In this document: positions 1 through 64,000 of the stretch, one piece after another
Numbering within the stretch: position 1 is the first letter of the stretch
Layout of the letters: the number at the start of each line of letters is the position of its first letter
DNA from: Chitinispirillum alkaliphilum
GTDB taxonomy: Bacteria > Fibrobacterota > Chitinivibrionia > Chitinivibrionales > Chitinispirillaceae
DNA: 64,000 nt
Assembly: GCA_001045525.1 (NCBI GenBank)
Contig: LDWW01000001.1
Coordinates: 248,001 to 312,000 of the forward strand
Direction of reading: 5' to 3'
The notes under the pieces: model-generated
What the model was told of the DNA's origin: nothing
What the model saw: the letters and a program-made list of their open reading frames with translations, nothing else
Databases searched by the model: none
Made by a program: the position numbers and the translations under genes

Positions 1-2
1 AT

Positions 3-305
3 AAAAGTGCGGTCTATGTAAAAGGTACTTCTAAGTTAAAAGAACCATTGTTCCTTATCGGAAAAAAATTACAACTCAGTCAGACTGCTGTTATGAAAAA
101 CAAAAACAGGATCGAGTATTTTTATGAGAATTTCATTATTGAAACACTTAAAAACAAAAGATCTGTATCTGTACAGGATATCCTAACTGCTCTGAATACC
201 GAAAGCGGAAAAGAGATAAGTGAAAGTGATCTTTATGGAGTTATTCACGGACTTAAAAAAGAGGAACGGCTAAACATGGAGGAATCTACTATAAGCTTGC
301 TTTGA
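3..305 (+). CDS. 3' end of an unidentified protein, truncated by the window edge
   Basis: The reading frame is open from the first bases of the window to a TGA at 303-305, giving about 100 residues without an N-terminus. A TTG at 48 could be read as a start, but the frame continues upstream of it, so the gene probably begins outside the window. The visible part is hydrophilic, lysine/glutamate-rich and mostly helical in character, with no signal peptide or membrane segment. Residues near the end resemble a small winged-helix-like or regulatory fold, but I recognise no family. It converges on the penicillin-binding protein gene and shares a terminator with it. Confidence 0.6.
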   Translation, partial: KSAVYVKGTSKLKEPLFLIGKKLQLSQTAVMKNKNRIEYFYENFIIETLKNKRSVSVQDILTALNTESGKEISESDLYGVIHGLKKEERLNMEESTISLL

Positions 306-324
306 TGCGTTGTTTTGATTTTTG

Positions 325-366
325 AACCCCCACTGTCACAATTGTAATGAGAGTGGGGGTTGTTTT
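325..366. terminator. Bidirectional rho-independent terminator
   Basis: A stem formed by 325-334 (AACCCCCACT) and 352-361 (AGTGGGGGTT) is followed by a T-rich tract on the plus strand. It lies between two convergent genes ending at 305 and 376, so it can serve both. Confidence 0.8.
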
Positions 367-375
367 CTTTGTAAA

Positions 376-3303
376 TTAGTTGATTTCCCTCAGAATAACC
401 TCTTCTGAATAATCATCACCACTTTCTGTTTCTGTTTCTGTTTGAATGATTTCATCTTCGGTTGTTTTTCCCGGGACAGAACAGTCCTCTGTTTCCGGAG
501 TGACCCTGTGGAGATAGTTTTCGTATTGCGAGTAGAAACCATTTGGAGCCTTTATGCCGCCTTTGTGCAAAAGGCCCATAGTGAGAAATTTGTGAAGAGA
601 TTTACCGTCTCTTGATCCGGTATAATGCTGGTTTGTTTCGCCTATGCATGCGACGGTTAGATCCCGTATTTCGGTAGGGCCGCTGCCTCTTATCTTTGAC
701 ATGTCAACCCGTATCACAGCATTCCACAACCCGTAATTGGTTCGCTCCTGACTTGAGGGTTCGACATTGAATGGTCTGAAAATCCGGTCAGTTGTTCCAC
801 TTTTGGCAAAATTGGAAATAGGTTCATTGATGTAGTAGGCATCTTGATGGAAATGAGCATAGCTGTAGACCGGATCATTGAAATCTGGTGTGTATGCGAT
901 GTCGTAATCTGTCAGACCGTCCCATCTGTGTGAGACCAGTCTTTTGTGCAACCCAAGCAGGGTTGGGCGAATGTTGTTGATATCAGAGAACGGACGGTAG
1001 CGCCTGATAGTATCCCTGACTGCAACGGGGTTATTGTTAAGTTCAATAGATTTGATTACAAGTGAGGGGCGCTGGGCAGGTTTTTCGATTATCTCATTAT
1101 TGTAAAGAACATTGAACAGATGCATCTGTTCGTAAAGTGACATTTCGAGTGTACCAAGAGCAACAGAATACAGACTGTCAGATACAACCATTCTGCTGTT
1201 GCCGGATCTTATGGTGTCAACCTCTGCACCCACTATTCTCGAAAGTTCTCTGTAGACCCTTACGCCGGTAACGTAATTGAGTTTCAGCTCATCTCTGAGC
1301 TTTGAGTATGCCCCGATTCTGTACAGTAAATTGACCAGAGGAAAGGCATCCGGTGCGATTTCTCCCTGCTTGAAAAGCTGCTGGTTGAGTCTGTAAATAG
1401 TTTCCACACCAAGGATGTTATTTGAAGTGTTGAGATGGTCAAAAACGTACTGGCAACCTTCCAGGGACCTGCTGTAGTTGTGAACCGGATAGCCTCTGCC
1501 TCTGACCGAAGTTTCTTCGAAAATCACTCCTACGGGTGTTCCGCCCCTGTAGTTTATCTCTCTTCGCCAGGGGACATCTTCGGTAACCGGTTTGGCATCT
1601 GTCCATTTACTGTATGGTTTGAACACCCCAAGGTCATAGTTGAGTGCATTAATAATGGGCTTTGCAAGAGCTGATCCATTAGGTGTTCTGTTTCTTAACA
1701 GCCCGGTAAGACGTGAACCCAGCTTGTCTCTTGAATAATAGGCAAGCAGTTCCCCTGTTCGGGAATCCATTATGGAATAGGCATAATATTGACCGTCAAC
1801 ATGACCGGGTCTGCGCTGATAATTAAAAACACTTCTTCGGTATTCGTTTTTCCCAAGATTTCTGTAACGGATATTCTGCAAAAGAGTATCACCGGGCTGG
1901 AGAGTGGTAATATAGCTTGATCCCGGTTCAGAAAAATCAGTTGGCTCTGTTATGATACTCTGTTTTCTGATTGTATCCTGTGGTTTTGAGTCAAGGGTGA
2001 TATTTTCACCGTAACTTCCGATTCTTATCTCGGTAGTGATAATCGTGTCCTGACCGTAACCTCTGTTATCCACAAGCTCTTCGAGCTTTCTTTGAAGCGG
2101 CAGATCAATTGTAAGCTGGATGTTGAGATTGCCTTTGCGCCGGACAAGTGAATTTGGGTTGATAAGATCCATTTCCCGCAACTGCTGCTCTGTGGATCCC
2201 TCGCGTCTGAGAGTCTGAAGCCAAAATTCATTGGCCAGGTCCACAAGCGGCCCGTGCTCAGCGGTAACCCGGTTAGGCCTCGAAAATGTAAGGTTCTCAA
2301 TCTCACTGAGCACTTCCTCCTGTTTCTCTTCATCCCATCCAAGCGCAGCGGCAATCCTTGGCATATCGATTCTGCATTGGGAGACAATTCTTGAATTTAC
2401 ATTTCTGCCCCATTTTACCATCCTTGCCAGATAGACACATTCTGCATCTGTTAGCTCATGGAGTTCCTTGTTGAGAAGTCCCCTGGCTATATCTTTAAAC
2501 CCAATGAGTCCATAGTCGCTTGTTACACAATGGTTCATGTATACCTCAAGAATCTCATCGGCAGAATAGAGTTTTCTCATTGCCACTGCAAGTCTGAGCT
2601 CACGGACTTTTCTGTCTACGTTGGTGCTGACCTGACGTTGTCCGGCCTCATCCAGTCTGGAGATGAAGAGTTTTGCCACCTGTTGGGTTATGGTGGATGT
2701 GCCCCTTGGGGTCGCTCTGCGGAAGGAGAATATCGAGCGCTGAATTGCCATCAGGCCTGCTCTGACAAAACTGTCATATTCAATACCCAGATCATTTGTA
2801 TAGAAATTCTGATCTTCGGCAGCAACCAGTGCTTTTATTAGTGTGGGAGGAAACTCTTCGATTCTGGCTCTTTGGTGATTGGTCTTTATACTTGCAATTG
2901 ATTGACCATTACGATCGCTGATCTGTATGGTGTTGGAGTATTCCCTGATCTCACTGAGGAGTTTAACCACAGACAGTGAGGGATAATCCGCCAGTGTTAT
3001 CCCGTCCACGACCTTGACCTGATCCATTTCGTCGTGCTCCCCCTCGGTGATACGACGTGCCTCAAGTTCCATCGCCTTTTCGGCTAAAACATCCTGCCAC
3101 CCGGCTCCATACTCCTTTGAAAGCAACCCTCTCTCTTCCAGGTTTACAAGTTTTTCACCCCAGTGTTCAAAGTATCTGTTGAAGGCGTAGCGGCCTGCAA
3201 AATAGGCAACAACAGAACCTAAAACAGCAGTAAGCAGCAGTATTGAACAAATAATCAGAAGTTTTCCAAATAATGAGCGTTTCTTTTTTACCTTTTCAGT
3301 CAT
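376..3303 (-). CDS. Class A-like penicillin-binding protein (GT51 glycosyltransferase plus transpeptidase-like domain)
   Basis: Bifunctional-type peptidoglycan synthase of 975 residues, anchored by one N-terminal membrane helix (about 13-37) with the rest in the periplasm. The GT51 glycosyltransferase region (about 135-330) carries the catalytic-Glu motif AAEDQNFY (E163) and GTSTITQQVAKLF (201-213). The C-terminal half resembles a penicillin-binding transpeptidase: an SNN box at 627-629 and a KSGTTD box at 834-839 are visible. The expected SxxK active-site tetrad is not clean: the best candidate reads GSALAKP (543-549), which puts three rather than two residues between Ser and Lys. The domain may therefore be a divergent or inactive transpeptidase. 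The last 50 residues are acidic, Glu/Thr-rich and low-complexity. The gene stands alone, convergent with the unidentified gene at the window edge. Confidence 0.85.
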   Translation of the reverse strand: MTEKVKKKRSLFGKLLIICSILLLTAVLGSVVAYFAGRYAFNRYFEHWGEKLVNLEERGLLSKEYGAGWQDVLAEKAMELEARRITEGEHDEMDQVKVVDGITLADYPSLSVVKLLSEIREYSNTIQISDRNGQSIASIKTNHQRARIEEFPPTLIKALVAAEDQNFYTNDLGIEYDSFVRAGLMAIQRSIFSFRRATPRGTSTITQQVAKLFISRLDEAGQRQVSTNVDRKVRELRLAVAMRKLYSADEILEVYMNHCVTSDYGLIGFKDIARGLLNKELHELTDAECVYLARMVKWGRNVNSRIVSQCRIDMPRIAAALGWDEEKQEEVLSEIENLTFSRPNRVTAEHGPLVDLANEFWLQTLRREGSTEQQLREMDLINPNSLVRRKGNLNIQLTIDLPLQRKLEELVDNRGYGQDTIITTEIRIGSYGENITLDSKPQDTIRKQSIITEPTDFSEPGSSYITTLQPGDTLLQNIRYRNLGKNEYRRSVFNYQRRPGHVDGQYYAYSIMDSRTGELLAYYSRDKLGSRLTGLLRNRTPNGSALAKPIINALNYDLGVFKPYSKWTDAKPVTEDVPWRREINYRGGTPVGVIFEETSVRGRGYPVHNYSRSLEGCQYVFDHLNTSNNILGVETIYRLNQQLFKQGEIAPDAFPLVNLLYRIGAYSKLRDELKLNYVTGVRVYRELSRIVGAEVDTIRSGNSRMVVSDSLYSVALGTLEMSLYEQMHLFNVLYNNEIIEKPAQRPSLVIKSIELNNNPVAVRDTIRRYRPFSDINNIRPTLLGLHKRLVSHRWDGLTDYDIAYTPDFNDPVYSYAHFHQDAYYINEPISNFAKSGTTDRIFRPFNVEPSSQERTNYGLWNAVIRVDMSKIRGSGPTEIRDLTVACIGETNQHYTGSRDGKSLHKFLTMGLLHKGGIKAPNGFYSQYENYLHRVTPETEDCSVPGKTTEDEIIQTETETESGDDYSEEVILREIN

Positions 3304-3380
3304 GGGAAAGTCATTACTCCGATATGAATTGAGGGTTAGGAGAAACTGATATGTTTTCTATTTCGTTCAGTTTCTCTGCT

Positions 3381-3947
3381 TTATTGCGGATTCAGTGCGG
3401 TGCCCATCTCCGGCTTTGCCTGTTCCGTTTCGATTACACTAAAAGAGCTGAACACTGCATTCACCTCTATTGCCCTGAAAGGTTTTTTGGGATTGAAGGA
3501 TCTGTTGGTATAGGTATAATCACCAAAGCTGATTGAATTGCCATCAGGCAGTGATGTCGATGAAAACGCTGCAGAGATTTTCACTTTCGTGGGTATGACA
3601 CTTGAGATCTTCAGGGTTGTAGATCCAAACACTGTGTTGACCTCGATTTTTTCCCCCTGTTCAGGCATTTTCCTGTCCGCTTCGAGTCGTACACTACTGA
3701 AAATTATGTTGTACTCATTTCCGGTAGCTGCTATTGTTCTGCTGTCAAAAAGTGTCGTTCGGTGATTTTGCCTTAGCCACTCTCCGCCGGTAAGGATCCT
3801 TATTCCGAAATAGATAATTATGAGTGCAAATACCACCCTGAACACAGGGAAATGGATATTAAACAAAACCCTCACAATTATGGATATCCCGATCAGTATC
3901 AGAATGATACCCCAAAAGAGACCGGAAAAAAGAAATCCCATTTTCAA
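3381..3947 (-). CDS. LiaF-like membrane protein with C-terminal beta-repeat domain
   Basis: A 186-188 residue protein with two hydrophobic hairpin segments in the first 55 residues, followed by a soluble beta-rich domain with repeated VFSS/VFGSTTL/AFSSTSL strands. This layout matches the LiaF/VraT cell-envelope-stress family (N-terminal membrane region plus a stacked-strand C-terminal domain). In Firmicutes, LiaF restrains a LiaRS two-component system; no such kinase is nearby here, so the role is uncertain. Start choice: AAAGGAGAGG precedes a TTG at 3947, and an ATG two codons later (3941) is preceded by GGTGG, so either start is possible. It lies between a penicillin-binding protein and a glycosyltransferase gene, all on the minus strand. 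Confidence 0.6.
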   Translation of the reverse strand: MKMGFLFSGLFWGIILILIGISIIVRVLFNIHFPVFRVVFALIIIYFGIRILTGGEWLRQNHRTTLFDSRTIAATGNEYNIIFSSVRLEADRKMPEQGEKIEVNTVFGSTTLKISSVIPTKVKISAAFSSTSLPDGNSISFGDYTYTNRSFNPKKPFRAIEVNAVFSSFSVIETEQAKPEMGTALNPQ

Positions 3948-4054
3948 ACCACCTCTCCTTTATTTCTATAGTTATCAATACAATCTAAATTTAATATTTG
4001 CCCTAAAGAAGAAGACCGGTATATATCAATTTGGTAAACTTATGAGAAGAGGCA

Positions 4055-5104
4055 CTACTTATACTGACCGATGGTTTCAACACGCTCAGGTAAGCGCCCC
4101 TTTATGATATTTCTGTAAATCTCAACATACTGAGCGGCCATTCGACCTGCTGAAAACCTCTTTTCTGCAGTTTTCCTGCACTTTTTTCGGTCAATTTCTG
4201 AAACCAGATGAACACTTCGGACAGCCTCTTCTATTGAATTGACCAAAAATCCGGTGTTTCCATGTTCTATCAGTTCCGCCATACTGCCTCTTTTGAACGC
4301 GATTGCAGGTGTGCCACACGCCATGGCCTCTATGACTGATAATCCAAATGGCTCATCGAAATTTATTGGATGAAGAAGAGCCAAAGCTCCGCCCAAAAGA
4401 CGATTACGCTCTGTGGCTCCCACACTTCCCAGATATAAAACATTCCTATTATCAATAAAGGGGAGAACATGCTGCTCAAAATAGCTGCTCTCCTGCACCG
4501 GGCCTGCTATCAGAAGTTTTTTGTTACACCTCTTAGCAATCTCTATGGCTTCACGGGTTCCTTTATCATGATGTATTCGCCCGAAAAACAGCAGGTAATC
4601 CTTACCCTCAGGTTCAAATGAAAAACAGCTGAGATCTATTCCGTGGTAAACCGTTTGCACATACTGGAGCTGATCTGATCGATCTGAGTCGCTGATTGAA
4701 ACATAAAAGCTGTTCTTGTTGAACCTCTTATAAACAGGGATGATACGTGGTGAAGAGAATCCATGTATTGTGGTCAGGACTGGTGTTGATACAAAAGGGG
4801 TATAGCAAAGTGGTGCGAAATCGAAGTTGTTGTGGATTAAATCGAAATTGTGAGCCTTTTGGAAACAATTTGAGATGTGAAGGCTTTCACATACCTTTGC
4901 ATCACAACTGCGGTCTTCTTCATAGCCTTTGGGGATAACGGAATTGAGGTTTCCGCGGGTAATTGAATCTGCTGTGGCGAAAAGGGTCACATTGAACCCC
5001 ATACTTACGAGTTGTTCTGTGAGCAGCGAGGTGAAAAGCTCCCAGGGCCCATAATGGCGTGGGGGAGTTCTCCATGCCACAGGAGCAAGCATAGCAATTT
5101 TCAT
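4055..5104 (-). CDS. GT4-family glycosyltransferase (GT-B fold)
   Basis: A 349-residue cytoplasmic, retaining glycosyltransferase of the GT1/GT4 type that moves a sugar from a nucleotide donor. The N-terminal Rossmann-like acceptor half includes the glycine/proline-rich TPPRHYGPWE loop (13-22). The C-terminal donor half starts near 165 with LLFFGRIHHDKG and contains the EPFGLSVIE motif, whose E251 and E259 form the E-x7-E pair typical of this family. A strong ribosome-binding site (AAGGAG, 9 nt upstream) supports the ATG at 5104. The acceptor cannot be read from sequence; a polysaccharide or lipid-linked glycan is likely. It lies 107 bp downstream of the Fur-family gene on the same strand. 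Confidence 0.85.
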   Translation of the reverse strand: MKIAMLAPVAWRTPPRHYGPWELFTSLLTEQLVSMGFNVTLFATADSITRGNLNSVIPKGYEEDRSCDAKVCESLHISNCFQKAHNFDLIHNNFDFAPLCYTPFVSTPVLTTIHGFSSPRIIPVYKRFNKNSFYVSISDSDRSDQLQYVQTVYHGIDLSCFSFEPEGKDYLLFFGRIHHDKGTREAIEIAKRCNKKLLIAGPVQESSYFEQHVLPFIDNRNVLYLGSVGATERNRLLGGALALLHPINFDEPFGLSVIEAMACGTPAIAFKRGSMAELIEHGNTGFLVNSIEEAVRSVHLVSEIDRKKCRKTAEKRFSAGRMAAQYVEIYRNIIKGRLPERVETIGQYK

Positions 5105-5211
5105 CAGCTAAACTCCTTAACCAGGTTAAAAATATTTACCTGCATACAGTTAAACCCGGAAAGTTGAGCAATTTTCGAACCATTCGGCTGAAAAAGAATG
5201 AGATGCAAATT

Positions 5212-5661
5212 TTACGTATTATGGCACTCGTTGCAAATGCCAAAAATCTGGAGTCTGTGGCTTTGAGGGGTAAATCCGTGGCGTTCTGCAAGTTGCTGCT
5301 GAAGTTTTTCGATATGCTCATCCTGCGCTTCAATAAATTTGCCACATTCGTTACAGATCAGGTGGTCGTGATGAGCATGGCCGTATTTGTGCTCATATCT
5401 CAAAACGCCATCCCCGATATCCACTTCCTGAGCGATTCCCGCTTCACAGAATAGCTTGATAGTGCGGTAGACTGTTGCCGTACCGATCTGGGGATGTTTT
5501 TCTTTAACAAGTTCAAGCAGCTCCGCAACAGTTATGTGGTGTTTCGCATCAAGAAAGACTTCCATGATACTGTAGCGCTGAGCGCTTTTGCGAATCCCGT
5601 TTTCTGAGAGATGCTTATTGAAAAGTTCACATTCTGCTCTGTACTTCTTCTCGATTAACAT
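5212..5661 (-). CDS. Fur-family metal-dependent transcriptional regulator
   Basis: A 149-residue cytoplasmic dimeric repressor of the Fur/PerR/Zur family. The winged helix is visible with recognition-helix sequence PQIGTATVYRTIKLF (57-71). The dimerization and metal domain follows, with the HAHHDHLIC histidine cluster, C103-x2-C106 and C143-x2-C146, the two CxxC pairs that bind structural zinc. Which metal or peroxide signal it reads cannot be decided from sequence. ATG at 5661 is preferred over the TTG one codon upstream because AGGA sits 7 nt before the ATG. The AT-rich 5662-5830 region contains a CTTT-N5-AAAG dyad, a weak candidate for autoregulation. Iron genes elsewhere in the window (ferritin, FeoB-like) could be targets. 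Confidence 0.9.
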   Translation of the reverse strand: MLIEKKYRAECELFNKHLSENGIRKSAQRYSIMEVFLDAKHHITVAELLELVKEKHPQIGTATVYRTIKLFCEAGIAQEVDIGDGVLRYEHKYGHAHHDHLICNECGKFIEAQDEHIEKLQQQLAERHGFTPQSHRLQIFGICNECHNT

Positions 5662-5823
5662 CAATCTATCCTGAAAACCTAAATTGTAAGAAAAATTGTA
5701 CTGTATAGAAAATAATTACTCTTTGTTATAAAGTATTAAAAAAGTTGTGATTATTAGTTTATTCGTACACATTGTGCAAAAATTTACACTGAAACTGAAT
5801 TTGAGTCCCCTCAAGGGTATAAT

Positions 5824-5857
5824 AAAAAAAGGAACGGAGACAATTTGTCCCCGTTCC
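5824..5857 (-). terminator. Rho-independent terminator of the GH8 gene
   Basis: GGAACGG (5831-5837) pairs with CCGTTCC (5851-5857), extended by GACA/TGTC with one mismatch and a 3-nt loop. On the minus strand the stem is followed by TTTTTTTATTAT. It sits 26 bp beyond the stop codon of the glycoside hydrolase gene. Confidence 0.85.
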
Positions 5858-5883
5858 TTCAGGTTTTACCATCGATACCGAAA

Positions 5884-8640
5884 TCAGCGAACGATATTGA
5901 TCCGCTGAGTATGTACAGCTCCGTTACCTTTAAGGCGAAGCATGTAAACACCGGTTCCAAGATGGGCTGTGTTCAGGTCAAGTGTACTGTTGCCAGCCTG
6001 AAGCATTCTCTGCAGAGAGGCAACCCTTCTGCCATCAAGATTGTACAGCGAGGCTTCAACCATTCCAGCTTCCACCAGGTTGAGAGAGATGTTAAGATTA
6101 CGGTTTCTGCTTGCAATGTTTAGGATGTCATTGCTGCTGCGAACTGTTCTTCTGTCAGTCAATATGGAGACCCTGTCTATTACCGCACCTTCAAACAGGA
6201 TAGAATTGATGGTGATAGTTCCGCCGATCTCACCCTGACTGTCACTGTCCAGCTGAAATGTGACACCTTCTAAAAGTGATGGGTCCATTGGGGTTTCTTC
6301 GTAATATTCTGAAGAACTAACCCAGGCTGGTTGTCTGAACTCAGAGAGTGGTCTTACAATTGTTCTGGGCTCTTCTGCCACGGGAAGTGTGATAAAATGA
6401 GCGGTTCCATCACCGTCTGTCAGACCAGGAAGCGGAAGAGAGAGTCTGAATGACTGATCCGCGGTATAGGTGATCTGAACAGTTGTGAGGTCTGAAAAAT
6501 CACCTGAAAATGTGCCTGAAAGTGAAACGTAGGTGTCATAAGCTTCAGGTTCGCTGAAGGCTTTGCGGTCAAACACCACGTTCAGAGATGCAATGCTGTC
6601 ATTTTCAATATTCTTGTTTATAGTACCGTCTGAACCCAATTCATCGAAATATACTCCCCAGGTACCATAGCTGAGTACGTTTATTCCATCCACAGGGTCA
6701 ATTTCTATCGGAGTGGAAAATCCGAAGGTCTCGTTAGTAATCTCTGACCCATTAAGCTTTATTGATGCAATGGTAGCACTTACTTCTCTCCCGTCTGCGG
6801 AAGTGATACGAACCCCTTTTACACCGCTTGCTCCATGAGTATCCCAGGACCAGCCATTGGTAGCTTCCTTGGAATAAGCACGGGGACCAAGAAGTGCAGA
6901 AAGAATCTGGTGCTGGGTCATTTCTCCGGTCAGAGCGATATTGGTACCATAACCACCATAGAATTCATCATCTTCAAGTGGTTCACTGTCATCGGTGAGC
7001 AGTGAAATGCGGAGGTTTCCTGACCCTTTGGCTGTAACTGTAAGCCCTGTCAGAGCTGTAAGGTCATACATTGTATCCATTGGAAACCCTGCTTCGATTG
7101 TACCGCCTCCATTTATCCTAACATCCATGGTGTTTGCGTTCGCATCAAACATATCGATAGTGTTATCAGCGGTGATTTCCTCTCCGGAAGCACTTGTTAC
7201 AGATCCTGACTCATCGGTGTTGTAAGTGTACCACCATCCACCCGCTTCCCAGGGTTCTGAAGGCAAATGTTCCATTCCATACTGGTAGGAGATGTTTGTC
7301 TGATGTGGTGAAGAACCGGTAAAATCATCAAAATAGATTCCACTGGTATCAAAGGTAATAGGGTCAATACCTGTGTTTACGTCATTGTAGTGCCACCAGT
7401 TACCTGACATCAAAAGCAGGCACTGAAGCTTGATTGCTGCCTGGTAGGCATCATTGGTTGGTGTGGCAACCAGAGTGTTCCACCCCTGAGTAAGTCTGGT
7501 CTGGTTTGTACCTGCCATTGTAGCAGTTACAAAGGGTCCGAGGTATGCTGCTCCTCCGGCACGTGTGCTGATTGGATCTCCGCTGAGATAATAACCCTCA
7601 TATACACTGCTCCAGGTCGGGATTTTTGAGTTGATGAAACCGTTAAGGTTATCAAGCATCGACTTTGCTCCCTGATTTCCTGAAAGTGCATAGTCTGCCA
7701 TGACACGCCAGGGGACACGGACTGAATTGGTGAAATATTTGTCAGGATGACGCTCCATGCGTTCAGAGAGAAAGTCTGACGGGGCCGAGTGTGCAGAAGT
7801 TCCATCATACCTGATAAAATCAGAAACCAATCCGTAATTTACATAATCGTTTTCTTGGAACTTGGTGTAAATATCATAAATCGTATTTGCCACATCTGTC
7901 CAATAACTGTCTCCGGTGGCTTCTGCAAAGGTACGGAAATGACCACCCATCCAGTCTGAAGGGCGGGTGTACCAATGCGCTTCGCTACCGCTGTATGATG
8001 CCCAGTTCCCAAGGAGCACATGTTTTGTAGTGGGGTGGATGTTGTATGCCCTTATATCCTGGAGCATTGCAATAGCTCTGGTTCTGTAGCTAATATCTCC
8101 CCACTGTTTGTAGGCAAGAAGAAGAGCATACGCGATATCGAGGTCACCATCGGCAGCATTTGAGTTTTGCTGTCTCTGCTGATAGTTTAGCTGGCTTGTG
8201 TGGGTTTCATGAGATCCAACCTGGCCATAGACCTGCCATCCCATAAGGTTTTGGCCCATAAGGCTGTTTCTGTGGTTGTCATAGAGTGCCAGCATGCCGT
8301 CAAAAATTTTCTTTGCCTCCGGATCGTGGCCTGCCATCTTGGTCATTATTACCATACCCCAGCCATGTGCTTCTGATACAGTTACAATATCCCATGAACC
8401 AGCGGTGTTGGATGATCGTATATAGTAGCCGCCGGGAGTACTTTTGGCTTTCTGGAGAAACCTTGACTTGTATTCTTCATAGGCAGCTGCGGTCTGTGCA
8501 TTCAGTGTATGCTGATCGATAGCCGGCTTGATAGTCCCCGGGTAAGTCTTAGCCTGGGGAAAGGGCATGTTCTGGGCAAACAGACCTGATGCAGAGATCA
8601 AGACCGTTGCCAGAATTGAGGAAACTTTCCATTTGGTCAT
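5884..8640 (-). CDS. Secreted GH8-family glycoside hydrolase with C-terminal sorting-like domain (possible chitosanase)
   Basis: A 918-residue exported enzyme. The ATG at 8640 is chosen because AAGGAGGG lies just upstream and the protein then starts with a signal peptide ending near FAQ (21-23); the frame extends 61 codons further upstream without such signals. The GH8 domain (about 25-420) shows SEAHGWGMVI (general-acid E90) and the hallmark DGDLDIAYALL (164-174). The residue before the RVPWR motif is Asn-type (TNSVRVPWR, N305), where classical GH8 cellulases have the catalytic Asp. From memory of GH8 subfamilies, that fits the chitosanase-containing group, with the base supplied from a loop such as 293-296. 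Beta-rich carbohydrate-binding-like modules follow (about 450-830), and the C-terminus (about 850-918, SLYNLDGRRV...GVYMLRL) is a secretion/sorting-like domain. It is divergent from the deacetylase genes. Confidence 0.85.
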   Translation of the reverse strand: MTKWKVSSILATVLISASGLFAQNMPFPQAKTYPGTIKPAIDQHTLNAQTAAAYEEYKSRFLQKAKSTPGGYYIRSSNTAGSWDIVTVSEAHGWGMVIMTKMAGHDPEAKKIFDGMLALYDNHRNSLMGQNLMGWQVYGQVGSHETHTSQLNYQQRQQNSNAADGDLDIAYALLLAYKQWGDISYRTRAIAMLQDIRAYNIHPTTKHVLLGNWASYSGSEAHWYTRPSDWMGGHFRTFAEATGDSYWTDVANTIYDIYTKFQENDYVNYGLVSDFIRYDGTSAHSAPSDFLSERMERHPDKYFTNSVRVPWRVMADYALSGNQGAKSMLDNLNGFINSKIPTWSSVYEGYYLSGDPISTRAGGAAYLGPFVTATMAGTNQTRLTQGWNTLVATPTNDAYQAAIKLQCLLLMSGNWWHYNDVNTGIDPITFDTSGIYFDDFTGSSPHQTNISYQYGMEHLPSEPWEAGGWWYTYNTDESGSVTSASGEEITADNTIDMFDANANTMDVRINGGGTIEAGFPMDTMYDLTALTGLTVTAKGSGNLRISLLTDDSEPLEDDEFYGGYGTNIALTGEMTQHQILSALLGPRAYSKEATNGWSWDTHGASGVKGVRITSADGREVSATIASIKLNGSEITNETFGFSTPIEIDPVDGINVLSYGTWGVYFDELGSDGTINKNIENDSIASLNVVFDRKAFSEPEAYDTYVSLSGTFSGDFSDLTTVQITYTADQSFRLSLPLPGLTDGDGTAHFITLPVAEEPRTIVRPLSEFRQPAWVSSSEYYEETPMDPSLLEGVTFQLDSDSQGEIGGTITINSILFEGAVIDRVSILTDRRTVRSSNDILNIASRNRNLNISLNLVEAGMVEASLYNLDGRRVASLQRMLQAGNSTLDLNTAHLGTGVYMLRLKGNGAVHTQRINIVR

Positions 8641-9122
8641 CAAAACCCTCCTTAAAGTATTTGGTGTAAGTTTGAATCCGTATTTTGAAATCCAAAAGCG
8701 TTTAAACATGATCTGGACCTGAAAATTTTGGGTATATTTGAATAGTAAAGAGCTGATTTCCCTTAAATTATCATTTGCAGCAGTTTTTTGTGTCTTATCT
8801 ATAATGTAATGAATCGTTGTCAATAAATCTCAAAAAGTTACATTTTCTTTAAGATACATTTGTGTGAAGCTGATGAAAACTAAAAATGCAACATATAGAA
8901 TATTGGCTCCAATACGACAATTTTTGCGTCCAAATCCCTCCTCTTTTGGGGAGTGATGCAGATGGCAGGAGTTGGCCGGAACTTTGAATCGACTTGATTT
9001 CTGTGCTTTATAACAGCTATTTTGGTATATTATTCAAGGTACTATGGCTTTTTGATGAAACGCTTAACCAAAAAAGATGACTATGATCCTTTCCACTATT
9101 TACTCTGACCTTCGGAGGTTGT
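8641..9122. promoter_or_regulatory. Divergent intergenic region with a candidate operator dyad at 8901-8914
   Basis: The 480 bp between the GH8 gene (minus) and the first deacetylase (plus) hold no credible gene. A perfect dyad TATTGGCTCCAATA (8901-8914, two 6-bp arms around CT) is the clearest regulatory candidate and lies where it could act on both genes. GGAGG at 9115-9119 is the ribosome-binding site of the deacetylase. Promoter boxes could not be fixed with confidence. Confidence 0.35.
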
Positions 9123-10331
9123 ATGAATCTGTTCCGGAAATATGTGACTGTTACTCTTTTTTCAGCCGGGTTGGCTCTGGCCGGTCAGGGGGTGGGTGTG
9201 TACGATTATTCAGATAATATGCCTCCATCCAGAACTCATCCCTCCAGTGAGAGTATTCCTGTTGAACAGGTCCCCATGTTCATTTCTTTTGGGTTTGATG
9301 ATAACGGAATAAATATACCAGGCCAGGGTGTGGACTGGATTCTCAATTACCTGAGAGACAAAACAAATCCCGGCACCGGAAACCCCGGCACCTATGATGG
9401 CGCTCCAATGAGAGCCTCATTCTATGTTACATCAAAATATGGTAAACAGTGGGTTTATCATAATTATCCTGCGATACGGCAGGGGTGGCGGGCTCTCTAC
9501 GAAGATGGTCATGAAATCGGCAATCACAGTGATATTCATCTTGGGTACTGGGACAATGATCTGCAGAAATTTTTCGAATTCAAGGGATATGATTACACAA
9601 AAGAGCAGTGGCTGGCAGAGGAACTTGATCCCTGTCATGAGTTTTTGATAAAACCATATGGAATGAATGCCCAGGCTCATGGTTTGGGTATGGAAGAGTC
9701 TGATATTTATGGGTGGCGCACGCCTCGCCTTGAGTGGAATAACGCAGTCTTTGAGGCACTCGTTGAGAGAGGCTATGTCTATGATTGCAGTATCAACAGT
9801 GAATCCGATAATGATGGCACGTCAAATTACTGGCCTTTCACAATGGATGAGGGACACCCCTTTATCGACAGCGTGGCAAGTTTTCCGGGATTTTGGCAAC
9901 TGCCATGCTATCAGTTCATGATCCCTCCAAACCTTCAGGATAAAGTGGGAACAGCTTCCATGACCGGACTTGATTACAATGTATGGGCACGTACCGACCT
10001 GGGAGGTAAGGAGTTGACTGCAGCTGAATTTACCAGGATACTTAAACACACTCTCGATTTGCGTATGGCCGGAAATCGTGCCCCCATGCTCATCGGTCTT
10101 CACAGTGACATATATTCAGAGCAAAAGGATAGTGATTATCCGGCCAGCGGTACCTACAGGGACAGACAGCTTGCTATAGAAAGGTTTGTGGATTACGCAT
10201 TGGAAACATACCCGGAAGTGAGATTTGTCCCTGCTATCGATGTGATAAACTGGATGAGAAACCCTGTTTCGCTCAGTGGCGAGCTTTCGGTTAATACTGA
10301 AAAAAAAACATTAAAAACGATCTGTCAGTAA
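9123..10331 (+). CDS. Secreted polysaccharide deacetylase-like protein (NodB/CE4 type), cut short by an apparent frameshift
   Basis: A 402-residue protein with a signal peptide (1 to about 20, ending ALAG) and a NodB-homology fold expected to remove N-acetyl groups from a polysaccharide such as chitin, using a divalent metal. Visible motifs are GFDDNG (the Asp pair), GNHSDIH (metal-binding H-x3-H), GWRTPRLEWNN (position of the R-x-P motif) and LIGLHSDIYS near the C-terminal end. GGAGG precedes the ATG. The frame ends about 18 residues after a run of nine A (10300-10308). The next frame continues directly into a typical C-terminal sorting domain, so the intact gene probably ran to 10561. It is paralogous to the gene at 10631 and is divergent from a GH8 enzyme, which suggests a shared chitin/chitosan function. 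Confidence 0.8.
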   Translation: MNLFRKYVTVTLFSAGLALAGQGVGVYDYSDNMPPSRTHPSSESIPVEQVPMFISFGFDDNGINIPGQGVDWILNYLRDKTNPGTGNPGTYDGAPMRASFYVTSKYGKQWVYHNYPAIRQGWRALYEDGHEIGNHSDIHLGYWDNDLQKFFEFKGYDYTKEQWLAEELDPCHEFLIKPYGMNAQAHGLGMEESDIYGWRTPRLEWNNAVFEALVERGYVYDCSINSESDNDGTSNYWPFTMDEGHPFIDSVASFPGFWQLPCYQFMIPPNLQDKVGTASMTGLDYNVWARTDLGGKELTAAEFTRILKHTLDLRMAGNRAPMLIGLHSDIYSEQKDSDYPASGTYRDRQLAIERFVDYALETYPEVRFVPAIDVINWMRNPVSLSGELSVNTEKKTLKTICQ

Positions 10332-10561
10332 TCAGGGTTACTTCCGGAAAGGTGGATATTGCACTGCCTCGTGCAGGGGAGTATACCTTAAAAGTATTTT
10401 CCCTGAACGGAGCTCAGTTGCATAAGACCGCCTTTTACGCTTCTTCTGCGGGCAGACTTTCTGTTGACTGGGATTCTTCAGATTTTGGAGCCGGAAATTA
10501 TCTGTTTTCAATCGAGGGCAACGGGGTAAACACAAGCAGACAGATAACTCTAACAAAGTAA
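10310..10561 (+). pseudogene. Detached C-terminal sorting-like domain of the upstream deacetylase
   Basis: This stretch encodes a beta-sandwich tail of the kind found on secreted Fibrobacterota enzymes: YTLKVFSLNGAQLH, then FGAGNYLFSIEG, ending RQITLTK. It has no convincing start codon or ribosome-binding site. Reading back one frame across the A9 run joins it smoothly to the deacetylase: one extra A would give TEKKNIKNDLSVIRV and then this domain. It is either the product of a real or sequencing-derived -1 shift, or it is reached by slippage on the A run. Confidence 0.7.
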
Positions 10562-10630
10562 AACCATTATTCACGGGAACAGTTCTACTCTTTTTTTGTG
10601 AAAGAGTAATGAAGACTTCAGGAGTATGTT

Positions 10631-11761
10631 TTGAAAACAGACAGGATAGATGAGTTTGGTGTGGGTGTTTACAATTATTCCGATTGCGTGAAGGCTTCCA
10701 GAGTTCATCCGGGAAGTGAGGTAATACCTGTAGAAAAAGTTCCCATGTTCATCGCGCTTGGCTTTGACGATAACGGAATTTATGACCAAAAAGGGAATGC
10801 TGCAGTTTACTGGATTCGGGATTACCTGAAAGATAAGATAAATAACTCCTCTGGAGATCAGAGCAGCACTTTTGATCAGAGCCCCGCCAGAGCTACATTT
10901 TACAATACCGCACATTATGGTATGAAAACTGTCTACTGGGATCACAGAGAGGTGAAAGCCGGCTGGCGCAGACTCTATGAAGAAGGGCATGAAATCGGCA
11001 ATCACGGTACTATGCATGTAGGATACTGGGATGAGGATAAAGAACATATTACATTTAATGGAAGAGCGTATACAAAAGAAGAATGGCTTGAAAAGGAGAT
11101 AGACCCCTGTCATGCCCTGCTCACACAACCTTGTGATCTCCAGCAGGATAAATCTGTCGGTATCGGTATCCCTGAAAAGCAGTTGTACGGCTGGCGTACT
11201 CCGCGTCTGGAGTGGAATAACGAGTTACTTTCGGCTCTGTGTGAGAGGGGTTATATCTATGACTGCAGTATGGTAAGTGATTCGGGTGATGATGGTGCAA
11301 ACCATCTTTGGCCTTTTACTCTTGATTATGGTCACCCCTGTGACTCTTCTGTGGGACGTTTTCCCGGTTTATGGGAACTGCCCTGTTATAATTATGCTCT
11401 TCCGCCTGGTTTGAGAGGCAAAGCAGGAGCTTCATCCATTCCGGGGCTTGATTATAATGTGTGGACTCACAAAAAATATGGGGGAGCAGAGTTCACTTCG
11501 CCTGAATTCACCGAAATTCTTAAATATAACCTCGACCAGCGAATACATGGAAACCGGGCTCCTATGCTTGTCGGATTACATGCTGATATATACTCTGACA
11601 TAAAAAACAAAGACTACCCCAGAAGTGGCACTGCAAGAGAGCGGCAACTCGCCATAGAAAATTTCATAGCATATGCAATTGGCACCTACCCTGAAGTGAG
11701 AATAGTTAGAGCTGTCGATGTAATCAGCTGGATGAGAAACCCTGCTGCACTTGGTGGTTAA
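10631..11761 (+). CDS. Polysaccharide deacetylase-like protein, paralogue without signal peptide
   Basis: A 376-residue paralogue of the preceding deacetylase, colinear from GVGVYNYSD to SWMRNP. It keeps GFDDNG, the H-x3-H motif as GNHGTMH, GWRTPRLEWNN and LVGLHADIYS, so it should have the same metal-dependent deacetylase fold. It differs at both ends: the start is a TTG behind AGGAG with no hydrophobic leader in any frame, and it stops right after the catalytic fold without a sorting domain. It may act in the cytoplasm on small oligosaccharides, or it may be a copy that has lost its export signals. It lies 70 bp after the first deacetylase's sorting-domain remnant. Confidence 0.75.
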   Translation: MKTDRIDEFGVGVYNYSDCVKASRVHPGSEVIPVEKVPMFIALGFDDNGIYDQKGNAAVYWIRDYLKDKINNSSGDQSSTFDQSPARATFYNTAHYGMKTVYWDHREVKAGWRRLYEEGHEIGNHGTMHVGYWDEDKEHITFNGRAYTKEEWLEKEIDPCHALLTQPCDLQQDKSVGIGIPEKQLYGWRTPRLEWNNELLSALCERGYIYDCSMVSDSGDDGANHLWPFTLDYGHPCDSSVGRFPGLWELPCYNYALPPGLRGKAGASSIPGLDYNVWTHKKYGGAEFTSPEFTEILKYNLDQRIHGNRAPMLVGLHADIYSDIKNKDYPRSGTARERQLAIENFIAYAIGTYPEVRIVRAVDVISWMRNPAALGG

Positions 11762-11898
11762 ATGGTGTCCTCATATCTACCCCGGCCTATGAATACGGTC
11801 AGGCCAATCAGCGAAGGAGAAATAATTGCTGACAGCATCTGAGATTAAGGCTATAATAATGATAGTAACTTGTATGCACTTGAAATGGTATCGCACAG

Positions 11899-14136
11899 AT
11901 GATCAAAACTAAAAAAAATTATACCATTGGTGTCATCATGCCCTCCCTGCATGAAGGTGTGCAGTCACTGGTCTGGCCGGGTATTGCGGATACAGCAAAA
12001 AAACATGGGGTCAAGCTGGTCACCTATATGGCAACGTCGCAGGATCAGATCAGCAGCCTCGATCTGCATTATACTATTATCAGAGATTTTGTGAAAAACG
12101 GGGCTCTCGATGGATTGATAACTTTCACCGGTGCAATGGCGGAGCATCTGGGAGTGGATGAGGTAAAAGAGTACTGCAACAGCTTATCTGATTTCCCCAT
12201 TGAGGGAATTGCGTTGAGTGTGCCAAATGCACCCAGTGTTCTTGTTGATAACCGTATCGGCATAGTGCAGATTGTGGATCATCTGGTAATAAAGCACAAA
12301 CGAAAAAAAATCGCTTTTATCAAAGGTCCTGATGGGCATGAAGAGGCACAAGAGCGCTATGAGGCATATTGCGAAGGACTGAGAAAAAACAATTTACCAC
12401 TGAGAGAGGAGCTTGTTCTTCCGGGGCAGTTTCTGGATGTTTCAGGAATTGAAGGTGTTACAACTTTAATCGAGAACAATATCAGCTTTGATGCTCTCAT
12501 TACAGCTGATGACGAGACTGCTTTTGGGGCATTGAAAGAGCTGAAAAGAAGGGGAGTGAAAATTCCGGGGGATGTGGCTGTGGCGGGATTTGATGACGTT
12601 ACAGATGCTGCATATGTCTCCCCGGCACTTACCACTGTCAGACAACCTCTTTACAAACAGGGTAAAGAGGCTTTGCTTGCTGTTCTTTCTGCCTGTCAGG
12701 GTAAAAAGCAGGAAAGTATATTCCTCTCTGCTGAGCCCGTTTACAGAAGATCCTGCGGGTGCTTTCCGGAAGTTGCAGATAACACAACCGAAGGTAGGAA
12801 AAATGACATATCCAGAAATGAGGCTGCTCAGGCCGTTTTAAATATACTGGCCGGGCTCTATGATTTTTCTTCAGATGAAGTGAATATCTCACTGGAAGAT
12901 ATGGAATCACATGTTAATACTATAATCTCCTCATTCATTGAAAATGTCGAAAACGATTCCGGTAAAGAAGTTTTTCTCAATTCTGTTGATCATCTTCTTT
13001 TGGAAGCCGAGCAGAAAAATATCACTCTCACTGTCGTTCAGGGGTTGCTTTCTGCTATAGCAGGTTTCCTGCCATCTCTGTTTAAAGAGAACAGGCCTGC
13101 TGCAAGAGCTAACCACCTGTTGCAGAGAGCGATTGTGTATGTAAATGAACAGGCTGTGAGAATCACTCAGTCTCATAATATGAGAATCGCTACTCAGCAA
13201 TTGAAAATCCGCGAAACATCACAAAAGCTTATCACTACTTTTGAAATCGAGAGGCTTTTGAGAATAATCAATACAGAATTTCCGGAACTTGATATATCGA
13301 GTCTTTTCGTTGCACTCTATGAGGATTCCTCAATGCCTGTACTGATTGATCAGTGGGAATACCCAAAAACTTCATGTCTGCTTTTGGGATATCAGGGTGA
13401 GAAGACCTATGTGTTTTCCGAAGAGAACAGAATATCATTTCCCTCTGCGAAACTTTTTCCTCATAATTACTTTGATTCACAATCAATACAAAACTGTGTT
13501 TTTCTGCCTCTGTTTTTTAAAAATGAACACTTTGGGTTTATTGTGTTTGAGTATGACCAGAGCCATCAGTTTTTTATGTACGAGGAGCTTCGTTTGCACC
13601 TGAGCAGTGCAATGAAAAGTTCTTTTCTCCTTGAAGAGCTCAAAACCCAGTCGATTCACGATGAACTCACCGACCTTTATAACCGGAGAGGGTTCATAAA
13701 TCTATCAAATAAGCTGATAAAATCGGCAGGCAATGACAGAACCGCAATATGGATCTATTATGTTGATCTCGACGGATTGAAAAAAATCAACGACACTTAC
13801 GGGCATGAAGAGGGGGATTTTGCGATTTCTGCCGCCGCCCGTATCCTTACCAATACATTCAGAAAACAGGATATAATCGGAAGAATCGGGGGGGATGAAT
13901 TTACTGTGCTCGTTGTAACTGATCCAAAACAGGAGTCTGAGAGAAGCATCCTCGACAGACTTCAGAACAATATTGATCGCTTCAATGAGAAGATCGATAA
14001 ACCCTACTCTATATCAATGAGCGTGGGTATAAGCCGCTTTACCGGTAATGATGGGGAAACACTGGAATCGGTGATGAAAAGGGCCGATGATTTGATGTTA
14101 ATAGGGAAAAGGGAGAAAAAGGCAGAAAGAGAGTAG
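11899..14136 (+). CDS. LacI-type ligand-binding domain fused to a GGDEF diguanylate cyclase
   Basis: A 745-residue soluble protein. Residues 8-290 form a periplasmic-binding-protein-like domain of the LacI/GalR effector type (FDALITADDETAFGALKEL, VAVAGFDDV), but there is no DNA-binding helix-turn-helix, signal peptide or membrane helix. A helical linker (300-445) and a GAF-like region (about 450-580) follow. The GGDEF domain has an intact GGDEF motif at 664-668 and the inhibitory RxxD site five residues before it (R655-D658). Predicted role: synthesis of cyclic di-GMP from GTP in response to a cytoplasmic ligand, probably a sugar given the adjacent polysaccharide genes. No clear ribosome-binding site precedes the ATG. 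Confidence 0.85.
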   Translation: MIKTKKNYTIGVIMPSLHEGVQSLVWPGIADTAKKHGVKLVTYMATSQDQISSLDLHYTIIRDFVKNGALDGLITFTGAMAEHLGVDEVKEYCNSLSDFPIEGIALSVPNAPSVLVDNRIGIVQIVDHLVIKHKRKKIAFIKGPDGHEEAQERYEAYCEGLRKNNLPLREELVLPGQFLDVSGIEGVTTLIENNISFDALITADDETAFGALKELKRRGVKIPGDVAVAGFDDVTDAAYVSPALTTVRQPLYKQGKEALLAVLSACQGKKQESIFLSAEPVYRRSCGCFPEVADNTTEGRKNDISRNEAAQAVLNILAGLYDFSSDEVNISLEDMESHVNTIISSFIENVENDSGKEVFLNSVDHLLLEAEQKNITLTVVQGLLSAIAGFLPSLFKENRPAARANHLLQRAIVYVNEQAVRITQSHNMRIATQQLKIRETSQKLITTFEIERLLRIINTEFPELDISSLFVALYEDSSMPVLIDQWEYPKTSCLLLGYQGEKTYVFSEENRISFPSAKLFPHNYFDSQSIQNCVFLPLFFKNEHFGFIVFEYDQSHQFFMYEELRLHLSSAMKSSFLLEELKTQSIHDELTDLYNRRGFINLSNKLIKSAGNDRTAIWIYYVDLDGLKKINDTYGHEEGDFAISAAARILTNTFRKQDIIGRIGGDEFTVLVVTDPKQESERSILDRLQNNIDRFNEKIDKPYSISMSVGISRFTGNDGETLESVMKRADDLMLIGKREKKAERE

Positions 14137-14184
14137 CTCCCAAATCATACCTTCAGCCTGTTTTGCACTAATTCTGGCATATGG

Positions 14185-14547
14185 GTGCCTATGTTCTTAT
14201 ATTATCTATTTATATACTCTGTTATTAGGTATCTGGACATTAAGCGTTTAACATTTAATAAAGTTGATCATTACACCACCGTGAAAATGCCGATAAACGA
14301 AAGAGTGTCTTCAGTTACACAGCCTGTGGTCTCTCGTTCTGCAATCACCTTCGATTCTCCGGGTGGGAGAAGTGAGATCACTTTGCATTCTCTTGATGGC
14401 AGAAGGTTAGGGACTGTTTACAGCGGGTATCTTGATGCTGGTAGACATAGTTTTAATCTCACCCACCTTAGTTTGTCAAGCGGGCTGGTGCTGGTGATGG
14501 TACGGAATGAAAATGAAAACTATCTTTTCAGATCTGTTGTGAGATAA
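14185..14547 (+). pseudogene. Orphan C-terminal sorting-like domain, probable gene remnant
   Basis: The last 75 residues (ITLHSLDGRRLGTVY...FRSVVR) match the tail domain seen on the GH8 enzyme and the first deacetylase. The 40 residues before it do not resemble a catalytic domain or a proper signal peptide, and the GTG start lacks a good ribosome-binding site. It therefore looks like the 3' end of a decayed secreted-protein gene. A strong terminator follows 23 bp later, as expected for a former gene end. It could instead be a short expressed protein. Confidence 0.5.
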
Positions 14548-14570
14548 AGTTTTGATAATCTGATTTAAAA

Positions 14571-14612
14571 AGAGAGGCTGTGAGAAGATGTGCTTTCTCA
14601 CAGCCTCTCTTT
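14571..14612 (+). terminator. Rho-independent terminator with a 16-bp stem
   Basis: AGAGAGGCTGTGAGAA (14571-14586) pairs perfectly with TTCTCACAGCCTCTCT (14595-14610) around an 8-nt loop, followed by TT. The flanking A run upstream makes it usable in both directions. The 220 bp after it hold no credible gene. Confidence 0.8.
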
Positions 14613-14889
14613 GTCCCGGCATTTTAATATTACATTTTATTATTCCAATTCAGTTAAATTTATTGGTGATATTTTCTTATAGTTTCGGTCTGTTTGAGCT
14701 TGATCGGTGTAGTCTTTGAAATTACATTAAGTTAAGAGTATTACTGCTCGCTGAGCCGATTATATTTAACGTGTTTTATTGGAGAGAATCTGAGAGTAAA
14801 GCGAGTTATGAAAAAAAAGTTGCGGGAATGTTTTTCAGATTTCTGAAGATCGTAGTGCAGGTGGTTATGTTGTTTGTATTGGAGATTAT

Positions 14890-15372
14890 GTGTCAAGTGG
14901 AAGAGGGCAAATCAATTTTCAGGAGCTGATCAGAGTTTCCCGATTAATTCTGATCGTCGAAAAGGCAGAGCCTTACCGGGTTGATGATGAACTCCGTTTC
15001 GGGGAGGGGCATAAGGGTGGTTTGCAAACCACCCTATATCGTTATAGTGTTATAGAAGTTCTTAAAAATTCACACTCGGGAATAGAGCTTAAAGACAGTG
15101 TGGAAGTCTATACCTCCTACGCTTTGGACAATTTGGAGCAGACAAGAAGATATCTTGAGGGCTTGCCTATGTTTATGACTATCCAATACCATTACAATCC
15201 AGGCAGAGCAGATGTTACAGAGGACAAAAATTTTATAATTTTTCTTAAATACGAAACCGAAACCAAACGCTTTTATTATTCAGCAATCAATGCGTTCGAA
15301 TCATCTGAAATGGCTTCTGAAGTCAAAAGAACTATAAGAGGACCTGACCCAATAAAGCCCTCCTTAAGGTAG
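14890..15372 (+). CDS. Hypothetical protein, probably secreted in its intact form
   Basis: The open frame from GTG 14890 (GGAG 5 nt upstream) gives 160 residues of unknown function: a mixed alpha/beta protein with INFQELIRVSRLILIVEKAE near the start, similar in style to secreted proteins whose domain begins just after a signal peptide. In a different frame, an ATG at 14828 encodes MFFRFLKIVVQVVMLFVLE, a good signal peptide, and closes shortly after 14890. One extra base near 14905-14920 would join the two. The gene may therefore be frameshifted like the first deacetylase and sdhD. No family is recognised. Confidence 0.5.
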   Translation: MSSGRGQINFQELIRVSRLILIVEKAEPYRVDDELRFGEGHKGGLQTTLYRYSVIEVLKNSHSGIELKDSVEVYTSYALDNLEQTRRYLEGLPMFMTIQYHYNPGRADVTEDKNFIIFLKYETETKRFYYSAINAFESSEMASEVKRTIRGPDPIKPSLR

Positions 15373-15523
15373 CAGCAGGTTCGGTTGCAAGGTCAGAGCC
15401 AGAAGTATTAAGCTAAAAAACCCTAACTAAGAAACTTTTGGGGTCGTTTCCCGCCTCCGGAATCGCTGCACTTAAAAGGTAAAGCATCAAAAGATACCAC
15501 ACTCTCGTGCAATTGTATGCACT

Positions 15524-15682
15524 TTATACCCTGTCTTCAGTACTGCCTTTGCCTGTGGTATTCCCGGTATCCTCGGATGTGTCTGCGTTGCCTTTGCCTT
15601 CTTCATCAGGCTCAATTGAATTCATTCCGCTATGACCTCCCCAGTTTTCAGATGTCCAGTCTTTTTCATGAATGTTATTCAT
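15524..15682 (-). CDS. Possible 52-residue acidic protein
   Basis: A minus-strand frame from ATG 15682 to TAA 15524 encodes a hydrophilic, Gly/Asp/Glu/Thr-rich peptide starting MNNIHEKDWTSENWGGHSG. It has no hydrophobic segment. The composition is protein-like and unlike random AT-rich intergenic translation, but the upstream sequence (AGAGAAACAAAG) is only a weak ribosome-binding site and no homologue comes to mind. Confidence 0.3.
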   Translation of the reverse strand: MNNIHEKDWTSENWGGHSGMNSIEPDEEGKGNADTSEDTGNTTGKGSTEDRV

Positions 15683-15803
15683 CTTTGTTTCTCTGGTATA
15701 AATGGTTCTGAGTTTTGTATCCCTATGAATATACCTTCTTTCGCTTTACATGCCAAACTAATGAAAAGTTATTATTACAATTATATATGCATAAGAGAGT
15801 TTT

Positions 15804-15956
15804 CCAAGGCCAAAGAAAGTAGGCAAAGAACGCCTTGGGAGCCCCACACTGGCTCCAATTTCGCGCTTTCGCCGGGGAAGGGCCAAAACTCGAGGACTCG
15901 AACAATTGGCCCCGGGAAAGGACCGGCGAAAGCGGTCATTCGCCAGTGATTGGGGC
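15804..15956. repeat. GC-rich nested inverted repeat, REP/MITE-like element
   Basis: Inside a 938-bp gene-poor stretch (15373-16310) lies a compact GC-rich block of nested stems: CCAAGGC (15804-15810) with GCCTTGG (15832-15838); GCCCCACACTGGC (15841-15853) with GCCAGTGATTGGGGC (15942-15956); CGCTTTCGCCGG (15864-15875) with its exact complement (15923-15934); and GGGCCAA (15880-15886) with TTGGCCC (15906-15912). The outer loop contains CAAAGAAAGTAGGCAAAGAA, which resembles motifs of repeated extragenic elements in other bacteria, from memory. It encodes no plausible protein. The rest of 15373-16310 shows nothing else I can name apart from the small minus-strand frame. Confidence 0.6.
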
Positions 15957-16310
15957 GGATTTGTACCCGATAGTTTTTTTTAGGAGCTTACTGCGTTCGT
16001 CCTGTGAAATAGATGGAGAAAATTTTTATTCAAGTTTAATTGCCGGAGTAATAATCTGTCACTCAACAGTTTTTTTACAGAGTCGTTGTCGAAAAGTACT
16101 ACGTATGTGAGGAATTCTCCATCATTTTGTTTAGTTTGAAATAATGGTTGAAATGTTTTTTGTAGGGTGATAAAATCAAAATAAAGACAACCGAATTGGT
16201 GAACAAAAAAGGATGCGGGAAATGTAAATAAACAAATCAGCAAGTCGAGAAAAACATACAATATCTGTTGCGGAGCATATACTGTTATCAAAAAAAGAAA
16301 GTGGCTTAAT

Positions 16311-17519
16311 ATGGTAAGAATGGTCAAGAATTTAATACATCCGATGGGCACAGTAATTCTACTTTGCCTCTTTTTGCAAACCCAGCAAATATTGGCTCAA
16401 GACAAAGCTTTTACTGGTGGAATAGATACTCTGGATGCAGAGCTGGAATACCTGCGCGAAGCAATCATGGAGTTACAGGAAAAACAAGAAGGGCTTTTAC
16501 CTGTTTATGATCATGGTTTTACACTGAGATCCGAAGATGGGGATTTTCAGCTGAACATTGGTGGTAGTATTCAACCACGTTACGAATTCTCAATTGATAC
16601 AGATGCCAGTGATACGCTCAGCAGTTTTTATATGCGAAGAGTCCGATTGGATCTGCGTGGACATGTTTTTACCAACCGTCTGACATTCAGAATTACGCCC
16701 GAACTTGCCAGAACCGCAAATTTACGGGATGGTTTCATTAATTATTCCTTGTTACCGCTTTTTCAGATTCGTGCAGGACAGTTCACTTTACCTTTTGACT
16801 GGCATAGGAGTGTAGGTGGCTCACGGCAGCACTTCTCTGAACGCGGAATACAGGATTTACATTTTGCTTACCCTACCGGACGTGATATTGGTTTTGGGTT
16901 GCATGGGCAGAGCACAAATCGAAAATTTGGATATGGTGGAGGTGTCTTTGATGGAGCTGGAAGGAATTCTCAACTGAGTACAAGTTCTGGCAATGTGTAT
17001 TCTGCCCGTGTTACTTTTGCAACTTTGGGTACAATTCCAAGAGAAGAATCGGATTTAACTTTTTCCCGCCAAATTAATCATAGTATAGGGATTGGAATAC
17101 AGGCTGCAAACAAAAATTATACTCGTGATTGGGCACTTGGACTAAGCACAAACAACCGAGCTGATTGGGCTACAGCCAATCTTGACACACGTATAGCTTA
17201 CAGAGGAATTTCCGTTGTTGCAAATGGACTTTTTCGGGAAGTCAGGCCTGATGATGAGAATGTAGACCCCTATGCTGGATGGGCATATCTTGTAACTGGC
17301 GGAGTATTCATAATTCCTCAAAGATTAGAAGCTGTGGGGCGATGGTCACAACTGCGTATTGATAAAGATTCTGTTGAAACCGAGGAAAGCGAGTGGGGTG
17401 CAGGCATTAACATTTATCATCGTGGTTACAACTGGAAAACCCGGATTAATCTCTTAAGACACGAGACATCCTTTGCTGAGAGGACCCGTTTAATTATAGA
17501 ACACCACACTTTTTTTTAA
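16311..17519 (+). CDS. Porin of the phosphate-selective O/P (OprO/OprP-like) family
   Basis: A 402-residue outer-membrane beta-barrel. The N-terminus has a signal peptide ending near ILAQ, then a short coiled-coil (DTLDAELEYLREAIMEL), a layout shared by OprP-type trimeric porins. The barrel follows, with FQLNIGGSIQPRYEF, FYMRRVRLDLRG and RAGQFTLPFDWHR, characteristic of the family, and a terminal Phe as expected for recognition by the outer-membrane assembly machinery. The real solute cannot be told from sequence; phosphate or other anions are typical for relatives. ATG 16311 is used; ATG 16323 is an alternative. It is 58 bp upstream of a chemoreceptor gene, and the same porin-chemoreceptor order recurs at 19958-23128. 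Confidence 0.8.
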   Translation: MVRMVKNLIHPMGTVILLCLFLQTQQILAQDKAFTGGIDTLDAELEYLREAIMELQEKQEGLLPVYDHGFTLRSEDGDFQLNIGGSIQPRYEFSIDTDASDTLSSFYMRRVRLDLRGHVFTNRLTFRITPELARTANLRDGFINYSLLPLFQIRAGQFTLPFDWHRSVGGSRQHFSERGIQDLHFAYPTGRDIGFGLHGQSTNRKFGYGGGVFDGAGRNSQLSTSSGNVYSARVTFATLGTIPREESDLTFSRQINHSIGIGIQAANKNYTRDWALGLSTNNRADWATANLDTRIAYRGISVVANGLFREVRPDDENVDPYAGWAYLVTGGVFIIPQRLEAVGRWSQLRIDKDSVETEESEWGAGINIYHRGYNWKTRINLLRHETSFAERTRLIIEHHTFF

Positions 17520-17577
17520 TGAATTTCTGCTTTGATGACGCGAATGGGAATTAAGCCGGAATTGAGGAAATACTGTT

Positions 17578-19500
17578 ATGGGAATAAGGCGAAAATTAGC
17601 TCTGGTTATAAGTGGGATAATGATATTGTTGATCGTGGTTGTTGGCATCTTAACCCGGATGAGCCAGAACAGGTTGCTGAATATTACGATAAACAACAAT
17701 ATGGAATCAATTGTTAGTCTGGTCAATGATGTTCTTTATCAAAAGGCTTTGCAGGCAAGTTCGGTTGGCTTCACTATTGCAAACTTGCCCGTTGTAAGAA
17801 AGTCGGTAATGGAAATGGAAAGAGATGCAGTTGTTGAACAGATTGTTCCTGTCTACGATGCATTAAGGGCTGAATTGGGTGTCTCAGTAATTCATATAAG
17901 AGCACCGTATAATGTGTCATTTCTAAGGGCGCACAACATAGAACGTTATGGTGACTCTACTTCCAGACAAGCTGTTCTTTCCGCTACAGATCAGAAAAAA
18001 CCCATCACAGGTTTTGAGAGAGGGAATTACGGAATGGGAATGCGAGGGTGGGTTCCCATAATGGATGAGAGTAGAGTGATAGGAAATGTAGAAACTAATA
18101 TTGATTTTACATCTGAACTTCTGGAAGAAATAAAAAAAATATCCAATGTTGATTTGGCTGTATACGTGCCTGGTGAACAGGGCTATTCTCGATTGACAGA
18201 AACAGGCGGATTTACAACAGATGTGAATCCTCAACTCTTGTTAACTGCTGAGAAAGGGATGAGTGAGATATGGTTAGACAGAGATGGGGCACAGGTGTTA
18301 TTCCCAGTGAAAGGTTATGAAGGTGATCTGTTAGCAATTATAAGAGTTCTTATGGATATATCCGAATACAATTCTCAGATAACCTCTGAAAGCAGGCGTC
18401 TGGTGACTGTTATGTTTGTCCTGGGGCTCATTGCTACTATAATTATTTGCTCTTTAGTGAGCGTTCTGCTCAAACCTGTGGGTGTAACTACTGCTATGTT
18501 AAAGGATATTTCTGAGGGAAACGGTGATCTTACCAGACGCCTTGAAGTCAGGAGCAAAGATGAAATAGGAGAGCTCTCGGGTTATTTCAATAAATTCATA
18601 GAAAAGCTTCAGTCTCTTATTCTATCTGTAACCGGTAATGCAGATACTGTTGCAAATGCCTCTTCAGAGCTTTCTGCAACTTCCACTCATATCTCCGCCA
18701 ATGCAGAAGAGATACGTGCCCAGACATCAACCGTGGCTTCGGCTACAGAGCAGGCAACCACGAATATTAGTTCCATTTCCTCAGCAGCAGAAGAAATGTC
18801 TTTTTCAACAAACACCGTTGCCAGCGCTATCGAAGAGATGAGCGCATCGCTCAATGAAGTATCTCGAAATTGTCAAAAAGAGCTTCAGATTGCTGCCCAG
18901 GCTAATGTACATGCAAAGAACAGTAAGGAGGTAATGGATAAACTTGGCATTGCCGCTAAATCAATTGGGAAAGTGGTGGAGGTGATAAACGATATCGCAG
19001 ATCAAACAAATCTTCTTGCGCTTAATGCCACAATTGAAGCTGCATCTGCTGGTGAAGCGGGGAAAGGATTTTCTGTTGTTGCAAACGAAGTCAAAGAACT
19101 CGCCAAACAGACTGCACAAGCAACACAGGAAATAGAGGGGCAGATTACGGATATGCAATCAAATACCGAATCTGCTGTCAAGGCGATTGAGGCGGTTTCG
19201 ATGGTAATAGAAGAAGTAAATAGCATATCTCAGACTATTGTGAGTGCTGTTGAAGAGCAAAGTGCCACAATAAATGAAATAGCACAAAATGTAAGCGGTG
19301 TAAGTGCCGGTGCACAGGAAGTATCAAAAAATGTTTCGGAATCTGCAACAGGACTTACAGAAGTATCTTCCACAATTGCCGGTGTAAACAATGCTGTTGC
19401 AGATACTGCAAAAGAGATTGGACAAGTTAAATTGAGGGCTGCTGAACTGGCGAAGCTGTCGGAAAATCTAAAACTCCTATTGGGACAGTTTAGGATATAA
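17578..19500 (+). CDS. Transmembrane methyl-accepting chemotaxis protein
   Basis: A 640-residue chemoreceptor. TM1 is at about 7-27, the periplasmic sensor at 28-272 (a Cache-like fold is suggested by its size and by [14 protein letters not shown] at 150-163), TM2 at about 275-298, HAMP at 299-350 and the signalling domain to the C-terminus. The kinase-control tip has the conserved [18 protein letters not shown] and [18 protein letters not shown]. No CheR-tethering pentapeptide is present; the protein ends GQFRI. The cytoplasmic half is nearly identical to that of the receptor at 21167, so the two arose by duplication and differ mainly in the sensor. It should feed the CheA encoded downstream. 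Confidence 0.95.
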
Positions 19501-19957
19501 ACAAAAATAACGAAATAAGAAAATAAAGTTATTATCTGAAGAGCGAAACAAGATGATTTGTCACAAATCAGCAAACCGATAACAATGGAGATAGACAGCA
19601 AACAGGGAGTTGCGCTCAAATAGGCACAGCTTGTATGATATGCACAATGGGCAAGGCTCAAGTGCACACTGAAACGTATAATCCACCTAAAGATTAGTTC
19701 GTTTGCGTTTGCTTACTGTATAATTTCAAAATTACCCTTCGTTTAAGATTTCTTCTTATCTGTATTGAATTAAACAGCTTAAAAATCCACTTCCCCCCCT
19801 TCTTTGAACCTTTGTATTTTAAACTTGGAAAATATGCAGACCTGTTATTGGGGTTTCTGTATAATCGGTGCACAATCTTTATAGTTTGATTTGTTGAGAC
19901 GGACATGGTAAAATGTATTTATATCAGATTAAAAACGCCACCATCAAAGGGATAGGT
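19501..19957. other. Intergenic stretch without a recognised gene
   Basis: This 457-bp stretch separates a chemoreceptor from the next porin gene. It is AT-rich. A 70-codon minus-strand frame (19694-19906) is Lys/Arg/Asn-rich and lacks a ribosome-binding site, so I do not call it. No terminator or RNA gene was recognised. Confidence 0.4.
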
Positions 19958-20971
19958 ATGTTTATAAAAAATTATTGCATAATTGGTATAGCGGCGATTG
20001 CATCTTTGGCAGCTTTAGTCTATGGGGAAGATGCAATGCCTGAGATCAGATTTCACGGAAATATTCAGATTCAGGCGAGAAAAGAGCTCTATGACAATGG
20101 TTCAACAAATAATCTCGATCAGTTTTGGGGCAGGGCGAATTTTGGTGGAACTGTCAGTGGTGAGAATGTTTCGGGAAGGATTAACATTCAGGCATTTCCT
20201 GGTGGTTTTGGGCATGAAGTTCTTACAGGGGCTACTTTTGATACATCCGGACAAGGAGCTATAACGGAACAAAAAGCCGGCATTCCAAATATCCAGATTG
20301 AAAATGCCTGGATACAGCACACATGGAGAGGGGTTAGGGCAAAAGTTGGACGTTTTTCTCAGACTACCTCCAAGACATTATATTTTGGCAATTATCTGAA
20401 CCAGAACCCCGGTGGAATGTTTATGTCCCGTATAGCCTACTTTAATGCTGTTGAGTTTTCAACCAAAACCGGACCACTCTCCTCAAGTATCATACTTTCA
20501 GCAGGGGACAAAACTCTGAACAAAGGTTCTTTAAGGATTTACGAGCGACTTTCTTTGGCTGAAGGGGTTCACTTTGGAGTGGGGTATTTTGGCAATGTAT
20601 TCGACCGGGTTCACAATAATAATGCAGAAATTACAAACAGATTTATTTTGAATGGTGAGTATACTGTTATTAGAGGGTTTGTTCCATATTTTGAAATAGG
20701 TATTATTGAGAATCATGCAGAAGAGAGCTGGGATATTCCGCTTAACATCGGATTTCAGATACCGGGCGGAAATTTCGTTGATTTCGTGGCTTTGGAGATG
20801 GAGTATTCACCTGAGACCACACGAAAAAACAATCCTTTAGGTGTTAACCTTGCAGTGATGAAAAGGGTTAATGACCACTCTGTTTTCCAGGCCGGGATTT
20901 CAACCTGCACCAGTGCTGATTCATTTGGTAATGTAGTATTCGGATTGCGTTATACCGGAATACTGTATTAG
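19958..20971 (+). CDS. Outer-membrane beta-barrel (porin-like) protein
   Basis: A 337-residue protein. ATG 19958 is preferred over one 15 codons upstream because it is followed at once by a signal peptide (MFIKNYCIIGIAAIASLAAL, cleavage near VYG) and preceded by AAAGGGATAGG. The remainder alternates short amphipathic strands and polar turns (EIRFHGNIQIQARKE, RAKVGRFSQTT), ending in an aromatic residue (GLRYTGILY), typical of a 14-18 stranded barrel. It resembles general porins in layout but I cannot assign a family or solute. It sits 195 bp upstream of a chemoreceptor gene, mirroring the porin-chemoreceptor pair before it. Confidence 0.7.
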   Translation: MFIKNYCIIGIAAIASLAALVYGEDAMPEIRFHGNIQIQARKELYDNGSTNNLDQFWGRANFGGTVSGENVSGRINIQAFPGGFGHEVLTGATFDTSGQGAITEQKAGIPNIQIENAWIQHTWRGVRAKVGRFSQTTSKTLYFGNYLNQNPGGMFMSRIAYFNAVEFSTKTGPLSSSIILSAGDKTLNKGSLRIYERLSLAEGVHFGVGYFGNVFDRVHNNNAEITNRFILNGEYTVIRGFVPYFEIGIIENHAEESWDIPLNIGFQIPGGNFVDFVALEMEYSPETTRKNNPLGVNLAVMKRVNDHSVFQAGISTCTSADSFGNVVFGLRYTGILY

Positions 20972-21166
20972 TCTCCTCACAATGGGATAAGAATAGTATT
21001 TGGGAGTTTTTAGAGATATAAACATAGGTGTCAAAAGTGGTAGTATACATGAAAATCAAACATTACAGAGGGTGAATGTGTTAACAAATTGCAATGGCAG
21101 TGTTTCATAAGTTAAATTAAAGGTTTGTGTACGGGGAAGATACGGGATAAAAAAGGAGAAGCTTGC

Positions 21167-23128
21167 GTGCTTAGAATGAAGGGTATGACTATAGGGAAAA
21201 AATTGATTGCCGGGAATTTTATACTCTTACTTTTCGTAGCGGCTGGAGTTGGGCTTGTAGCCATATGGCAGGCGTCAAATGCTCTGCAGGAACGGGTTGA
21301 GGAGATTACCCCAAGAATGGCTCAGGAAAATGCTTTGATAATCAGAGGTGTGCTGGACAAATACCTGCTTACAATGGAGGTTATGGCTTCAAATCCAGAC
21401 ATAAGATCCATGGATTGGGATAAGCAGCAGGCGAGCCTTGAAGAGCAGAAGGCTCTGGGTGGTTTTATGGGGATGGGGATTATCTTTTCTGACGGAACCG
21501 CAAAGTATCCCGATGGTACAACAGCCCGGCTGGGTGACAGGGAATATTTTAAAAAAGCAATGCAGGGAAAGGTGAACTTTTCAAATGTAATAATCTCACG
21601 GGTGACAAACTCTGCCGTGATGATGGTCGCTGCACCGATAAGAGATATGGAGGGGAATATATCTGCTGCTCTCATAGCAAGGCTTGATGCCGGGTGGCTA
21701 AGTGAGACTACGGATATGCTCGGATATGGCAAGAACGGATATGCCTATATCATTGACCGACGGGGTACCCTGATTGCACATGAGAACAGAGAGTATGTCA
21801 TGGAGCAGAAAAATTTTCTTGAAGAGGGCAGAGACAACTCTGAATACACTCGTCTCTCTGAAATGTTTCAAAGAATGATCAGCGGCAAAATTGGTTTTGA
21901 AGAGTATCCGTTTATGGGCTCGGACAGAGTCTTTGGTTATGCACCTGTTCCGGGCACCGGGTGGTCCATTGCTCTTGGGGCGTATAGAGCAGATGTGTTT
22001 AATCAGGTGGTGGTCGCACGAAATATGACAGTTGTCTTTGTACTTGTTTTCATGATTATCGGTTTTGTGGCTGCTCTCATGATTTCCAAAACTATTATTT
22101 GTCCCATAAAGCAAACCACAGATATGCTTAAAGATATTTCTGAAGGGGAAGGTGACCTTACTAAGCGGCTGGAAATCAGGAGTAAAGATGAAATCGGGGA
22201 ACTTGCCGGATATTTCAACAAATTTGTCGGAAAACTTCAAAATCTGATAGGCTCAGTTGCCAGCAATGCTGAAAATGTGGCCATTTCCGCCACTCAACTA
22301 TCTGCGATCTCAACTCAGATAGCAGCAAATTCCGAAGAGATGAGCACGCAGGCGTCTACGGTAGCCACTTCAACAGAACAGGCAACAACCAATATCAACT
22401 CCATCTCTTCTGCCGCAGAAGAGATGTCGGGTTCTGCAAATTCTGTTGCCACCGCTATTGAAGAGATGAGCGCGTCGCTCAATGAAGTTTCACGAAATTG
22501 CCAAAAGGAGCTACAGATAGCTGCTGAGGCAAATACACATGCAAAGAGCGGTAAGGATGTCATGGACAAGCTTGGTATAGCCGCAAAATCGATAGGGAAA
22601 GTGGTGGAAGTGATAAATGACATTGCGGATCAGACAAATCTCCTTGCGCTCAATGCCACTATTGAAGCAGCATCTGCCGGTGAAGCGGGAAAAGGATTTT
22701 CCGTTGTTGCAAACGAAGTCAAAGAACTTGCCAAACAGACTGCACACGCAACACAGGAAATTGAGGATCAGATTGAAGATATGCAGTCAAATACCGAATC
22801 TGCGGTTAAGGCAATAGAGGCAGTTTCTATGGTGATAGAAGAAGTAAATAGTATCTCTCAGACAATTGTGAGTGCTGTCGAAGAGCAGAGCGCCACAATA
22901 AATGAGATCGCACAAAATGTAAGCGGGGTAAGTGCCGGTGCACAGGAAGTATCTGTAAACGTATCGGAATCCGCCACCGGGCTCTCTGAAGTATCTTCAA
23001 CCATTGCAGGTGTTAATGATGCAGTAGCTGACACAGCAAAGGGAATTGTGCAGGTGAAGGCAAGTGCTGAGGAGTTGGCAAAACTCTCAGAAACACTCAA
23101 AATCCTTCTGGGACAGTTCAGGGTGTAA
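21167..23128 (+). CDS. Transmembrane methyl-accepting chemotaxis protein, double-Cache type
   Basis: A 653-residue receptor. The GTG at 21167 is chosen because AAGGAG lies 8 nt upstream; the frame is open a further 14 codons without support. TM1 is at about 14-33, followed by a periplasmic dCache sensor (about 35-265; landmarks [27 protein letters not shown] and [11 protein letters not shown]), TM2, HAMP and the signalling domain with [18 protein letters not shown]. dCache domains usually bind amino acids, organic acids or amines; the ligand here is unknown. The cytoplasmic part is a close copy of the receptor at 17578. The C-terminus (GQFRV) lacks a CheR-binding pentapeptide. Confidence 0.95.
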
Positions 23129-23200
23129 CGGGAATGTAAAGACAAGCAGTTTTTAGTGCAGAAAAAATGACAGAAATATTTCTTAAGAGGAGATAGAAAA

Positions 23201-25174
23201 ATGATTACAGCACCACCAGTTCCATCTTCCCAGTCGACAATGAAAGCACTGGTGAAAGTGGATTCTGAAAAATGTGTCAATTGTCACCAATGCATATCTG
23301 TGTGTCCTTCCAAGTTTTGCAACAATGGTTCCGGTGACTACGTTGACGTCAATGCAGATCTCTGTATAGGGTGTGGGGCCTGCCTTGAAGCCTGCACACA
23401 TGAAGCCAGATCTGGAATAGATGATTTTGATGAATTTATGGCAGCCTTGCAAAACAATAAAAAAATGGTGGCTATTGTTGCTCCGGCTATTGCAGCGAAT
23501 TTCCCGGACAGATATCTCCATTTTAACGGATGGCTGAAAAGCATCGGTGTGCAGGCTGCTTTTGATGTAAGTTTTGGAGCGGAATTAACCATAAAAAGCT
23601 ATCTTGCAGCGATAAAAAAAGAGGGTTTACAACATGTAATTGCGCAACCATGCCCGGCTCTTGTGGGGTATATCCAGCTGTATCACCCGGAAATGCTCAA
23701 ATACCTTGCTCCTGCAGACAGCCCTATGATGCATACTATGAAAATGGTCCGGGAGTTCTATCCGGAGTATAAATATACTGAGTTTGTAGTAATATCGCCC
23801 TGTTATGCAAAAAGAAGGGAATTTGATGAGGTCGGTATTGGGGATTATAATGTGACATATAAATCATTCGACAACTATTTTCGCTCCAACAATATCAGTC
23901 TTTCAGGTTTCAATTCCTTACCATATGATAATCCTGAGGCTGAAAGGGCTGTTCTCTTTTCTACCCCCGGCGGGCTCTTGCGAACAGCCCAGCGCGAGCA
24001 CCCTGGAGTTGAAGCCAGTACAAGAAAGATCGAAGGCAGGCATACAATCTACCACTATCTGGACCAATTCATGGGCTCTGTGAACAGGGGAACAGCACCG
24101 ATGCTCATAGATTGCCTCAATTGTGAAATGGGGTGCAATGGTGGTCCCGGTACACTGAATGTAAGCAAATCCGTGGACGAAGTTGAGCGGCTGATCGAGA
24201 AAAGGAATATCTCTGCTCAGCAGGCTTATCTGAAAAAAGCAGGAATACTGGGCAAATATGCAGCCTTGAAGAGGTTGCGTAAACATATCGATTCACACTG
24301 GAAGCCCGGATTGTATGACAGAAGATATGTGGACAGATCTGCATTGAAACAAAAATTGCTTCGAACCCCTGGTGCAGATGAATTTGCCGAAATAAACAGG
24401 TCGATGTATAAAGAGAAAGATTCTGATATACTCGATTGCTGTTCATGCGGGTACAATACCTGTGAGCAGATGGCAATAGCCATTTTTAATGGGCTTAACA
24501 GACCAGAGAATTGCCGTCATTATCAGGAAGTACACATTGTCAAAATGCAACAAAAAGCCCAGAAAGAACTACAGCAACAACGCAAACAGGTCATATCAGA
24601 TATCAACACTTCCTTTGAGGACGCAATAGAACAGCTGGCCTCTGTTGCCGGTGCTGCAGAGGAGATGGGTGCCACGATAAATGAAATTTCAAAGAATGCC
24701 AATGAGTCAAGCGTCTCAAGTAAGGCAATAAGTACCAAATCAGAAGATATTGCAACGGTTATAGCGCAATTATCAGATTCTGCAAAACAAATTTCTGCTG
24801 TAACCGATGTCATTAGCGGTATAGCTTCACAAACAAACCTTCTCGCATTGAATGCGACCATAGAGGCTGCAACTGCAGGTGAAGCCGGAAAAGGTTTTGC
24901 TGTTGTGGCAACTGAAGTGAAAGAATTGGCAAAGCAGGCTGCAGGTGAATCCGCAGAGATCGCTCAAAAAATAGAAATGATCAAAACTCTTACAAGTCGG
25001 GCTGTAGAAAACGTTAACTCCATATCACAAACCATTAGTAATTCAGAACTGATGGTCGACGGTATCGCAACTGCAATTGAGGAACAATCCGCAGTAACAA
25101 ATTCTATGTCTCAATCTATTGCCCGGATTTTGGAAAGTGTGAAAAACGGACTAAATTTGCTAAACCGGGAATAA
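23201..25174 (+). CDS. Soluble chemoreceptor with ferredoxin and [FeFe]-hydrogenase-like H-cluster domain (putative H2 or redox sensor)
   Basis: A 657-residue protein with no signal peptide or membrane helix. Order: 2x[4Fe-4S] ferredoxin (C25-C28-C31-C35 and C55-C58-C61-C65); [FeFe]-hydrogenase large-subunit-like domain (about 88-350); a further Cys motif [18 protein letters not shown]...C438 (413-438) like an FeS domain; coiled coil; chemoreceptor signalling domain with [17 protein letters not shown] (541-557). The H-cluster cysteines are all present: C151 (AQPCPAL), C201 (SPCYAK) and C308/C312 (CEMGC). The proton-relay Cys of catalytic enzymes (first C of TSCCP) is Pro150, which argues for sensing rather than turnover. 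GAGGAG precedes the ATG. It is followed directly by cheA. Chemotaxis-linked [FeFe] proteins are known as a putative sensory class. Confidence 0.92.
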
Positions 25175-25315
25175 GAATTACCGGTCAAAGTTCAGGCTGC
25201 TCAGTAAATTGTCAAAAGATTATGGACGCAATTTAAAATGTGTCAAAAGTGAAAAGGTATGTCTGTTCACTATATAAAAAAATGGCATACCACTTCAGGA
25301 AAAAAGGTGTATAGT

Positions 25316-28111
25316 ATGTTAGAAACCGATCGCGAAATGCTCAATGAATTGATAATTGAATCAAGAGAACACCTTGAAGCCATAGAACCGGATCTTCTGG
25401 AACTTGAAAAGAAAGGAAGTAGTGTATCCCCTGAACTTATCAACAGAGTATTTCGGGCTGTACACAGTATAAAGGGAGGGTTCGGCTTTTTTGGTGTTAC
25501 AACAATTGTAAACCTCTCCCATGCAATGGAAAATGTCATGTCCAGAGTACGGGAGAAAGCGATAGAAGTCACCCCGGAAATGACAGATGCACTTTTGCAG
25601 GGTATTGATAAGCTAAGTACTCTTCTAAATGATGTAAGCGACAGTGAGAATGTCCCGGTTTCTGAGGAGATTGATAAATTATCTCCCTTCCTTGGCGGTA
25701 CAGCCCAATCATTGAGCGGAAAAACTCAGATGAGTGATTCGGGGCTTGGAGATAAGAATGATCCTGGCAGTAAATTCAGTATGCTGACTGATGAGATATA
25801 TGCTGATGTGATTAAAAATGGCAAACTGCTGTATCAGGTAACTGTGGTACCGAAAACAGATCTCTCCAACCTTAACCCAAGCGATTTATTCAAAGAGTGG
25901 GAAAAATATGGTGAAATAATTCAAACTGTCCCCGAAAGAGAATATGTTTTAAATGTAAAAGAAATCATGCAATGCGAGGAAATACTGGTCCTCTACTCAA
26001 CGGTTCTTGAGCCTGATCTTATCAACGAGTGTCTTGGACTCAATTGTGAAAGAATATTGTGTGTCGATACCGATAAATACAGAAATAAGGCAAATAATTC
26101 TCTTGATACAGAGCTCGAAGCTGCTAATGGAATTGCTGCCCCTAACGGAGAAAAAAAGAGCAGTTCACGAATCGAGGATGTGCTTAGAGTAAAGGTAAGT
26201 CTTTTGAACTCTCTGATGAACAATGCAGGTGAACTTGTATTGGCCAGAAATCAGCTGCTGCAGTTTATCGGCAGACCTTTTTCCCACCTACAGGAATCCC
26301 AGGAATTTAGTTCAGAAATAGTTAATGCGATCATCAAAACTCTGGAGAGCAGAAATCTTTTAAAATCACTGCAAAATCAGGAAGGTTTACAGGAAGAACT
26401 AAATGAAGCAGTGCTTTCCTCGATGAATTTTAAATTAAATGACATTCAGGGCGTAAATACTATTGTTCAGGGTGTTGATATGGTGACTACAGTTCTGCAG
26501 GAAGGTATCATGCAGACGAGGATGCAACCCATATCGGTGGTTTTCAGCAAATTTCCAAGAATTATCCGAGATCTTGCAAAAAATCTCGGAAAAAAAATCA
26601 ATCTCGTTCAGATCGGTCAGGATGTCGAGCTTGACAAATCTGTAATAGAGCTTCTTTCTGATCCTCTCACTCATTTGATTAGAAACTGTGCGGATCACGG
26701 TATCGAGTCTGTTGAGAAAAGGAAAAATGCTGGAAAGGATGAAACGGGGCAGGTCGTACTTAAAGCCTATCATGAGGGTGGGAAGGTAATCATTGAGATT
26801 GATGATGATGGTGCAGGAATAGATTGTGAAAAAGTTAAGCAAAAGGCTTTGGACAAAGGAATTATCACTGCAGATCAGGCCAAAAAGATTACAGATCAAG
26901 ATGCCCGGATGCTTATCTTTTCGGCTGGTTTCTCTACTGCCGAAAAAGTAACTGACGTCTCTGGAAGAGGCGTGGGTATGGATGTGGTGAGAACGAATAT
27001 TGAACGACTGGGAGGAACAATTGAACTCCAGTCGGATTTGGGAGATGGAACCAGGATAGTTCTAAAACTCCCTCTTACTCTTGCAATTGTACCATCGCTG
27101 ATTGTTGTCTGTGAGGGGAGAAAGTTTGCCGTACCTCAGGTTGGGCTTGAAGAGGTGGTGAGGGTCAGGGCTAAAGATCTGACCTCTCAAATCGAGAAAA
27201 TTCATAATTCCGAGATATTGAGACTGCGGGGGAAGCTTCTTCCTCTTGTAAGGTTGTCGGAAGTTCTCGGTCTCATACCCACATTCATACACCCTGTAAC
27301 CGGGCGCAGGGAGATAGACAAAAGAAGCAGGTTGTCAGACCGGAGAGGAACTCCGGATCAGCAGAACAAAGAGACAGACAGCGGGTTGTCAGAAAAGAGA
27401 AGTGGGAAAAAGGACAGAAGAGAATCTGTTAAAAATGCAGTCAAAATTCTTGTCCTTAAAATAGATAAAAAACGTTATGGCCTTATAGTTGGTGACATAT
27501 TAGAAAGCGAAGAGATTGTTGTAAAGCCATTACCTGAATTCCTCAAGGAAAATCAGTGTTACGCCGGGGCCACAATTATGGGAGATGGTAAGGTTGCAAT
27601 GATCATCGATGCCGGGGGGATATCAAATATGGCAAAACTCTCCTTCGATGAAGTTGACAAGGCCCTCAGGGATGACCCGACAAATACATTACACTCTGAA
27701 AATATCCAAGAAATGCTTATCTTTTCACTCGGGGGAAAAGAATCATTGGCGATAGGGCTTGATGAGATTGCGAGAATAGAAAAACGCAATTTGTCTGAAA
27801 TAGAGTTTGTTGGGGGGAAGCAATTTGTTCAAACCGGAGACACTGCTTTGGAAATTATTAGGCTGGATCAGCATATGTCTATATCTGCTGGAGAAGAGAA
27901 CTGTGATAATTCGATATTTCTGATTGTTCCCAAAAACACCCCAAGGCCGATGGGTTTTGTTGCAGCTGCGGTATGTGATACGGTGAAGTCAGTTTTTGCT
28001 CTCAATAGGGAGAATGTAAAAGGTGTAGGGATAAAAGGTACTCAGATAATTAATGAAAAGCTTACTCTGGTGCTTGATGTCCCTGCTCTTATAGAGGCTT
28101 CGGTTGATTAA
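25316..28111 (+). CDS. cheA: Chemotaxis histidine kinase CheA with two C-terminal CheW-like modules
   Basis: A 931-residue cytoplasmic kinase that passes phosphate from ATP through a His to CheY and CheB. ATG 25316 is preferred over ATG 25259 because AAGGTG lies 7 nt before it and the protein then starts at the Hpt domain. P1/Hpt (1-105) has H50 in AVHSIKGGFGFFG. A probable CheY/CheB-docking domain and the dimerization helices follow. The ATPase domain shows LIRNCADHGIES (N box), DDDGAGID and GRGVGMDVVRTNIERLGG. The CheW-like P5 module begins LPLTLAIVPSLIV, is interrupted by about 45 charged residues, and is followed by a second CheW-like module to the end. A tandem P5 of this kind is uncommon. 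It is the first dedicated che gene in the cluster. Confidence 0.93.
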   Translation: MLETDREMLNELIIESREHLEAIEPDLLELEKKGSSVSPELINRVFRAVHSIKGGFGFFGVTTIVNLSHAMENVMSRVREKAIEVTPEMTDALLQGIDKLSTLLNDVSDSENVPVSEEIDKLSPFLGGTAQSLSGKTQMSDSGLGDKNDPGSKFSMLTDEIYADVIKNGKLLYQVTVVPKTDLSNLNPSDLFKEWEKYGEIIQTVPEREYVLNVKEIMQCEEILVLYSTVLEPDLINECLGLNCERILCVDTDKYRNKANNSLDTELEAANGIAAPNGEKKSSSRIEDVLRVKVSLLNSLMNNAGELVLARNQLLQFIGRPFSHLQESQEFSSEIVNAIIKTLESRNLLKSLQNQEGLQEELNEAVLSSMNFKLNDIQGVNTIVQGVDMVTTVLQEGIMQTRMQPISVVFSKFPRIIRDLAKNLGKKINLVQIGQDVELDKSVIELLSDPLTHLIRNCADHGIESVEKRKNAGKDETGQVVLKAYHEGGKVIIEIDDDGAGIDCEKVKQKALDKGIITADQAKKITDQDARMLIFSAGFSTAEKVTDVSGRGVGMDVVRTNIERLGGTIELQSDLGDGTRIVLKLPLTLAIVPSLIVVCEGRKFAVPQVGLEEVVRVRAKDLTSQIEKIHNSEILRLRGKLLPLVRLSEVLGLIPTFIHPVTGRREIDKRSRLSDRRGTPDQQNKETDSGLSEKRSGKKDRRESVKNAVKILVLKIDKKRYGLIVGDILESEEIVVKPLPEFLKENQCYAGATIMGDGKVAMIIDAGGISNMAKLSFDEVDKALRDDPTNTLHSENIQEMLIFSLGGKESLAIGLDEIARIEKRNLSEIEFVGGKQFVQTGDTALEIIRLDQHMSISAGEENCDNSIFLIVPKNTPRPMGFVAAAVCDTVKSVFALNRENVKGVGIKGTQIINEKLTLVLDVPALIEASVD

Positions 28112-28208
28112 GGTGGCTGTTATACTGAGGCACGGGATGCACCGATAACTGCCCGAAATGAGGCAGAAGTCAAATGTGAACGAATACTCTTTTGGGTTAG
28201 GAGTCGTT

Positions 28209-28700
28209 ATGCTCAGACAATTTGCAACTTTCTATTTAGGTGACAACCTTTACGGAATAGATGTTTTGCTTATCAGGGAGATTAACCAAAACATATTCAT
28301 AACAGAGGTTGACCCCTCTCCCGATTACATTGTTGGACTTATGAATCTGCGGGGGCAGATTGTGACCATTGCTGATTTGAAGGTTAAACTTGGTGTTGAA
28401 AATGAGATCGATATTATTCCAGGTGCTAACTGCATTGTGCTCAAAACTGATGCTGAACTTGATCGTCTCAGAGATGAGGGGCTTAATGTGGGCACAACGT
28501 CAAAGGATATGGTTGGACTCATGGTCGATAAAATCGGTGACATGATTACTGTTGACGAAGAAGAGATGGAGCCGCCTCCTGCCAATGTGTTCGGTGTGGA
28601 TTGTTATTACATAAAAGGGGTTATTAAACTTGACAGACAGTTGCTTGTTGTCCTCAACATAAATAACGTCCTTTCCATGGAAAATATGTATGGAAAGTAG
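28209..28700 (+). CDS. cheW: Chemotaxis coupling protein CheW
   Basis: A 163-residue adaptor linking receptors to CheA in the polar array. ATG 28209 is chosen over a start 17 codons upstream: TTAGGAG lies 6 nt before it and the CheW fold starts at once (LRQFATFYLGDNLYGIDV). LMNLRGQIVTIADL (residues 45-58) is the conserved receptor/kinase-binding strand region, and VGLMVDKIGDMITV follows. An insertion with LDRLRDEGLNVG lengthens one loop slightly relative to the usual 150-160 residues. It lies 97 bp after cheA. Confidence 0.93.
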   Translation: MLRQFATFYLGDNLYGIDVLLIREINQNIFITEVDPSPDYIVGLMNLRGQIVTIADLKVKLGVENEIDIIPGANCIVLKTDAELDRLRDEGLNVGTTSKDMVGLMVDKIGDMITVDEEEMEPPPANVFGVDCYYIKGVIKLDRQLLVVLNINNVLSMENMYGK

Positions 28701-28781
28701 AGCGTCTTATACAAAGACATATGACCTGATGTTATTTGGTATGATTGTCAATGTGTTTATAACGTTTAGAAGGAGTGCTGA

Positions 28782-29870
28782 TTGGCTATACGGGTGATGG
28801 TTGTTGATGATACGGTTATCTACAGAAAAATAGCTTCCGAAGCACTTGGCGATTTCTCCGATGTTGAGGTTGTGTGTACTGCGCCAACGGGGGATATAGC
28901 ACTGAGGAAAATGTCTGCCAACAAAATTGATCTGGTGCTCTGTGATATAAACATGCCCGGTATGGATGGAGTTAAAACACTTGAGGCTGTCAGAAAACTT
29001 TACCCTTCGACACTTTTTGTTATGATGAGCGGAATAAATACCAGACATGCTGATGTTACGATTGAGGCTCTTCAGAAAGGTGCCCTGGATTTTATTAAGA
29101 AGCCCCAAGGCTCTTCGATGGATCAGAGCCGAAGCGAACTCAGAAACGATCTGGCTTCAGTACTAAGAATCGTTCGGATGCGCATGGGTTTAAATAAACC
29201 TCAACCGGGAGAAAAAAAGACAACCTTTGCTGTCGCCCCACCCGTATTATCGAAAACATCTCTTTCGGGTACTGCGGCTCCGATCCCTTCAAAGTTCTCT
29301 ATTCTCGCAATTGGGGTTTCAACCGGGGGACCGGAAGCTTTAAATAAGCTGATACCAAGTCTTCCGTCTTCTTTCCCGGTCCCTGTTGTTATAGTGCAGC
29401 ATATGCCTGTTGGCTTTACAAAATCGCTTGCAGAAAGTCTCAACAAGAAATCTAAGCTTACTGTTGTTGAGGCGCAAAACGGGGATGTCGTATTGCCTGG
29501 AAAAGTATATGTAGCTCCCGGTGGAATACATATGACGGTTCGATCAAGAGATAATGCAACAATCATCGGACTGGATGATGGTCCTGCAGAAAACAGCTGT
29601 AAACCTGCTGTAGATGTGCTGTTTAGGTCTGTTGCATCTGTTTTTGAAAGTAAAGGTGTTTTGTCAGTCATACTTACCGGTATGGGATCGGACGGAGTAA
29701 AAGGGGTAAAGGCTCTCAAAAAGAAGGGGTGTTACAGTATCACTCAGTCCGCATCCAGTTGTGTTGTGTATGGAATGCCCAAAGCAGTCGATGATGAGGG
29801 GTTATCTGATAAGTCAGTAGATTTGGATACTATTCCTATTGAAATTTGTAGAGTTTTGAGGATATCTTGA
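28782..29870 (+). CDS. cheB: Chemotaxis protein-glutamate methylesterase CheB
   Basis: A 362-residue response regulator with a receiver domain (1-125; D55 in LVLCDINMPGMDG is the phosphoacceptor), a proline/serine linker and a C-terminal methylesterase. The catalytic triad is visible: Ser in GVSTGGPEAL, His in VQHMPVGFT and Asp in GMGSDGVKG. It removes methyl groups from receptor glutamates during adaptation and may deamidate glutamines, which matters because I see no cheD in this cluster. Start is TTG 28782, with AAGGAG 6 nt upstream. Confidence 0.95.
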   Translation: MAIRVMVVDDTVIYRKIASEALGDFSDVEVVCTAPTGDIALRKMSANKIDLVLCDINMPGMDGVKTLEAVRKLYPSTLFVMMSGINTRHADVTIEALQKGALDFIKKPQGSSMDQSRSELRNDLASVLRIVRMRMGLNKPQPGEKKTTFAVAPPVLSKTSLSGTAAPIPSKFSILAIGVSTGGPEALNKLIPSLPSSFPVPVVIVQHMPVGFTKSLAESLNKKSKLTVVEAQNGDVVLPGKVYVAPGGIHMTVRSRDNATIIGLDDGPAENSCKPAVDVLFRSVASVFESKGVLSVILTGMGSDGVKGVKALKKKGCYSITQSASSCVVYGMPKAVDDEGLSDKSVDLDTIPIEICRVLRIS

Positions 29871-30018
29871 ACCAGTTGAAACAGAGATGCTGCGCTGAAA
29901 TGGAGATGAATACTTGATATGACACCTATGCTGATTTTGTGCATGACACTCAACAGTATATGCCTTAACTATGCAGGATGCAGAGAGAACGATCCTCAAA
30001 ATTGGACTATAGTGAATT

Positions 30019-30867
30019 ATGCCAGAGCACACTAAGATAGACATTGCGGAATTCAGACTGATGCGCGATTATATTGAGAAATACTGCGGGATTAGTATAA
30101 AAGAAGAGAAGGTTTACCTTCTTGAAACACGCCTTGGCTCGCTTATGACCGAAAGCGGGTGCAGCAATTTTCGGCAGTTTCACCGCAAAGCAGTAGATGG
30201 TTCTGATGGTAAACTGAGGGAGAAAATTATCGATGCAATGACAACAAACGAGACCTTGTGGTTTCGGGATTCATCACCTTTTGTCATTCTTGATGATGTA
30301 CTTCTCAAAGAGTTTCATGAACAGGTCAGGAGTGGGAAAAAATCAAAAATCAGGATATGGAGCGCAGCCTGTTCGACCGGCCAGGAGCCTTACTCTATAG
30401 CCATGACTATACATGATTACATAAAAGCTCACTCAGGGATCTCATCTGACAAATTTGAAATTGTTGCAACAGATATCTCTCCAACAGTGCTCTTTACAGC
30501 CATGGCCGGTAGGTATGATGGATTCGCGATATCCAGAGGACTTCCCGGTGCTATGCTTGATCGCTATTTCACACAATCAGGAAATGTATGGATAATAAAA
30601 GATCAAATCAAAAGGATGGTTCAGTTCAAAAAACTTAATCTTCAGGATAATTTCTCAACGATAGGGAAACCTGATCTTATTTTCTGCAGAAATGTACTTA
30701 TCTATTTTTCTGAGGAATTTAAAAAAAACATTCTCAGGAGAATGGCATCATTGCTGCGTCCGGGGGGATATCTGTTTCTGGGTGCATCGGAGTCGATCAA
30801 TAACTACTCTGCAGAATATGAAATGCATCGTCATAGCCGTGGCCTTTATTACAGGGTCAGAGAATAG
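30019..30867 (+). CDS. cheR: Chemotaxis receptor methyltransferase CheR
   Basis: A 282-residue SAM-dependent O-methyltransferase that methylates receptor glutamates. The N-terminal helical domain contains TTNETLWFRD (about 74-83); the SAM-binding core has IRIWSAACSTGQEPYS and IVATDIS; FCRNVLIYF is the typical catalytic-domain motif. ATG 30019 has no strong ribosome-binding site. The receptors in this window lack the C-terminal pentapeptide used for CheR tethering, so methylation must proceed without that tether. It is separated by 148 bp from cheB. Confidence 0.95.
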   Translation: MPEHTKIDIAEFRLMRDYIEKYCGISIKEEKVYLLETRLGSLMTESGCSNFRQFHRKAVDGSDGKLREKIIDAMTTNETLWFRDSSPFVILDDVLLKEFHEQVRSGKKSKIRIWSAACSTGQEPYSIAMTIHDYIKAHSGISSDKFEIVATDISPTVLFTAMAGRYDGFAISRGLPGAMLDRYFTQSGNVWIIKDQIKRMVQFKKLNLQDNFSTIGKPDLIFCRNVLIYFSEEFKKNILRRMASLLRPGGYLFLGASESINNYSAEYEMHRHSRGLYYRVRE

Positions 30868-30884
30868 TTAACTGAGTAAGGGGG

Positions 30885-30942
30885 GGATAAGAAAGTTACG
30901 CGCGCGCCGGATGACCCGGAAAACACCGGAGGGGGCGTAAAA
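30885..30942. other. GC-rich, partly palindromic block between cheR and cheX
   Basis: A run of seven G (30885-30891 region) is followed by ACGCGCGCGCCGG and, 16 nt later, CCGGAGGGGGCGT, which are imperfect complements. The block is far richer in GC than its flanks. It could be an RNA hairpin affecting readthrough into cheX-cheY or simply a repeat scar. No U tract follows, and no known riboswitch class was recognised. Confidence 0.3.
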
Positions 30943-31039
30943 ACCAGAAAATGGAAGAGAAACACGAGTTAGGGAATCAAGAGTTCTGGAATAGCTTCAA
31001 GAAGTTTTTATATTACATATATCAGGAGTGGGATTTACA

Positions 31040-31507
31040 ATGGATGTATCTTATGTTAACCCTTTTATAACTGCAACAGTCGAAACATTTAAGACGATGC
31101 TCAATTGTGAATTAAAAATGCAAAAACCAGTTTTGAAAATGGACGCCAAACATCAGTTTGATGTTTCGGGGGTCATTGCACTTACAGGACAAGCACAGGG
31201 AATTATTGCGTTGAGTTTCCCAAAAGTTTTGGCTCTGAAGTATGTTTCCATTATGCTTGGAACTGAGATAAAAATTGTGGGAGCGGATTTAACCGACGCT
31301 ATCGGAGAAATCGCCAATATCGTAGCCGGGTATGCCAAGCAGTATCTTACAGAGTACAAACTTACAATCAGTTTGCCGAATGTGGTCATCGGGAAAGACC
31401 ATCGGATAGCTGTTCCCAAAGGTGTCCCAACCATGGTTGTCCCCTTCAACAGCACGCATGGTGAGTTTGCTATGGAAGTTGCCCTGAAAACTGCTAAGAA
31501 AGGATAA
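31040..31507 (+). CDS. cheX: CheY-P phosphatase, CheX/CheC family
   Basis: A 155-residue protein of the CheC/FliY/CheX phosphatase family, expected to dephosphorylate CheY-P and end the flagellar signal in organisms without CheZ. ATG 31040 is used; a GTG 12 nt earlier overlaps the AGGAG ribosome-binding site. The single ExxN active-site helix is visible as DAIGEIANIVAGYAKQ (about 88-103); CheX proteins have one such motif whereas CheC has two. The length fits CheX. It ends 2 bp before cheY, so the phosphatase and its substrate are translated together. Confidence 0.9.
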   Translation: MDVSYVNPFITATVETFKTMLNCELKMQKPVLKMDAKHQFDVSGVIALTGQAQGIIALSFPKVLALKYVSIMLGTEIKIVGADLTDAIGEIANIVAGYAKQYLTEYKLTISLPNVVIGKDHRIAVPKGVPTMVVPFNSTHGEFAMEVALKTAKKG

Positions 31508-31509
31508 AT

Positions 31510-31866
31510 ATGAAAATATTATTGGTCGATGATTCTGTCACAATGAGAAGAATTCAGAAAACACAATTGACATCGCTAAACCTTACAGATATACTGGAAG
31601 CTGGCGACGGGGAACAGGCATTTAAGATGTTGGAGCAAAATATGCCTGTAGATCTGATACTTCTCGATTGGAACATGCCGGTCATGGATGGTCTGACTTT
31701 CCTGAAAAAGGCTCGATCCGATTCAAAATATAAAGATGTCAAAATATTCATGTGTACTTCAGAATCTGAAAAATCAAGGGTGGTGGAAGCAATCGGTGCC
31801 GGAGCAAATAATTATATTGTAAAGCCTTTTACTCCTGAGGCATTGAAAACTAAACTTGGTTTGTGA
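31510..31866 (+). CDS. cheY: Chemotaxis response regulator CheY
   Basis: A 118-residue single-domain receiver that binds the flagellar switch when phosphorylated by CheA. Visible are the acidic pair (VDDS, 6-9), phosphoacceptor D53 in LLDWNMPVMDG, the Thr/Ser switch in MCTSES and the conserved Lys in IVKPFTPE. It has no output domain. Start ATG lies 2 bp after the cheX stop. It closes the chemotaxis operon; the next gene is on the opposite strand. Confidence 0.95.
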   Translation: MKILLVDDSVTMRRIQKTQLTSLNLTDILEAGDGEQAFKMLEQNMPVDLILLDWNMPVMDGLTFLKKARSDSKYKDVKIFMCTSESEKSRVVEAIGAGANNYIVKPFTPEALKTKLGL

Positions 31867-31926
31867 TAATTGGGAAAACGGTATCGTAATCCATTACCTG
31901 TATGTGGTTTGTGTGCAGCGAATAAC

Positions 31927-31955
31927 GTGTATTGGGAAGATAGCGCTCAATACAC
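31927..31955. terminator. Weak hairpin between convergent cheY and lipoprotein genes
   Basis: GTGTATTG (31927-31934) pairs exactly with CAATACAC (31948-31955) in the 88 bp between the two convergent genes; the second arm reaches the stop codon of the lipoprotein gene. There is no clear U tract, so termination is only a possibility. Confidence 0.35.
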
Positions 31956-32842
31956 TATTCTCCCAATTTTCCTGAATTCTCGGTTTGCTCTTCATCGCTC
32001 CATCGGGCGTAAAGAGTAACATTTCCTTTCACCTGATCGTTTTCAAAATTCCACGATTGTCGAAAGAGGGTATCTGTATACCATCCCAGAAACAAAAGGC
32101 CATCACGAACCGGATCATCTGGTTTTTCTATATATTCCCCATCGATAACACTGGAACTATCGATGGGAGCATGATTATCCATAAATGTAACGGTGTGTAC
32201 AACGAGTGGTGGGAGGAAAATTGACTCGATCTCTTCAACCGTGCTTGACGTTGTTTGTACTGACATTTCTATCGTACTGTGCTCTGTTGAGGCTGGGAGC
32301 ACTCTTATCACATACTCTGCTTCAGGCAGATCAGTGAATGTGAAAATCCCGCTTGTCTGGTCTGCCTGAACGATCCGTTCCAGTCCATAAATCTGAACAA
32401 AAACGGTTTTGTTTTCAATGTCATCTATTTCTATCTGGCCATGGAGAAATGCCGGTGGCTTGAGGGTGTCGGGCGGTAGCTGAATTTCTTCAAGGCTGCT
32501 GTTCATAGCACAGGTAAAGAGAACAGAATAGAACTTGGAATCCCGTATTTCGATGTAATAGTTACCCTGGGAGACTGAGTCTATCCAAAATTCTCCGCGT
32601 CTGTTGGTCTGGGCATCGGGAACCGGTTCGAGACCGATATCTCCAGGATTTCTAAGATAATGTTGGTTTCTTAGGAAGACAGATGCATTTGCAGCCGGAG
32701 TTCCGTTTTCGTAGTAGACGCTGGCACTGATCCTGCCATTGCTTGTTTCTGATGTTGCTCCGGCAATATTCATGTTGCAGCCGAAAAATGCTGTGAAAGT
32801 GCAGAGAAGCAAAGAAAAAAAGAGTGGTTTATATCTTTTCAT
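31955..32842 (-). CDS. Lipoprotein with carboxypeptidase-regulatory-like and InlB-B-repeat-like domains
   Basis: A 295-residue surface lipoprotein of unknown role. The signal peptide ends in a lipobox (FFGC, Cys22). A beta-sandwich of the carboxypeptidase-regulatory type follows (ISASVYYENGTPAANASVFL; TNRRGEFWIDSV), then a second sandwich-like stretch. Near the C-terminus lies a Listeria-Bacteroides-type repeat ending LFLGWYTDTLFRQSW and GNVTLYARW. Such repeats occur on extracellular adhesins. The start overlaps the end of the TIGR02147 regulator gene by 14 bp, so the two are translationally linked. Regulator/lipoprotein pairs of this sort are a familiar feature of Fibrobacter genomes, from memory. 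Confidence 0.75.
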   Translation of the reverse strand: MKRYKPLFFSLLLCTFTAFFGCNMNIAGATSETSNGRISASVYYENGTPAANASVFLRNQHYLRNPGDIGLEPVPDAQTNRRGEFWIDSVSQGNYYIEIRDSKFYSVLFTCAMNSSLEEIQLPPDTLKPPAFLHGQIEIDDIENKTVFVQIYGLERIVQADQTSGIFTFTDLPEAEYVIRVLPASTEHSTIEMSVQTTSSTVEEIESIFLPPLVVHTVTFMDNHAPIDSSSVIDGEYIEKPDDPVRDGLLFLGWYTDTLFRQSWNFENDQVKGNVTLYARWSDEEQTENSGKLGE

Positions 32843-33677
32843 GGCTTCTTTTTTCCTTGAGATATGTAAGGGGAATCAGCTGGATGTTGAGCTGATAAAC
32901 TCTGTCGGGGTCAGAGCTTTCATTTACAAGTTTTATCATGGATTCCCGGAAGTCTTTTATCCTCAGCTGAATTTCCTCAAAGTTATCCTTATTAATATTC
33001 ATTGTAATAGTAGAGATATCTCGCGTATGGCGCGGGTGACGATCAAGTGAATCTCCGGAAAGTGCTATGGTCTCTTTCTGAAAAGTGTGGATTGCAACAG
33101 AGCGCCACCTTTCACCCGTTGAGATCGCTTTACTCGTGAGGCTGTATCTGCCGCTTGATATATCTTTTTTAATGAGGCCAAGTCTGTAGAGCAGCATTAT
33201 GGACTCTTTGGCTTCTTTGGCACTGATTGGGGGGCTAAGCTGTTTACCCAGGTTTTCATAATCATCATAAAACTCATAGTACTCAAGCAGGGATCTGATC
33301 GCAGTGTAATACCACTTCTGATAAAATGTGTATTGATCCTCTGTTAGCACATCGGCAGAAACATTTATAAACGATAGGATCTTCTCGAAGTATAGCTTAC
33401 TTTCCCTATCGGTTCTGGCTTTATTGAAGTGAACCAGGTTTTCGAAATACTCCTTCTCTTTTGGATCCAGATCCATGAAGGATGAAAAAATTTCTATATG
33501 TTTGTTTGAGATATGCCTTACTTTGAGGAACACCTTTACCAGATAGCTTGGGTCGATTTTTACTTTGGTTGCGAACAGGCGCACTGAGAAGTAGGAGTTT
33601 TCTTCTTTGCGCTTCTCGTAAAAATCTTTGAGAAAATCCCGGTATTCAAAATACTCGTACACAGAAATTTGAGTCAT
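32829..33677 (-). CDS. TIGR02147-family regulator
   Basis: A 282-residue cytoplasmic protein of the family named TIGR02147, greatly expanded in Fibrobacter. The N-terminal YEYFEYRDFLKDFYEKRK and FSVRLFATKVKIDPSYLVKV suggest a helix-turn-helix-like DNA-binding region; the middle (LDPKEKEYFENLVHFNKA) and the C-terminal region are family-typical. ATG 33677 is chosen because AGGA lies 7 nt upstream and the family's length is then normal; the frame runs 33 codons further upstream. Function is unproven, but the genetic link to a lipoprotein suggests local control of a surface protein. Confidence 0.8.
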   Translation of the reverse strand: MTQISVYEYFEYRDFLKDFYEKRKEENSYFSVRLFATKVKIDPSYLVKVFLKVRHISNKHIEIFSSFMDLDPKEKEYFENLVHFNKARTDRESKLYFEKILSFINVSADVLTEDQYTFYQKWYYTAIRSLLEYYEFYDDYENLGKQLSPPISAKEAKESIMLLYRLGLIKKDISSGRYSLTSKAISTGERWRSVAIHTFQKETIALSGDSLDRHPRHTRDISTITMNINKDNFEEIQLRIKDFRESMIKLVNESSDPDRVYQLNIQLIPLTYLKEKRSHEKI

Positions 33678-35329
<1,652 letters not shown>

Positions 35330-35359
35330 GCTGTTTTTCTGTTTGTGATTTGATTTTAG

Positions 35360-35399
35360 GGTCCTTTATAATTCAGGAGAATGTAAAGGGCCTTTTTTT
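35360..35399 (+). terminator. Rho-independent terminator or attenuator after gap
   Basis: GGTCCTTTATA (35360-35370) pairs with TGTAAAGGGCC (35382-35392), including G-T pairs, followed by seven T. It lies between gap and pgk, so it probably sets gap transcription above that of the downstream genes. Confidence 0.75.
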
Positions 35400-35429
35400 A
35401 AACCATTGCTCTGAGAGGATGAGGTTTGT

Positions 35430-36698
35430 ATGGCTATAGAGAAAAAGACTGTAAAAGATGTTGAGCTTAAAGGCAAACGGGTAATAATGCGTGTTGATTT
35501 CAACGTGCCTATGGATAAGGGTGTGATTCAGGATGATACAAGGGTTCAGGCCGCTTTGCCTACAATTAAATATGTCCTTGAACAGGGCCCCAGAAGTCTG
35601 GTTCTGATGTCACATCTTGGTGATCCTAAAAAAGACATGAAAAAGGCGAAGGAAAGTGCGCAGAAAGAGGGTAAATCTTTTGATGAAAACGAATATCTTG
35701 CTGCCAAGCATAAGATGGCTCCGGTTGCAGCGCATCTTTCTAAACTGCTCTCCAAAAATGTAGCCGTAACTCCTGACTGTATGAGTGATGAGACTAAAGC
35801 GATGGTTGAGGGGCTCGAAGAGGGTGGTGTTCTTATGCTTGAAAATACCCGCTTTCATGGGGAAGAAAAATCAAAGGATGAAGCAGAGAGGGAAAAACTT
35901 GCTTCAGCTCTGGCCCGCTACGGTGATGTGTACGTAAATGATGCATTTGGAACTGCACACCGTGCACATGCTTCAACAGAAACCATCGCACGGCATTTGC
36001 CTGCTGTTGCAGGATTCCTTATGGAGAAAGAGCTCGTTTTTCTGCAGGACAAGATTGTAGCAGCTCCGGAAAAACCATTCATTGCCATAATTGGCGGAGC
36101 AAAAATCTCTTCAAAAATAGGTGTGCTTGAAAGCCTTCTCTCAAAAGTCGATAAAATGATTATCGGTGGAGGAATGGCCTACACATTCCTGAGGGCAAAA
36201 GGTCTCAATATCGGAGACTCTCTCGTAGAAGAGGATATGCTGGATACTGCCCGTTCAGTGCTTCAGAAAGCATTTGAAAAACGCGTCTTTATCTACCTGC
36301 CTATCGATCATATTGTAACAAAAGAATATAGCCCTGAAGCAGAATCCAAGCATGTTGCACGTGGAAATATCGAAGACGGCTGGATGGGTATGGATATCGG
36401 ACCTTTGACAATCGATCTGTTCAAATCCACCATCAAGGGAAGCAAAACTGTATTTTGGAACGGGCCTATGGGTGTTTTCGAATTTCCAAATTTTGCCAAA
36501 GGCACCGAGGCTATCGCCACTTCAATCGCCGACTTAAGTGATGCTGTTACAGTTATCGGTGGTGGTGATTCTGTTTCTGCAGTGAAAAAGGCCGGTTTGG
36601 CTGATAAAATGTCTCATATTTCAACTGGCGGTGGCGCTTCGCTGGAGCTTGTAGAGGGCAAGGAACTACCGGGGGTGAAGGCGTTAAACAATAAATAA
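35430..36698 (+). CDS. pgk: Phosphoglycerate kinase
   Basis: A 422-residue two-domain kinase moving phosphate between 1,3-bisphosphoglycerate and ADP. VDFNVPMDKG, GGAKISSKIGVLESLL and the C-terminal GGGDSVSAVKKAGL and HISTGGGASLELVEG motifs are intact. It is longer than the usual 390-400 residues because of a Lys/Glu-rich insertion after the substrate-binding loop. That loop reads SHLGDPKKD instead of the common SHLGRPxG, so the usual Arg contact is an Asp. This may be a lineage variant. GAGG precedes the ATG. Confidence 0.96.
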   Translation: MAIEKKTVKDVELKGKRVIMRVDFNVPMDKGVIQDDTRVQAALPTIKYVLEQGPRSLVLMSHLGDPKKDMKKAKESAQKEGKSFDENEYLAAKHKMAPVAAHLSKLLSKNVAVTPDCMSDETKAMVEGLEEGGVLMLENTRFHGEEKSKDEAEREKLASALARYGDVYVNDAFGTAHRAHASTETIARHLPAVAGFLMEKELVFLQDKIVAAPEKPFIAIIGGAKISSKIGVLESLLSKVDKMIIGGGMAYTFLRAKGLNIGDSLVEEDMLDTARSVLQKAFEKRVFIYLPIDHIVTKEYSPEAESKHVARGNIEDGWMGMDIGPLTIDLFKSTIKGSKTVFWNGPMGVFEFPNFAKGTEAIATSIADLSDAVTVIGGGDSVSAVKKAGLADKMSHISTGGGASLELVEGKELPGVKALNNK

Positions 36699-36795
36699 TC
36701 TTTTTTTTACGGTTAAACTAACAAATTGTTTGACCTTGTGTTGTGTAGTATGTATTTTATGGCTCCTGTTTTATTGAATTCTGAGAGGATTAAAA

Positions 36796-37551
36796 ATGGA
36801 AAGAAAGAATTTCATTGCAGGTAACTGGAAAATGAACACCACCCTTGATGAAGCTCGTAAGCTTGCTCAGGAAGTGGTTGAAGCTGTCGGGCAGAATGCA
36901 GATGTTGATGTTGCGGTTTGCCCACCATATACCAATCTCCTTGCTGTAGGAGAGGTGATTAAAGGTTCCAATGTAAAACTTGGTGCTCAGGATGTTCACT
37001 GGGAGGCCAAAGGAGCCTATACCGGAAAAGTAAGCTGTGACATGCTTAAGAGTATCGGGGTAACCTATGTAATCATTGGTCACTCAGAGCAGCGTACATA
37101 TTTCGGTGAAACAGATGAAACTGTAAACAAAAAAGTAAAAGCGGCTCTCTCTGCAGGGCTTCTCCCCATAATTTGTGTTGGAGAAACTCTGGAACAGAGA
37201 AAAAGCGGCGAGATGAATAATGTTATTGAGCGTCAGGTTGAGGGAGCATTTGAAGGCGTTTCCGCTGAGGATGCTGTTAAGTGCACTATCGCTTATGAAC
37301 CAGTGTGGGCTATAGGCACCGGTGAAACTGCAACCCCTGAACAGGCAAATGAAGCACATGTATTTATAAGAAAAATACTGTCACGAATTTTTGGTGAAGA
37401 AAACAGTAACACAATTCGTATACAGTACGGCGGCAGTATGAAGCCGGATAATGCTAAGGCACTGCTTGCACAGAGTGATGTTGATGGCGGTTTGATTGGC
37501 GGAGCCGCTCTCAAAGCTTCTGACTTTGCAGGAATCGTGCAACCTAAATAA
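36796..37551 (+). CDS. tpiA: Triosephosphate isomerase
   Basis: A 251-residue TIM-barrel enzyme interconverting dihydroxyacetone phosphate and glyceraldehyde-3-phosphate. Visible are GNWKMNTT (catalytic Lys), IIGHSEQRTYFGE (catalytic His), AYEPVWAIGTG (catalytic Glu) and the phosphate-binding IQYGGSMKPDNA. Length is standard. GAGAGGA precedes the ATG, and secG begins 20 bp after the stop. Confidence 0.97.
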   Translation: MERKNFIAGNWKMNTTLDEARKLAQEVVEAVGQNADVDVAVCPPYTNLLAVGEVIKGSNVKLGAQDVHWEAKGAYTGKVSCDMLKSIGVTYVIIGHSEQRTYFGETDETVNKKVKAALSAGLLPIICVGETLEQRKSGEMNNVIERQVEGAFEGVSAEDAVKCTIAYEPVWAIGTGETATPEQANEAHVFIRKILSRIFGEENSNTIRIQYGGSMKPDNAKALLAQSDVDGGLIGGAALKASDFAGIVQPK

Positions 37552-37571
37552 TTTTTTAGTATGGTGGTAGT

Positions 37572-37979
37572 ATGTTATTTTTTGGAATTCTCTTGTTTGT
37601 TTTTATCTTAGTGTGTTTTTTGCTTTGTGTAATCGTTTTGATACAGTCTGATAAGGGTGGCGGACTATCTGGTGCGATTGGTGGTTTCGGCGGAGCTGCA
37701 AACTATCTTGGCACACAGGATACAGCTAATATCCTTACCAGAGGGACAGCAATTTTTGCAGCGGCCTTTTTGGTGCTTTGCGTAATTATGTCCTTTGTGG
37801 TTTCGAATACAGGTGTTTCAGCCGAGAGATCGCTTCTTCAGGAAAGGGCTGAACAGCATCAGCAGTTTACACCATCTTCTGCGCTTGAGGGAAGAGAACT
37901 TCCTATTCCTGAAAATGAGGCCGAAGAAGATGCTGCTCCGTTGCTTCCTGTGGAACCTGCTCAGAGCGATGAGGAATAG
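37572..37979 (+). CDS. secG: Protein-export channel subunit SecG
   Basis: A 135-residue inner-membrane protein with two helices (about 3-24 and 53-75) joined by the conserved loop IQSDKGGGLSGAIGGFGG and TQDTANILTR. It assists SecYE/SecA in protein translocation. The acidic, proline-rich C-terminal tail is longer than in E. coli. GGTGG lies before the ATG. The tpiA-secG-tRNA-Leu order is conserved in many Gram-negatives. Confidence 0.93.
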   Translation: MLFFGILLFVFILVCFLLCVIVLIQSDKGGGLSGAIGGFGGAANYLGTQDTANILTRGTAIFAAAFLVLCVIMSFVVSNTGVSAERSLLQERAEQHQQFTPSSALEGRELPIPENEAEEDAAPLLPVEPAQSDEE

Positions 37980-37994
37980 AACAAATGAGATTTC

Positions 37995-38078
37995 GCGGTC
38001 GTGGTGGAATTGGTAGACACGCTACTTTGAGGGGGTAGTGGGTGTAAACCTGTGCCGGTTCGAGTCCGGCCGACCGCA
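37995..38078 (+). tRNA. tRNA-Leu (anticodon GAG)
   Basis: Acceptor arms GCGGTCG and CGACCGC, the D-loop AATTGGTAGAC, anticodon stem CTACT/GGTAG with loop TTGAGGG (anticodon GAG, reading CUC and CUU), a long type-II variable arm, and the T-arm GCCGGTTCGAGTCCGGC. Discriminator base A. The 3' CCA is not encoded. It lies 15 bp downstream of secG and is followed by a terminator. Confidence 0.95.
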
Positions 38079-38085
38079 ATAATTC

Positions 38086-38124
38086 AGCCCGGAGAACTAA
38101 TACTGTTCTTCGGGCCTTTTTTTT
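38086..38124 (+). terminator. Rho-independent terminator after tRNA-Leu
   Basis: GCCCGGAGAAC (38087-38097) pairs with GTTCTTCGGGC (38105-38115) and is followed by CTTTTTTTT. Confidence 0.9.
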
Positions 38125-38144
38125 ATCTGACTTCAGGTTTTGTC

Positions 38145-39224
38145 ATGGATACTCCTAAAACTCCGCTGAAAAATTTGACCTTTGGCGAACTGGAAAATAT
38201 TCTTCTCGCTGAAGGGGAAAAAAAATTTCGCACCACTCAGGTTTTCAAATGGCTCTATCAGAAGAGAGTCGATCAGTTTGATCAGATGACCGATATGTCA
38301 AAGCTTCTAAGAGAGAAACTTGAGAAGAAGTTCTCTCTGTCCAAGCTCTATCCCAAATACATTCTTGAGTCTAAATTCGGTGATGCGGTCAAGTTCGGTT
38401 TTCAACTCAACGACTCCCCGTATATAATAGAGAGTGTTCTTCTCTCTGATGATAAACGAAGAACCGCCTGTATATCAAGCCAGGTTGGTTGTGCTCTGGG
38501 GTGTTCATTTTGCGAAACAGGGAAATTAGGTTTTATCCGGAATCTCACTCAGGGAGAGATTGTTGGGCAGATAATCGGGATTAACGATTACCTCCTCTCA
38601 AAATCAGACCGAATGGTTACCAACGTAGTTTTTATGGGTATGGGGGAGGCGCTGAGTAATTTTTCCAATTTCACACGTTCTCTTTCAGTTCTTATGGGTG
38701 CAGAGGCATTTAATATCGGGGGACGCAGGATAACGGTTTCCACTGCAGGAGTGGTACCCTCAATAGAGCGTCTTATAAAGGAGGGGCTCAATATTGGGTT
38801 GGCTATTTCTCTCAATGCCTGGAACAATGAAATCAGAAGTCAATTTATGCCAATTAACAGAAGATTCCCAATTGAGCAGCTTGTTTCAGTTTCCAAACGA
38901 TATTTTCAAAAAACCGGCCGGCGCGTTACGTTTGAATACATACTGATACGTGATTTAACTGATACAATCCAGGCTGCAAGCAAGCTGGAGAAAATGCTTG
39001 GGGGTTTTCCCTGCAAAATCAATCTTATACCCCTTAATAATACCGGTCTTGAAAATTTTGAGCCCACTGCAGATCAAAAGACAATACGTTTTTCCGAAGA
39101 ACTTCACCGCAGAGGGCTGGCTGCTACTATCAGAAAAAGCCGTGGCAGAGATATTATGGGAGCTTGCGGGCAGCTTACCGCTTTCAACAATTCAGATCTT
39201 CAACAAAAAAAAGAGACGAAATAA
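38145..39224 (+). CDS. rlmN: 23S rRNA (adenine-2503-C2)/tRNA methyltransferase RlmN
   Basis: A 359-residue radical-SAM enzyme that methylates A2503 of 23S rRNA (and A37 of some tRNAs). The cluster motif CALGCSFCETG (C-x3-C-x2-C) is present, and the C-terminal GACGQL carries the second catalytic Cys. ATG 38145 is chosen because it starts the family's N-terminal domain; the open frame extends upstream through the tRNA and terminator, which cannot be coding. Ribosome-binding site is weak (AGG). Confidence 0.94.
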   Translation: MDTPKTPLKNLTFGELENILLAEGEKKFRTTQVFKWLYQKRVDQFDQMTDMSKLLREKLEKKFSLSKLYPKYILESKFGDAVKFGFQLNDSPYIIESVLLSDDKRRTACISSQVGCALGCSFCETGKLGFIRNLTQGEIVGQIIGINDYLLSKSDRMVTNVVFMGMGEALSNFSNFTRSLSVLMGAEAFNIGGRRITVSTAGVVPSIERLIKEGLNIGLAISLNAWNNEIRSQFMPINRRFPIEQLVSVSKRYFQKTGRRVTFEYILIRDLTDTIQAASKLEKMLGGFPCKINLIPLNNTGLENFEPTADQKTIRFSEELHRRGLAATIRKSRGRDIMGACGQLTAFNNSDLQQKKETK

Positions 39225-39256
39225 TTTAAGTTCCCCCCTTGTTTGGTCGATACATT

Positions 39257-39283
39257 TAAAAGAAGTTTGCAGAGTGCCGGATC
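39257..39283 (+). promoter_or_regulatory. Candidate sigma-28 (FliA) promoter of the flagellin gene
   Basis: TAAA (39257-39260), exactly 15 nt, then GCCGGATC (39276-39283) matches the flagellar consensus TAAA-N15-GCCGATAA at all four -35 bases and most -10 bases. It lies about 105 bp before the flagellin ATG, giving a long leader. Confidence 0.6.
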
Positions 39284-39387
39284 AAAAGTGCCGGCAAAAG
39301 AAAAGAGAGAATGGCAAGGATGCCATGATTAAATCAAACGATAATACCTTTAACGCAGAGGTGTTATCATAACAAGGAGGTTCTTCC

Positions 39388-40236
39388 ATGCGTATCAATC
39401 ATAACATTTCATCAATGGTAACTCAGGGAACCCTTAACAGAGTTAACCGCGAGATGTCCACTTCTCTTGAACGGTTGTCTACAGGTCTTCGTATTAACCG
39501 TGCAAGTGATGATGCTGCAGGTCTTGGTGTTTCTGAAAACCTCCGTACACAGGTCAGAGGTACAGCTCAGGCAAGACGTAATGCTCAGGACGGTATCGCT
39601 GCCCTTACTATTGCTGAAGGTGCTGCAAACGAGATTTCTGATATCTTACAGCGTATGCGTGAACTGGCTGTGCAGTCTGCTAATGACACTCTTACAGACA
39701 CAGAACGGGCGTACACCAATCAGGAGTTTCAGCAGCTTATTTCTGAAATCGACCGTATCGCGGAAGTTACCAACTACAATGGTATGAAACTGATCTCTGA
39801 TACAGAAGGTCACACTACCAATACCAGGTTTGGAGTTGGTGAAGGATCAAATGTGTGGATTGATGCCAATGCAAGCGATAGTGACAGAATTCAGGTCCAG
39901 ATTGCAGTTCTCTCAACAGAAGGTCTGAACATTGATGATCAGGACCTTACTGATCAGGCTTCTTCTGTGGAGGCTATCACAGCGCTGGATGCAGCCATTG
40001 ACGATGTGAACACTATGCGTTCTGATATGGGAGCTTACATCAATCGTTTGGATCATGCAATTAACAACCTGACAATCTCCAATACTAACCAGCAGGCTGC
40101 AGAATCTCTGATACGTGATGTGGACTTTGCTCACGAGAGTTCAAGATTCACCCGTAATCAGATCCTGACTCAGTCCGGTACAGCTATGCTTGCTCAGGCA
40201 AATATGGTTCCTCAGAGTGTATTGTCACTCATCTGA
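39388..40236 (+). CDS. fliC: Flagellin
   Basis: A 282-residue flagellar filament subunit. The conserved N-terminal D0/D1 half (MRINHNISSMVTQGTLNRVN; LSTGLRINRASDDAAGLGVSE) and C-terminal half (IRDVDFAHESSRFTRNQIL; QANMVPQSVLSLI) are joined by a very short central part, so the exposed D2/D3 domains are absent. ACAAGGAGG lies 8 nt before the ATG, a near-perfect ribosome-binding site. Exported through the flagellar secretion system without a cleaved signal. It is preceded by a sigma-28-like promoter and followed by a terminator, so it is monocistronic. Symbol assigned by family (fliC/hag type). Confidence 0.95.
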   Translation: MRINHNISSMVTQGTLNRVNREMSTSLERLSTGLRINRASDDAAGLGVSENLRTQVRGTAQARRNAQDGIAALTIAEGAANEISDILQRMRELAVQSANDTLTDTERAYTNQEFQQLISEIDRIAEVTNYNGMKLISDTEGHTTNTRFGVGEGSNVWIDANASDSDRIQVQIAVLSTEGLNIDDQDLTDQASSVEAITALDAAIDDVNTMRSDMGAYINRLDHAINNLTISNTNQQAAESLIRDVDFAHESSRFTRNQILTQSGTAMLAQANMVPQSVLSLI

Positions 40237-40263
40237 TTTTTAGTCAGGCAGGTAAGTAAAATC

Positions 40264-40295
40264 AAAAGCGGTGCAGAATTTCTGTACCGCTTTTT
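40264..40295. terminator. Bidirectional rho-independent terminator
   Basis: AAAAGCGGTGCAG (40264-40276) pairs with CTGTACCGCTTTT (40282-40294), with T runs on both strands. It ends flagellin (plus) and the rRNA methyltransferase gene (minus). Confidence 0.85.
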
Positions 40296-40297
40296 CT

Positions 40298-41104
40298 CTA
40301 TCGTTCGGATTCGGGAAAGCCTCTCTGGCGCATGCACTCGTACATAAGCACAGCAGAAGCGGCTGAAACGTTAAGAGACTGAGCTGCACCGGTCATGGGG
40401 ATTTTTAAATGTGTGGTGCAGAGCTTATCGAGGTAAGGAGGGATACCGCGGTTTTCTCCACCACAGACCAGTATAATCGGACCGGTCAGATCTGCTGCAT
40501 CAGGCTGTTCGCCTTTTGTCATATGGGCTCCTGCAATGGTGAAGTCTTGTTTGAGAAGCTCTTTTAGGAACCCTTCGAGATTCCTTGGTTTTCCAACCGC
40601 AAGATGCTCGATCATTCCTGCGGAACTTCTTGCAACAGAGGCATTGAGAGGCACTGTGTTTTTTCGTTCAAGAAGCATGGCATCCACTCCAAAAGCTACT
40701 GCAGAGCGTATTATTGCGCCAAGGTTCAGCGGGTCTTCAACTGAAGCTGCGACAAGTAGAAGTGGTGATTTTTTCCGGGAGATGATTTGTTTCAGTTCAT
40801 CAGGGCTTGAGTAGGGTTTTATGCTGCAGAATGCCACTACTCCCTGGTGTCTGCTGCTTCCGCTAAGAGAGTTTAGCTTAATCTCCGGGACCAGATTGTA
40901 ATTGAGGCGCTCTTTTCTGCTGGTCTTGATCAGGTTAAAAAGATCTTCATTTTTTTTATCTTTATCGAAGTATATATGTTCAATATCCTGTTTTCTGGTT
41001 TTGATCAGTTCTCTGACTGCATGAACACCATAGATCGGAATGTCGGTCTGATTCATCTTTATGCCCATTTCGTTGTAAATGTTGGTTTCTGAGAAGGCTT
41101 TCAC
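40298..41104 (-). CDS. rlmB: SpoU-family 23S rRNA 2'-O-ribose methyltransferase (RlmB-like)
   Basis: A 268-residue SPOUT enzyme predicted to methylate the ribose of G2251 in 23S rRNA. N-terminal substrate-binding domain (YGVHAVRELI; KLNSLSGSSRHQGVVAF) and catalytic knot with VEDPLNLGAIIRSAVAFGVD, LVCGGENRGI and IPMTGAAQSLNVSAASAV, the three SpoU motifs. The GTG at 41104 has AGGA upstream; ATGs at 41068 and 41056 are alternatives and the latter best fits family length. RlmB and TrmH-like paralogues are hard to separate without alignment. Confidence 0.85.
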   Translation of the reverse strand: MKAFSETNIYNEMGIKMNQTDIPIYGVHAVRELIKTRKQDIEHIYFDKDKKNEDLFNLIKTSRKERLNYNLVPEIKLNSLSGSSRHQGVVAFCSIKPYSSPDELKQIISRKKSPLLLVAASVEDPLNLGAIIRSAVAFGVDAMLLERKNTVPLNASVARSSAGMIEHLAVGKPRNLEGFLKELLKQDFTIAGAHMTKGEQPDAADLTGPIILVCGGENRGIPPYLDKLCTTHLKIPMTGAAQSLNVSAASAVLMYECMRQRGFPESER

Positions 41105-41150
41105 ATATTTTTCCTAACAATACAATATAAATCGGATCCGGAGGTTTCTT

Positions 41151-41345
41151 ATGGGATTTATCGGCACGCAGGAATTATTGATAATTCTGCTCATAGTAAT
41201 TGTTTTGTTTGGGGCAAAGAAGATTCCTGAACTGGCCAGGGGATTGGGCAATGGTATCAGGGAGTTCAGAAAAGCTTCTTCTGAAATCGACAAACCCATT
41301 GATACAGGGATGGACAAGCAGAGTAATGAGGAAAGTGGTAATTAG
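41151..41345 (+). CDS. tatA: Twin-arginine translocase subunit TatA
   Basis: A 64-residue inner-membrane protein with one N-terminal helix (about 8-22), the [20 protein letters not shown] hinge and amphipathic helix, and a short polar tail. It forms the pore-like assembly that moves folded proteins. CGGAGG precedes the ATG. First gene of a tatA-tatC-tatB-like operon. Confidence 0.93.
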
Positions 41346-41391
41346 ACCAGGTCGCTTTTAGAGATGGAAATGGAGATCCGCTGATTCAGTT

Positions 41392-42120
41392 ATGAAATCA
41401 TGCTCAGACAGAGAGATGACTTTCCTGGAACATCTGGAAGAGTTGCGGTGGGTATTGATAAAAATTGCTGCATCTATTCTGCTTTTTGCTATACCATCAA
41501 TTCTTTACTGGAGAGAGATTTTTGACCTCCTGATGGTATTTCCGCTTCGCTTCACTGCGCCAACACCTGTTTTTATCTATACAAATCCCGCACAGGGTAT
41601 AGTGCTCAGTGTAAAAATAGCCCTTGCTTCAGCGGTCATATGTGCTGCGCCTTTTATATTCTATCAAGTATGGAAATTTCTCTCTCCGGCCCTGAAAACC
41701 GGGGAGAAAAGATTACTGCTTCCGGTTGCGGTTGCCTCGACACTCCTTTTCCTGGCTGGAGTGGCCTTTTGTTATTTTACTCTTCCATTTGTGCTGCAGT
41801 TTCTTATCGCCTATGCATCCGGAATACTTGAACCGATGTTCAGGGCTGATGAGTATCTTGGGTTTATGCTCAAGATCGCACTCTCTCTGGGATTTGTCTT
41901 TCAATTACCGGTAATATCCTTCATCCTTGCACGTAGCGGTATAATAACCCATTCATTTCTTATCAGAAATTCAAATTACGCAGTAATCACCATGTTCATA
42001 GTTGCAGCCCTCCTGACACCACCGGATATCTTCTCTCAGATTATGATTGTGCTGCCGCTGTCGCTGCTTTATGGCTTGAGTATAGTTATCGCCCTGATTG
42101 CCGGGAGAAAGTCCACTTGA
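41392..42120 (+). CDS. tatC: Twin-arginine translocase subunit TatC
   Basis: A 242-residue inner-membrane protein with six hydrophobic segments. The signature MTFLEHLEELRWVLIK lies at the N-terminus and the first periplasmic loop contains the conserved FTAPTPVFIYTNPAQG region. It recognises twin-arginine signal peptides. ATG 41392 is used; ATG 41416, directly before TFLEHLEELR, is an alternative. The stop overlaps the start of the next gene (TTGA), so the two are translationally coupled. Confidence 0.95.
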   Translation: MKSCSDREMTFLEHLEELRWVLIKIAASILLFAIPSILYWREIFDLLMVFPLRFTAPTPVFIYTNPAQGIVLSVKIALASAVICAAPFIFYQVWKFLSPALKTGEKRLLLPVAVASTLLFLAGVAFCYFTLPFVLQFLIAYASGILEPMFRADEYLGFMLKIALSLGFVFQLPVISFILARSGIITHSFLIRNSNYAVITMFIVAALLTPPDIFSQIMIVLPLSLLYGLSIVIALIAGRKST

Positions 42121-42932
42121 ACACAGGAATTGGTTTTTCAGAGATAATTCTGATATTCACTCTTGTTCTGCTTTTATTCGGATCAAAGGAGCTGCCACGG
42201 TTTTTCAGGGAGGCTGGCAGGTTGATCTCTTTGTTCAGAAGCTACAGAGATCAAATCAAGAGTGAATTTGACAAGGTCACCTTGCCGTTAGAATCGCAGT
42301 ATAGTGAAAAAGAAAAAAAACAGCAGCTCAGGGCTCATTTCTCAAGCCGTAGAGACCGTATCGAAAAGAAAAAGCAGACAGAGCTTTCTTCAATGATTCA
42401 TGCATCGATACTCTCACTCAGTTTATTCAACTCCTCACGTTCGGTTATGGTATATTGTAGCAAGGGTTCAGAAGCGGATACTTTCGATCTGATAGATGAA
42501 ATGCTCTGCAGGGGAAAGAGGGTGATAGTTCCTTTCTGCAGAGATGGAGGCAATCAGATTGGTATTGCGGAGATCAAGGACTCTTCGAAGGAACTGGTCA
42601 GGGGTAAGTATGGTATACCAGAACCGCTTGAGAGTCTTAGAGATAATTTTCTTAAAAGTGATATCGACATTGTTCTGTGTCCCGGAGTGGCCTTTGACAG
42701 ATACGGTATGCGCCTGGGTTGGGGCGGAGGGTACTATGACAGATTTTTAGGTGAGTTAAAGGGTAAAACCCCGATAATTGGCCTCGCATTCAATTGTCAG
42801 ATCAGCTCTGTTCCGCTCCCAGTGAATAGGCACGACATCTCAGTTGATGAGGTAATTACAGAATCGGGACCCCTGTTGGGCTTTTGTAAACCAGATTTGG
42901 AACCACACTATCCTGTTTCGGAGTTGACTTAA
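42117..42932 (+). CDS. Fusion of a TatA/TatB-like membrane domain and 5-formyltetrahydrofolate cyclo-ligase
   Basis: A 271-residue protein joining two functions. Residues 1-60 are a TatA/B-like unit: membrane helix 8-22, FGSKELPRFFREAGRLISLF hinge and amphipathic helix. Given tatA and tatC just upstream, this is the likely TatB. Residues about 64-252 are 5-formyl-THF cyclo-ligase (ATP-dependent conversion to 5,10-methenyl-THF), with KKQQLRAHFSSRR at the start and the motif RYGMRLGWGGGYYDRF (194-210 region). The frame is continuous, with no stop or good internal start between domains. Start is TTG 42117, overlapping the tatC stop. The enzyme half would be tethered to the inner face of the membrane. 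I know of no role linking the two activities. Confidence 0.88.
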   Translation: MNTGIGFSEIILIFTLVLLLFGSKELPRFFREAGRLISLFRSYRDQIKSEFDKVTLPLESQYSEKEKKQQLRAHFSSRRDRIEKKKQTELSSMIHASILSLSLFNSSRSVMVYCSKGSEADTFDLIDEMLCRGKRVIVPFCRDGGNQIGIAEIKDSSKELVRGKYGIPEPLESLRDNFLKSDIDIVLCPGVAFDRYGMRLGWGGGYYDRFLGELKGKTPIIGLAFNCQISSVPLPVNRHDISVDEVITESGPLLGFCKPDLEPHYPVSELT

Positions 42933-43748
42933 ATGGGCACGATTCTTTTGGGTGTTCTCATTGTGCTGCTTTTGATTTTGCTCATTGCCCTCTTTGGCAC
43001 TTTTACATTTCGCCTCTTCTTATCATATGACAAAGGTTTCAGGGGAAAGGTTTATCTCAAATGGATCAGCTCTTTTTTCATTTCCTTAGAGTATGATACG
43101 GGGGAGGAGCTGGTATCAGGAAGAATTTTGGGGAAGCGATTTGGTGCAAAAGAAGACAGGGGTGAAGCTGAAGAAGACTCTGAATATCAGTTTAGTGAGC
43201 CTGACACGGAGAAAGAGAGTGCACCTGTTGAAGATTATATACCGGAAAGGCCTCAGGAGGATTATGTTCCTGATACGGGGGATAAGATTGAAACCAAAGA
43301 TGAGCCCATTGAAAAAAAAGAGAAAAAAGCGAAGAAAAGAGATGGTGCCCAAAAAAAGGATAATCTGATTTTTATGATCCGCAATAAGCGATGGAGGGAT
43401 AAGATTCTTAACTGGCTTAAGCGGGTGATGAGGAGTTTACTCCGTCTGATAAAATTTGAACGGTTAAAAGTGTATGGAAAAGCGGGCTTTTGTGATCCTG
43501 TACTCACAGGGAAGATGTTTGGGTATTTGGTAGCCGTAAAATCTGCCATGGCTTTGGAGAAACGCAGTTATCAAATCAATATAGAGCCGGTTTTTATGAA
43601 AGATCATATAGAGTTTGAATCTGAGGTGGGTTTCAAATCCTCGCTCTGGAGGGTGTGTGTTCCGCTTCTAACTGCAACTTTTCTCTTCCCCTATATCTCC
43701 ACCTACAGACTTTGGAAAAAGGCTGGGAAAAAAGATCTGAAATCCTAA
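42933..43748 (+). CDS. DUF2953-like membrane protein
   Basis: A 271-residue protein of unknown function. One N-terminal helix (about 3-25) is followed by a short beta-rich part, a long low-complexity charged linker (about 75-145; runs of Glu then Lys) and a C-terminal region (KVYGKAGFCDPVLTGKMFGY; INIEPVF) that resembles DUF2953 proteins, known in Firmicutes near sporulation genes but not understood. A second hydrophobic segment lies near the C-terminus. The ATG follows the previous stop without a gap, so it belongs to the tat operon transcript. Confidence 0.6.
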   Translation: MGTILLGVLIVLLLILLIALFGTFTFRLFLSYDKGFRGKVYLKWISSFFISLEYDTGEELVSGRILGKRFGAKEDRGEAEEDSEYQFSEPDTEKESAPVEDYIPERPQEDYVPDTGDKIETKDEPIEKKEKKAKKRDGAQKKDNLIFMIRNKRWRDKILNWLKRVMRSLLRLIKFERLKVYGKAGFCDPVLTGKMFGYLVAVKSAMALEKRSYQINIEPVFMKDHIEFESEVGFKSSLWRVCVPLLTATFLFPYISTYRLWKKAGKKDLKS

Positions 43749-43899
43749 AAGGCTTAATGCTGCGCTCCATTTTTTTTCTGGAATTATAAATGTTAGCCCA
43801 TGATGAAGCACAAAATCGCTTGCGGATTTTATATCCGGCTGGTCTTTACATCCTGTACTTTTTATGGAGAAACAGAAAACTAACGGGGTATGCGGGCAA

Positions 43900-43935
43900 A
43901 AAAATAAGGGACTCTCACATTGTGAAAGTCCCTTA
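43900..43935 (-). terminator. Rho-independent terminator of tRNA-Glu
   Basis: AAGGGACTCTCACA (43907-43920) pairs with TGTGAAAGTCCCTT (43921-43934) with one mismatch; on the minus strand a TTATTTTTTTG tract follows. The 150 bp between it and the DUF2953 gene show nothing else. Confidence 0.8.
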
Positions 43936-44010
43936 TGGTACTCCCTAGGGGAATCGAACCCCTGTTGCAAGAATGAAAATCTTGAGTCCTAACCACTAGA
44001 CGAAGGGAGC
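43936..44010 (-). tRNA. tRNA-Glu (anticodon TTC) with encoded CCA
   Basis: Minus-strand cloverleaf: acceptor GCTCCCT/AGGGAGT (G-T first pair), D-loop CTAGTGGTTAGGA, anticodon stem CAAGA/TCTTG with loop TTTTCAT (anticodon TTC), T-arm AGGGGTTCGATTCCCCT, discriminator A. CCA is encoded at 43938-43936. Confidence 0.95.
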
Positions 44011-44083
44011 GTTAATTTCAAAGAGAAAAAAATATACATCAGCGTTTGGCTTAGCGCAATGGTTTTTTTTAATTTTATAGAAT

Positions 44084-44455
44084 ATGAAGAAAAAAACACC
44101 TTTCAAAAAGACTTTTACTGAAAAAATGTGGCTTTCGCATTCGATTTCAGGCGTAGTAATAATATTTTATATTCTGATGCAGCTTTTTCTTTCAGGGTTA
44201 CTTCTAAGTGGTGAGGAAAGATTTAACAGCTTTATCTCAAAACTCCATCACCCTGTTGTGCTGGTTTTTGAGATGCTGTTCATTGCTGCGGTCCTTTTTC
44301 ACAGTTTCAATGGTATAAGAGTTATCCTTCTCAATATCGGATTGTATCCTGATGATAGCAAAGCCATGTCATATACTGTGCTGTTTGTCTTTGTAGTCCT
44401 GTTCCTGCTTCATGTATTGAGAGCTCTGGAGAATTTTACTGTTGTCATACTCTGA
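44084..44455 (+). CDS. sdhC: Succinate dehydrogenase/fumarate reductase cytochrome b subunit (SdhC-like)
   Basis: A 123-residue protein with three membrane helices. EKMWLSHSISGVVIIFYI and VLFHSFNGIRVILLNIG carry the two conserved SdhC features, including the His (HSFNG) that would ligate heme b and the quinone-site SxxxxR-like region. It anchors the flavoprotein and iron-sulfur subunits and exchanges electrons with quinone. No good ribosome-binding site is seen at the ATG. Its end overlaps the start of the small anchor gene by 14 bp. Confidence 0.85.
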   Translation: MKKKTPFKKTFTEKMWLSHSISGVVIIFYILMQLFLSGLLLSGEERFNSFISKLHHPVVLVFEMLFIAAVLFHSFNGIRVILLNIGLYPDDSKAMSYTVLFVFVVLFLLHVLRALENFTVVIL

Positions 44456-44842
44456 AAAACCCACTGATCTTTTGAAAAAAATCTCTGTAGTCATTACACT
44501 TATAAAAACCGACAGGCAAGCGGCTCAATGGTTGTTTCAAAGGGTATCCGGAGCAGTCCTGTTTTTCCTGATAATTTTTCATTCTCACTTCATTATGCCT
44601 GGTTTTTTCTCCGGGGGCAATTGGTCCTATACTGATTATATTTTCGCTCTTAGCACCCCAATAAATAAGATCATAACAATTTTGTTTTTTCGTTTGCATT
44701 AGCACACGGGTATTTAGGGTTAAACACTGTTGTTAATAGTGTTGCTGTGAACAGGTTATTTGTTCGGGTTATAAAGATTTTCTATCTTACCCTCTCACTT
44801 TCATTTTTGATTGCCACTTTGATAGTGCTGGTGAGGTTATGA
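44442..44842 (+). pseudogene. sdhD: Succinate dehydrogenase small membrane anchor (SdhD-like), interrupted by a -1 frameshift
   Basis: The first 86 codons (TTG 44442) give an anchor N-terminus with QWLFQRVSGAVLFFLIIFHSH and stop at 44702. The other frame continues at once with [20 protein letters not shown] and a final membrane helix, ending in a TGA that overlaps the sdhA ATG by 4 bp, as expected for a coupled operon. One extra T in the T6 run at 44685-44690 restores a complete anchor of about 133 residues with three helices and the histidine of HGYLGL. Either the base is missing from the sequence, or the gene is broken, or it is read by slippage. Confidence 0.8.
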
Positions 44843-46572
44843 ATAGTGATATTTTGATAAAGAATGTATCAACTTATGAGTGTGATGTTCTTGTCATTGG
44901 TGCAGGTATAGCGGGTCTTCAGGCCGCGCTTCAAATATCGCCCGATTACAGGATCGCAGTGTTGTCTAAAGTTTTCCCGGTTCGCTCTCATTCCGGAGCA
45001 GCCCAGGGCGGGATCGCTGCAGCTCTTGGAAATTGTGGCCGTGATGAAATTTCATGGCACATATATGATACATTACGGGGCAGTGACAGTTTGGCTGACA
45101 AGAATGCGGTAGAGTATATGTGCAACAATGCACCTCAAACGGTCATTGAACTGGAAAATATGGGAGTTCCTTTTTCCAGAACCGAATCTGGTTCTATTAT
45201 ACAAAGACGATTCGGCGGGCACACATCGGATTATGGCAGGAATTCAAACGTAAACAGGGTGTGTTTTTCTGCAGACAGAACGGGCCATGCGATACTCTCA
45301 ACTCTCTGGGGAGAATGCCTGAAACGGAAAATACCTTTCTTCTCTGAATATTTTGTTTTCTCCCTTTTGATAAATGACGGAGTTTGTGGCGGAGTCGCAG
45401 CATGGGATATAATCAGGGGAGGAATAACTGTTTTCAGATCAAAAGCCGTAGTATTGGCCACCGGAGGTTATTCACGAATTTATGATTTCACCACCAACCC
45501 CTATATAAACACCGGGGATGGTGCTGCGCTGGTGTTAAACCATGGGATACCACTTCAGGATATGGAATTTATTCAGTTTCATCCTACAGCTTTACATCCA
45601 TCAGGAATTCTTATAAGTGAAACAGCCCGGGCTGAAGGAGGGATTCTCCTCAATGGCAGGGGTGAGCGATTTATGGAGCGTTGTCAACCTGTTTTGAAAG
45701 AGCTCGCTTATCGTGATAAGGTCTCAAGAGCGATACAGTCTGAAATCGACAAGGGGAATGGGGTCGGGGGTGAGGATTATGTGCATCTGGACCTCAGAGG
45801 TGTTGGAGCAGGTAAGATTTCCCGGTGCATGCCCCAGATAAGAGAAATCGCACTTAAGTTTGCTGGGATCGATCCGGCAGATAGTCCCCTGTCAGTCAGG
45901 CCTGCAGCTCATTATTCAATGGGTGGTATTCCGGTTTCTCTCAATGGGAAAGTGCTTCTTGATGGCAGGTCTCAAGAGGCAACCGGGCTGTACGCATGCG
46001 GTGAAGCAGCATGTGTTTCGGTACACGGGGCCAACAGGCTTGGTTGCAACTCTCTGCTTGAAGCTGCGTTTTTCGGGAAAATAACAGGTCAGAGTGTGGA
46101 TCAGTATATAAAAAATTTCTCAGGATCAGTGCCTGGTCAAACAGGTTTATCTCTGCATATCTCAGACAGGATAGAGCAGCTATTGTCCTGCAGCAAAACT
46201 AACTGTGAACTGCCCGTAATCAAACAGAGATTTCAAAGGAGTATGTCTGCTTTTTGTGGCATTTTTCGCGATAAAACAGCTCTAAGCAAAGGATGTGACG
46301 ACCTTTTGGATATAAGTACATCTTTGGGGGAATGGTGTGTGAAAGACAGGGGAGTGGTATATAACAGTGAGTTGATCGAAGCGTTAGAGCTTCAGAATAT
46401 GATTGTATTGGCCCGGGCAACTCTTCTATCTGCGTTGCACAGAAAAGAGAGCAGGGGAGCGCACTACAGAACGGATTATCCTCTTAAAAATGACGAAAAA
46501 TGGAAAAAACACTCCCTGGTGTGTTATATTTCGGATGAGTATAGTGTGGATTACAAACCTGTGAAGGCATAA
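44839..46572 (+). CDS. sdhA: Succinate dehydrogenase/fumarate reductase flavoprotein subunit
   Basis: A 577-residue FAD enzyme on the cytoplasmic face. [17 protein letters not shown] binds [19 protein letters not shown] carries the flavin-linked His; [13 protein letters not shown] and [18 protein letters not shown] form the active site; HYSMGGI and [13 protein letters not shown] are near the C-terminal FAD site. It interconverts succinate and fumarate. Direction cannot be told from sequence; in an anaerobe fumarate reduction is plausible. Order C-D-A-B as in Proteobacteria. Confidence 0.96.
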
Positions 46573-46576
46573 GATT

Positions 46577-47302
46577 TTGTCAGAGTTGTATGAATTTCAA
46601 ATTGAGCGATGTAATTCCGAACGTAAAAAGGGACGGATAGAATTCTCAAGATTTCACCTCGAAGTAAAAGCTTCCACTACGGTTCTTGAGTGCCTCATAA
46701 AGCTCAAGGATGAATCAGACAGCACACTATCTTTCAGGAAATCATGCAGAAGTGGTATTTGTGGGTCGTGTGCTATGAATATTAACGGTGTAAACAGGCT
46801 GGCTTGTGAAACGTCGCTGATTTCATTAAAGAAAAAGCGGGTTTTTTTACGCCCGCTACCTTCTTTTAAGGTGATAAAGGATCTTGTGGTAGATATGTCA
46901 TCCTTTTTTGAAGCGTTTGAGCTTATAAAACCTTATATTTATAATAGCCTCAGCGATTCACTCATTTCGCAAAGCAAACAGTCAATTCCCCAACGAACGG
47001 CTTTGGATGGAGCGTATGAGTGTATCCATTGCGGAGCATGTAACAGTACATGTCCTGTTTTCCGTAAAGACAATCTGTTTTGCGGGCCGGCAGCTTTGCT
47101 GAAACTCTACCGTTATCTGATCGATTCCCGGGACAGGGGCTGGAAAGAGAGGCTTGAGGTATTGACCTCAATGGATGGTTTATGGAAATGCAGGTCTGTG
47201 TATGCCTGCACAGAAGTTTGTCCCAAAGGGCTTAACCCCGGGGCTGTGATCGATAAATTGAAGCGTATAATATTGTCTGATAGGTTAAAATTGTCTGTAT
47301 AA
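46577..47302 (+). CDS. sdhB: Succinate dehydrogenase/fumarate reductase iron-sulfur subunit
   Basis: A 241-residue electron-transfer subunit. The [2Fe-2S] motif reads SCRSGICGSCAMNINGVNRL with a further Cys, and the C-terminal ferredoxin-like part has CIHCGACNSTCP and CTEVCPKGLNP for the [4Fe-4S] and [3Fe-4S] clusters. Start TTG 46577 lies 4 bp after sdhA, with GAAGG upstream. Passes electrons between FAD and quinone. Confidence 0.95.
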   Translation: MSELYEFQIERCNSERKKGRIEFSRFHLEVKASTTVLECLIKLKDESDSTLSFRKSCRSGICGSCAMNINGVNRLACETSLISLKKKRVFLRPLPSFKVIKDLVVDMSSFFEAFELIKPYIYNSLSDSLISQSKQSIPQRTALDGAYECIHCGACNSTCPVFRKDNLFCGPAALLKLYRYLIDSRDRGWKERLEVLTSMDGLWKCRSVYACTEVCPKGLNPGAVIDKLKRIILSDRLKLSV

Positions 47303-47325
47303 ATTAAACTCAAAGGTGTTGTTGC

Positions 47326-48597
47326 ATGGTTTCCTACAAGAAAGTGTTAAACAGTCAAATCACGAAAATTTTGATCTTCGCAGTTTCACTCTGGTTGGTT
47401 TTCAATGCGATCTTTTTTCTTGGGACCCACCCCACACAGCTCGTTGACTCTCTTTTTCAGATCGTGGTCAGATTTGTGTGGTTTAATGTAGCAAACGAGA
47501 CATTGAGAGATTTTCTTGTTTATGGTTTTCTGACCGGGCTGTTTGGGTTTTTGATATATGTTCCCAATATTGCGATACTTTTTTTAATGGCGAATTTTTT
47601 TCATGCCACCGGCATCACAGGTAAAGCAGCAGAAATAGCGGATCCGATTTTCCGCCGCCTGGGACTCAATGGTTACTCTTTCCCCTCACTTTTTTTCGGG
47701 TTTGGCTGTAGTGTCAATGCGATCCATTGTGCTGAGACATCGATTGAAGATCGAAAAAACAGATTGGTGACAATGCTGATCTCCCCATTCTGGAGCTGCG
47801 GGGCAAAATTTGCAGTTTTTGTGATGCTGATATCTGTGGTGTTTGAACCCAGATATGCGGGATCAATTTTGTTCTTACTTTACATCCTTGGAATCAGTTT
47901 TTCTATCTTTTCAGCCTGGTTGTTCAGAAAAATCCTAAAATTAAAGAAAAAAGCATGTGTTAAGCCCGTGGAACCTACGGTTCTTAAGCGACCTGATGTT
48001 CCAAATATCATAAACAAGACATTCAAAGACAGTTGGGTTTTTATGCTAAAGGCCGGGTCTGTTATCGTTGCTGCTGCGATACTGATCTGGGCATTATCAT
48101 ATTGGCCTGGCTACCCAAAGGAAAATTATGCTCAGTTGGTGTCTTATGCCAGGGAGAACAATGTCCATGTTCCACCAAGAATATCACTTTCCTTTTATAA
48201 TAGCTACATGTCAAGATTTGGAAAAACTATTGAGCCGGTATTCAGACCTTTAGGGCAGAATTGGAGAACCGGTGTTGCGTTAATAAATGGGCTGGCAGGT
48301 AATAAGATTATACTTTCATCAATGGTAACTTTCTATGGGATAGAATATGGGCCTGAAAGCAAGATAACACTTCTTGATGCTGTGAAGGCGGATAATATTT
48401 TTACCGTGTTTTCTGCTTTTGCCATGATGCTTTTTGTACTTTTGCGTGGTAGCTGTATTGCCTCTGTTGCCATGTTTCACAACGCATTTAAATCGAGAAA
48501 ACTTACAGCGCTCTTCTTTGTATATCCTGTTATTTCGGCCTGGATTGTAAGTGTCGCATTTTATCAGACAAGTCAGCTGATAAGGGGGATTTTTTAA
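47326..48597 (+). CDS. FeoB-like membrane permease domain without the G domain
   Basis: A 423-residue protein with about eight to ten membrane helices. FGFGCSVNAIHCAETSIEDR and ISPFWSCGAKFAVFV correspond to the FeoB Gate motif region (GxGCxVPAI... and PFxxCSARLPVY). SRFGKTIEPVFRPLGQNWR and GVALINGLAGNKIILSS correspond to the second FeoB gate. The N-terminal GTPase domain of true FeoB is absent, and no feoA is nearby. It may transport a metal or another solute by itself or with a separate GTPase. It follows sdhB by 23 bp and could be cotranscribed. Confidence 0.75.
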   Translation: MVSYKKVLNSQITKILIFAVSLWLVFNAIFFLGTHPTQLVDSLFQIVVRFVWFNVANETLRDFLVYGFLTGLFGFLIYVPNIAILFLMANFFHATGITGKAAEIADPIFRRLGLNGYSFPSLFFGFGCSVNAIHCAETSIEDRKNRLVTMLISPFWSCGAKFAVFVMLISVVFEPRYAGSILFLLYILGISFSIFSAWLFRKILKLKKKACVKPVEPTVLKRPDVPNIINKTFKDSWVFMLKAGSVIVAAAILIWALSYWPGYPKENYAQLVSYARENNVHVPPRISLSFYNSYMSRFGKTIEPVFRPLGQNWRTGVALINGLAGNKIILSSMVTFYGIEYGPESKITLLDAVKADNIFTVFSAFAMMLFVLLRGSCIASVAMFHNAFKSRKLTALFFVYPVISAWIVSVAFYQTSQLIRGIF

Positions 48598-48950
48598 ATC
48601 CCGCCCAATTATAACTGTCTGTAAGCTTTTAAAACTGCAACACGCAGAGAATGGGGCATGGGAATTTTTTAAAAATTCCTATGTCTGTAATTAAAAAACA
48701 TTCCTCACATATTCTGTGAAATAAATCCGCTTAAGCGGCTTTGTTTAACATACTGATTGTATAAAGAGTCGTTGCCGCAATGTTCTCTTATTGTTCTTTG
48801 CCCAGAGAGACTGAGGACTTCAGGCTGGAAATTAGGTTCTTTAGTCTGGTGCTTATAGATGTTTATACTGCTCCAATTTTCAGGGTTAATTGGAGTACAC
48901 AGTGGTTTGGTAATGCTAAGGATAAACTGGTGCCGGTGTGTTTGGGTACT
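48598..48950. other. Intergenic stretch with two short palindromes
   Basis: No credible gene. GGAATTTTTTAAAAATTCC (48661-48679) and CCGCTTAAGCGG (48727-48738) are perfect dyads; the second is followed by CTTTGTTT and might act as a weak terminator. A 78-codon plus-strand frame at 48780 overlaps the DUF1007 gene and is not called. Confidence 0.4.
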
Positions 48951-49511
48951 TTAGTTCTTGTCCTTGAAATTAATTACTGCTCTGGTGACAAACCTGACTC
49001 TTGTACGTTCGATTGAGGCTTCAATTGAGTCTTCTGCCTTGTTCTGAATGCTTAGTCCCCGATTATCCAGGGTGTATGCCACATAGATTACCGGATCGTA
49101 GAAAAAGATTGTTACTTCCTGGTTTTCTGGTTTCGATTTGATGTTCAGTGGCAGAAAAAACGTGTACTCTGCCACATTTCCTTCAAGTCGTGCAGAGAAC
49201 TGTTCAGGTTCGGGAATGTTTATTGATTGGCCATTTACAAGGATGTTGGTGAAATAATTTTCACCACTCAGGTTCTCAAAAGCTCCCTGGCGAACTCTTT
49301 GTTGCTGCTCAGCAGTGAGTTCCCCGGTCCTGTCGGTATCAAATTCATTTCTGATGAATGCAGAAAACATTCTGTCGAAGGCCCAGTTGATATATACACC
49401 TTTGAGCCCCTCTTCATCAAAAACAGCATGAGCTTTCCAGTCAATAAATACATGAGCATGGGCAAACAGAAGTGAGGGGAGAATCGAGATCAGGATAGCA
49501 ATTTTTACCAT
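48951..49511 (-). CDS. DUF1007 family periplasmic protein
   Basis: A 186-residue exported protein: signal peptide (1 to about 17) followed directly by the family hallmark HAHVFIDWKAHAVFDEEGL. The rest is beta-rich with an EF-hand-like acidic stretch (EFDTDRTGELTAEQQQR, about 57-73), and FFYDPVIYVAYTL near the middle. DUF1007 proteins are often encoded near metal transporters and the N-terminal histidines could bind metal, but the function is unproven. The nearest transporter here is the FeoB-like permease 350 bp away on the other strand. Confidence 0.85.
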   Translation of the reverse strand: MVKIAILISILPSLLFAHAHVFIDWKAHAVFDEEGLKGVYINWAFDRMFSAFIRNEFDTDRTGELTAEQQQRVRQGAFENLSGENYFTNILVNGQSINIPEPEQFSARLEGNVAEYTFFLPLNIKSKPENQEVTIFFYDPVIYVAYTLDNRGLSIQNKAEDSIEASIERTRVRFVTRAVINFKDKN

Positions 49512-49545
49512 AGTGTTAATATCGCTTTTTGTTGTTGTCGGAATA

Positions 49546-49570
49546 GTTGTATTATATATAATATAACAAC
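49546..49570. promoter_or_regulatory. AT-rich inverted repeat upstream of the DUF1007 gene, metal-regulator operator candidate
   Basis: GTTGTATTATATATAATATAACAAC is a near-perfect dyad located 35-59 bp before the DUF1007 start. Its form (TGTTATA-like arms) recalls Zur/Fur-family operators. A Fur-family regulator is encoded at 5212-5661. The assignment is a guess from form and context. Confidence 0.35.
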
Positions 49571-49810
49571 ACTCTGATGGTTATGCAAAAAAACTGTGTT
49601 TTGTCCCAATAGTTTGTGAGATAAATTTTTTCCGGACTGTTTAAAAATATATCAGTTAAACAGAAAAAAATCTTCACATAGAAGTAAAATGATTTATCTT
49701 TTCATAAAGATTGGATTTTCAGTTTTCTGCCGTTATAATAACAATTTGTAAGTTATTGTTATTTAAAATCATTATTTGTATCCTTGCCCCTTACAAAGGA
49801 GAAGAAGGAA

Positions 49811-51193
49811 ATGAAGACTCACCTCCGAACCGTTTTGTTTTTACTGTTGATTTCCGGTTTGCCTGTGCAAAGTACACTGATTTTCAGCGATGATTTTTCC
49901 AACCCCGCTTTATCCGACCTGAACTGGTCTGCGAATATGCCAAATTATGTTACACTTGGTTATTCTGATGATAAGCTTACGATAAAAAACAATCATCACA
50001 ATTACAGCGGATTGGTAACACACGCTCTCCCATCATCAGATAAACGTGACACATTCACTCTTTCTGTTGATATGATTGGCGACCCACATAATTCCAGTGG
50101 AATGGGGGTTATGTTTTGTCTTCAGGGGGCAGGACTCATTGAGGGATATGGGCTCCATGTTCAGGGCAATCTTCTTTATGTCAGAAAGTATACAGGGAGC
50201 GAAAACGGTGTGATTTTTCAGAAAAACAGTGGTTATATAAATCAGGACAGAAATGAGTTCAAAATCAGTAAAGGTGGTTCTGATTTCTATATCTTTGTAA
50301 ATGGAGAGTTGGAGGGTACATTTACTGATTCACAGTATGAATCCGGCGATATTGCCTTTATGGTACCACCCAGCTCTGAATTGGTCGTAGACAGGGTTAA
50401 AAAAGAGCACGTTTTTGATATCGGAGAGAGCAGATCGAGTTTTGTAACCAGTTTCGATGGTGATGGTACGTTGGCTGGCTGGACCAGGCTGGGAGATCCA
50501 ACTACAGAGGTCACGGAAGAAGACAATGTGTTGAAGGTACAGACAAGCTCATCCACAGATGGGTTTTATTACTCTGTAAATGTTGATGTGGAAAATTTTG
50601 TAGCCAGAACAGTCGTGTCTCATCGTAAGGGGGACAACCGTTCGTTCTATGGCTTATTTTTAATGGGGTATTCGGGAGAAAATATCTCTGTTGCATGTTT
50701 TGGGGTTAACGGGAGCCGTAATTATGCAACTTTCTTACCTGATGGTTCAACGTTTATTCCTTCTCCGAGTACCAGAGTAAGGGGGGCGGCACTTGTGCAT
50801 GATGGTGAGACCTACTACTACCAGGACACCCTTGAGATATACAAAGCGGAAGGTTCTGCTGAGTATGTGTTCAGAATAAACGGCAAACCATTGAGCCGTT
50901 TTACAAATGTTCAGTTTGATATCTCGGGGGTTGGGATATTTGCCTATGAAGACCTGGAGTTACAGTTCGATTATTTCGGGGTTGCTGAAGGGGAAGAGCT
51001 TCCCAATACCAGCATAATAAACAGACCGGTTGTGAGAAGAGAATTTTTAATTGAGAAAAGGGATATGGGGACATTTGATCTGCGGGGAAGAAAAGTGAAT
51101 ACAACACCGGGCAGCGGTTTTATCAGAGAAGCCCCGAGGTCTTCAGGAATGTATTTAAATGATAAAGACGGTAAAAAGATAATCATTCGGTAA
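49811..51193 (+). CDS. Secreted protein with concanavalin-like beta domains and C-terminal sorting-like tail
   Basis: A 460-residue exported protein. ATG 49811 is chosen because GGAGAAGAAGG lies just upstream and a signal peptide (about 1-22) follows. Two beta-sandwich stretches resemble LamG/DUF1080-type sugar-binding folds (FSDDFSNPALSDLNWSANMP; FYIFVNGELEGTFTDSQYES; second copy around FDGDGTLAGWTRLGD). The C-terminus (TFDLRGRKVNTTPGSGF...KKIIIR) is a short form of the tail seen on the GH8 enzyme. No catalytic motif is visible, so it may bind a polysaccharide. It ends 20 bp before the ferritin gene. Confidence 0.65.
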   Translation: MKTHLRTVLFLLLISGLPVQSTLIFSDDFSNPALSDLNWSANMPNYVTLGYSDDKLTIKNNHHNYSGLVTHALPSSDKRDTFTLSVDMIGDPHNSSGMGVMFCLQGAGLIEGYGLHVQGNLLYVRKYTGSENGVIFQKNSGYINQDRNEFKISKGGSDFYIFVNGELEGTFTDSQYESGDIAFMVPPSSELVVDRVKKEHVFDIGESRSSFVTSFDGDGTLAGWTRLGDPTTEVTEEDNVLKVQTSSSTDGFYYSVNVDVENFVARTVVSHRKGDNRSFYGLFLMGYSGENISVACFGVNGSRNYATFLPDGSTFIPSPSTRVRGAALVHDGETYYYQDTLEIYKAEGSAEYVFRINGKPLSRFTNVQFDISGVGIFAYEDLELQFDYFGVAEGEELPNTSIINRPVVRREFLIEKRDMGTFDLRGRKVNTTPGSGFIREAPRSSGMYLNDKDGKKIIIR

Positions 51194-51212
51194 TGCTGAA
51201 GGAGGTGGAGTG

Positions 51213-51749
51213 ATGATCAGTGAAAAAATGGAAAATGCTCTGAACGGGCAGATTAATAAAGAGATGTTCTCAGCATACCTATATATGTCTATGTCTGCTC
51301 AGAGTGGTGCTATGGGGCTTAAGGGGGTTTCTGTGTGGTTCATGGCACAGTATCACGAAGAGATGTTTCATGCAATGAAAATTTACGAATATGTCAATAG
51401 GCATGGAGCAAGGGTTAGGTTGGATGCCATAGAGCGGCCACAGCAGGATTTCTCCTCTGTGCTGGAAATGTTCGAAAAAACCCTTGAACATGAAAAGCTG
51501 GTCACTAAGAGTATCAATGATCTGGTGGATCGGGCTGTTGAGGAGAGGGATCATGCGACCCAGACTTTCCTCTCCTGGTATGTTACCGAACAGGTTGAAG
51601 AAGAAGATAGTGCAAATGAAATAATCCAAAAACTAAAACTCATGGGTGACAACACAGGCGGATTATATCTTTTGGATAAAGAGCTTGGTTCAAGAGTTGT
51701 AAATGCACCGGTGGATTTCTCTTTGGGTGTTGAATCTGCCGGAGCGTAA
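51213..51749 (+). CDS. ftnA: Non-heme ferritin
   Basis: A 178-residue four-helix-bundle iron-storage protein. Ferroxidase ligands are visible: E in INKEMFSAYLYM, the EEMFHAMKIYEYV motif (E-x2-H) and EQVEEEDSANEII near the C-terminus. ATG 51213 is preferred to the overlapping GTG at 51210 because GGAGG lies 7 nt before it. It oxidises and stores iron and limits oxidative damage. It is followed by rubredoxin 54 bp later, suggesting a redox/iron operon. Symbol by family. Confidence 0.93.
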   Translation: MISEKMENALNGQINKEMFSAYLYMSMSAQSGAMGLKGVSVWFMAQYHEEMFHAMKIYEYVNRHGARVRLDAIERPQQDFSSVLEMFEKTLEHEKLVTKSINDLVDRAVEERDHATQTFLSWYVTEQVEEEDSANEIIQKLKLMGDNTGGLYLLDKELGSRVVNAPVDFSLGVESAGA

Positions 51750-51803
51750 GCACATATAGTAGATTAAAGTATCTCTCAAACAAAGCAACTATGGAGGTTA
51801 CAG

Positions 51804-51962
51804 ATGAGTTACGTGTGCAATGTGTGTGGTTATGTTTATGATCCTGAAGTTGGAGATCCTGATAATGGGGTAGCGCCAGGAACCGCTTTTGCCGATATTC
51901 CTGATACCTGGGTATGCCCGGAATGTGGCGTCGGTAAAGATGAGTTTTCACCTGAGGAATAA
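51804..51962 (+). CDS. Rubredoxin
   Basis: A 52-residue electron carrier with one Fe bound by four Cys: C5-x2-C8 ([12 protein letters not shown]) and C38-x2-C41 ([13 protein letters not shown]). The central [15 protein letters not shown] is family-typical. GGAGG lies about 6 nt before the ATG. In anaerobes rubredoxin often donates electrons to oxygen- or peroxide-reducing enzymes; its position after ferritin fits that. Confidence 0.96.
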
Positions 51963-51971
51963 AAATTTTCA

Positions 51972-52003
51972 GGGTTGGTTGGTAAGTTCTTTTCAACCAA
52001 CCC
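51972..52003 (+). terminator. Hairpin after rubredoxin
   Basis: GGGTTGGTTG (51972-51981) pairs exactly with CAACCAACCC (51994-52003). It is followed by C and G rather than T, so it may be an RNA stabiliser or partial terminator. The small Cys-rich frame begins 13 bp later. Confidence 0.55.
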
Positions 52004-52015
52004 CCCCGGGTTGGT

Positions 52016-52165
52016 ATGCACTCTGAGAAGTGTGAAAAGGAAAAAGAATTTCCCAAAAAGCATCCGTGCAAAGATTGCAGACAGTGTCAGTGGTGTTCAG
52101 ATGTACGATGCAGGATGTGCAGGGGCACTGATACCAAAATTACACCACCTAAACCAGGAACATGA
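52016..52165 (+). CDS. Small cysteine-rich protein (49 residues)
   Basis: ATG 52016 to TGA 52165 encodes a basic peptide with seven Cys, six of them in a dense run: HPCKDCRQCQWCSDVRCRMC. The CxxC/CxxxCxxC spacing would suit zinc or an Fe-S cluster, and I recall similar short peptides in other anaerobes without known function. It lies between rubredoxin and zwf on the same strand and ends 8 bp before the zwf start. The ribosome-binding site (GGGTTGG) is weak. Confidence 0.6.
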   Translation: MHSEKCEKEKEFPKKHPCKDCRQCQWCSDVRCRMCRGTDTKITPPKPGT

Positions 52166-52173
52166 GGTGATGT

Positions 52174-53499
52174 GTGGGTATTTCCAATTGTGCGATCATT
52201 ATCCTTGGGGCTTCAGGGGATCTCGCCAGACGTAAACTAATCCCCGCCCTCCATGAACTCTACAATCAGGGTAAAATTGATGATACAAGTATTATTGTCG
52301 GATCGGGTCGTACCTATTTCGATGATGAAAAGTTTAGACAGCGCTTTGAGGTAAATCAGTCCTTTGCCCGTATGATGTATTATCATCAGTATATAGCTGG
52401 TGTAAAAAAGTTTGTGCAGAGTAAGGGTAATTTTTCTAAAGTCATAATCTTCCTCTCCCAGCCTCCTTCCGCCTACGGGCCCACGGCACGTGAGCTTGTT
52501 GCAGAAGGTTTTGGCAATGAAGTGTCTTTGGTTATAGAAAAACCGTTTGGTTATGACTACAGATCTGCCCGTGAGCTCAATCGGGAACTAAATGCATGTT
52601 TCAGTGAAAATCAGATCTTTAGAATAGATCATTACCTCGCCAAAGAAGCGGTTCAGAATATACTGGTTTTCAGGTTTGCCAACTCTATTTTTTTTCCTGT
52701 ATGGAACAGTCATTATATTGAATTCATTCAAATAAACGCACTCGAGAATCAGGGAATTGTAGAGCGGGGCGGATATTTTGATAAGTCTGGAATAATCCGG
52801 GATATGGTACAGAACCATCTGCTTCAACTCTTATGCCTTCTGACCATGGAGGCCCCCGTATCCCTTGATGCTGAAGATATACGGAATCAGAAAAAAAACA
52901 TACTGCGCTCCATAACGATTACCGGTTGCAACAGGTTCCAGTATGAGGGATACCGCCAGGAAAAAGCGGTGGCCAGAGATTCCCAAACAGAGACATTTGC
53001 AGAACTGTCTTTAAAAATAAATAATTTCAGGTGGAAAAACACGCCAATCTATATCCGCACTGGCAAAGCTCTGCACAGACAGGGAACTGAGATCGGAATC
53101 CGGTTCAGACCTATACCGAATCTGTTATACAATACTTCCGGAGATCTTAAGCAGAATCAGATTGTATTCAAGATTCAACCCTCAGAAGGTATAATAATCG
53201 ATTTGTCCGCGAAAACCCCTGGTGCTGAAGGTTCGATCTCCGGAACTCACATGAATTTCTGTTACAGGGACTCCTTTCCAAGTAAGATACCGGAAGCCTA
53301 CCAGCGTCTTCTTTACGATGTTCTCAAAGAGGATCATACACTGTTTGTGAGCGCCTCGGAAACAGAAATTGCCTGGTCACTTATTGATGGCTATCTTAAC
53401 AACGGAGAATTGAGGTATTATAAGCCCGGCTCAACTCCGCCAGGCTTATTCAATGTGGATTGGATCGACTTTGACTCCTACACCAGACTCTGCAGCTAA
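52174..53499 (+). CDS. zwf: Glucose-6-phosphate 1-dehydrogenase
   Basis: A 441-residue enzyme oxidising glucose-6-phosphate to 6-phosphogluconolactone. The nucleotide-binding LGASGDLARRKLIPAL and the active-site RIDHYLAKEAVQNI are intact, as are VIEKPFGYD and YIRTGKALH. It is shorter than the common 480-500 residues, mainly in the N-terminal domain. Start is GTG 52174 behind GAGGTGA. It converges on argS with an 8-bp gap. Confidence 0.94.
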   Translation: MGISNCAIIILGASGDLARRKLIPALHELYNQGKIDDTSIIVGSGRTYFDDEKFRQRFEVNQSFARMMYYHQYIAGVKKFVQSKGNFSKVIIFLSQPPSAYGPTARELVAEGFGNEVSLVIEKPFGYDYRSARELNRELNACFSENQIFRIDHYLAKEAVQNILVFRFANSIFFPVWNSHYIEFIQINALENQGIVERGGYFDKSGIIRDMVQNHLLQLLCLLTMEAPVSLDAEDIRNQKKNILRSITITGCNRFQYEGYRQEKAVARDSQTETFAELSLKINNFRWKNTPIYIRTGKALHRQGTEIGIRFRPIPNLLYNTSGDLKQNQIVFKIQPSEGIIIDLSAKTPGAEGSISGTHMNFCYRDSFPSKIPEAYQRLLYDVLKEDHTLFVSASETEIAWSLIDGYLNNGELRYYKPGSTPPGLFNVDWIDFDSYTRLCS

Positions 53500-53507
53500 G
53501 CAGTTTC

Positions 53508-55190
53508 TTACATCTCTTCTATTTTCTCGATCCCCAACATATCAAGGGATTTGCTCAGGGTCGATCTGAAAAGTGAAACCAGATTGAGCCTGAATGCTTC
53601 AGATTCACTGTTTATAACCTGGCAGTTGTGATAAAACTCATTAAAACTCTGGGCCAGTTCAAAAGCGAAACCGGCGATAACCGTGGGTGACATTTTCTGG
53701 GCGGCATACGCAACTGCTGTGGGGAAGAGAGAGATTTTCTTGGCAAGTTTAATTTCTGATGGCTCGGGCTGGCCGATTTCGAAACCTTGTGGTGCACTTT
53801 TTTTACGAAGAATGCTGGAGGATCTTGCATAGCTGTATAGAAGATAGGGGCCGGTATCACCTTCAAAGCTGATCGCCTTTTTTGGATCAAAGACCATATT
53901 TTTGGTTATGTCAACTTTTAGAAGTTGGTATTTGATCGCTGCGAGCGCAATTTTAAGACTTCTGTCTGAAAGTTCAGATTCGCTTAGTTCATACCGTTTC
54001 ACCAGTTCATTTCTGGCTAATTCCTGGGTTTCTGTAATAAGGTCATCTGCATCAACCACAGTGCCTTCTCTGGATTTCATTTTACCTTCAGGCAACTCTA
54101 CCATACCATAAGAGAGGTGGATGATTTTTTCTGCTATACTGAATCCAAGTTTTTTGAAGATAGCCTTAAGGACAGAAAAATGGTGGTCCTGTTCATTTCC
54201 TACCACGTAAATTGACTTGTCGTAATTAAACTGTTCATCTTTGAGAAGAGCGAGGTAGAGATCCTGAACTATATAGACCGATGTCCCGTCAGGGCGAAGC
54301 AGCACCTTTTCTCCAAGATTATACTCACTAAGGTCTGCATATATTGCATTGTCATCCCTTCTGCTGAACAAGCCCTTATTAAGCCCCTCCATGACAATTT
54401 CTTTACCGTTTTTGTAAATGTCACTTTCGTAGTATTCGGTATCGAACTCGATCCCAAACCGCTGATATGTCTCCTTGAAACCATCAAAGGCCCAGGTGTT
54501 CATTTTTTTCCACAAATCAACAATTTCAGGATCCCCATTTTCCCAATTTCTGAGCATTTCCTGAGCATCTTCACTCCAGGAGGGTTCTTTAGAAGATTCC
54601 TTGTTGAATGCCACATAGTAATCACCTACGAAATGATCCGGCTTTTTCCCGATTTTCTGGGGCGTTTCACCCTTTCCAAGTCTTTGATATGCAAGCATCG
54701 ATTTGCAGATATGCACGCCCCGGTCGTTATTTATGCTTGTTCGGACAATATCATTACCACAGAAGTCAAGAATCCTGGAAACACTGTTTCCAATGGACAT
54801 ATTACGGAGATGCCCAAGGTGAAGGGGTTTATTGGTGTTGGGGGATGAGAATTCTATGACGATTTTTTCCTTTGTGCCGGGCTTACCGAAATCATCTTTT
54901 CTGGCAGAATCCATAACACTTGAAACGAGTTTCTTTTTGTCTATAAAGAAATTGAGATACCCCGATACAGATTTCACTTCCACACCATCAAGTGTTTTGG
55001 CCACTTTCTCTCCAAGCTCAGTTGAAATCATGGCTGGATTTTTTTTCATCACTCGCGCAAGGCTGAAGCAGGGGAATGCGTAATCGCCCATTTCTTCTGA
55101 GGGGGGTATTTCAATGAGACGCTCTATATCGGTTTCTGGAATTGCTTCTTCAAGGGATTTTGCCAGGGCGCGGATAATTTCTGTTTTCAT
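53508..55190 (-). CDS. argS: Arginyl-tRNA synthetase
   Basis: A 560-residue class I synthetase charging tRNA-Arg. N-terminal Add1 domain, HIGH motif as KPLHLGHLRNMSIGNS, the second signature as GKMKSREGTVVDADDL, and the C-terminal helical anticodon-binding domain with LLYSYARSSSILRK and FNEFYHNCQVI. Start ATG 55190. It is monocistronic and convergent with zwf. Confidence 0.96.
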   Translation of the reverse strand: MKTEIIRALAKSLEEAIPETDIERLIEIPPSEEMGDYAFPCFSLARVMKKNPAMISTELGEKVAKTLDGVEVKSVSGYLNFFIDKKKLVSSVMDSARKDDFGKPGTKEKIVIEFSSPNTNKPLHLGHLRNMSIGNSVSRILDFCGNDIVRTSINNDRGVHICKSMLAYQRLGKGETPQKIGKKPDHFVGDYYVAFNKESSKEPSWSEDAQEMLRNWENGDPEIVDLWKKMNTWAFDGFKETYQRFGIEFDTEYYESDIYKNGKEIVMEGLNKGLFSRRDDNAIYADLSEYNLGEKVLLRPDGTSVYIVQDLYLALLKDEQFNYDKSIYVVGNEQDHHFSVLKAIFKKLGFSIAEKIIHLSYGMVELPEGKMKSREGTVVDADDLITETQELARNELVKRYELSESELSDRSLKIALAAIKYQLLKVDITKNMVFDPKKAISFEGDTGPYLLYSYARSSSILRKKSAPQGFEIGQPEPSEIKLAKKISLFPTAVAYAAQKMSPTVIAGFAFELAQSFNEFYHNCQVINSESEAFRLNLVSLFRSTLSKSLDMLGIEKIEEM

Positions 55191-55355
55191 CTAAAGTCCT
55201 TCCGGAAAATTGTTGCACACAGATTAATATCCGAACAACTCTTAATCTGCAGAAAAAAACGAAACGGTTTACTGCTCTTTCCATTAGATGTGAGCATAAA
55301 ACAGTAATAAAGTAATATATGAAAAGCATATCATGTAACAAAATATAAACAAGAA

Positions 55356-55381
55356 CCGCCCGGGTCGTGAAAACCGGGCGG
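55356..55381 (-). terminator. Rho-independent-like terminator after ablB
   Basis: CCGCCCGGGT (55356-55365) pairs with ACCGGGCGG (55373-55381) around CGTGAAA. On the minus strand it is followed by TTCTTGTTTATATTTTG. It lies 65 bp beyond the ablB stop. Confidence 0.65.
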
Positions 55382-55445
55382 CAATTATCAGTAATGTAAA
55401 ACTATAGAGCTGCTAAGAATACGATTTAAAGATATGAGCGCCTCT

Positions 55446-56297
55446 TTATTGACGGGCAGCTTTGTACCACACATTCATATCTTCCAGTGTATCACCTATT
55501 TGGGTATTTTTCCTTAGCGTTCCTGCAAAGGTGTATCCATTGCGTGCAAAAACTGAATTCATGGGATAGGAAACAGCTCTTGCAATGGTGTAGGGAGTTG
55601 TTGTAGATGGGATTTTTTCTTCCATAAGTCTGAGCAGATGAGCAGCACAGTTTTTCCCTCTTGCCTCGGGCAGAGTTGCAAAGTCAGTCATTTCTGCAGA
55701 GTTGCTAAGAGGGTCTATCTCAACAGAAGAGAGAGCGATAATTTTGTTATCAGAGTTTTTGATGCAAAAGTATCTTATACCCTCATCTATTGTTTTTCTA
55801 ATATATTCAGGATTATCTATCGGAAAAGGATATGATTCAAACACGATACTATACACCTGTGCCATCTCCTCAGCATAGTCAACACTGCACTCTTCGATGT
55901 TGAGGTCTTCCGGTAGCTTGTCCAGTGCTTTTATCTGACAGTTTTCAAGTGCACTGAGATTAGAGCTGCAGATATTATAGTCATTATACTCTTTTCTCCA
56001 GTCCTTGCAATAAACTGACATGAAAAACATATCCCCTCCGGCATTCTGAGGACGCTTTATACAGGCTTCTGAAATGAAGCCATGCTTTTTAAAAGTTTCA
56101 CAGAACTGAGCGGGAACTTTTGCAAAAACCTTGCTGTACTGGTTCTTTTCTGCCAGTGTCAGAGCTTCACTTATAACAGGCGTGCTGTCTGAAGAGTCAA
56201 TCTTCATGATGTACACCCTGTCATTGAGAATCCCATGCTGAATGACAGACTTTCCGATTTGTTTAATTGTATCTGGTTTGGTTAATTTTTTTTCCAT
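55446..56297 (-). CDS. ablB: Beta-lysine N6-acetyltransferase AblB
   Basis: A 283-residue GNAT-family enzyme that acetylates beta-lysine to the compatible solute N-epsilon-acetyl-beta-lysine. The C-terminal GNAT core shows FATLPEARGKNCAAHLLRLM (acetyl-CoA loop) and SVFARNGYTFAGTL. An N-terminal extension typical of AblB is present (VFAKVPAQFCETFKKHGF). It lies 8 bp after lysine 2,3-aminomutase on the same strand, the canonical ablAB order. Confidence 0.9.
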   Translation of the reverse strand: MEKKLTKPDTIKQIGKSVIQHGILNDRVYIMKIDSSDSTPVISEALTLAEKNQYSKVFAKVPAQFCETFKKHGFISEACIKRPQNAGGDMFFMSVYCKDWRKEYNDYNICSSNLSALENCQIKALDKLPEDLNIEECSVDYAEEMAQVYSIVFESYPFPIDNPEYIRKTIDEGIRYFCIKNSDNKIIALSSVEIDPLSNSAEMTDFATLPEARGKNCAAHLLRLMEEKIPSTTTPYTIARAVSYPMNSVFARNGYTFAGTLRKNTQIGDTLEDMNVWYKAARQ

Positions 56298-56305
56298 ATT
56301 AAAGT

Positions 56306-57709
56306 TTACTGTTTTTTAGGTGTAGAAGGTTTGATTTTTTTTCTTCTGGCATGTCTTTCATTGTTTTCCGGTGTGAGTGCTATGGTATCATCAAAGTCAC
56401 TGAGCAGTTTGAAAATTCCTTCGCTGTTGTATTCTGACCCCTCATCGAGTTTAAGGTGAAGATTACAGGTGCCACACTCTCTGTTGCAAAAATAGCGCTG
56501 GTAGCTGTCGGGTTCCTGATAGGTAGTTATGACCCCTTCATAATTTCTCAGGACCACCTTGTTTGTAGACAGAGAAATAAGATAATATGGCATTACAGGG
56601 ATTTTTCCTCCTCCTCCGGGAGCATCAATCACATAGGTCGGCACTGCAAAACCACTGGTGTGACCAATAAGACTTTCAATAATCTCTATTCCCTTTCCTA
56701 CAGGGGTTCTGAAATGTGAAAGACCTTCGGAAAGATCGCACTGGTATAGGTAGTAGGGACGGACCCTGTTGTGAACAAGAAGGTGTACCAGTCTTTTCAT
56801 GATACGGGGACAATCATTTACTCCTGCAAGTAGTACGGACTGGTTGCCAAGTGGAATTCCTGCGTCAGCCAAACGGGCAAGCGCTGCTTTGGCAGAAGGG
56901 GTAACTTCTCTTGGGTGATTGAAATGGGTATTGATCCATACCGGGTGATGTTTTTTCAAAACGTTTACAAGATCGTCAGTAATACGATAGGGCAGAACAA
57001 CAGGAGTTCTTGTACCGATTCTCACTACTTCAACATGGCTTATATTTCCAAGCTCACCAAGTATCCAGTCGAGGCTGCTGTCAGACAAAAGAAACGGATC
57101 ACCTCCTGAAAGCAGCACATCTCTGATTCTGGGATTACTCTTGATGTAGTCTATCCCTTTTTTGATGTTTTCACGGCTTGGAATGGTGTCCTCATCACCC
57201 ACTTTGCGTTTGCGGGTGCAGTGCCTGCAGTACATGGCACAAGTATTACTTATATGAAACAGTACTCTGTCAGGGTAACGGTGAGTGACTCCTGTGACAG
57301 GACTGTCCTTGTCTTCGGATAGCGGGTCCCGTATATCACAGCGGTCAAGATCGAGTTCGTTTATACTGGGGAATGCCTGGGTGAAGATTGGATCTGTTTC
57401 GTAGTTTTCGTTGTCAATCAGAGATAAATAATAGGGGGTAATAGATAACGGAAACGTTTCTGTAACTTTGTGCAGTTCCTCTTTTTTTTCTGCTGAAAAT
57501 TTTATCCCGCTCAGCTTTTCAAACTGATCAATAGTCCGTACCGCATGACGTACCTGCCAGCGCCAGTCTTTCCAGGATGTTTCAACATTGTCAGAACCTA
57601 TCTGTTTTGTTATGCGTAGTTGACGTTCTTTGAGGGCGGGAATAGTTTTTCCTCTGTTTTTTGTTCTTTTGCCGATAGATTGACGTATATTCTTAGTTTT
57701 GCAGATCAT
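56306..57709 (-). CDS. ablA: L-lysine 2,3-aminomutase AblA
   Basis: A 467-residue radical-SAM, PLP-dependent enzyme turning lysine into beta-lysine. SAM cluster motif [28 protein letters not shown] for SAM binding; the PLP-Lys region [19 protein letters not shown] 57709 is preferred over a TTG four codons upstream because TTGGAG lies 6 nt before it. With ablB this makes an osmolyte of salt-stressed methanogens and some anaerobic bacteria, which fits a saline habitat. It is divergent from the putative aminopeptidase. Confidence 0.94.
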
Positions 57710-57946
57710 GCTGAGCTCCAAAATTCTATTAAGTTATAGGTAACGCTCGTTAGTTCTGGTGTCCCTCCTGTCAATACGAGTTTGTCGTATGCCCGGAGGT
57801 TTTGAAGGACCAAAAAGGAGACTGTCAAAAAAGTGTTATATTCAAATATAAGAAAAAAACGGGCTAAACGCAAATTTAGGTACAAATGTGAATAAATAGC
57901 GTATTGTAAAAGTTAGTATTCAAACTGGATAAAGGGATAGTTTCGG

Positions 57947-59020
57947 GTGATTGGAAAAAATTTAAAGTACGTACAAATAGGTATTCGTTTTTTACCTCTT
58001 TTTATTTTTCTGTTGTTTTTGAATTGCTGTTATTTGTGTAAGCAGGGGAGATATCTGATCAGGTATCAGATGAGAGCGGAAAAGATCGAAGATGTTCTTG
58101 CATGTGAAGATCTGTCTTCTGAATCGGAACAGTTTCTGACTCTGGTGCTGGAGATAAGGGAATACGCAATCGATACTCTCGGGCTAAAGAATAATAGTAA
58201 TTATCTGAGATATGTCGCTACTGACAGAGATTATATGGTTGATGTTGTCAGCGCTGCAAAAGATGACAGTTTTGAGATGTATAGGTGGTGGTTTCCTTTT
58301 TTCGGGAGGTTTCCCTACAAAGGGTATTTTGAGAAAAAAGATGCCCTGCGGGAAGCTGCGCGGCTTGAGAGAAAGGGGTATGATGTTCATGTCGGGCAGG
58401 CAAGGGCATTCAGCACGCTTGGGTTCTTTTCTGATCCGGTATACTCATTTATGAAGAAATACACCGTCTACGAACTCGCCTCACTTATTATTCACGAACA
58501 GGTACATGCAACAGTATTTCTTAAAGATCAGATTCAGTTTAATGAAGAAATTGCAACCTTTATCGGCAACACCGGAGGGTTGTATTTTGTTGAAAAAAAA
58601 TTTGGCAGAGACTCAAAAGAATACAATAGTGCGCTTCTAATGCAGAGAGATTCTGAAGTGTTTGTGGATTTAATCCGTTCTTTACACAATGAGCTTGATG
58701 AGGTTTATAATTCGGAGACTGACCGGGAAGAAAAACTTACAAAAAAAGAAAAGATCGTAGAAAATTTCAAGGAATATGTAACTCTCAACTATGATGCCTA
58801 TTTTCAAACAGGAAACTACAAAGGACTTTCAGGTGCGGATATCAACAATGCGTTTATTGCATCCCGTATGACCTATACGCTTGATCTCTCGCTTTATGAA
58901 AAACTCTACGAAGTCGAACAAAGAAACTTAAGGGCATTTGTTTCCCGGATAAAGGAACTGAAAAATTACAGGGGGGATCCAAAAGAGTACATAAAAAACA
59001 ATATGCTCAACAACGAGTAG
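57947..59020 (+). CDS. Predicted aminopeptidase lipoprotein (COG4324-like)
   Basis: A 357-residue envelope protein with an N-terminal hydrophobic segment and lipobox-like LFLNC. The zinc-protease motif HEQVHATVF (HExxH) is followed by FNEEIATFIG, which supplies the third ligand and matches the family called predicted aminopeptidase (COG4324). YVATDRDYMVDVVSAAK and WWFPFFGRFPYKGYF near the middle are family-typical. Substrate is unknown. Start GTG 57947 lies behind a weak GGGATAG. Flanked by ablAB and potassium transport genes without an obvious functional link. Confidence 0.75.
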   Translation: MIGKNLKYVQIGIRFLPLFIFLLFLNCCYLCKQGRYLIRYQMRAEKIEDVLACEDLSSESEQFLTLVLEIREYAIDTLGLKNNSNYLRYVATDRDYMVDVVSAAKDDSFEMYRWWFPFFGRFPYKGYFEKKDALREAARLERKGYDVHVGQARAFSTLGFFSDPVYSFMKKYTVYELASLIIHEQVHATVFLKDQIQFNEEIATFIGNTGGLYFVEKKFGRDSKEYNSALLMQRDSEVFVDLIRSLHNELDEVYNSETDREEKLTKKEKIVENFKEYVTLNYDAYFQTGNYKGLSGADINNAFIASRMTYTLDLSLYEKLYEVEQRNLRAFVSRIKELKNYRGDPKEYIKNNMLNNE

Positions 59021-59065
59021 AAAAGTTTCCTTTAATGTGATCAGAGTAAACCCCAGTTTAGAGGA

Positions 59066-59725
59066 TTACTCACAAATCGACAATACATCTTCCTTTTTCC
59101 CCAGCACTTCCAGAATATCACCCTGTTTTATAATATAGTCCGGTGGTGGGAGAAAAGTATCTATGGTGTCTTTGTTTTTCTTTATCGCTATAACCAGTAC
59201 ATTATACTTGTTTCTGATATGAAGATCGGCCAGAGTCTCTCCTGTAAAATGAGAGGGGCTGGTGAGATCGCTTATACAGTAGCCCTCACTTAGTGTGATA
59301 AGGTCCATAAGGTTAGGGTTAATAATTTTTAATGCAACTCTTTGGGCTGTTTCCACTTCAGGAAAGATGACGTGATCAGCACCAATAGATCTTAAAATTT
59401 CGGCATGCTCATCACTGCTTGCCTTTGCCCTGATGTAGGGTACGCCAAGTCTCTTGAGATATAATGTACAGAGAATACTTGCTTCAAGGTCTTCACCTAT
59501 GCTGACAATTGCCTCATCTGTGTCATCAGATATAACCGCTGAGATTGCGTTAAAATCTTTCACATCAATAGCAAGTGCACGTTGGACATGATCGCTTATG
59601 TCATTGACCCGGGGCAAACTGTTGTCAATTGCCAGTACTTCGCTGTTTTTTGACAGTGCGCGGGCCAGACCTGCTCCAAAAAATCCCAATCCGATAACGC
59701 AAACATGCCTTTTGCCTTTTCTCAT
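59066..59725 (-). CDS. Potassium-uptake regulatory subunit (KtrA/TrkA type, RCK domains)
   Basis: A 219-residue cytoplasmic gating protein: RCK-N Rossmann domain with VCVIGLGFFGAGLARAL at the start and IRAKASSDEHAEILRSIGAD in the middle, then an RCK-C domain (about 135-219; VLVIAIKKNK, PDYIIKQGDILEVLG). It binds ATP/ADP or NAD and controls the partner channel. It overlaps the 3' end of the transporter gene by 4 bp. The single RCK-N/RCK-C pair resembles KtrA more than the duplicated TrkA of E. coli. Confidence 0.92.
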   Translation of the reverse strand: MRKGKRHVCVIGLGFFGAGLARALSKNSEVLAIDNSLPRVNDISDHVQRALAIDVKDFNAISAVISDDTDEAIVSIGEDLEASILCTLYLKRLGVPYIRAKASSDEHAEILRSIGADHVIFPEVETAQRVALKIINPNLMDLITLSEGYCISDLTSPSHFTGETLADLHIRNKYNVLVIAIKKNKDTIDTFLPPPDYIIKQGDILEVLGKKEDVLSICE

Positions 59726-61080
59726 CCTACCATGATCCTTCCTTCAGGATATCTGATTTGAGGTTTTCTTCTAAGCATAAGAACAATAATTGTCAATGGG
59801 CCTACACGGCCTATATACATTGTCGCAATGATCCACAGTCTACCAACGGCGTTGAGTGAGGGAGTTATTCCTGTGCTGAGACCTACTGTCCCGAATGCAG
59901 AAATTTGCTCGAAGAGCATTTCTTTAAATGAAATGGTGTGGGACTGAGTTGCAAGCAGGATAAACAGGCCTAAAATATTCCACCATATTGCGATACCAAT
60001 GATGGTCGAGGCGCGCCTGATAATCTCATGGGGAATATATCTTCCGAACAGCTGAGTACCGTACCCTTCATGAATTCTCGACCACATCTGGGCCATCCAC
60101 AGGGTAAATGTTGTTGTTTTGATACCACCGGCACAGGAGCCTGGGGATCCTCCTATAAACATCAATATTATTATTATGAACAGAGATGCCCCGGGTAGAA
60201 GTCCGATCTCTGTAGTGTTGAATCCTGCTGTTCTTGCGGTAATCGATTGAAAAATTGAAAGAGATGCTCTTTGCAATATGGTATCGCCCGGTTCCATTTC
60301 GAACGCAAACAGAAATAAGGCTCCCATGACCAGAAGAAGAACAGTTGTCAGTATTGTCACTTTGGTATGTAGAGTAAGGATCCTCAAGGAGCCGTTTGTG
60401 CTAATTTTCCTGTTATAAAACTTACTTAAATTGGAAAGTACAGGGTACCCGATTCCGCCTACAATTATCAGTATACTTATTGTGGTGAGTACTATAAAAC
60501 TATCTCTGAATCCGATTAGACTGTCTGGGTAGAGGGAAAATCCTGCGTTGCAGAAAGCAGAAACAGAGTGAAAAACAGCAGACCACAAAGCCCCGGTAAC
60601 GTTTGTGTATGGCAGAAATCCAAAGAACAGGATCAAAGCACCAATAATTTCAAAGGTGAAAATGAGTTTAATGATTTTGACAAACATAGGTTTAACTTCG
60701 GATGCAATTTCGCTCTGTACGATTGCACTGCTGGTGGCTTCCTGAGCACGAAGAGAAAGGCGGATTCCAAGCATATAAAACGCCAGCGCAGCAAAACTCA
60801 TTACCCCTATTCCCCCGAATTGAAACAGCAGAAGGATTATTGTCTGTCCAAAAAAAGTGAAATCTGTGCCTGTATCTACCACAATAAGACCGGTTACACA
60901 GGTCGCAGAGGTAGAAGTGAAAAGGGCATCCAGAAGAGATATTTCATTGTGGGTTGAAAAGGGCAGATAAAGCAAAACTGTTCCAAGAAGAATCACCAGC
61001 AAAAACGACAGGGCAAGTAGTGCTTCTGGCTTTAAACGATGAGTAAGTGTTGTTGCAGCTGACAGATCTGTTAATTTCAT
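59722..61080 (-). CDS. Potassium transporter membrane subunit (KtrB/TrkH type)
   Basis: A 452-residue inner-membrane protein with four M1-P-M2 repeats. The first selectivity-filter region reads TSTSATCVTGLIVVDTGTDF, and later repeats show SAFCNAGFSLYPDS, TARTAGFNTTEIG and SAFGTVGLSTGIT, each with the filter Gly. ATG 61080 is chosen because it starts the first conserved part; the frame runs 35 codons upstream into the neighbouring gene. In alkaline, sodium-rich habitats such systems are often Na+-dependent. Forms a two-gene operon with the RCK subunit. Confidence 0.93.
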   Translation of the reverse strand: MKLTDLSAATTLTHRLKPEALLALSFLLVILLGTVLLYLPFSTHNEISLLDALFTSTSATCVTGLIVVDTGTDFTFFGQTIILLLFQFGGIGVMSFAALAFYMLGIRLSLRAQEATSSAIVQSEIASEVKPMFVKIIKLIFTFEIIGALILFFGFLPYTNVTGALWSAVFHSVSAFCNAGFSLYPDSLIGFRDSFIVLTTISILIIVGGIGYPVLSNLSKFYNRKISTNGSLRILTLHTKVTILTTVLLLVMGALFLFAFEMEPGDTILQRASLSIFQSITARTAGFNTTEIGLLPGASLFIIIILMFIGGSPGSCAGGIKTTTFTLWMAQMWSRIHEGYGTQLFGRYIPHEIIRRASTIIGIAIWWNILGLFILLATQSHTISFKEMLFEQISAFGTVGLSTGITPSLNAVGRLWIIATMYIGRVGPLTIIVLMLRRKPQIRYPEGRIMVG

Positions 61081-61159
61081 TTTCGAATATTGGATAGGGT
61101 CTGTTTTTGAAATGTTACAATATATGTTTCTGCGCCTCTTTGTGCCAGATAATGTGATA

Positions 61160-61726
61160 TTAAAAGATTGGCAGGAAATAACCAATTCTAAAGGTAATTT
61201 CGTTCAGAAAGAAACTGTAGCCAGTTGAAACATAAAAGCTACGGGAATTCATGGTTTTTGAAATGTTTACTATAGGGAAGGTTTCCTTTAGAGATGCTGT
61301 TTTATATCTGCCTCTGTTGTAGTAGAGGGGGGGATAGTTGTCTGTCTTCTGTTCAATGTATGTATCGAAATGATTTTTCCAGGCCATCCCGATTCCTATA
61401 TCCCCACCGAAATAAGCCCCAAACAGCTCTGCCGGTGTGTAGGAAAGACTGAACACAAGCGTCTCTATTGATGAAAAGGAGCCGGTTAGTTTATCTCCTT
61501 CATACAATATGTCAGGTTGATTGGCTGTGCGGTTGAACACGTATCTGTTTGCCGAGATGTGCGCACCGACTGAAAGTGTGTCAGAAAAAGAGTACTGTGC
61601 CCCGATTCCAATCTGGCCCTTCGTTCCGTAATTGTAATTTATTCCAATGCGGTGATAGGAGTAGGTGTTAAAGGAAATCGCTGTAATAAAAAAGCTGGCA
61701 AGCAGGATAGATTGGGTCATTTTCAT
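61160..61726 (-). CDS. Putative outer-membrane beta-barrel protein
   Basis: A 188-residue exported protein of unknown function. ATG 61726 has GGAG 6 nt upstream and is followed by a signal peptide ending near SFNTYS. The mature part alternates polar and aromatic residues (GINYNYGTKGQIGIGAQYSF, LVFSLSYTPAEL, FGGDIGIGMAW) and ends in Phe (IGYFLPIF), as expected for an 8-stranded OmpA/OmpW-like barrel. It lies upstream of the potassium transporter operon on the same strand. Confidence 0.65.
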   Translation of the reverse strand: MKMTQSILLASFFITAISFNTYSYHRIGINYNYGTKGQIGIGAQYSFSDTLSVGAHISANRYVFNRTANQPDILYEGDKLTGSFSSIETLVFSLSYTPAELFGAYFGGDIGIGMAWKNHFDTYIEQKTDNYPPLYYNRGRYKTASLKETFPIVNISKTMNSRSFYVSTGYSFFLNEITFRIGYFLPIF

Positions 61727-61825
61727 AACGTTCTCCAGCATTATGGTGCATCATTGGTCGATTAATAAGATAGTTTCTAAAACATATTACTGCTTTATAA
61801 TCCTGAAAAGAATGCAGATTTTCTG

Positions 61826-63595
61826 TTATCTGATGATCATAGTTGAGATCCATGCCCCTGCAGCTGAAAGGTAAAACAGTCCGTCTGCCAAGAAATTAAA
61901 CAGCGCGGATCTGTTGGAGCGAATGCGTGGATTCCATTTCACAAACAGCGCCACATAGAGAAGGACCGGAATCTGGAAAAGGAATCTAATTGTAGTTGAG
62001 TGGGTATATGCCTTCAAACCCAGAGCTGCAGGTGAGACAAGCAGCAGTACAAAACAGATGAATATAATCAGGTTAATCGCTTTTCTTGCCCTTTTTTCGC
62101 CCACTATGGTTATAAGAGTTTCTCTGCCCATAATCCTGTCCCCTTCGATATCTCTTAAATCAAAGATCAGAGCTCTGAGGTAGCCCAGAACAAATATCCA
62201 GACAAAGGAACCCAAGGCGGCAAATCTTAAATCAAAATTATCCTCTATAGCATGGGGAAGAAATGTCAGAACAGTAGCCCAGGCAAGGGCTACAAAGAGA
62301 TCCCGTGAGGTGGGGATGTCTTTCAATTTCTTATAGGAGATGAGTTTTCTGAGCCCCCTGGGTACTATTGTAAGGTGATATGCAGAGCCAAGCAGAGTAG
62401 AGAAGAGCATCAGGTACAGTGCACTTCTGCTCACAAAAGTACTTATCAGCAGAACTGTGGCTATGCTGGCAGCAGACAACATCAGAACAAGCCGCTTGTG
62501 CGCATTATAAAAGTGATACCTTGAAATCCCAAGATGCTGTGTGGATTCGATACAGGTGAGGCTGTTCCACAAATACATTGAGAGAAAATAGAAAAAGGAG
62601 AGCGCAGCTCCCTGCAAACTGAAACTGTAGCCCTGAAGAGTACAGGAGACAAAGTAGATAGCGATTGCTCCCAGGGATACGAAAATGTTGAAATTGGCGA
62701 AAATGTCAAACAGGTGGAGGCTGATATTTGGAATGTTTTTTTTTTGGGTCTGATTCATGAACTGAAGATAGTCATTTACTCTTTTTATCATCCAGTTGGG
62801 CGTTGAGGCACCGGCTGTGATACCGACCACTTTGCAGTGAGAAATTGAATCCCAGTCAATCTCTTTTTCTGTTTCTACTGCAAGAGTAAAGGTGCCGCTG
62901 TTCTGAGCGATTTTCGCCAGTCTTTGTGTATTTGCGCTGTTTTTACCTCCGACTACGATTAGAGCATCGACCATACCAGCCAACTTTTCTGTTTCAGCCT
63001 GACGCTGATCGGTGGCAGAGCAGATCGTCTTTTTAACCACAACTTCAGAGTCCTTGTACTTTTTCCCGATCCGCTTGGCTACTTCGTCAAAGTGGGTGCG
63101 GTCGTAGGTGGTTTGGGAAACAAGGCAGATCTTCTCCATCGGGGGAAGTTTTTCCACATCTCTTACATCCCCGACAAGATATCCCTTTTCTCCCGCATAT
63201 CCCATCAGACCTATTACTTCAGCATGCCCTTCATCGCCCGTTATAACAATAGAGTATCCAAGATTTCTGTGTCGCGCAATTACCTTGTGAACTGTTTTAA
63301 CTTTGGGGCAGGTGCCGTCGATTATTTCATGTCCTGCATCGACATATTGGTGCTGGACGTCGGGAGCTACGCCATGAGCCCTGATCAGAATCGTTGACTG
63401 TTGGGTTGGGGGGGTATTTTCATCAATGGCAGTGATTCCCCGCTGTTTGAGCATATCGATGGTCTGTTTGTTGTGTATCAGGGGGCCGAGGGTATATATG
63501 TCATTGTTTTTTGAGCTTGTGCATTCAAGTGCCTGGTCGACGGCTCGTTTTACTCCCATGCAGAAGCCTGCGGTTTGTGCAATAATTATTTTCAT
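61826..63595 (-). CDS. ispH: Fusion of IspH (HMBPP reductase) and a UbiA-like prenyltransferase
   Basis: A 589-residue protein. Residues 1-280 are IspH, the last enzyme of the MEP isoprenoid pathway: C12, C96 and C192 for the [4Fe-4S] cluster and E126 in GHAEVIG are all present. Residues about 293-589 form a membrane domain of about eight helices resembling UbiA prenyltransferases. The second Asp-rich motif is intact (FDLRDIEGDRIMG, D479/D482/D486), but the first (normally NDxxDxxxD) reads WNSLTCIESTQ (343-353) and lacks the acidic residues. The membrane part may be divergent or inactive as a transferase. The frame is continuous with no internal start. The intact isoprenoid half should make IPP and DMAPP. 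Confidence 0.9.
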   Translation of the reverse strand: MKIIIAQTAGFCMGVKRAVDQALECTSSKNNDIYTLGPLIHNKQTIDMLKQRGITAIDENTPPTQQSTILIRAHGVAPDVQHQYVDAGHEIIDGTCPKVKTVHKVIARHRNLGYSIVITGDEGHAEVIGLMGYAGEKGYLVGDVRDVEKLPPMEKICLVSQTTYDRTHFDEVAKRIGKKYKDSEVVVKKTICSATDQRQAETEKLAGMVDALIVVGGKNSANTQRLAKIAQNSGTFTLAVETEKEIDWDSISHCKVVGITAGASTPNWMIKRVNDYLQFMNQTQKKNIPNISLHLFDIFANFNIFVSLGAIAIYFVSCTLQGYSFSLQGAALSFFYFLSMYLWNSLTCIESTQHLGISRYHFYNAHKRLVLMLSAASIATVLLISTFVSRSALYLMLFSTLLGSAYHLTIVPRGLRKLISYKKLKDIPTSRDLFVALAWATVLTFLPHAIEDNFDLRFAALGSFVWIFVLGYLRALIFDLRDIEGDRIMGRETLITIVGEKRARKAINLIIFICFVLLLVSPAALGLKAYTHSTTIRFLFQIPVLLYVALFVKWNPRIRSNRSALFNFLADGLFYLSAAGAWISTMIIR

Positions 63596-63824
63596 GACAG
63601 GAACTTATCACTCCGGGTTTTAGAATCGTAATTAGAAAAGGTGTACCGCTTTAACGTCCATAACAACAAATCTGTGCACCGTTTGGTAATATAAAATAGC
63701 AGGCTTACGGAAAAATTCAAAAATTTTATAGCTGCTGCCGGAAAAACTTTAAAATAATTGATTTCACTTTCCGGTAAGTGTGTTCGTTATATAAAGTTGA
63801 GTAATCTTCACCAGAGATTAATAT

Positions 63825-64000
63825 ATGGTTTTAAAAATAGAGCATCTTTCAAAAACATTTGGCCAAACCGCTGTTTTAAGGAATATTGAGCTGCTGCTTC
63901 AGGAGCAAACCGTCTATGGACTTGTGGGGCTCAATGGAGCGGGGAAAACCACTCTGATCAGGGTAATCCTGGGGTTGCTGGAAAAGGATGCTGGGGAAAT
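63825..64000 (+). CDS. ABC transporter ATP-binding protein, N-terminal part (runs off the window)
   Basis: The first 58 codons from ATG 63825 encode the start of an ABC ATPase: IEHLSKTFGQTAVLRNIELL with an A-loop-like region, and Walker A GLNGAGKTTLIRVILGL. The CcmA-like start suggests an exporter, but nothing else is visible. AGAG is a weak ribosome-binding site. The 229 bp upstream, between it and ispH on the other strand, are AT-rich with no recognised element. Confidence 0.9.
   Translation, partial: MVLKIEHLSKTFGQTAVLRNIELLLQEQTVYGLVGLNGAGKTTLIRVILGLLEKDAGE

Follow-up and report, generated by a model that had tools for sequence, protein, structure and literature searches.

The case that [FeFe] hydrogenases act as sensors has so far rested on PAS domains and slow turnover. 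In the window, that is, the whole 64,000-nucleotide stretch of DNA of the anaerobic bacterium Chitinispirillum alkaliphilum analysed here, one gene encodes a hydrogenase-type H-cluster domain and a chemoreceptor signalling domain in a single chain. It raises the question of whether an H-domain serves as the input of a chemoreceptor and, if so, to which stimulus it responds. Such an output gives sensory [FeFe] hydrogenases a measurable behavioural readout. It was concluded that the protein is probably a cytoplasmic chemoreceptor with a low-turnover sensory [FeFe] H-domain as its input, an H2 or redox cassette feeding the CheA of the host. Within this reading, we infer the occupancy of the H-cluster, H2 as the ligand or stimulus, the CheA partner and the sign of the response.

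Layout of the gene and its chemotaxis cluster

The first-pass annotation had described two ferredoxin sites, an H-domain and a chemoreceptor domain in one frame. This was confirmed by the open reading frame and the Pfam matches, and the residues named there (C151, C201, K204, C308, C312 and Pro150) were all found in the sequence. The features of the gene were as follows:

23201..25174 (+): [FeFe] H-domain chemoreceptor, 657 aa, soluble (ORF with ATG start, Pfam, hydropathy)
23273..23395 (+): two ferredoxin-type [4Fe-4S] sites, residues 25-65, with C25, C28, C31, C35, C55, C58, C61 and C65 (two Pfam Fer4 matches)
23459..24148 (+): H-cluster domain, residues 87-316 (Fe_hyd_lg_C, E 1.2e-29, 104 bits; Pfam cut-off 22.1 bits)
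23645..23665 (+): L1 motif Q149-P-C151-P-A-L-V155 (P150 at the CpI C299 position, C151 at CpI C300)
23795..23821 (+): L2 motif S199-P-C201-Y-A-K204-R-R-E207 (S199 at the CpI M353 position)
24110..24145 (+): L3 motif D304-C305-L306-N-C308-E-M-G-C312-N-G-G315 (C305 at CpI 496, L306 at the CpI M497 position)
24437..24514 (+): C-terminal cluster site C413-x2-C416-x4-C421-x16-C438 (motif as in PMC8163306; Pfam, alignment)
24659..24664 (+): methylation-like site E487-E488 (pattern match)
24755..25144 (+): MCP signalling domain, residues 519-648, kinase-contact tip at about 551-580 (MCPsignal, E 1.2e-29)
25079..25084 (+): methylation-like site E627-E628 on the opposite arm (pattern match with one relaxed position, the last)

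Homology to the relatives began at about Met14, therefore translation may start at 23240 and not at 23201. No transmembrane segment was detected, as had been claimed: the 19-residue hydropathy maximum was 1.07, compared with 3.2 and 3.0 in the neighbouring membrane MCPs, and the protein was therefore regarded as soluble. Neither PAS nor HAMP was matched by Pfam between the C-terminal cluster and the receptor hairpin, and no NCBIfam model scored above its cut-off among the matches listed. The architecture is not a chance one, because 18 relatives aligned to the protein over its full length with 42-49% identity and with every cluster ligand invariant.

The neighbouring chemotaxis genes, assigned by Pfam, were:

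17578..19500 (+): membrane chemoreceptor MCP1 (dCache_3, HAMP, MCPsignal)
21125..23128 (+): membrane chemoreceptor MCP2 (dCache_1, HAMP, MCPsignal)
25259..28111 (+): CheA (Hpt, H-kinase_dim, HATPase_c, CheW repeats)
28158..28700 (+): CheW
28782..29870 (+): CheB
30019..30867 (+): CheR
31028..31507 (+): CheX phosphatase
31510..31866 (+): CheY

The cheA gene started 84 bp 3' of the H-receptor gene and was followed on the same strand by cheW, cheB, cheR, cheX and cheY, which bears out the placement directly upstream of cheA in a complete che cluster. Promoter and terminator scans gave hits at the chance level only and have no bearing on an operon. The genome (4,434,773 bases in 160 contigs) encoded four CheA-type kinases and ten MCPs. 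The first-pass annotation had the protein signal directly to CheA, with a clear output path; a CheA-coupled output is indeed likely, but with four CheA-type kinases it is not certain.

Strain ACht6-1 is described as a flagellated, H2-producing chitin fermenter that has type IV pili (PMC4814513). These pili, together with the numbers of CheA kinases and MCPs, would suit an output other than swimming: the cluster might control gene expression, pili or attachment to chitin, or the H-receptor might act on a CheA that does not serve the flagellar motor. We consider such an output quite unlikely, since the cluster has CheX, a lone CheY, CheB and CheR, a set typical of motility systems, and since a flagellin-like gene (39388-40236, read from its translation) lies about 7.5 kb downstream of the che cluster.

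Some further genes of the window were recorded as separate observations. At 61826-63595 (-), IspH (LytB, E 4.9e-89) and a UbiA-type prenyltransferase domain (8.5e-14) shared one frame; this fusion of isoprenoid synthesis with a membrane prenyltransferase looks unusual. At 42117-42932 (+), 5-formyltetrahydrofolate cyclo-ligase (5e-44) carried an in-frame N-terminus of the TatA/B type (E 7e-7); the gene immediately before it was TatC-like. The gene at 11899-14136 (+) combined a LacI-type sugar-binding domain with GGDEF, showed no DNA-binding match and is possibly a sugar-responsive diguanylate cyclase; it adjoins two polysaccharide-deacetylase-like genes. The tandem genes at 9123-10331 and 10631-11761 (+) encoded similar proteins, the first having no Pfam match and the second weakly resembling polysaccharide deacetylase.

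The H-cluster domain and the maturation genes

The structure prediction proposed in the first-pass annotation returned the fold of solved [FeFe] hydrogenases. An AlphaFold2 model (19 sequences, mean pLDDT 73) matched the [FeFe] hydrogenase CbA5H (8zqd) with a Z-score of 35.5 and an rmsd of 3.5 over 346 aligned residues; the structural matches spanned mostly residues 11-384, and the fold comparison is limited to that part.

A tree of 92 H-module rows separated a receptor-type set of 54 (47 fused to a receptor, 4 to PAS, 3 to a kinase) from 32 rows of the kinase/PAS type by a branch of 1.15 with a support of 100. The window protein was placed in a 31-row sub-clade of the receptor-type set, here called alpha (support 99). 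The architecture labels came from our own receptor-domain profile and a kinase query and were Pfam-checked on 20 proteins; beyond these, a PAS-like label denotes a tail with neither a receptor nor a kinase match.

The group A signature, a relay Cys at CpI 299 with Met at 353 and 497, was replaced by Pro150, Ser199 and Leu306 in the window protein. Hence its H-domain combined the absence of the group A relay Cys with the presence of the four Cys ligands, as in the HydDB definition of group C2. Pro occupied position 299 in 54 of 54 receptor-type rows, and the 32 kinase/PAS-type rows had Ala (13), Pro (7), Ser (5), Cys (5) or Thr (2). Position 353 was Ser or Thr in all 54 receptor-type rows as opposed to Gly in 31 of the 32 others, and position 497 was Leu in 54/54. 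The active site of the receptor-type set is thus Pro299, Ser353 (Ser/Thr) and Leu497 in CpI numbering. In addition, Cys was found at CpI 496 (C305) in 31/31 alpha rows and was not among the common residues elsewhere.

The first-pass annotation had stated that catalytic [FeFe] hydrogenases need the relay Cys. This was too strong, as TmHydS and TamHydS have Ala in its place and still turn over slowly, and about 10% of sensory sequences carry Pro there (PMC10055695). Sensory H-domains devoid of the relay Cys still hold an active, slow H-cluster (PMC8163306, PMC10055695).

It could be argued that the receptor is a relic that binds only [4Fe-4S] clusters and uses the H-fold as a scaffold for sensing oxygen, CO or redox state. 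The uniform Pro at the relay position, the departures from group A at 353 and 497 (and at 496 in alpha) and six genomes of relatives in which hydG was not found would agree with such a loss. We hold it to be highly improbable, because the H-cluster, ferredoxin and C-terminal Cys ligands were invariant in 86/86 aligned group C-like proteins and the L2 Lys (K204) was kept in 85/86, across very divergent sequences, and because an active H-cluster is present in HydS enzymes that carry comparable changes (PMC8163306, PMC10055695). The maturation genes also speak against a relic. A genome search for hydE, hydF and hydG, suggested in the first-pass annotation, found all three above curated cut-offs, in one cluster on contig C24 beside the bifurcating hydrogenase HydA, so the objection of missing maturases falls away.

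Four H-domain proteins were encoded in the genome: the bifurcating HydA, a pair on contig C28 and the window protein. One member of the C28 pair was a group B-like enzyme and the other resembled HydS, and a phosphatase-like gene separated the two (read by eye). The genome description gives two hydrogenase clusters, and no mention of the window protein was found in the passages of it that were searched (PMC4814513). Further, HydG exceeded its cut-off in 24 of the 30 genomes tested, almost all of which hold H-receptor relatives, and in 7/7 of those of good quality; the 6 of 30 in which it was not found above the cut-off were without exception termite-gut treponeme or spirochaete MAGs whose completeness is not stated. 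In one genome of the same phylum (G052), hydG (C45:4164-5576) directly followed a sister-clade H-receptor gene, L055 (1480-3186; 570 aa, H-module at C45:2466-3680, short receptor tail of 158 residues), an argument for the presence of an H-cluster in receptors of this kind.

A second possibility is a redox, or energy-taxis, receptor in which the N-terminal clusters report how reduced the ferredoxin/NADH pool is; the H-cluster would then be a sensitive redox-poised site or a proton leak, and H2 not the relevant stimulus. All eight Cys of the two ferredoxin-type sites were invariant in 92/92 aligned rows. The ferredoxin state would be a meaningful internal signal in a fermenter with a bifurcating hydrogenase (PMC4814513), and the reactions of sensory H-domains are slow, with reduced states being stabilised (PMC8163306, PMC10055695). 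We regard this as unlikely, although deserving some weight: keeping the entire H-domain, every ligand and the L2 Lys included, would be costly if redox alone were read, when a simpler FeS or PAS domain would suffice.

Distribution and separate histories of sensor and tail

In a scan of one genome per species, the H-module was encoded at 26 loci in Brevinematales, termite-gut Treponema, Ignavibacteria and Bacteroidota, and at most of these the match ran from residue 14 to roughly 640; one more locus, the 27th, aligned with the signalling part alone. Searching whole genomes for the H-module brought in other Fibrobacterota, Clostridia and the phylum of the Ignavibacteria locus. Full-length relatives were found in Spirochaetota, many of these coming from termite guts, as well as in Ignavibacteria, Bacteroidota, Clostridia and other Fibrobacterota. 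Within Fibrobacterota, 41 of 168 genomes had some H-domain match, catalytic ones included, and 11 had the close type (at least 585 bits).

The arrangements around the module varied. In two Brevinematales (L017, L019) the H-receptor gene was followed by CheB-like, CheR-like and receiver genes, a neighbourhood unlike that of the window. In Kapaibacterium (L041, 1965-6008) the same H-module, 55% identical, headed a hybrid histidine kinase of 1348 aa with PAS, two receivers and Hpt, and its contig also carried hydG, at a distance of about 5.6 kb. Four other Fibrobacterota loci (L048, L049, L050, L051) had an alpha H-module with PAS or a short tail in place of the receptor, the PAS output being seen in L049 and L050 and a partial PAS in L048; the output was therefore exchanged within the clade. 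An H-module on a hybrid kinase or on PAS is as expected of a sensor input.

The two halves of the window protein were related to different proteins. Its H-module was 49-59% identical to alpha relatives of every phylum. Its tail was 38-43% identical to MCP1, MCP2 and the Fibrobacterota H-receptors L045-L047, and mostly 23-36% identical to other tails. In the H-module tree the window protein was sister to the termite treponemes (support 97). In the tail tree, which omits two spirochaete tails (L035 and L039, missed by the tip pattern) and in which several tails are long branches, the window tail grouped with MCP1, MCP2, two more receptors of its own genome and L045-L047 (support 95.7). A single clade of all H-receptor tails was rejected (AU p 0.018), as was an H-module clade of the window protein with L045-L047 (AU p 0.0039); both p-values are optimistic because the clades were named after seeing BLAST results or a first tree.

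Sensor and output therefore have different histories, the H-module going with termite treponemes and the tail with chemoreceptors of its own genome. The idea of a single receptor fusion inherited throughout was dropped: on the tree the output labels must have changed several times, and the tails are not monophyletic. These split histories, and the occurrence of the module on a hybrid kinase or PAS as well, favour the view that the H-module is a portable sensor cassette joined to host-compatible outputs. That the tail groups with own-genome receptors is in keeping with selection for coupling to the arrays of the host.

Proposed signal transfer and known systems

The first-pass annotation had seen an extra CxxC-rich FeS domain at 413-438 and suggested that it may relay electrons. 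The domain is not extra, as it corresponds to the C-terminal Cx2Cx4Cx16C site described for HydS enzymes; Pfam FeS PF04060 matched residues 411-439 with an E-value of 1.5e-4, slightly below its cut-off. A distinct Cys-rich motif of C413, C414 and C416 was also considered and dropped, C414 not being conserved. The relay was unsupported as put, since in TamHydS H2 does not reduce the C-terminal cluster, and with that cluster altered catalysis stays close to that of the wild type (PMC13104023). At this step a conformational signal was therefore favoured over an electron relay. A helix predicted at 439-478 starts right after C438 and leads into the receptor hairpin; the linker and tail parts of the model are of low confidence, with a mean pLDDT of 33-58 over 461-510. 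The receptor arms had about 107 residues per side of the tip, compared with 137 in MCP1 and 158 in MCP2. The kinase-contact tip closely resembled those of MCP1 and MCP2, the signalling hairpin being conserved (Pfam).

For a chemoreceptor with a sensory H-domain, the following sequence of events was proposed. HydE, HydF and HydG, encoded elsewhere in the genome, would mature the H-cluster in the receptor. H2 produced by fermentation in the cell itself or by its neighbours would reach the H-cluster and shift its redox and protonation state, and electrons could equilibrate between the H-cluster and the two N-terminal clusters, judging by HydS biochemistry. A conformational signal would then pass the C-terminal cluster domain, the last ligand of which sits at the start of the receptor-hairpin helix. 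The hairpin tip would set the activity of the adjacent CheA and, through CheY-P, act on the flagellar motor, and CheR and CheB with the two methylation-like sites would provide adaptation. Swimming away from H2 might be expected, because the organism is an H2-producing fermenter.

A more specific proposal is a true H2 chemoreceptor, in which an H-cluster in an unusual pocket (Pro299, Ser353, Cys496, Leu497) binds H2 and this binding directly drives swimming towards or away from the gas, the cassette having moved between phyla and been rejoined to a receptor tail, kinase or PAS output of each host. We advance it tentatively, at somewhat under an even chance. If the sensing is real, it would give a molecular basis for the H2-guided movement of anaerobes, for example in termite guts and in the sediments of soda lakes, habitats in which fermentation yields and syntrophy depend on H2, and would provide a sensor part that evolution has already moved between output domains.

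TmHydS of Thermotoga maritima (group C, M2f) likewise has two N-terminal clusters, no relay Cys and the C-terminal Cx2Cx4Cx16C site. It differs by a PAS domain and by Ala299, Gly353 and Ser497 (PMC10055695, PMC8163306), whereas the window protein has no PAS, has Pro, Ser and Leu at these positions and is fused to a chemoreceptor tail. TamHydS of Thermoanaerobacter mathranii (group D, M2e) shares the lack of PAS, the C-terminal cluster, Ser353 and Leu497 (PMC8163306) but stands alone, having no output domain, and has Ala299. Its proposed proton path starts at E252 (PMC10407848); by our own mapping, this column holds Leu259 in the window protein and Val in 6/6 group A/B rows of an alignment having no group D row. 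The active site of the window protein looks more like group D than like TmHydS, because Ser353 and Leu497 are the residues reported for TamHydS. From termite-gut Treponema, the H-modules of which are sister to that of the window protein, Ballor, Paulsen and Leadbetter in 2012 reportedly described hydrogen sensor/transducer proteins, likely acting through phosphorelay or methylation pathways and possibly in chemotaxis.

The first-pass annotation had held that H2 taxis has little or no proof. For [FeFe] receptors this stands, as no report of a tested function was found in the literature for a C2-type protein; it does not hold in general, H2 taxis having been reported for the archaeon Methanococcus maripaludis, not via an [FeFe] receptor (Brileya 2013, as cited in PMC4266047). 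The sensory role of [FeFe] hydrogenases has been termed putative, with physiological evidence lacking (PMC8924675). In a clostridial genome survey of 2022, the C2 hits did not survive validation and were discarded (PMC9431212). We read this as a warning that part of the C2 assignments made elsewhere may stem from nothing more than the receptor domain; that of the window protein does not.

The closest known kind is HydDB [FeFe] group C2 of 2016, labelled 'Chemotactic (putative)', of undetermined role and suggested to sense H2 via MCPs (PMC5037454), which agrees with the earlier remark that chemotaxis-linked [FeFe] proteins are classed as putatively sensory. On a fusion of an H-domain with an MCP, nothing was found in the literature beyond this class line and its users. 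The gene would belong with C2 by the published description of that class. Both have a sensory-type H-domain linked to a methyl-accepting chemotaxis protein, here in one chain; two sub-clades, Cys at 496 and a separate history of sensor and tail were not found in the literature on C2. The C2 kind is already known, if uncharacterised; the present analysis adds to it the two clades, the residue signature and the split history.

What the first reader, a model, noticed from the sequence alone, without database searches (positions are those of the whole stretch)
42117..42932. TatB-like domain fused to 5-formyltetrahydrofolate cyclo-ligase in the tat operon
Residues 1-60 have the TatA/B helix-hinge-helix, and residues 64-252 form an intact cyclo-ligase with the GWGGGYYDRF motif. 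The start overlaps the tatC stop and there is no separate tatB. Joining protein-export machinery to a folate repair enzyme is unexpected. The folate enzyme may only ride on the Tat anchor, or Tat activity may be coupled to one-carbon metabolism.
Basis: partly seen in the sequence, partly recalled or inferred. Interest (0 to 1): 0.72.

Follow-up and report, generated by a model that had tools for sequence, protein, structure and literature searches.

The report
TatB fused to folate-repair enzyme
In most lineages of this bacterial phylum that have the Tat protein-export machine, its TatB subunit is one protein with a folate-repair enzyme; the join is real and old, both halves look functional, and the likeliest reading is a working TatB with the enzyme tethered to the membrane as its tail.

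Summary
Observation confirmed. One ORF (42117-42932, TTG start overlapping the tatC stop by 4 nt) encodes a minimal TatB (TM helix, hinge, amphipathic helix; residues 5-55) joined to a complete 5-formyltetrahydrofolate cyclo-ligase (MTHFS, residues 68-249). It is the genome's only MTHFS, and there is no other tatB. It is not an error: the same fusion, ordered tatA-tatC-tatB::MTHFS, occurs in 45 genomes, 24 genera and 10 families of the phylum (24 of the 29 genera that have tatC). The TatB Glu is invariant in 44 of 44 proteins, and both halves evolve under purifying selection. The halves separate naturally: lineages that moved MTHFS elsewhere keep a short tatB behind tatC, and Tat-less lineages keep MTHFS without an intact TatB domain. 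Obligate coupling of Tat to one-carbon metabolism is therefore unsupported. In one large genus (Fibrobacter-like) MTHFS left the tat operon but kept a TatB-derived hydrophobic anchor, under purifying selection even in Tat-less species, so membrane tethering of the enzyme may itself be selected. No paper in the library searched describes the fusion. Best reading: a bona fide TatB whose variable tail was replaced by a tethered, active MTHFS. New variant of known kinds.

The parts
41151..41345 (+). tatA (64 aa), the only other TatA/B-type gene of the genome
   Evidence: Pfam TatA_B_E 71.5 bits; TIGR01411 tatAE 69.2 (cut-off 53.9) against tatB model 33.6
41392..42120 (+). tatC (242 aa), with LLTPPDIFSQ carrying the equivalents of E. 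coli TatC T208 and Q215, which contact TatB E8
   Evidence: Pfam TatC 198.3 bits, TIGR00945 176.9 (cut-off 132.7); alignment to TatC structures; T208/Q215-E8 contact from PMC10197872
42117..42932 (+). tatB::MTHFS fusion gene (271 aa, TTG start, 4-nt overlap with the tatC stop)
   Evidence: conserved in 45 genomes
42117..42281 (+). TatB part: TM helix residues 7-21 with invariant Glu9, hinge FGS at 21-23, amphipathic helix 26-55
   Evidence: AlphaFold2 model, pLDDT about 70-88 here; A1 invariant column E9; TIGR01410 tatB matches 41 of 44 fused proteins, tatAE 22 of 44
42282..42317 (+). linker (residues 56-67), ending in an A-rich stretch with a run of 8 A at 42313-42320 that reaches into the first MTHFS codons
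   Evidence: run not conserved in relatives; linker diverges fastest between the two species of the genus
42318..42863 (+). MTHFS (5-formyltetrahydrofolate cyclo-ligase) domain, residues 68-249, with K68/R72, E119, R199, D208
   Evidence: Pfam/NCBIfam; Foldseek to 2jcb E 6.9e-18 and human MTHFS 3hy6 E 1.1e-16; model pLDDT 90-98; alignment to 3hxt
42933..43748 (+). DUF2953 gene starting directly after the fusion's stop; probably the last gene of the same transcription unit
   Evidence: Pfam DUF2953 25.6 bits, cut-off 22; terminator-like 15-pair hairpin at 43904-43936

Best explanation
A single membrane protein. Its N-terminal ~55 residues are a minimal but genuine TatB (TM helix, hinge, amphipathic helix) that sits in the Tat receptor complex with TatC. 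Its C-terminal domain is an active 5-formyltetrahydrofolate cyclo-ligase held on the cytoplasmic face of the membrane in place of TatB's variable tail. The fusion is old in the phylum (present in both main clades of its MTHFS tree) and probably arose by joining two adjacent, translationally coupled genes. The enzyme is mainly a tethered passenger: each half does its ordinary job. Shown: the fused frame, its spread, conservation and selection on both halves, co-occurrence with tatC, natural separation of the halves. Inferred: TatB activity, enzyme activity, topology, the way it arose, and that the protein is not cleaved.
For: 1) Fusion in 45 genomes/24 genera/10 families, which is 24 of the 29 genera with tatC. 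2) All 45 fusion-bearing genomes have tatC, and no examined Tat-less genome has an intact TatB domain on MTHFS. 3) TatB Glu9, the equivalent of E. coli TatB E8 that contacts TatC T208/Q215 (PMC10197872), is invariant in 44/44 proteins down to 21% identity; this genome's TatC keeps both contact residues. 4) dN/dS in pairs of fused genes is 0.02-0.38 for the TatB half and 0.11-0.20 for the MTHFS half where computable. 5) Start overlaps the tatC stop in 40 of 42 scorable loci, 29 by exactly 4 nt. 6) Where MTHFS sits elsewhere, a short tatB of about 52-60 residues remains right behind tatC (g10, g4, f7 g17, g33), so TatB is wanted by itself. E. coli TatB cut to residues 1-51 still exports AmiA/AmiC (PMC9436932), about the length kept here. 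7) It is the genome's only MTHFS, with full fold and catalytic positions.
Against: No experiment shows TatB or MTHFS activity, or that the full-length product persists. The window protein alone scores below the curated TatB cut-off (35.8 against 56.5) and about as well on some TatA-type models. No convincing Tat signal peptide was found in this genome with two models; the single weak hit is a PEP-CTERM protein.
Confidence: 0.7

Rival explanations
1. The N-terminal half is no longer a TatB but just a membrane anchor for the folate enzyme; export runs on TatA and TatC alone, as in minimal TatAC systems.
For: Window protein is below the TatB model's cut-off. In the Fibrobacter-like genus g24 exactly this seems to have happened: 41 of 41 MTHFS proteins examined keep an N-terminal hydrophobic helix, with an FGS-type hinge in most, the Glu is mostly lost, the gene has left the tat operon, and the anchor is still under purifying selection (dN/dS about 0.08-0.15 in the better-diverged close pairs), also among Tat-less species.
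Against: In the fusions proper Glu9 is invariant, the gene is coupled to tatC, intact fusions are confined to genomes with tatC, and several lineages with a free MTHFS keep a separate tatB in its place.
Confidence: 0.13
2. The two domains are functionally coupled: MTHFS regulates Tat, serves as its quality-control tail, or localises one-carbon chemistry to the translocase.
For: Conserved across a phylum; MTHFS stands where E. coli TatB has the alpha3/alpha4 helices that carry its chaperone-like quality control (PMC9436932).
Against: The pair has come apart in g10, g4, f7 g17, g33 and g24 with Tat and MTHFS both kept; MTHFS persists in Tat-less genomes. MTHFS in this phylum has also joined an RNase D-like protein and a membrane protein, which points to a promiscuous passenger.
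Confidence: 0.1
3. The ORF yields separate products as well: free TatB by slippage at the A run or proteolysis, or free MTHFS by internal initiation.
For: Run of 8 A at the junction; a -1 slip would end TatB 10 residues later; a TTG at codon 56 with a weak upstream AAGG.
Against: Any homopolymer run of the lengths scanned occurs in only 12 of 44 fusions, and an internal start with a nearby ribosome-binding motif in 16 of 44, at differing positions; nothing is conserved. Proteolysis cannot be tested here.
Confidence: 0.07

Closest known systems
TatB (Sec-independent translocase subunit; TIGR01410, Pfam PF02416; E. coli TatB, TatB of PDB 9DZZ/9E03)
   Same: TM helix, hinge, amphipathic helix, conserved TM Glu, place in the tat operon, partner tatC with the polar-cluster residues
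   Different: No alpha3/alpha4 helices or free tail; a complete metabolic enzyme follows the amphipathic helix; gene order A-C-B instead of A-B-C
5-formyltetrahydrofolate cyclo-ligase / MTHFS (TIGR02727, PF01812; PDB 2JCB, human 3HXT-3HY6; E. coli YgfA)
   Same: Whole domain, fold, and catalytic positions
   Different: Normally a free soluble protein; here attached to a membrane helix. In family f8 of the phylum the first helix with the ATP-binding Lys/Arg positions is missing
Domain-fused Tat components, e.g. the double TatC of Halobacterium (PMC13186574)
   Same: Tat subunit altered by natural gene fusion
   Different: There the partner is another Tat subunit; here it is an unrelated metabolic enzyme
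tatC neighbourhoods with 5-FTHF cyclo-ligase genes in some Bacilli (PMC3827258, figure legend)
   Same: A cyclo-ligase gene lies near tatC
   Different: Separate genes listed as neighbours; no fusion reported

Membership tests
TatB | Single TM helix, hinge and amphipathic helix at the N terminus | tested here: met
   AlphaFold2 helices 7-21 and 26-55; Pfam TatA_B_E over cut-off
TatB | TatB rather than TatA by curated model | tested here: inconclusive
   Window protein: tatB 35.8 against tatAE 29.4, but below the 56.5 cut-off, and one TatA-type model scores 36.6; over the family tatB matches 41/44 and tatAE 22/44
TatB | Conserved TM glutamate (E. coli E8) that binds the TatC polar cluster | tested here: met
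   Glu9 invariant in 44/44; contact from PMC10197872; TatC keeps LLTPPDIFSQ
TatB | Encoded with tatA and tatC, distinct from tatA, and co-occurring with tatC | tested here: met
TatB | Needed for Tat export | not testable with these tools
   needs complementation
5-formyltetrahydrofolate cyclo-ligase | Full-length domain over curated cut-off | tested here: met
   TIGR02727 164.2 against 84.9, profile 1-182 of 182; PF01812 1-186 of 186
5-formyltetrahydrofolate cyclo-ligase | Catalytic and ligand positions (human K10, R14, E61, R145, D154; the role of these residues is from memory) | tested here: met
   Aligned to 3hxt as K68, R72, E119, R199, D208; E119, R199, D208 invariant in 44/44
5-formyltetrahydrofolate cyclo-ligase | Fold | tested here: met
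   Foldseek 2jcb E 6.9e-18, TMt 0.89; 3hy6 E 1.1e-16
5-formyltetrahydrofolate cyclo-ligase | ATP-dependent conversion of 5-formyl-THF to 5,10-methenyl-THF | not testable with these tools
   needs an enzyme assay

The most novel reading that the evidence does not exclude
Holding the folate-repair enzyme at the membrane is itself a selected function in this phylum: TatB first served as both translocase subunit and tether, and in Fibrobacter-like bacteria the tether outlived its Tat role, so that a former TatB helix is now a dedicated membrane anchor of MTHFS.
Probability: 0.3. Interest if true: 0.72.

Novelty: new variant of a known kind. Interest (0 to 1): 0.55.

Why it matters
It would be a naturally evolved translocase subunit that carries a metabolic enzyme, kept over a phylum. 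That makes a clean test of how little of TatB is needed, and of whether its tail has a job that a folded enzyme can replace. The Fibrobacter-like lineage offers a separate question that is directly testable: why a small soluble folate enzyme should be kept on the membrane, with an anchor that came from a protein-export machine. It also means that genome annotation should not call tatB missing, or a TatAC-only system, in this phylum.

Tried and rejected
Sequencing or assembly artefact: rejected by 45 genomes with the joined frame. Second tatB in the genome: none. Conserved slippage or internal start at the junction: not conserved. Tat genes near MTHFS in other phyla: none within about 4 kb in 80 loci, but that set is rich in groups that may lack Tat, so it does not show that the fusion is confined to this phylum; searching other phyla by genome was not possible ('of' accepts only genome handles, and those in hand are of this phylum). 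Tat substrates by PF10518 and TIGR01409: only one weak hit, which is a PEP-CTERM protein, so use of Tat in this genome is not shown. Literature: no paper on the fusion in the open library; subscription papers and InterPro architectures could not be checked. One search failed on a term-length rule, as did two look-ups in papers, later repeated with longer terms.

Full report
WHAT IS THERE. The ORF 42117-42932 (+) is real and open: 271 residues with a TTG start inside the last codons of tatC, overlapping the tatC stop as TTGA. Residues 5-48 match Pfam TatA_B_E (28.8 bits, cut-off 21) and residues 68-249 match the whole 5-FTHF cyclo-ligase profile (150.8 bits, cut-off 27); NCBIfam calls the second domain MTHFS_bact (164.2, cut-off 84.9). 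The gene before it is tatC and the one before that is tatA; a DUF2953 gene follows directly, and a 15-pair terminator-like hairpin lies at 43904-43936. In the whole genome (4.43 Mb, 98.9% complete) there are two TatA/B-type genes, tatA and this one, and one MTHFS, this one.

IT IS NOT AN ERROR. A search of 60 relatives found the joined protein in many genera. Reading the loci gave the same order, tatA-tatC-tatB::MTHFS, again and again. In all, 45 genomes in 24 genera and 10 families of the phylum carry it. Of 40 genera searched, 29 have tatC, and 24 of those 29 have the fusion; my count joins with the loci read. The start overlaps the tatC stop in 40 of 42 scorable loci, in 29 by exactly 4 nt. 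In one genome (G003) tatA sits directly in front of the fusion and tatC is on another contig.

BOTH HALVES LOOK FUNCTIONAL. In 44 aligned fusions, some only 21-30% identical to ours, the invariant residues are Glu9 in the TatB part and E119, P139, E169, P189, F193, R199, G201, G203, D208, Q228, D240 in the MTHFS part. Glu9 stands where E. coli TatB has E8, which contacts TatC T208 and Q215 (PMC10197872); this genome's TatC reads LLTPPDIFSQ at that place and so keeps both (the residue correspondence is my reading of the alignment). The curated TatB model matches 41 of 44 fusions and the TatA/E model 22, though the window protein itself stays below the TatB cut-off. The AlphaFold2 model shows a TM helix 7-21, a hinge, an amphipathic helix 26-55, and an MTHFS domain with pLDDT 90-98; its best matches in the PDB are MTHFS structures, 2JCB at E 6.9e-18 and human 3HY6 at 1.1e-16. 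Aligned to human MTHFS, K10, R14, E61, R145 and D154 correspond to K68, R72, E119, R199 and D208. Pairs of related fusions give dN/dS of 0.02-0.38 for the TatB part and 0.11-0.20 for MTHFS where computable.

NATURE HAS ALREADY SEPARATED THEM. (a) In g10, g4 and f7 g17 a separate tatB of roughly 52-60 residues follows tatC directly, while MTHFS lies elsewhere as a soluble protein. (b) In g33 a separate tatB likewise follows tatC, while MTHFS is fused to an RNase D-like protein (3'-5' exonuclease plus HRDC). (c) Genomes with no tatC and no TatA/B match, such as G006, G034 and G037, keep MTHFS without any TatB domain. (d) All 45 genomes with the fusion have tatC. So an intact TatB half goes with Tat, and MTHFS does not need it. 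The MTHFS tree puts fused proteins in both of its main clades of this phylum (30 rows, support 98/85; 34 rows, 99/97), and places the split g10+g4 proteins as sister to the fused proteins of f1, f2, f3, f5 and f6. An old fusion with later separations fits this, but two fusions from a common neighbouring arrangement are not excluded, and the tree does not infer direction.

THE ODD REMNANT. In genus g24 (Fibrobacter-like) MTHFS is no longer in the tat operon, yet all 41 proteins examined begin with a hydrophobic helix, in most followed by an FGS-type hinge and a charged stretch (maximum mean hydropathy over 15 residues 2.48 or more). Some keep a Glu 13 residues before the hinge Gly, the same spacing as Glu9 to Gly22 here; most have lost it. 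The helix is present in Tat-less members too and evolves with dN/dS of about 0.08-0.15 in the better-diverged close pairs. These Tat-less members are closely related, so they stand for few independent losses of Tat. In g28 a 34-35 residue TatB-like ORF lies directly before a soluble MTHFS in two genomes. The plainest account is that the former TatB helix has become, or has stayed, a tether for the enzyme.

HOW IT MOST LIKELY WORKS. The first ~55 residues act as TatB in a TatBC receptor complex, and MTHFS hangs from the amphipathic helix in the cytoplasm, where its substrates are. This needs no new biochemistry: E. coli TatB cut to residues 1-51 still exports AmiA and AmiC, while its further helices carry a folding-quality-control function (PMC9436932). 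Here MTHFS stands where those helices would be. Whether it took over any of that role is unknown. That the enzyme is active, that the protein stays whole, and that TatB works in this form are inferences.

ALTERNATIVES. Free TatB or free MTHFS from the same ORF is possible in single species (a run of 8 A lies at the junction here), but homopolymer runs occur near the junction in 12 of 44 fusions and internal starts with a nearby ribosome-binding motif in 16 of 44, at differing places. An anchor-only role for the N-terminal half is the likely end state in g24 but does not fit the window's lineage. Obligate coupling of Tat to one-carbon metabolism is not needed by any observation and sits badly with the separations.

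NOVELTY. Both domains are well known. Their fusion is not described in any paper found; one paper lists a cyclo-ligase gene among tatC neighbours in Bacilli (PMC3827258). The library lacks most subscription papers, and no architecture database could be read, so it may be annotated somewhere. I call it a new variant of a known kind.

Noticed in passing
L145:1644-3395 (-), L146, L179: In genus g33, and probably g31, MTHFS is fused to the C terminus of an RNase D-like protein (DNA_pol_A_exo1 plus HRDC), a second, unrelated fusion of the same enzyme.
   Followed up: partly
L144:2411-4780 (+): In family f11 MTHFS opens a 790-residue frame whose rest is a multi-span membrane protein (weak DUF2142); whether this is one gene was not checked beyond an open frame of similar length in a second genome.
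   Followed up: no
L117-L124, L154-L173: MTHFS of family f8 lacks the first helix of the domain, with the ATP-binding Lys/Arg positions, yet keeps the rest of the active site and a confident core fold.
   Followed up: partly
L175:451-591 (+), L178:567-707 (+): A 34-35 residue TatB-like ORF directly before MTHFS in g28, apparently the fusion split again by a stop.
   Followed up: partly
L008:2277 (-), L012:1501 (+): In genus g11 the codon at the expected start of the fusion is ATC, preceded by a strong ribosome-binding motif; possibly a non-standard start codon.
   Followed up: no
L129 near 1101 (-), L019:1068 (+): In-frame TAG inside the MTHFS motif in G159 (GKGF*DRY) and an early TGA near the C terminus in G033; sequencing error or decay not decided.
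   Followed up: no
L006, L007, L008, L012, L023, L024 (ends of the fusion ORF): Many fusions end in ...PAG or a final Gly after a variable tail, without an obvious reason.
   Followed up: no
L195:1255-1560 (-) and 1723-3045 (-): The genome's only Tat-signal-like match is the end of a PEP-CTERM protein, next to an exosortase-like membrane gene; no clear Tat substrate was found.
   Followed up: partly
L187, L188: Two genomes of g29 (G147, G055) carry a second tatA-tatC pair besides the fusion operon.
   Followed up: no

Follow-up and report, generated by a model that had tools for sequence, protein, structure and literature searches.

A conserved six-cysteine microprotein encoded between rubredoxin and glucose-6-phosphate dehydrogenase genes, a candidate metal-binding redox helper

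What might a protein of 49 residues, seven of them cysteines, do between a rubredoxin and a glucose-6-phosphate dehydrogenase (G6PDH)? In the window, the 64,000-nucleotide stretch of Chitinispirillum alkaliphilum DNA that was analysed here, the list of open reading frames contains a frame at 52016..52165 (+ strand) that runs from ATG to TGA and encodes MHSEKCEKEKEFPKKHPCKDCRQCQWCSDVRCRMCRGTDTKITPPKPGT; we use CysP as a working name for this product. A sequence-only reading had singled out this frame and its place between rubredoxin and zwf, and we find both as it described, with the neighbours now identified by Pfam and NCBIfam models. A non-haem ferritin gene (51210..51749; PF00210, 147 bits), the rubredoxin gene immediately 5′ of CysP (51804..51962; PF00301, 90 bits against a cut-off of 23; NF045768, 99.7 against 90), CysP itself and zwf immediately 3′ of it (52174..53499; TIGR00871, 433 bits against a cut-off of 400.6) are consecutive, all on the + strand, and 8 nt separate the CysP stop from the zwf start. 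Farther 5′, before ferritin, lies a 469-amino-acid open reading frame (49784-51193, + strand), for which NCBIfam gave nothing at 1e-5.

No promoter-like or terminator-like site was reported in the rubredoxin–CysP spacer (51963..52015, + strand), or anywhere on the + strand from the ferritin start to the zwf start, by a scan that did no better than shuffled sequence and is uninformative (7 promoter-like sites, where shuffles gave 5.2; 1 terminator-like site, where they gave 2.1). An inverted repeat at 51970-52013 in the spacer (GGTTGGTTG/CAACCAACC) was considered as a hairpin and rejected, its folding being ordinary (z −1.14; 24 of 200 shuffles equally good). The ferritin and rubredoxin genes each have a ribosome-binding site, and no clear one was seen 5′ of the CysP ATG. 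Spacing and scan data are thus only compatible with a single ferritin–rubredoxin–CysP–zwf operon.

The frame itself is conserved. Comparison with 133 relatives (16 from genome searches and 117 from a DNA-pattern scan, together 118 distinct cores) defines a core, K15..C35 (52058..52120, + strand; K-H-P-C-K-D-C-R-Q-C-Q-W-C-S-D-V-R-C-R-M-C), the alignment columns of which are invariant or nearly so. Its motif is C-x2-C-x2-C-x2-C-x4-C-x2-C with Lys at −3, Asp at +2, Gln at +7 and Arg at +13, all of which the window copy has, and the relatives share K-x2-C-x-D-C-x2-C-Q-x-C-x3-R-C-x2-C. Of the seven cysteines that the sequence-only reading counted, six belong to this motif; the remaining one, Cys6, lies outside it. 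The DNA pattern specified Trp +8, Asp +2 and Arg +13 and left both Lys −3 (118 of 118 cores) and Gln +7 (110 of 118) free. A second set of 95 distinct cores, mostly found by profile and filtered for six cysteines and a Lys within five residues, has Asp in 90, Gln in 87, Arg in 91 (Lys in the other 4), Lys −3 in 93 and Trp in 56. Most of the members that we read are about 45–90 amino acids long and have variable ends. In Spirochaete-type and some other loci the N terminus is GxxG-x-Y-x-P-like; Geobacter-type members and one Planctomycetota-type group share the C-terminal stretch LS-x2-EQI-x-LYE-x-LN.

Selection on this core is evident at the codon level. Compared with a congener, the core has a synonymous proportion of 1.08 (saturated) and a nonsynonymous proportion of 0.16, so the core is under purifying selection; over all 49 codons the figures are 0.81 and 0.36, and the ends are therefore much freer than the core. 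Together with the open reading frame and its conservation in relatives, this establishes that the CysP gene is real and conserved, and its placement is operon-like.

The family extends well beyond the organism of the window. At E ≤ 0.01 CysP matched 17 of 60 genomes, the window genome included, and among 167 genomes of the window's phylum a profile search at E ≤ 0.001 found 17 carriers; the two sets of carriers differ, one genome with a weak match (G034) being lost and another (G157) gained. The sequence-only reading had staked its case on conservation of the frame in relatives and had proposed a search for the cysteine pattern elsewhere: relatives have kept the frame, it is conserved in several further phyla as well, and the pattern recurs across several groups of bacteria. 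The DNA-pattern scan of the genome collection returned at least 118 stretches, of which 117 were accepted and one (L133) was dropped by hand after reading as a chance match. Among the matches listed with titles (80 of at least 118), most are from Geobacter, Geomonas, Desulfuromonadales and other Desulfobacterota-type metagenome-assembled genomes (MAGs), and others are titled Nitrospirae, Planctomycetes, Fibrobacteres/Chitinispirillaceae, Lentisphaerae, Spirochaetia and, in one case, an Erysipelotrichia MAG. The groups that carry CysP are mostly anaerobes. For the Geobacter-type order, profile searches at E ≤ 1e-5 detected it in 126 of 141 genomes; for the phyla of the Spirochaetia, Planctomycetota, Nitrospirae and Lentisphaerae loci the counts are 25 of 198, 18 of 294, 12 of 148 and 5 of 240 genomes, respectively. 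These counts vary with the E-value limit and, for the larger phyla, come from samples. Nearly all carriers have one match, and G170, G174 and G567 have two. A second, weak match in the window genome (G000:C3, locus L002; E 9.5e-4) lacks the six-cysteine pattern and is probably due to chance. A mobile or phage origin was considered and rejected: viral contigs gave no match to the DNA pattern, and phages and plasmids gave none to one Geobacter/Desulfuromonadales-type query member each.

Searches of protein family libraries gave CysP no name. The window protein matches no Pfam or NCBIfam family even at E 10; five typed relatives have no Pfam match and a single NCBIfam match (E 5.5, far under the cut-off); and 71 members searched at E 0.05 gave scattered matches, each to one or two members and none believable, the best by E-value alone being a Stabilin EGF-like model (E 5.6e-4). 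Searches of PDB sequences with three profiles gave best E-values of 0.13, 0.08 and 0.25, again none believable. AlphaFold2 produced a poor model of the window protein (pLDDT 61) and a fair one of a tailed member, L080 (pLDDT 75.5), with short strands, one helix at 20-26 that covers the last CxxC and another at 37-47 in the tail; for this second model Foldseek found no match in the PDB. In a literature search of titles and abstract openings we recognised no description of a six-cysteine family of this kind. By these sequence comparisons, CysP is a member of an unnamed family that the Pfam and NCBIfam copies searched do not list; other databases may carry it as a hypothetical protein, and cysteine-rich microproteins as a kind are already known.

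Several known small cysteine proteins invite comparison. Rubredoxin (PF00301) is likewise a tiny cysteine-rich protein of the same gene run, with a metal likely held at cysteine thiols in both; in the window rubredoxin, however, about 30 residues separate two CxxC pairs, whereas six cysteines of CysP fall within 18 residues. CysP lacks this two-knuckle layout and has no PF00301 match at E 10. C-x2-C-x2-C spacing recalls ferredoxin-type [4Fe-4S] loops, and the window protein has no ferredoxin match in Pfam or NCBIfam. The C(P)XCG zinc-finger microproteins of Haloferax volcanii are described as very small, with CxxC pairs, and as predicted zinc binders (PMC11241148); CysP differs in its overlapping CxxCxxCxxC run and does not have the C(P)XCG pattern as given in that account (PMC11241148). 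No zinc-ribbon model in Pfam or NCBIfam matches the window protein.

Gene neighbourhoods offer the main clue to function. In the phylum of the window, 10 of the 17 carriers have rubredoxin directly 5′ and zwf directly 3′ of CysP, with ferritin (seven loci) or rubrerythrin (three) 5′ of rubredoxin and, in three of the ten (G005, G003 and G028), superoxide reductase 1.5–2.4 kb 5′. Two more carriers (G016 and G011) have superoxide reductase 0.2–0.6 kb 5′ of the core and no rubredoxin that we could find, G011 having a peroxiredoxin match near CysP as well. The remaining five have none of the tested redox genes, on contigs that in three cases are short (G035 ends about 0.1 kb and G026 about 1.9 kb past the core; G157 starts about 0.3 kb before the match). 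Among 18 genomes of the phylum without detected CysP, 12 have zwf, and in five of these rubredoxin lies 126–241 nt 5′ of it, preceded in two by ferritin; no cysteine-rich frame lies between the two genes in these five. CysP is thus dispensable to the rubredoxin–zwf operon, as five genomes keep that pair without it.

Related arrangements occur in two other phyla. Three of 18 Planctomycetota-type carriers have rubrerythrin and superoxide reductase 5′ of CysP and zwf 0.2–1.5 kb 3′ of it; two of these loci include an AhpD-type gene and two have interposed genes, and in L218 the AhpD-type gene is in frame with CysP, although an ATG stands at the AhpD start. CysP was detected in 10 of 17 genomes of one order that belongs to the phylum of the Lentisphaerae-titled L063, with DsbD–CysP–zwf in nine of the ten; within about 3.6 kb 5′, seven of the nine loci contain rubredoxin (six), superoxide reductase (five), ferritin (six) or rubrerythrin (two), and in one of the two that do not (L326) the contig begins about 2.1 kb 5′. 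With loci of the ferritin, rubrerythrin and superoxide reductase type in the phylum of the window and in two others, CysP and zwf thus stand amid much the same gene set, in differing order, in three phyla.

We also observed a second cysteine-rich protein in these CysP–zwf clusters (L320:8177-8533, − strand), of about 120 amino acids, with a C-x-C-G or CxxCG-like start and a CPxxCxC end. Its gene lies 5′ of DsbD and, in clusters that show ferritin, follows the ferritin gene; it has look-alikes in L322, L324, L325, L326 and L328. At 1e-5 the L320 copy matches nothing in Pfam or NCBIfam.

The iron/redox context that the sequence-only reading inferred for the window thus recurs in two further phyla; most family members examined, Geobacter-type ones among them, have none of the tested redox genes nearby. 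Neighbours were tested by tblastn at 1e-5 with few reference proteins (rubredoxin, superoxide reductase, ferritin, rubrerythrin, AhpD, cytochrome bd, peroxiredoxin and zwf), a test that distant relatives can escape. Matches to the redox references lie within 2.5 kb in 23 of 171 loci, some of which share a genome (for example, L043/L219 and L059/L215), and in none of 68 tail-type (Geobacter-type) sequences from the DNA-pattern scan. The Spirochaete- and Nitrospirae-type loci examined have no reference redox gene within 4 kb. Elsewhere, cytochrome bd genes lie directly 5′ of CysP in L132 and L220, and a peroxiredoxin gene 0.4 kb 3′ in L081, L220 and L081 being the two copies of genome G174. The common neighbour of tail-type loci is a polysaccharide deacetylase (matched in 50 loci), and by eye UspA-like, YggS, ProC and MATE-like membrane protein genes are also common, the last without an NCBIfam match. 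A tree of the 34-column core has strong support on no branch. The zwf-linked sequences cluster on it (9 changes, compared with 19.4 in shuffles, none of 500 of which was as low), which cannot decide between one and several origins, because near relatives alone suffice to produce such clustering.

Some members are joined to, or lie beside, other sequences. In L110 (1722-2309, + strand) CysP is in frame with a part like ArsC and low-molecular-weight phosphatases (best 41 bits against a cut-off of 174), and ATG, GTG and TTG are all absent at the junction. In L216, L217 and L214, by eye, it lies beside, or shares a long frame with, sequence like that of M16-type peptidases, and much of the 5′ part of the long frame may be non-coding.

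What the neighbourhoods suggest in the zwf-linked lineages is a part in handling oxygen. Anaerobes of this kind are known to defend themselves against oxygen with a system of rubredoxin, rubrerythrin and superoxide reductase (PMC545781). From the neighbouring oxygen-defence genes and zwf it follows that CysP is probably a small metal-binding redox helper, and from gene order and content we infer that it is part of oxygen and reactive oxygen species (ROS) defence and NADPH supply in three phyla. The reading that we prefer, with belief and doubt in equal measure, is that CysP is a metal-thiolate protein that serves these functions in zwf-linked lineages as a redox-active partner or switch. Judged by their invariance, the six cysteines most likely hold a metal, which would be zinc, or iron or an Fe–S cluster. 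Gene order would make CysP a component of the anaerobe set of rubredoxin, ferritin, rubrerythrin and superoxide reductase, coupled through zwf to NADPH. The metal-thiolate centre would stay intact in a reducing cytoplasm and would be oxidised, or lose its metal, upon exposure to oxygen or peroxide; the electron-transfer and NADPH-producing enzymes encoded beside it might then have in CysP a small redox-active partner or switch.

The main rival to the redox reading is that CysP is a zinc finger linked to RNA or the ribosome, in which the six cysteines hold structural zinc, a basic tail binds RNA and the redox neighbours are incidental. Many members do have Lys/Arg-rich tails (by eye), and the L080 model, with its short strands, helix over the last CxxC and tail helix, would suit such a protein, even if Foldseek found no fold that matches it. 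Genomic associations point the same way in places. In six genomes of the Geobacter-type order (L221-L226), chosen for long open frames and not drawn at random, CysP is in frame with a TrmN-like methyltransferase; ATG is absent from the junction in L223, L225 and L226 (L225 has a GTG) and present in L221, L222 and L224, and a natural fusion is possible. In one Planctomycetota-type group a U32 (TrhP/UbiU-like) gene lies no more than 0.45 kb 3′ of CysP at 11 of the 12 loci, and the protein is a variant with CQFC (L202-L206 and L208-L213). ArfB is just 3′ of CysP in L091 and L123 (by NCBIfam in L123), and within 2.5 kb there are EF-P genes in seven loci (by eye) and EpmA genes in five (by NCBIfam in L113). 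The methyltransferase and U32 matches are, however, well under the family cut-offs (67 against 350 bits for TrmN; 225 against 534 for TrhP), and these RNA-linked contexts are each bound to a lineage, unlike the context of the window. We consider this explanation unlikely, but it is the one that most deserves to be kept in mind.

A narrower alternative starts from zwf: CysP could be a dedicated redox regulator that binds Zwf and toggles its activity according to thiol state, much as cyanobacterial OpcA does. The association with zwf is close: CysP stands directly 5′ of it in 10 of the 17 carriers of the window's phylum (at the 8-nt distance given above in the window) and in 9 of 10 in the order from the Lentisphaerae phylum, and the two genes share a cluster in 3 of 18 Planctomycetota-type carriers. 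To our knowledge, OpcA is not a small six-cysteine protein. OpcA is described as a redox-regulated activator of G6PDH (PMC7242069; PMC13071761), and the cyanobacterial protein resembles what we propose here in being a redox-sensitive cysteine protein tied to G6PDH, by which NADPH supply is matched to redox state (PMC7242069). Compared with it by description, CysP has 49 amino acids and occurs mostly without zwf in the Geobacter-type order. In that order CysP is present in 126 of 141 genomes and a zwf match in 41 (both in 39, CysP alone in 87, zwf alone in 2), although some of these genomes are incomplete MAGs that could conceal some zwf genes. A role confined to G6PDH is therefore not general, because no zwf match was obtained for 87 of the 126 Geobacter-type carriers, and rubredoxin and zwf also occur together without CysP in five genomes, two of them with ferritin. 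We regard dedicated regulation of G6PDH as improbable and a G6PDH-only role for CysP as unlikely, although CysP may serve G6PDH locally in the zwf-linked lineages.

Alternatively, the thiols of CysP could hold iron and pass it to adjoining Fe(Cys)4 or Fe–S proteins, as a means of iron or Fe–S delivery or buffering. The redox-linked neighbours are iron proteins: rubredoxin, superoxide reductase, rubrerythrin and ferritin hold iron, as do the U32 enzymes and cytochrome bd found near CysP elsewhere. Moreover, C-x2-C-x2-C spacing occurs around 4Fe-4S clusters, and CysP shares it with such sites. On present evidence, however, iron delivery is indistinguishable from plain metal binding, and none of the 68 tail-type sequences has a match to rubredoxin, superoxide reductase, rubrerythrin or ferritin within 2.5 kb, so that we think this role very doubtful. 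A chance open frame or an untranslated conserved element, which the lack of a clear ribosome-binding site at the window ATG and the absence of CysP from the matching operon of five relatives might suggest, is ruled out for practical purposes by protein-level conservation across phyla and by saturated synonymous change in a core under selection.

We return to CysP as a metal-thiolate redox helper. The original function of the family must reach beyond G6PDH, because most Geobacter-type carriers have no zwf match. A more ambitious proposal, in our judgement a long shot, is that CysP would be a metal-thiolate switch of strict anaerobes that ties NADPH from zwf and electron flow through rubredoxin and superoxide reductase to oxygen exposure, a counterpart of OpcA- and CP12-type redox regulators without known kinship to them, recruited in three phyla from an older, widely distributed six-cysteine family. 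If CysP is part of oxygen survival in anaerobes, it would supply the rubredoxin/superoxide reductase system with a component that has been missing, and might link that system to NADPH supply. CysP occurs in about nine in ten Geobacter-type genomes, yet is absent from the Pfam and NCBIfam copies searched, and its case suggests that family libraries still overlook conserved microproteins.
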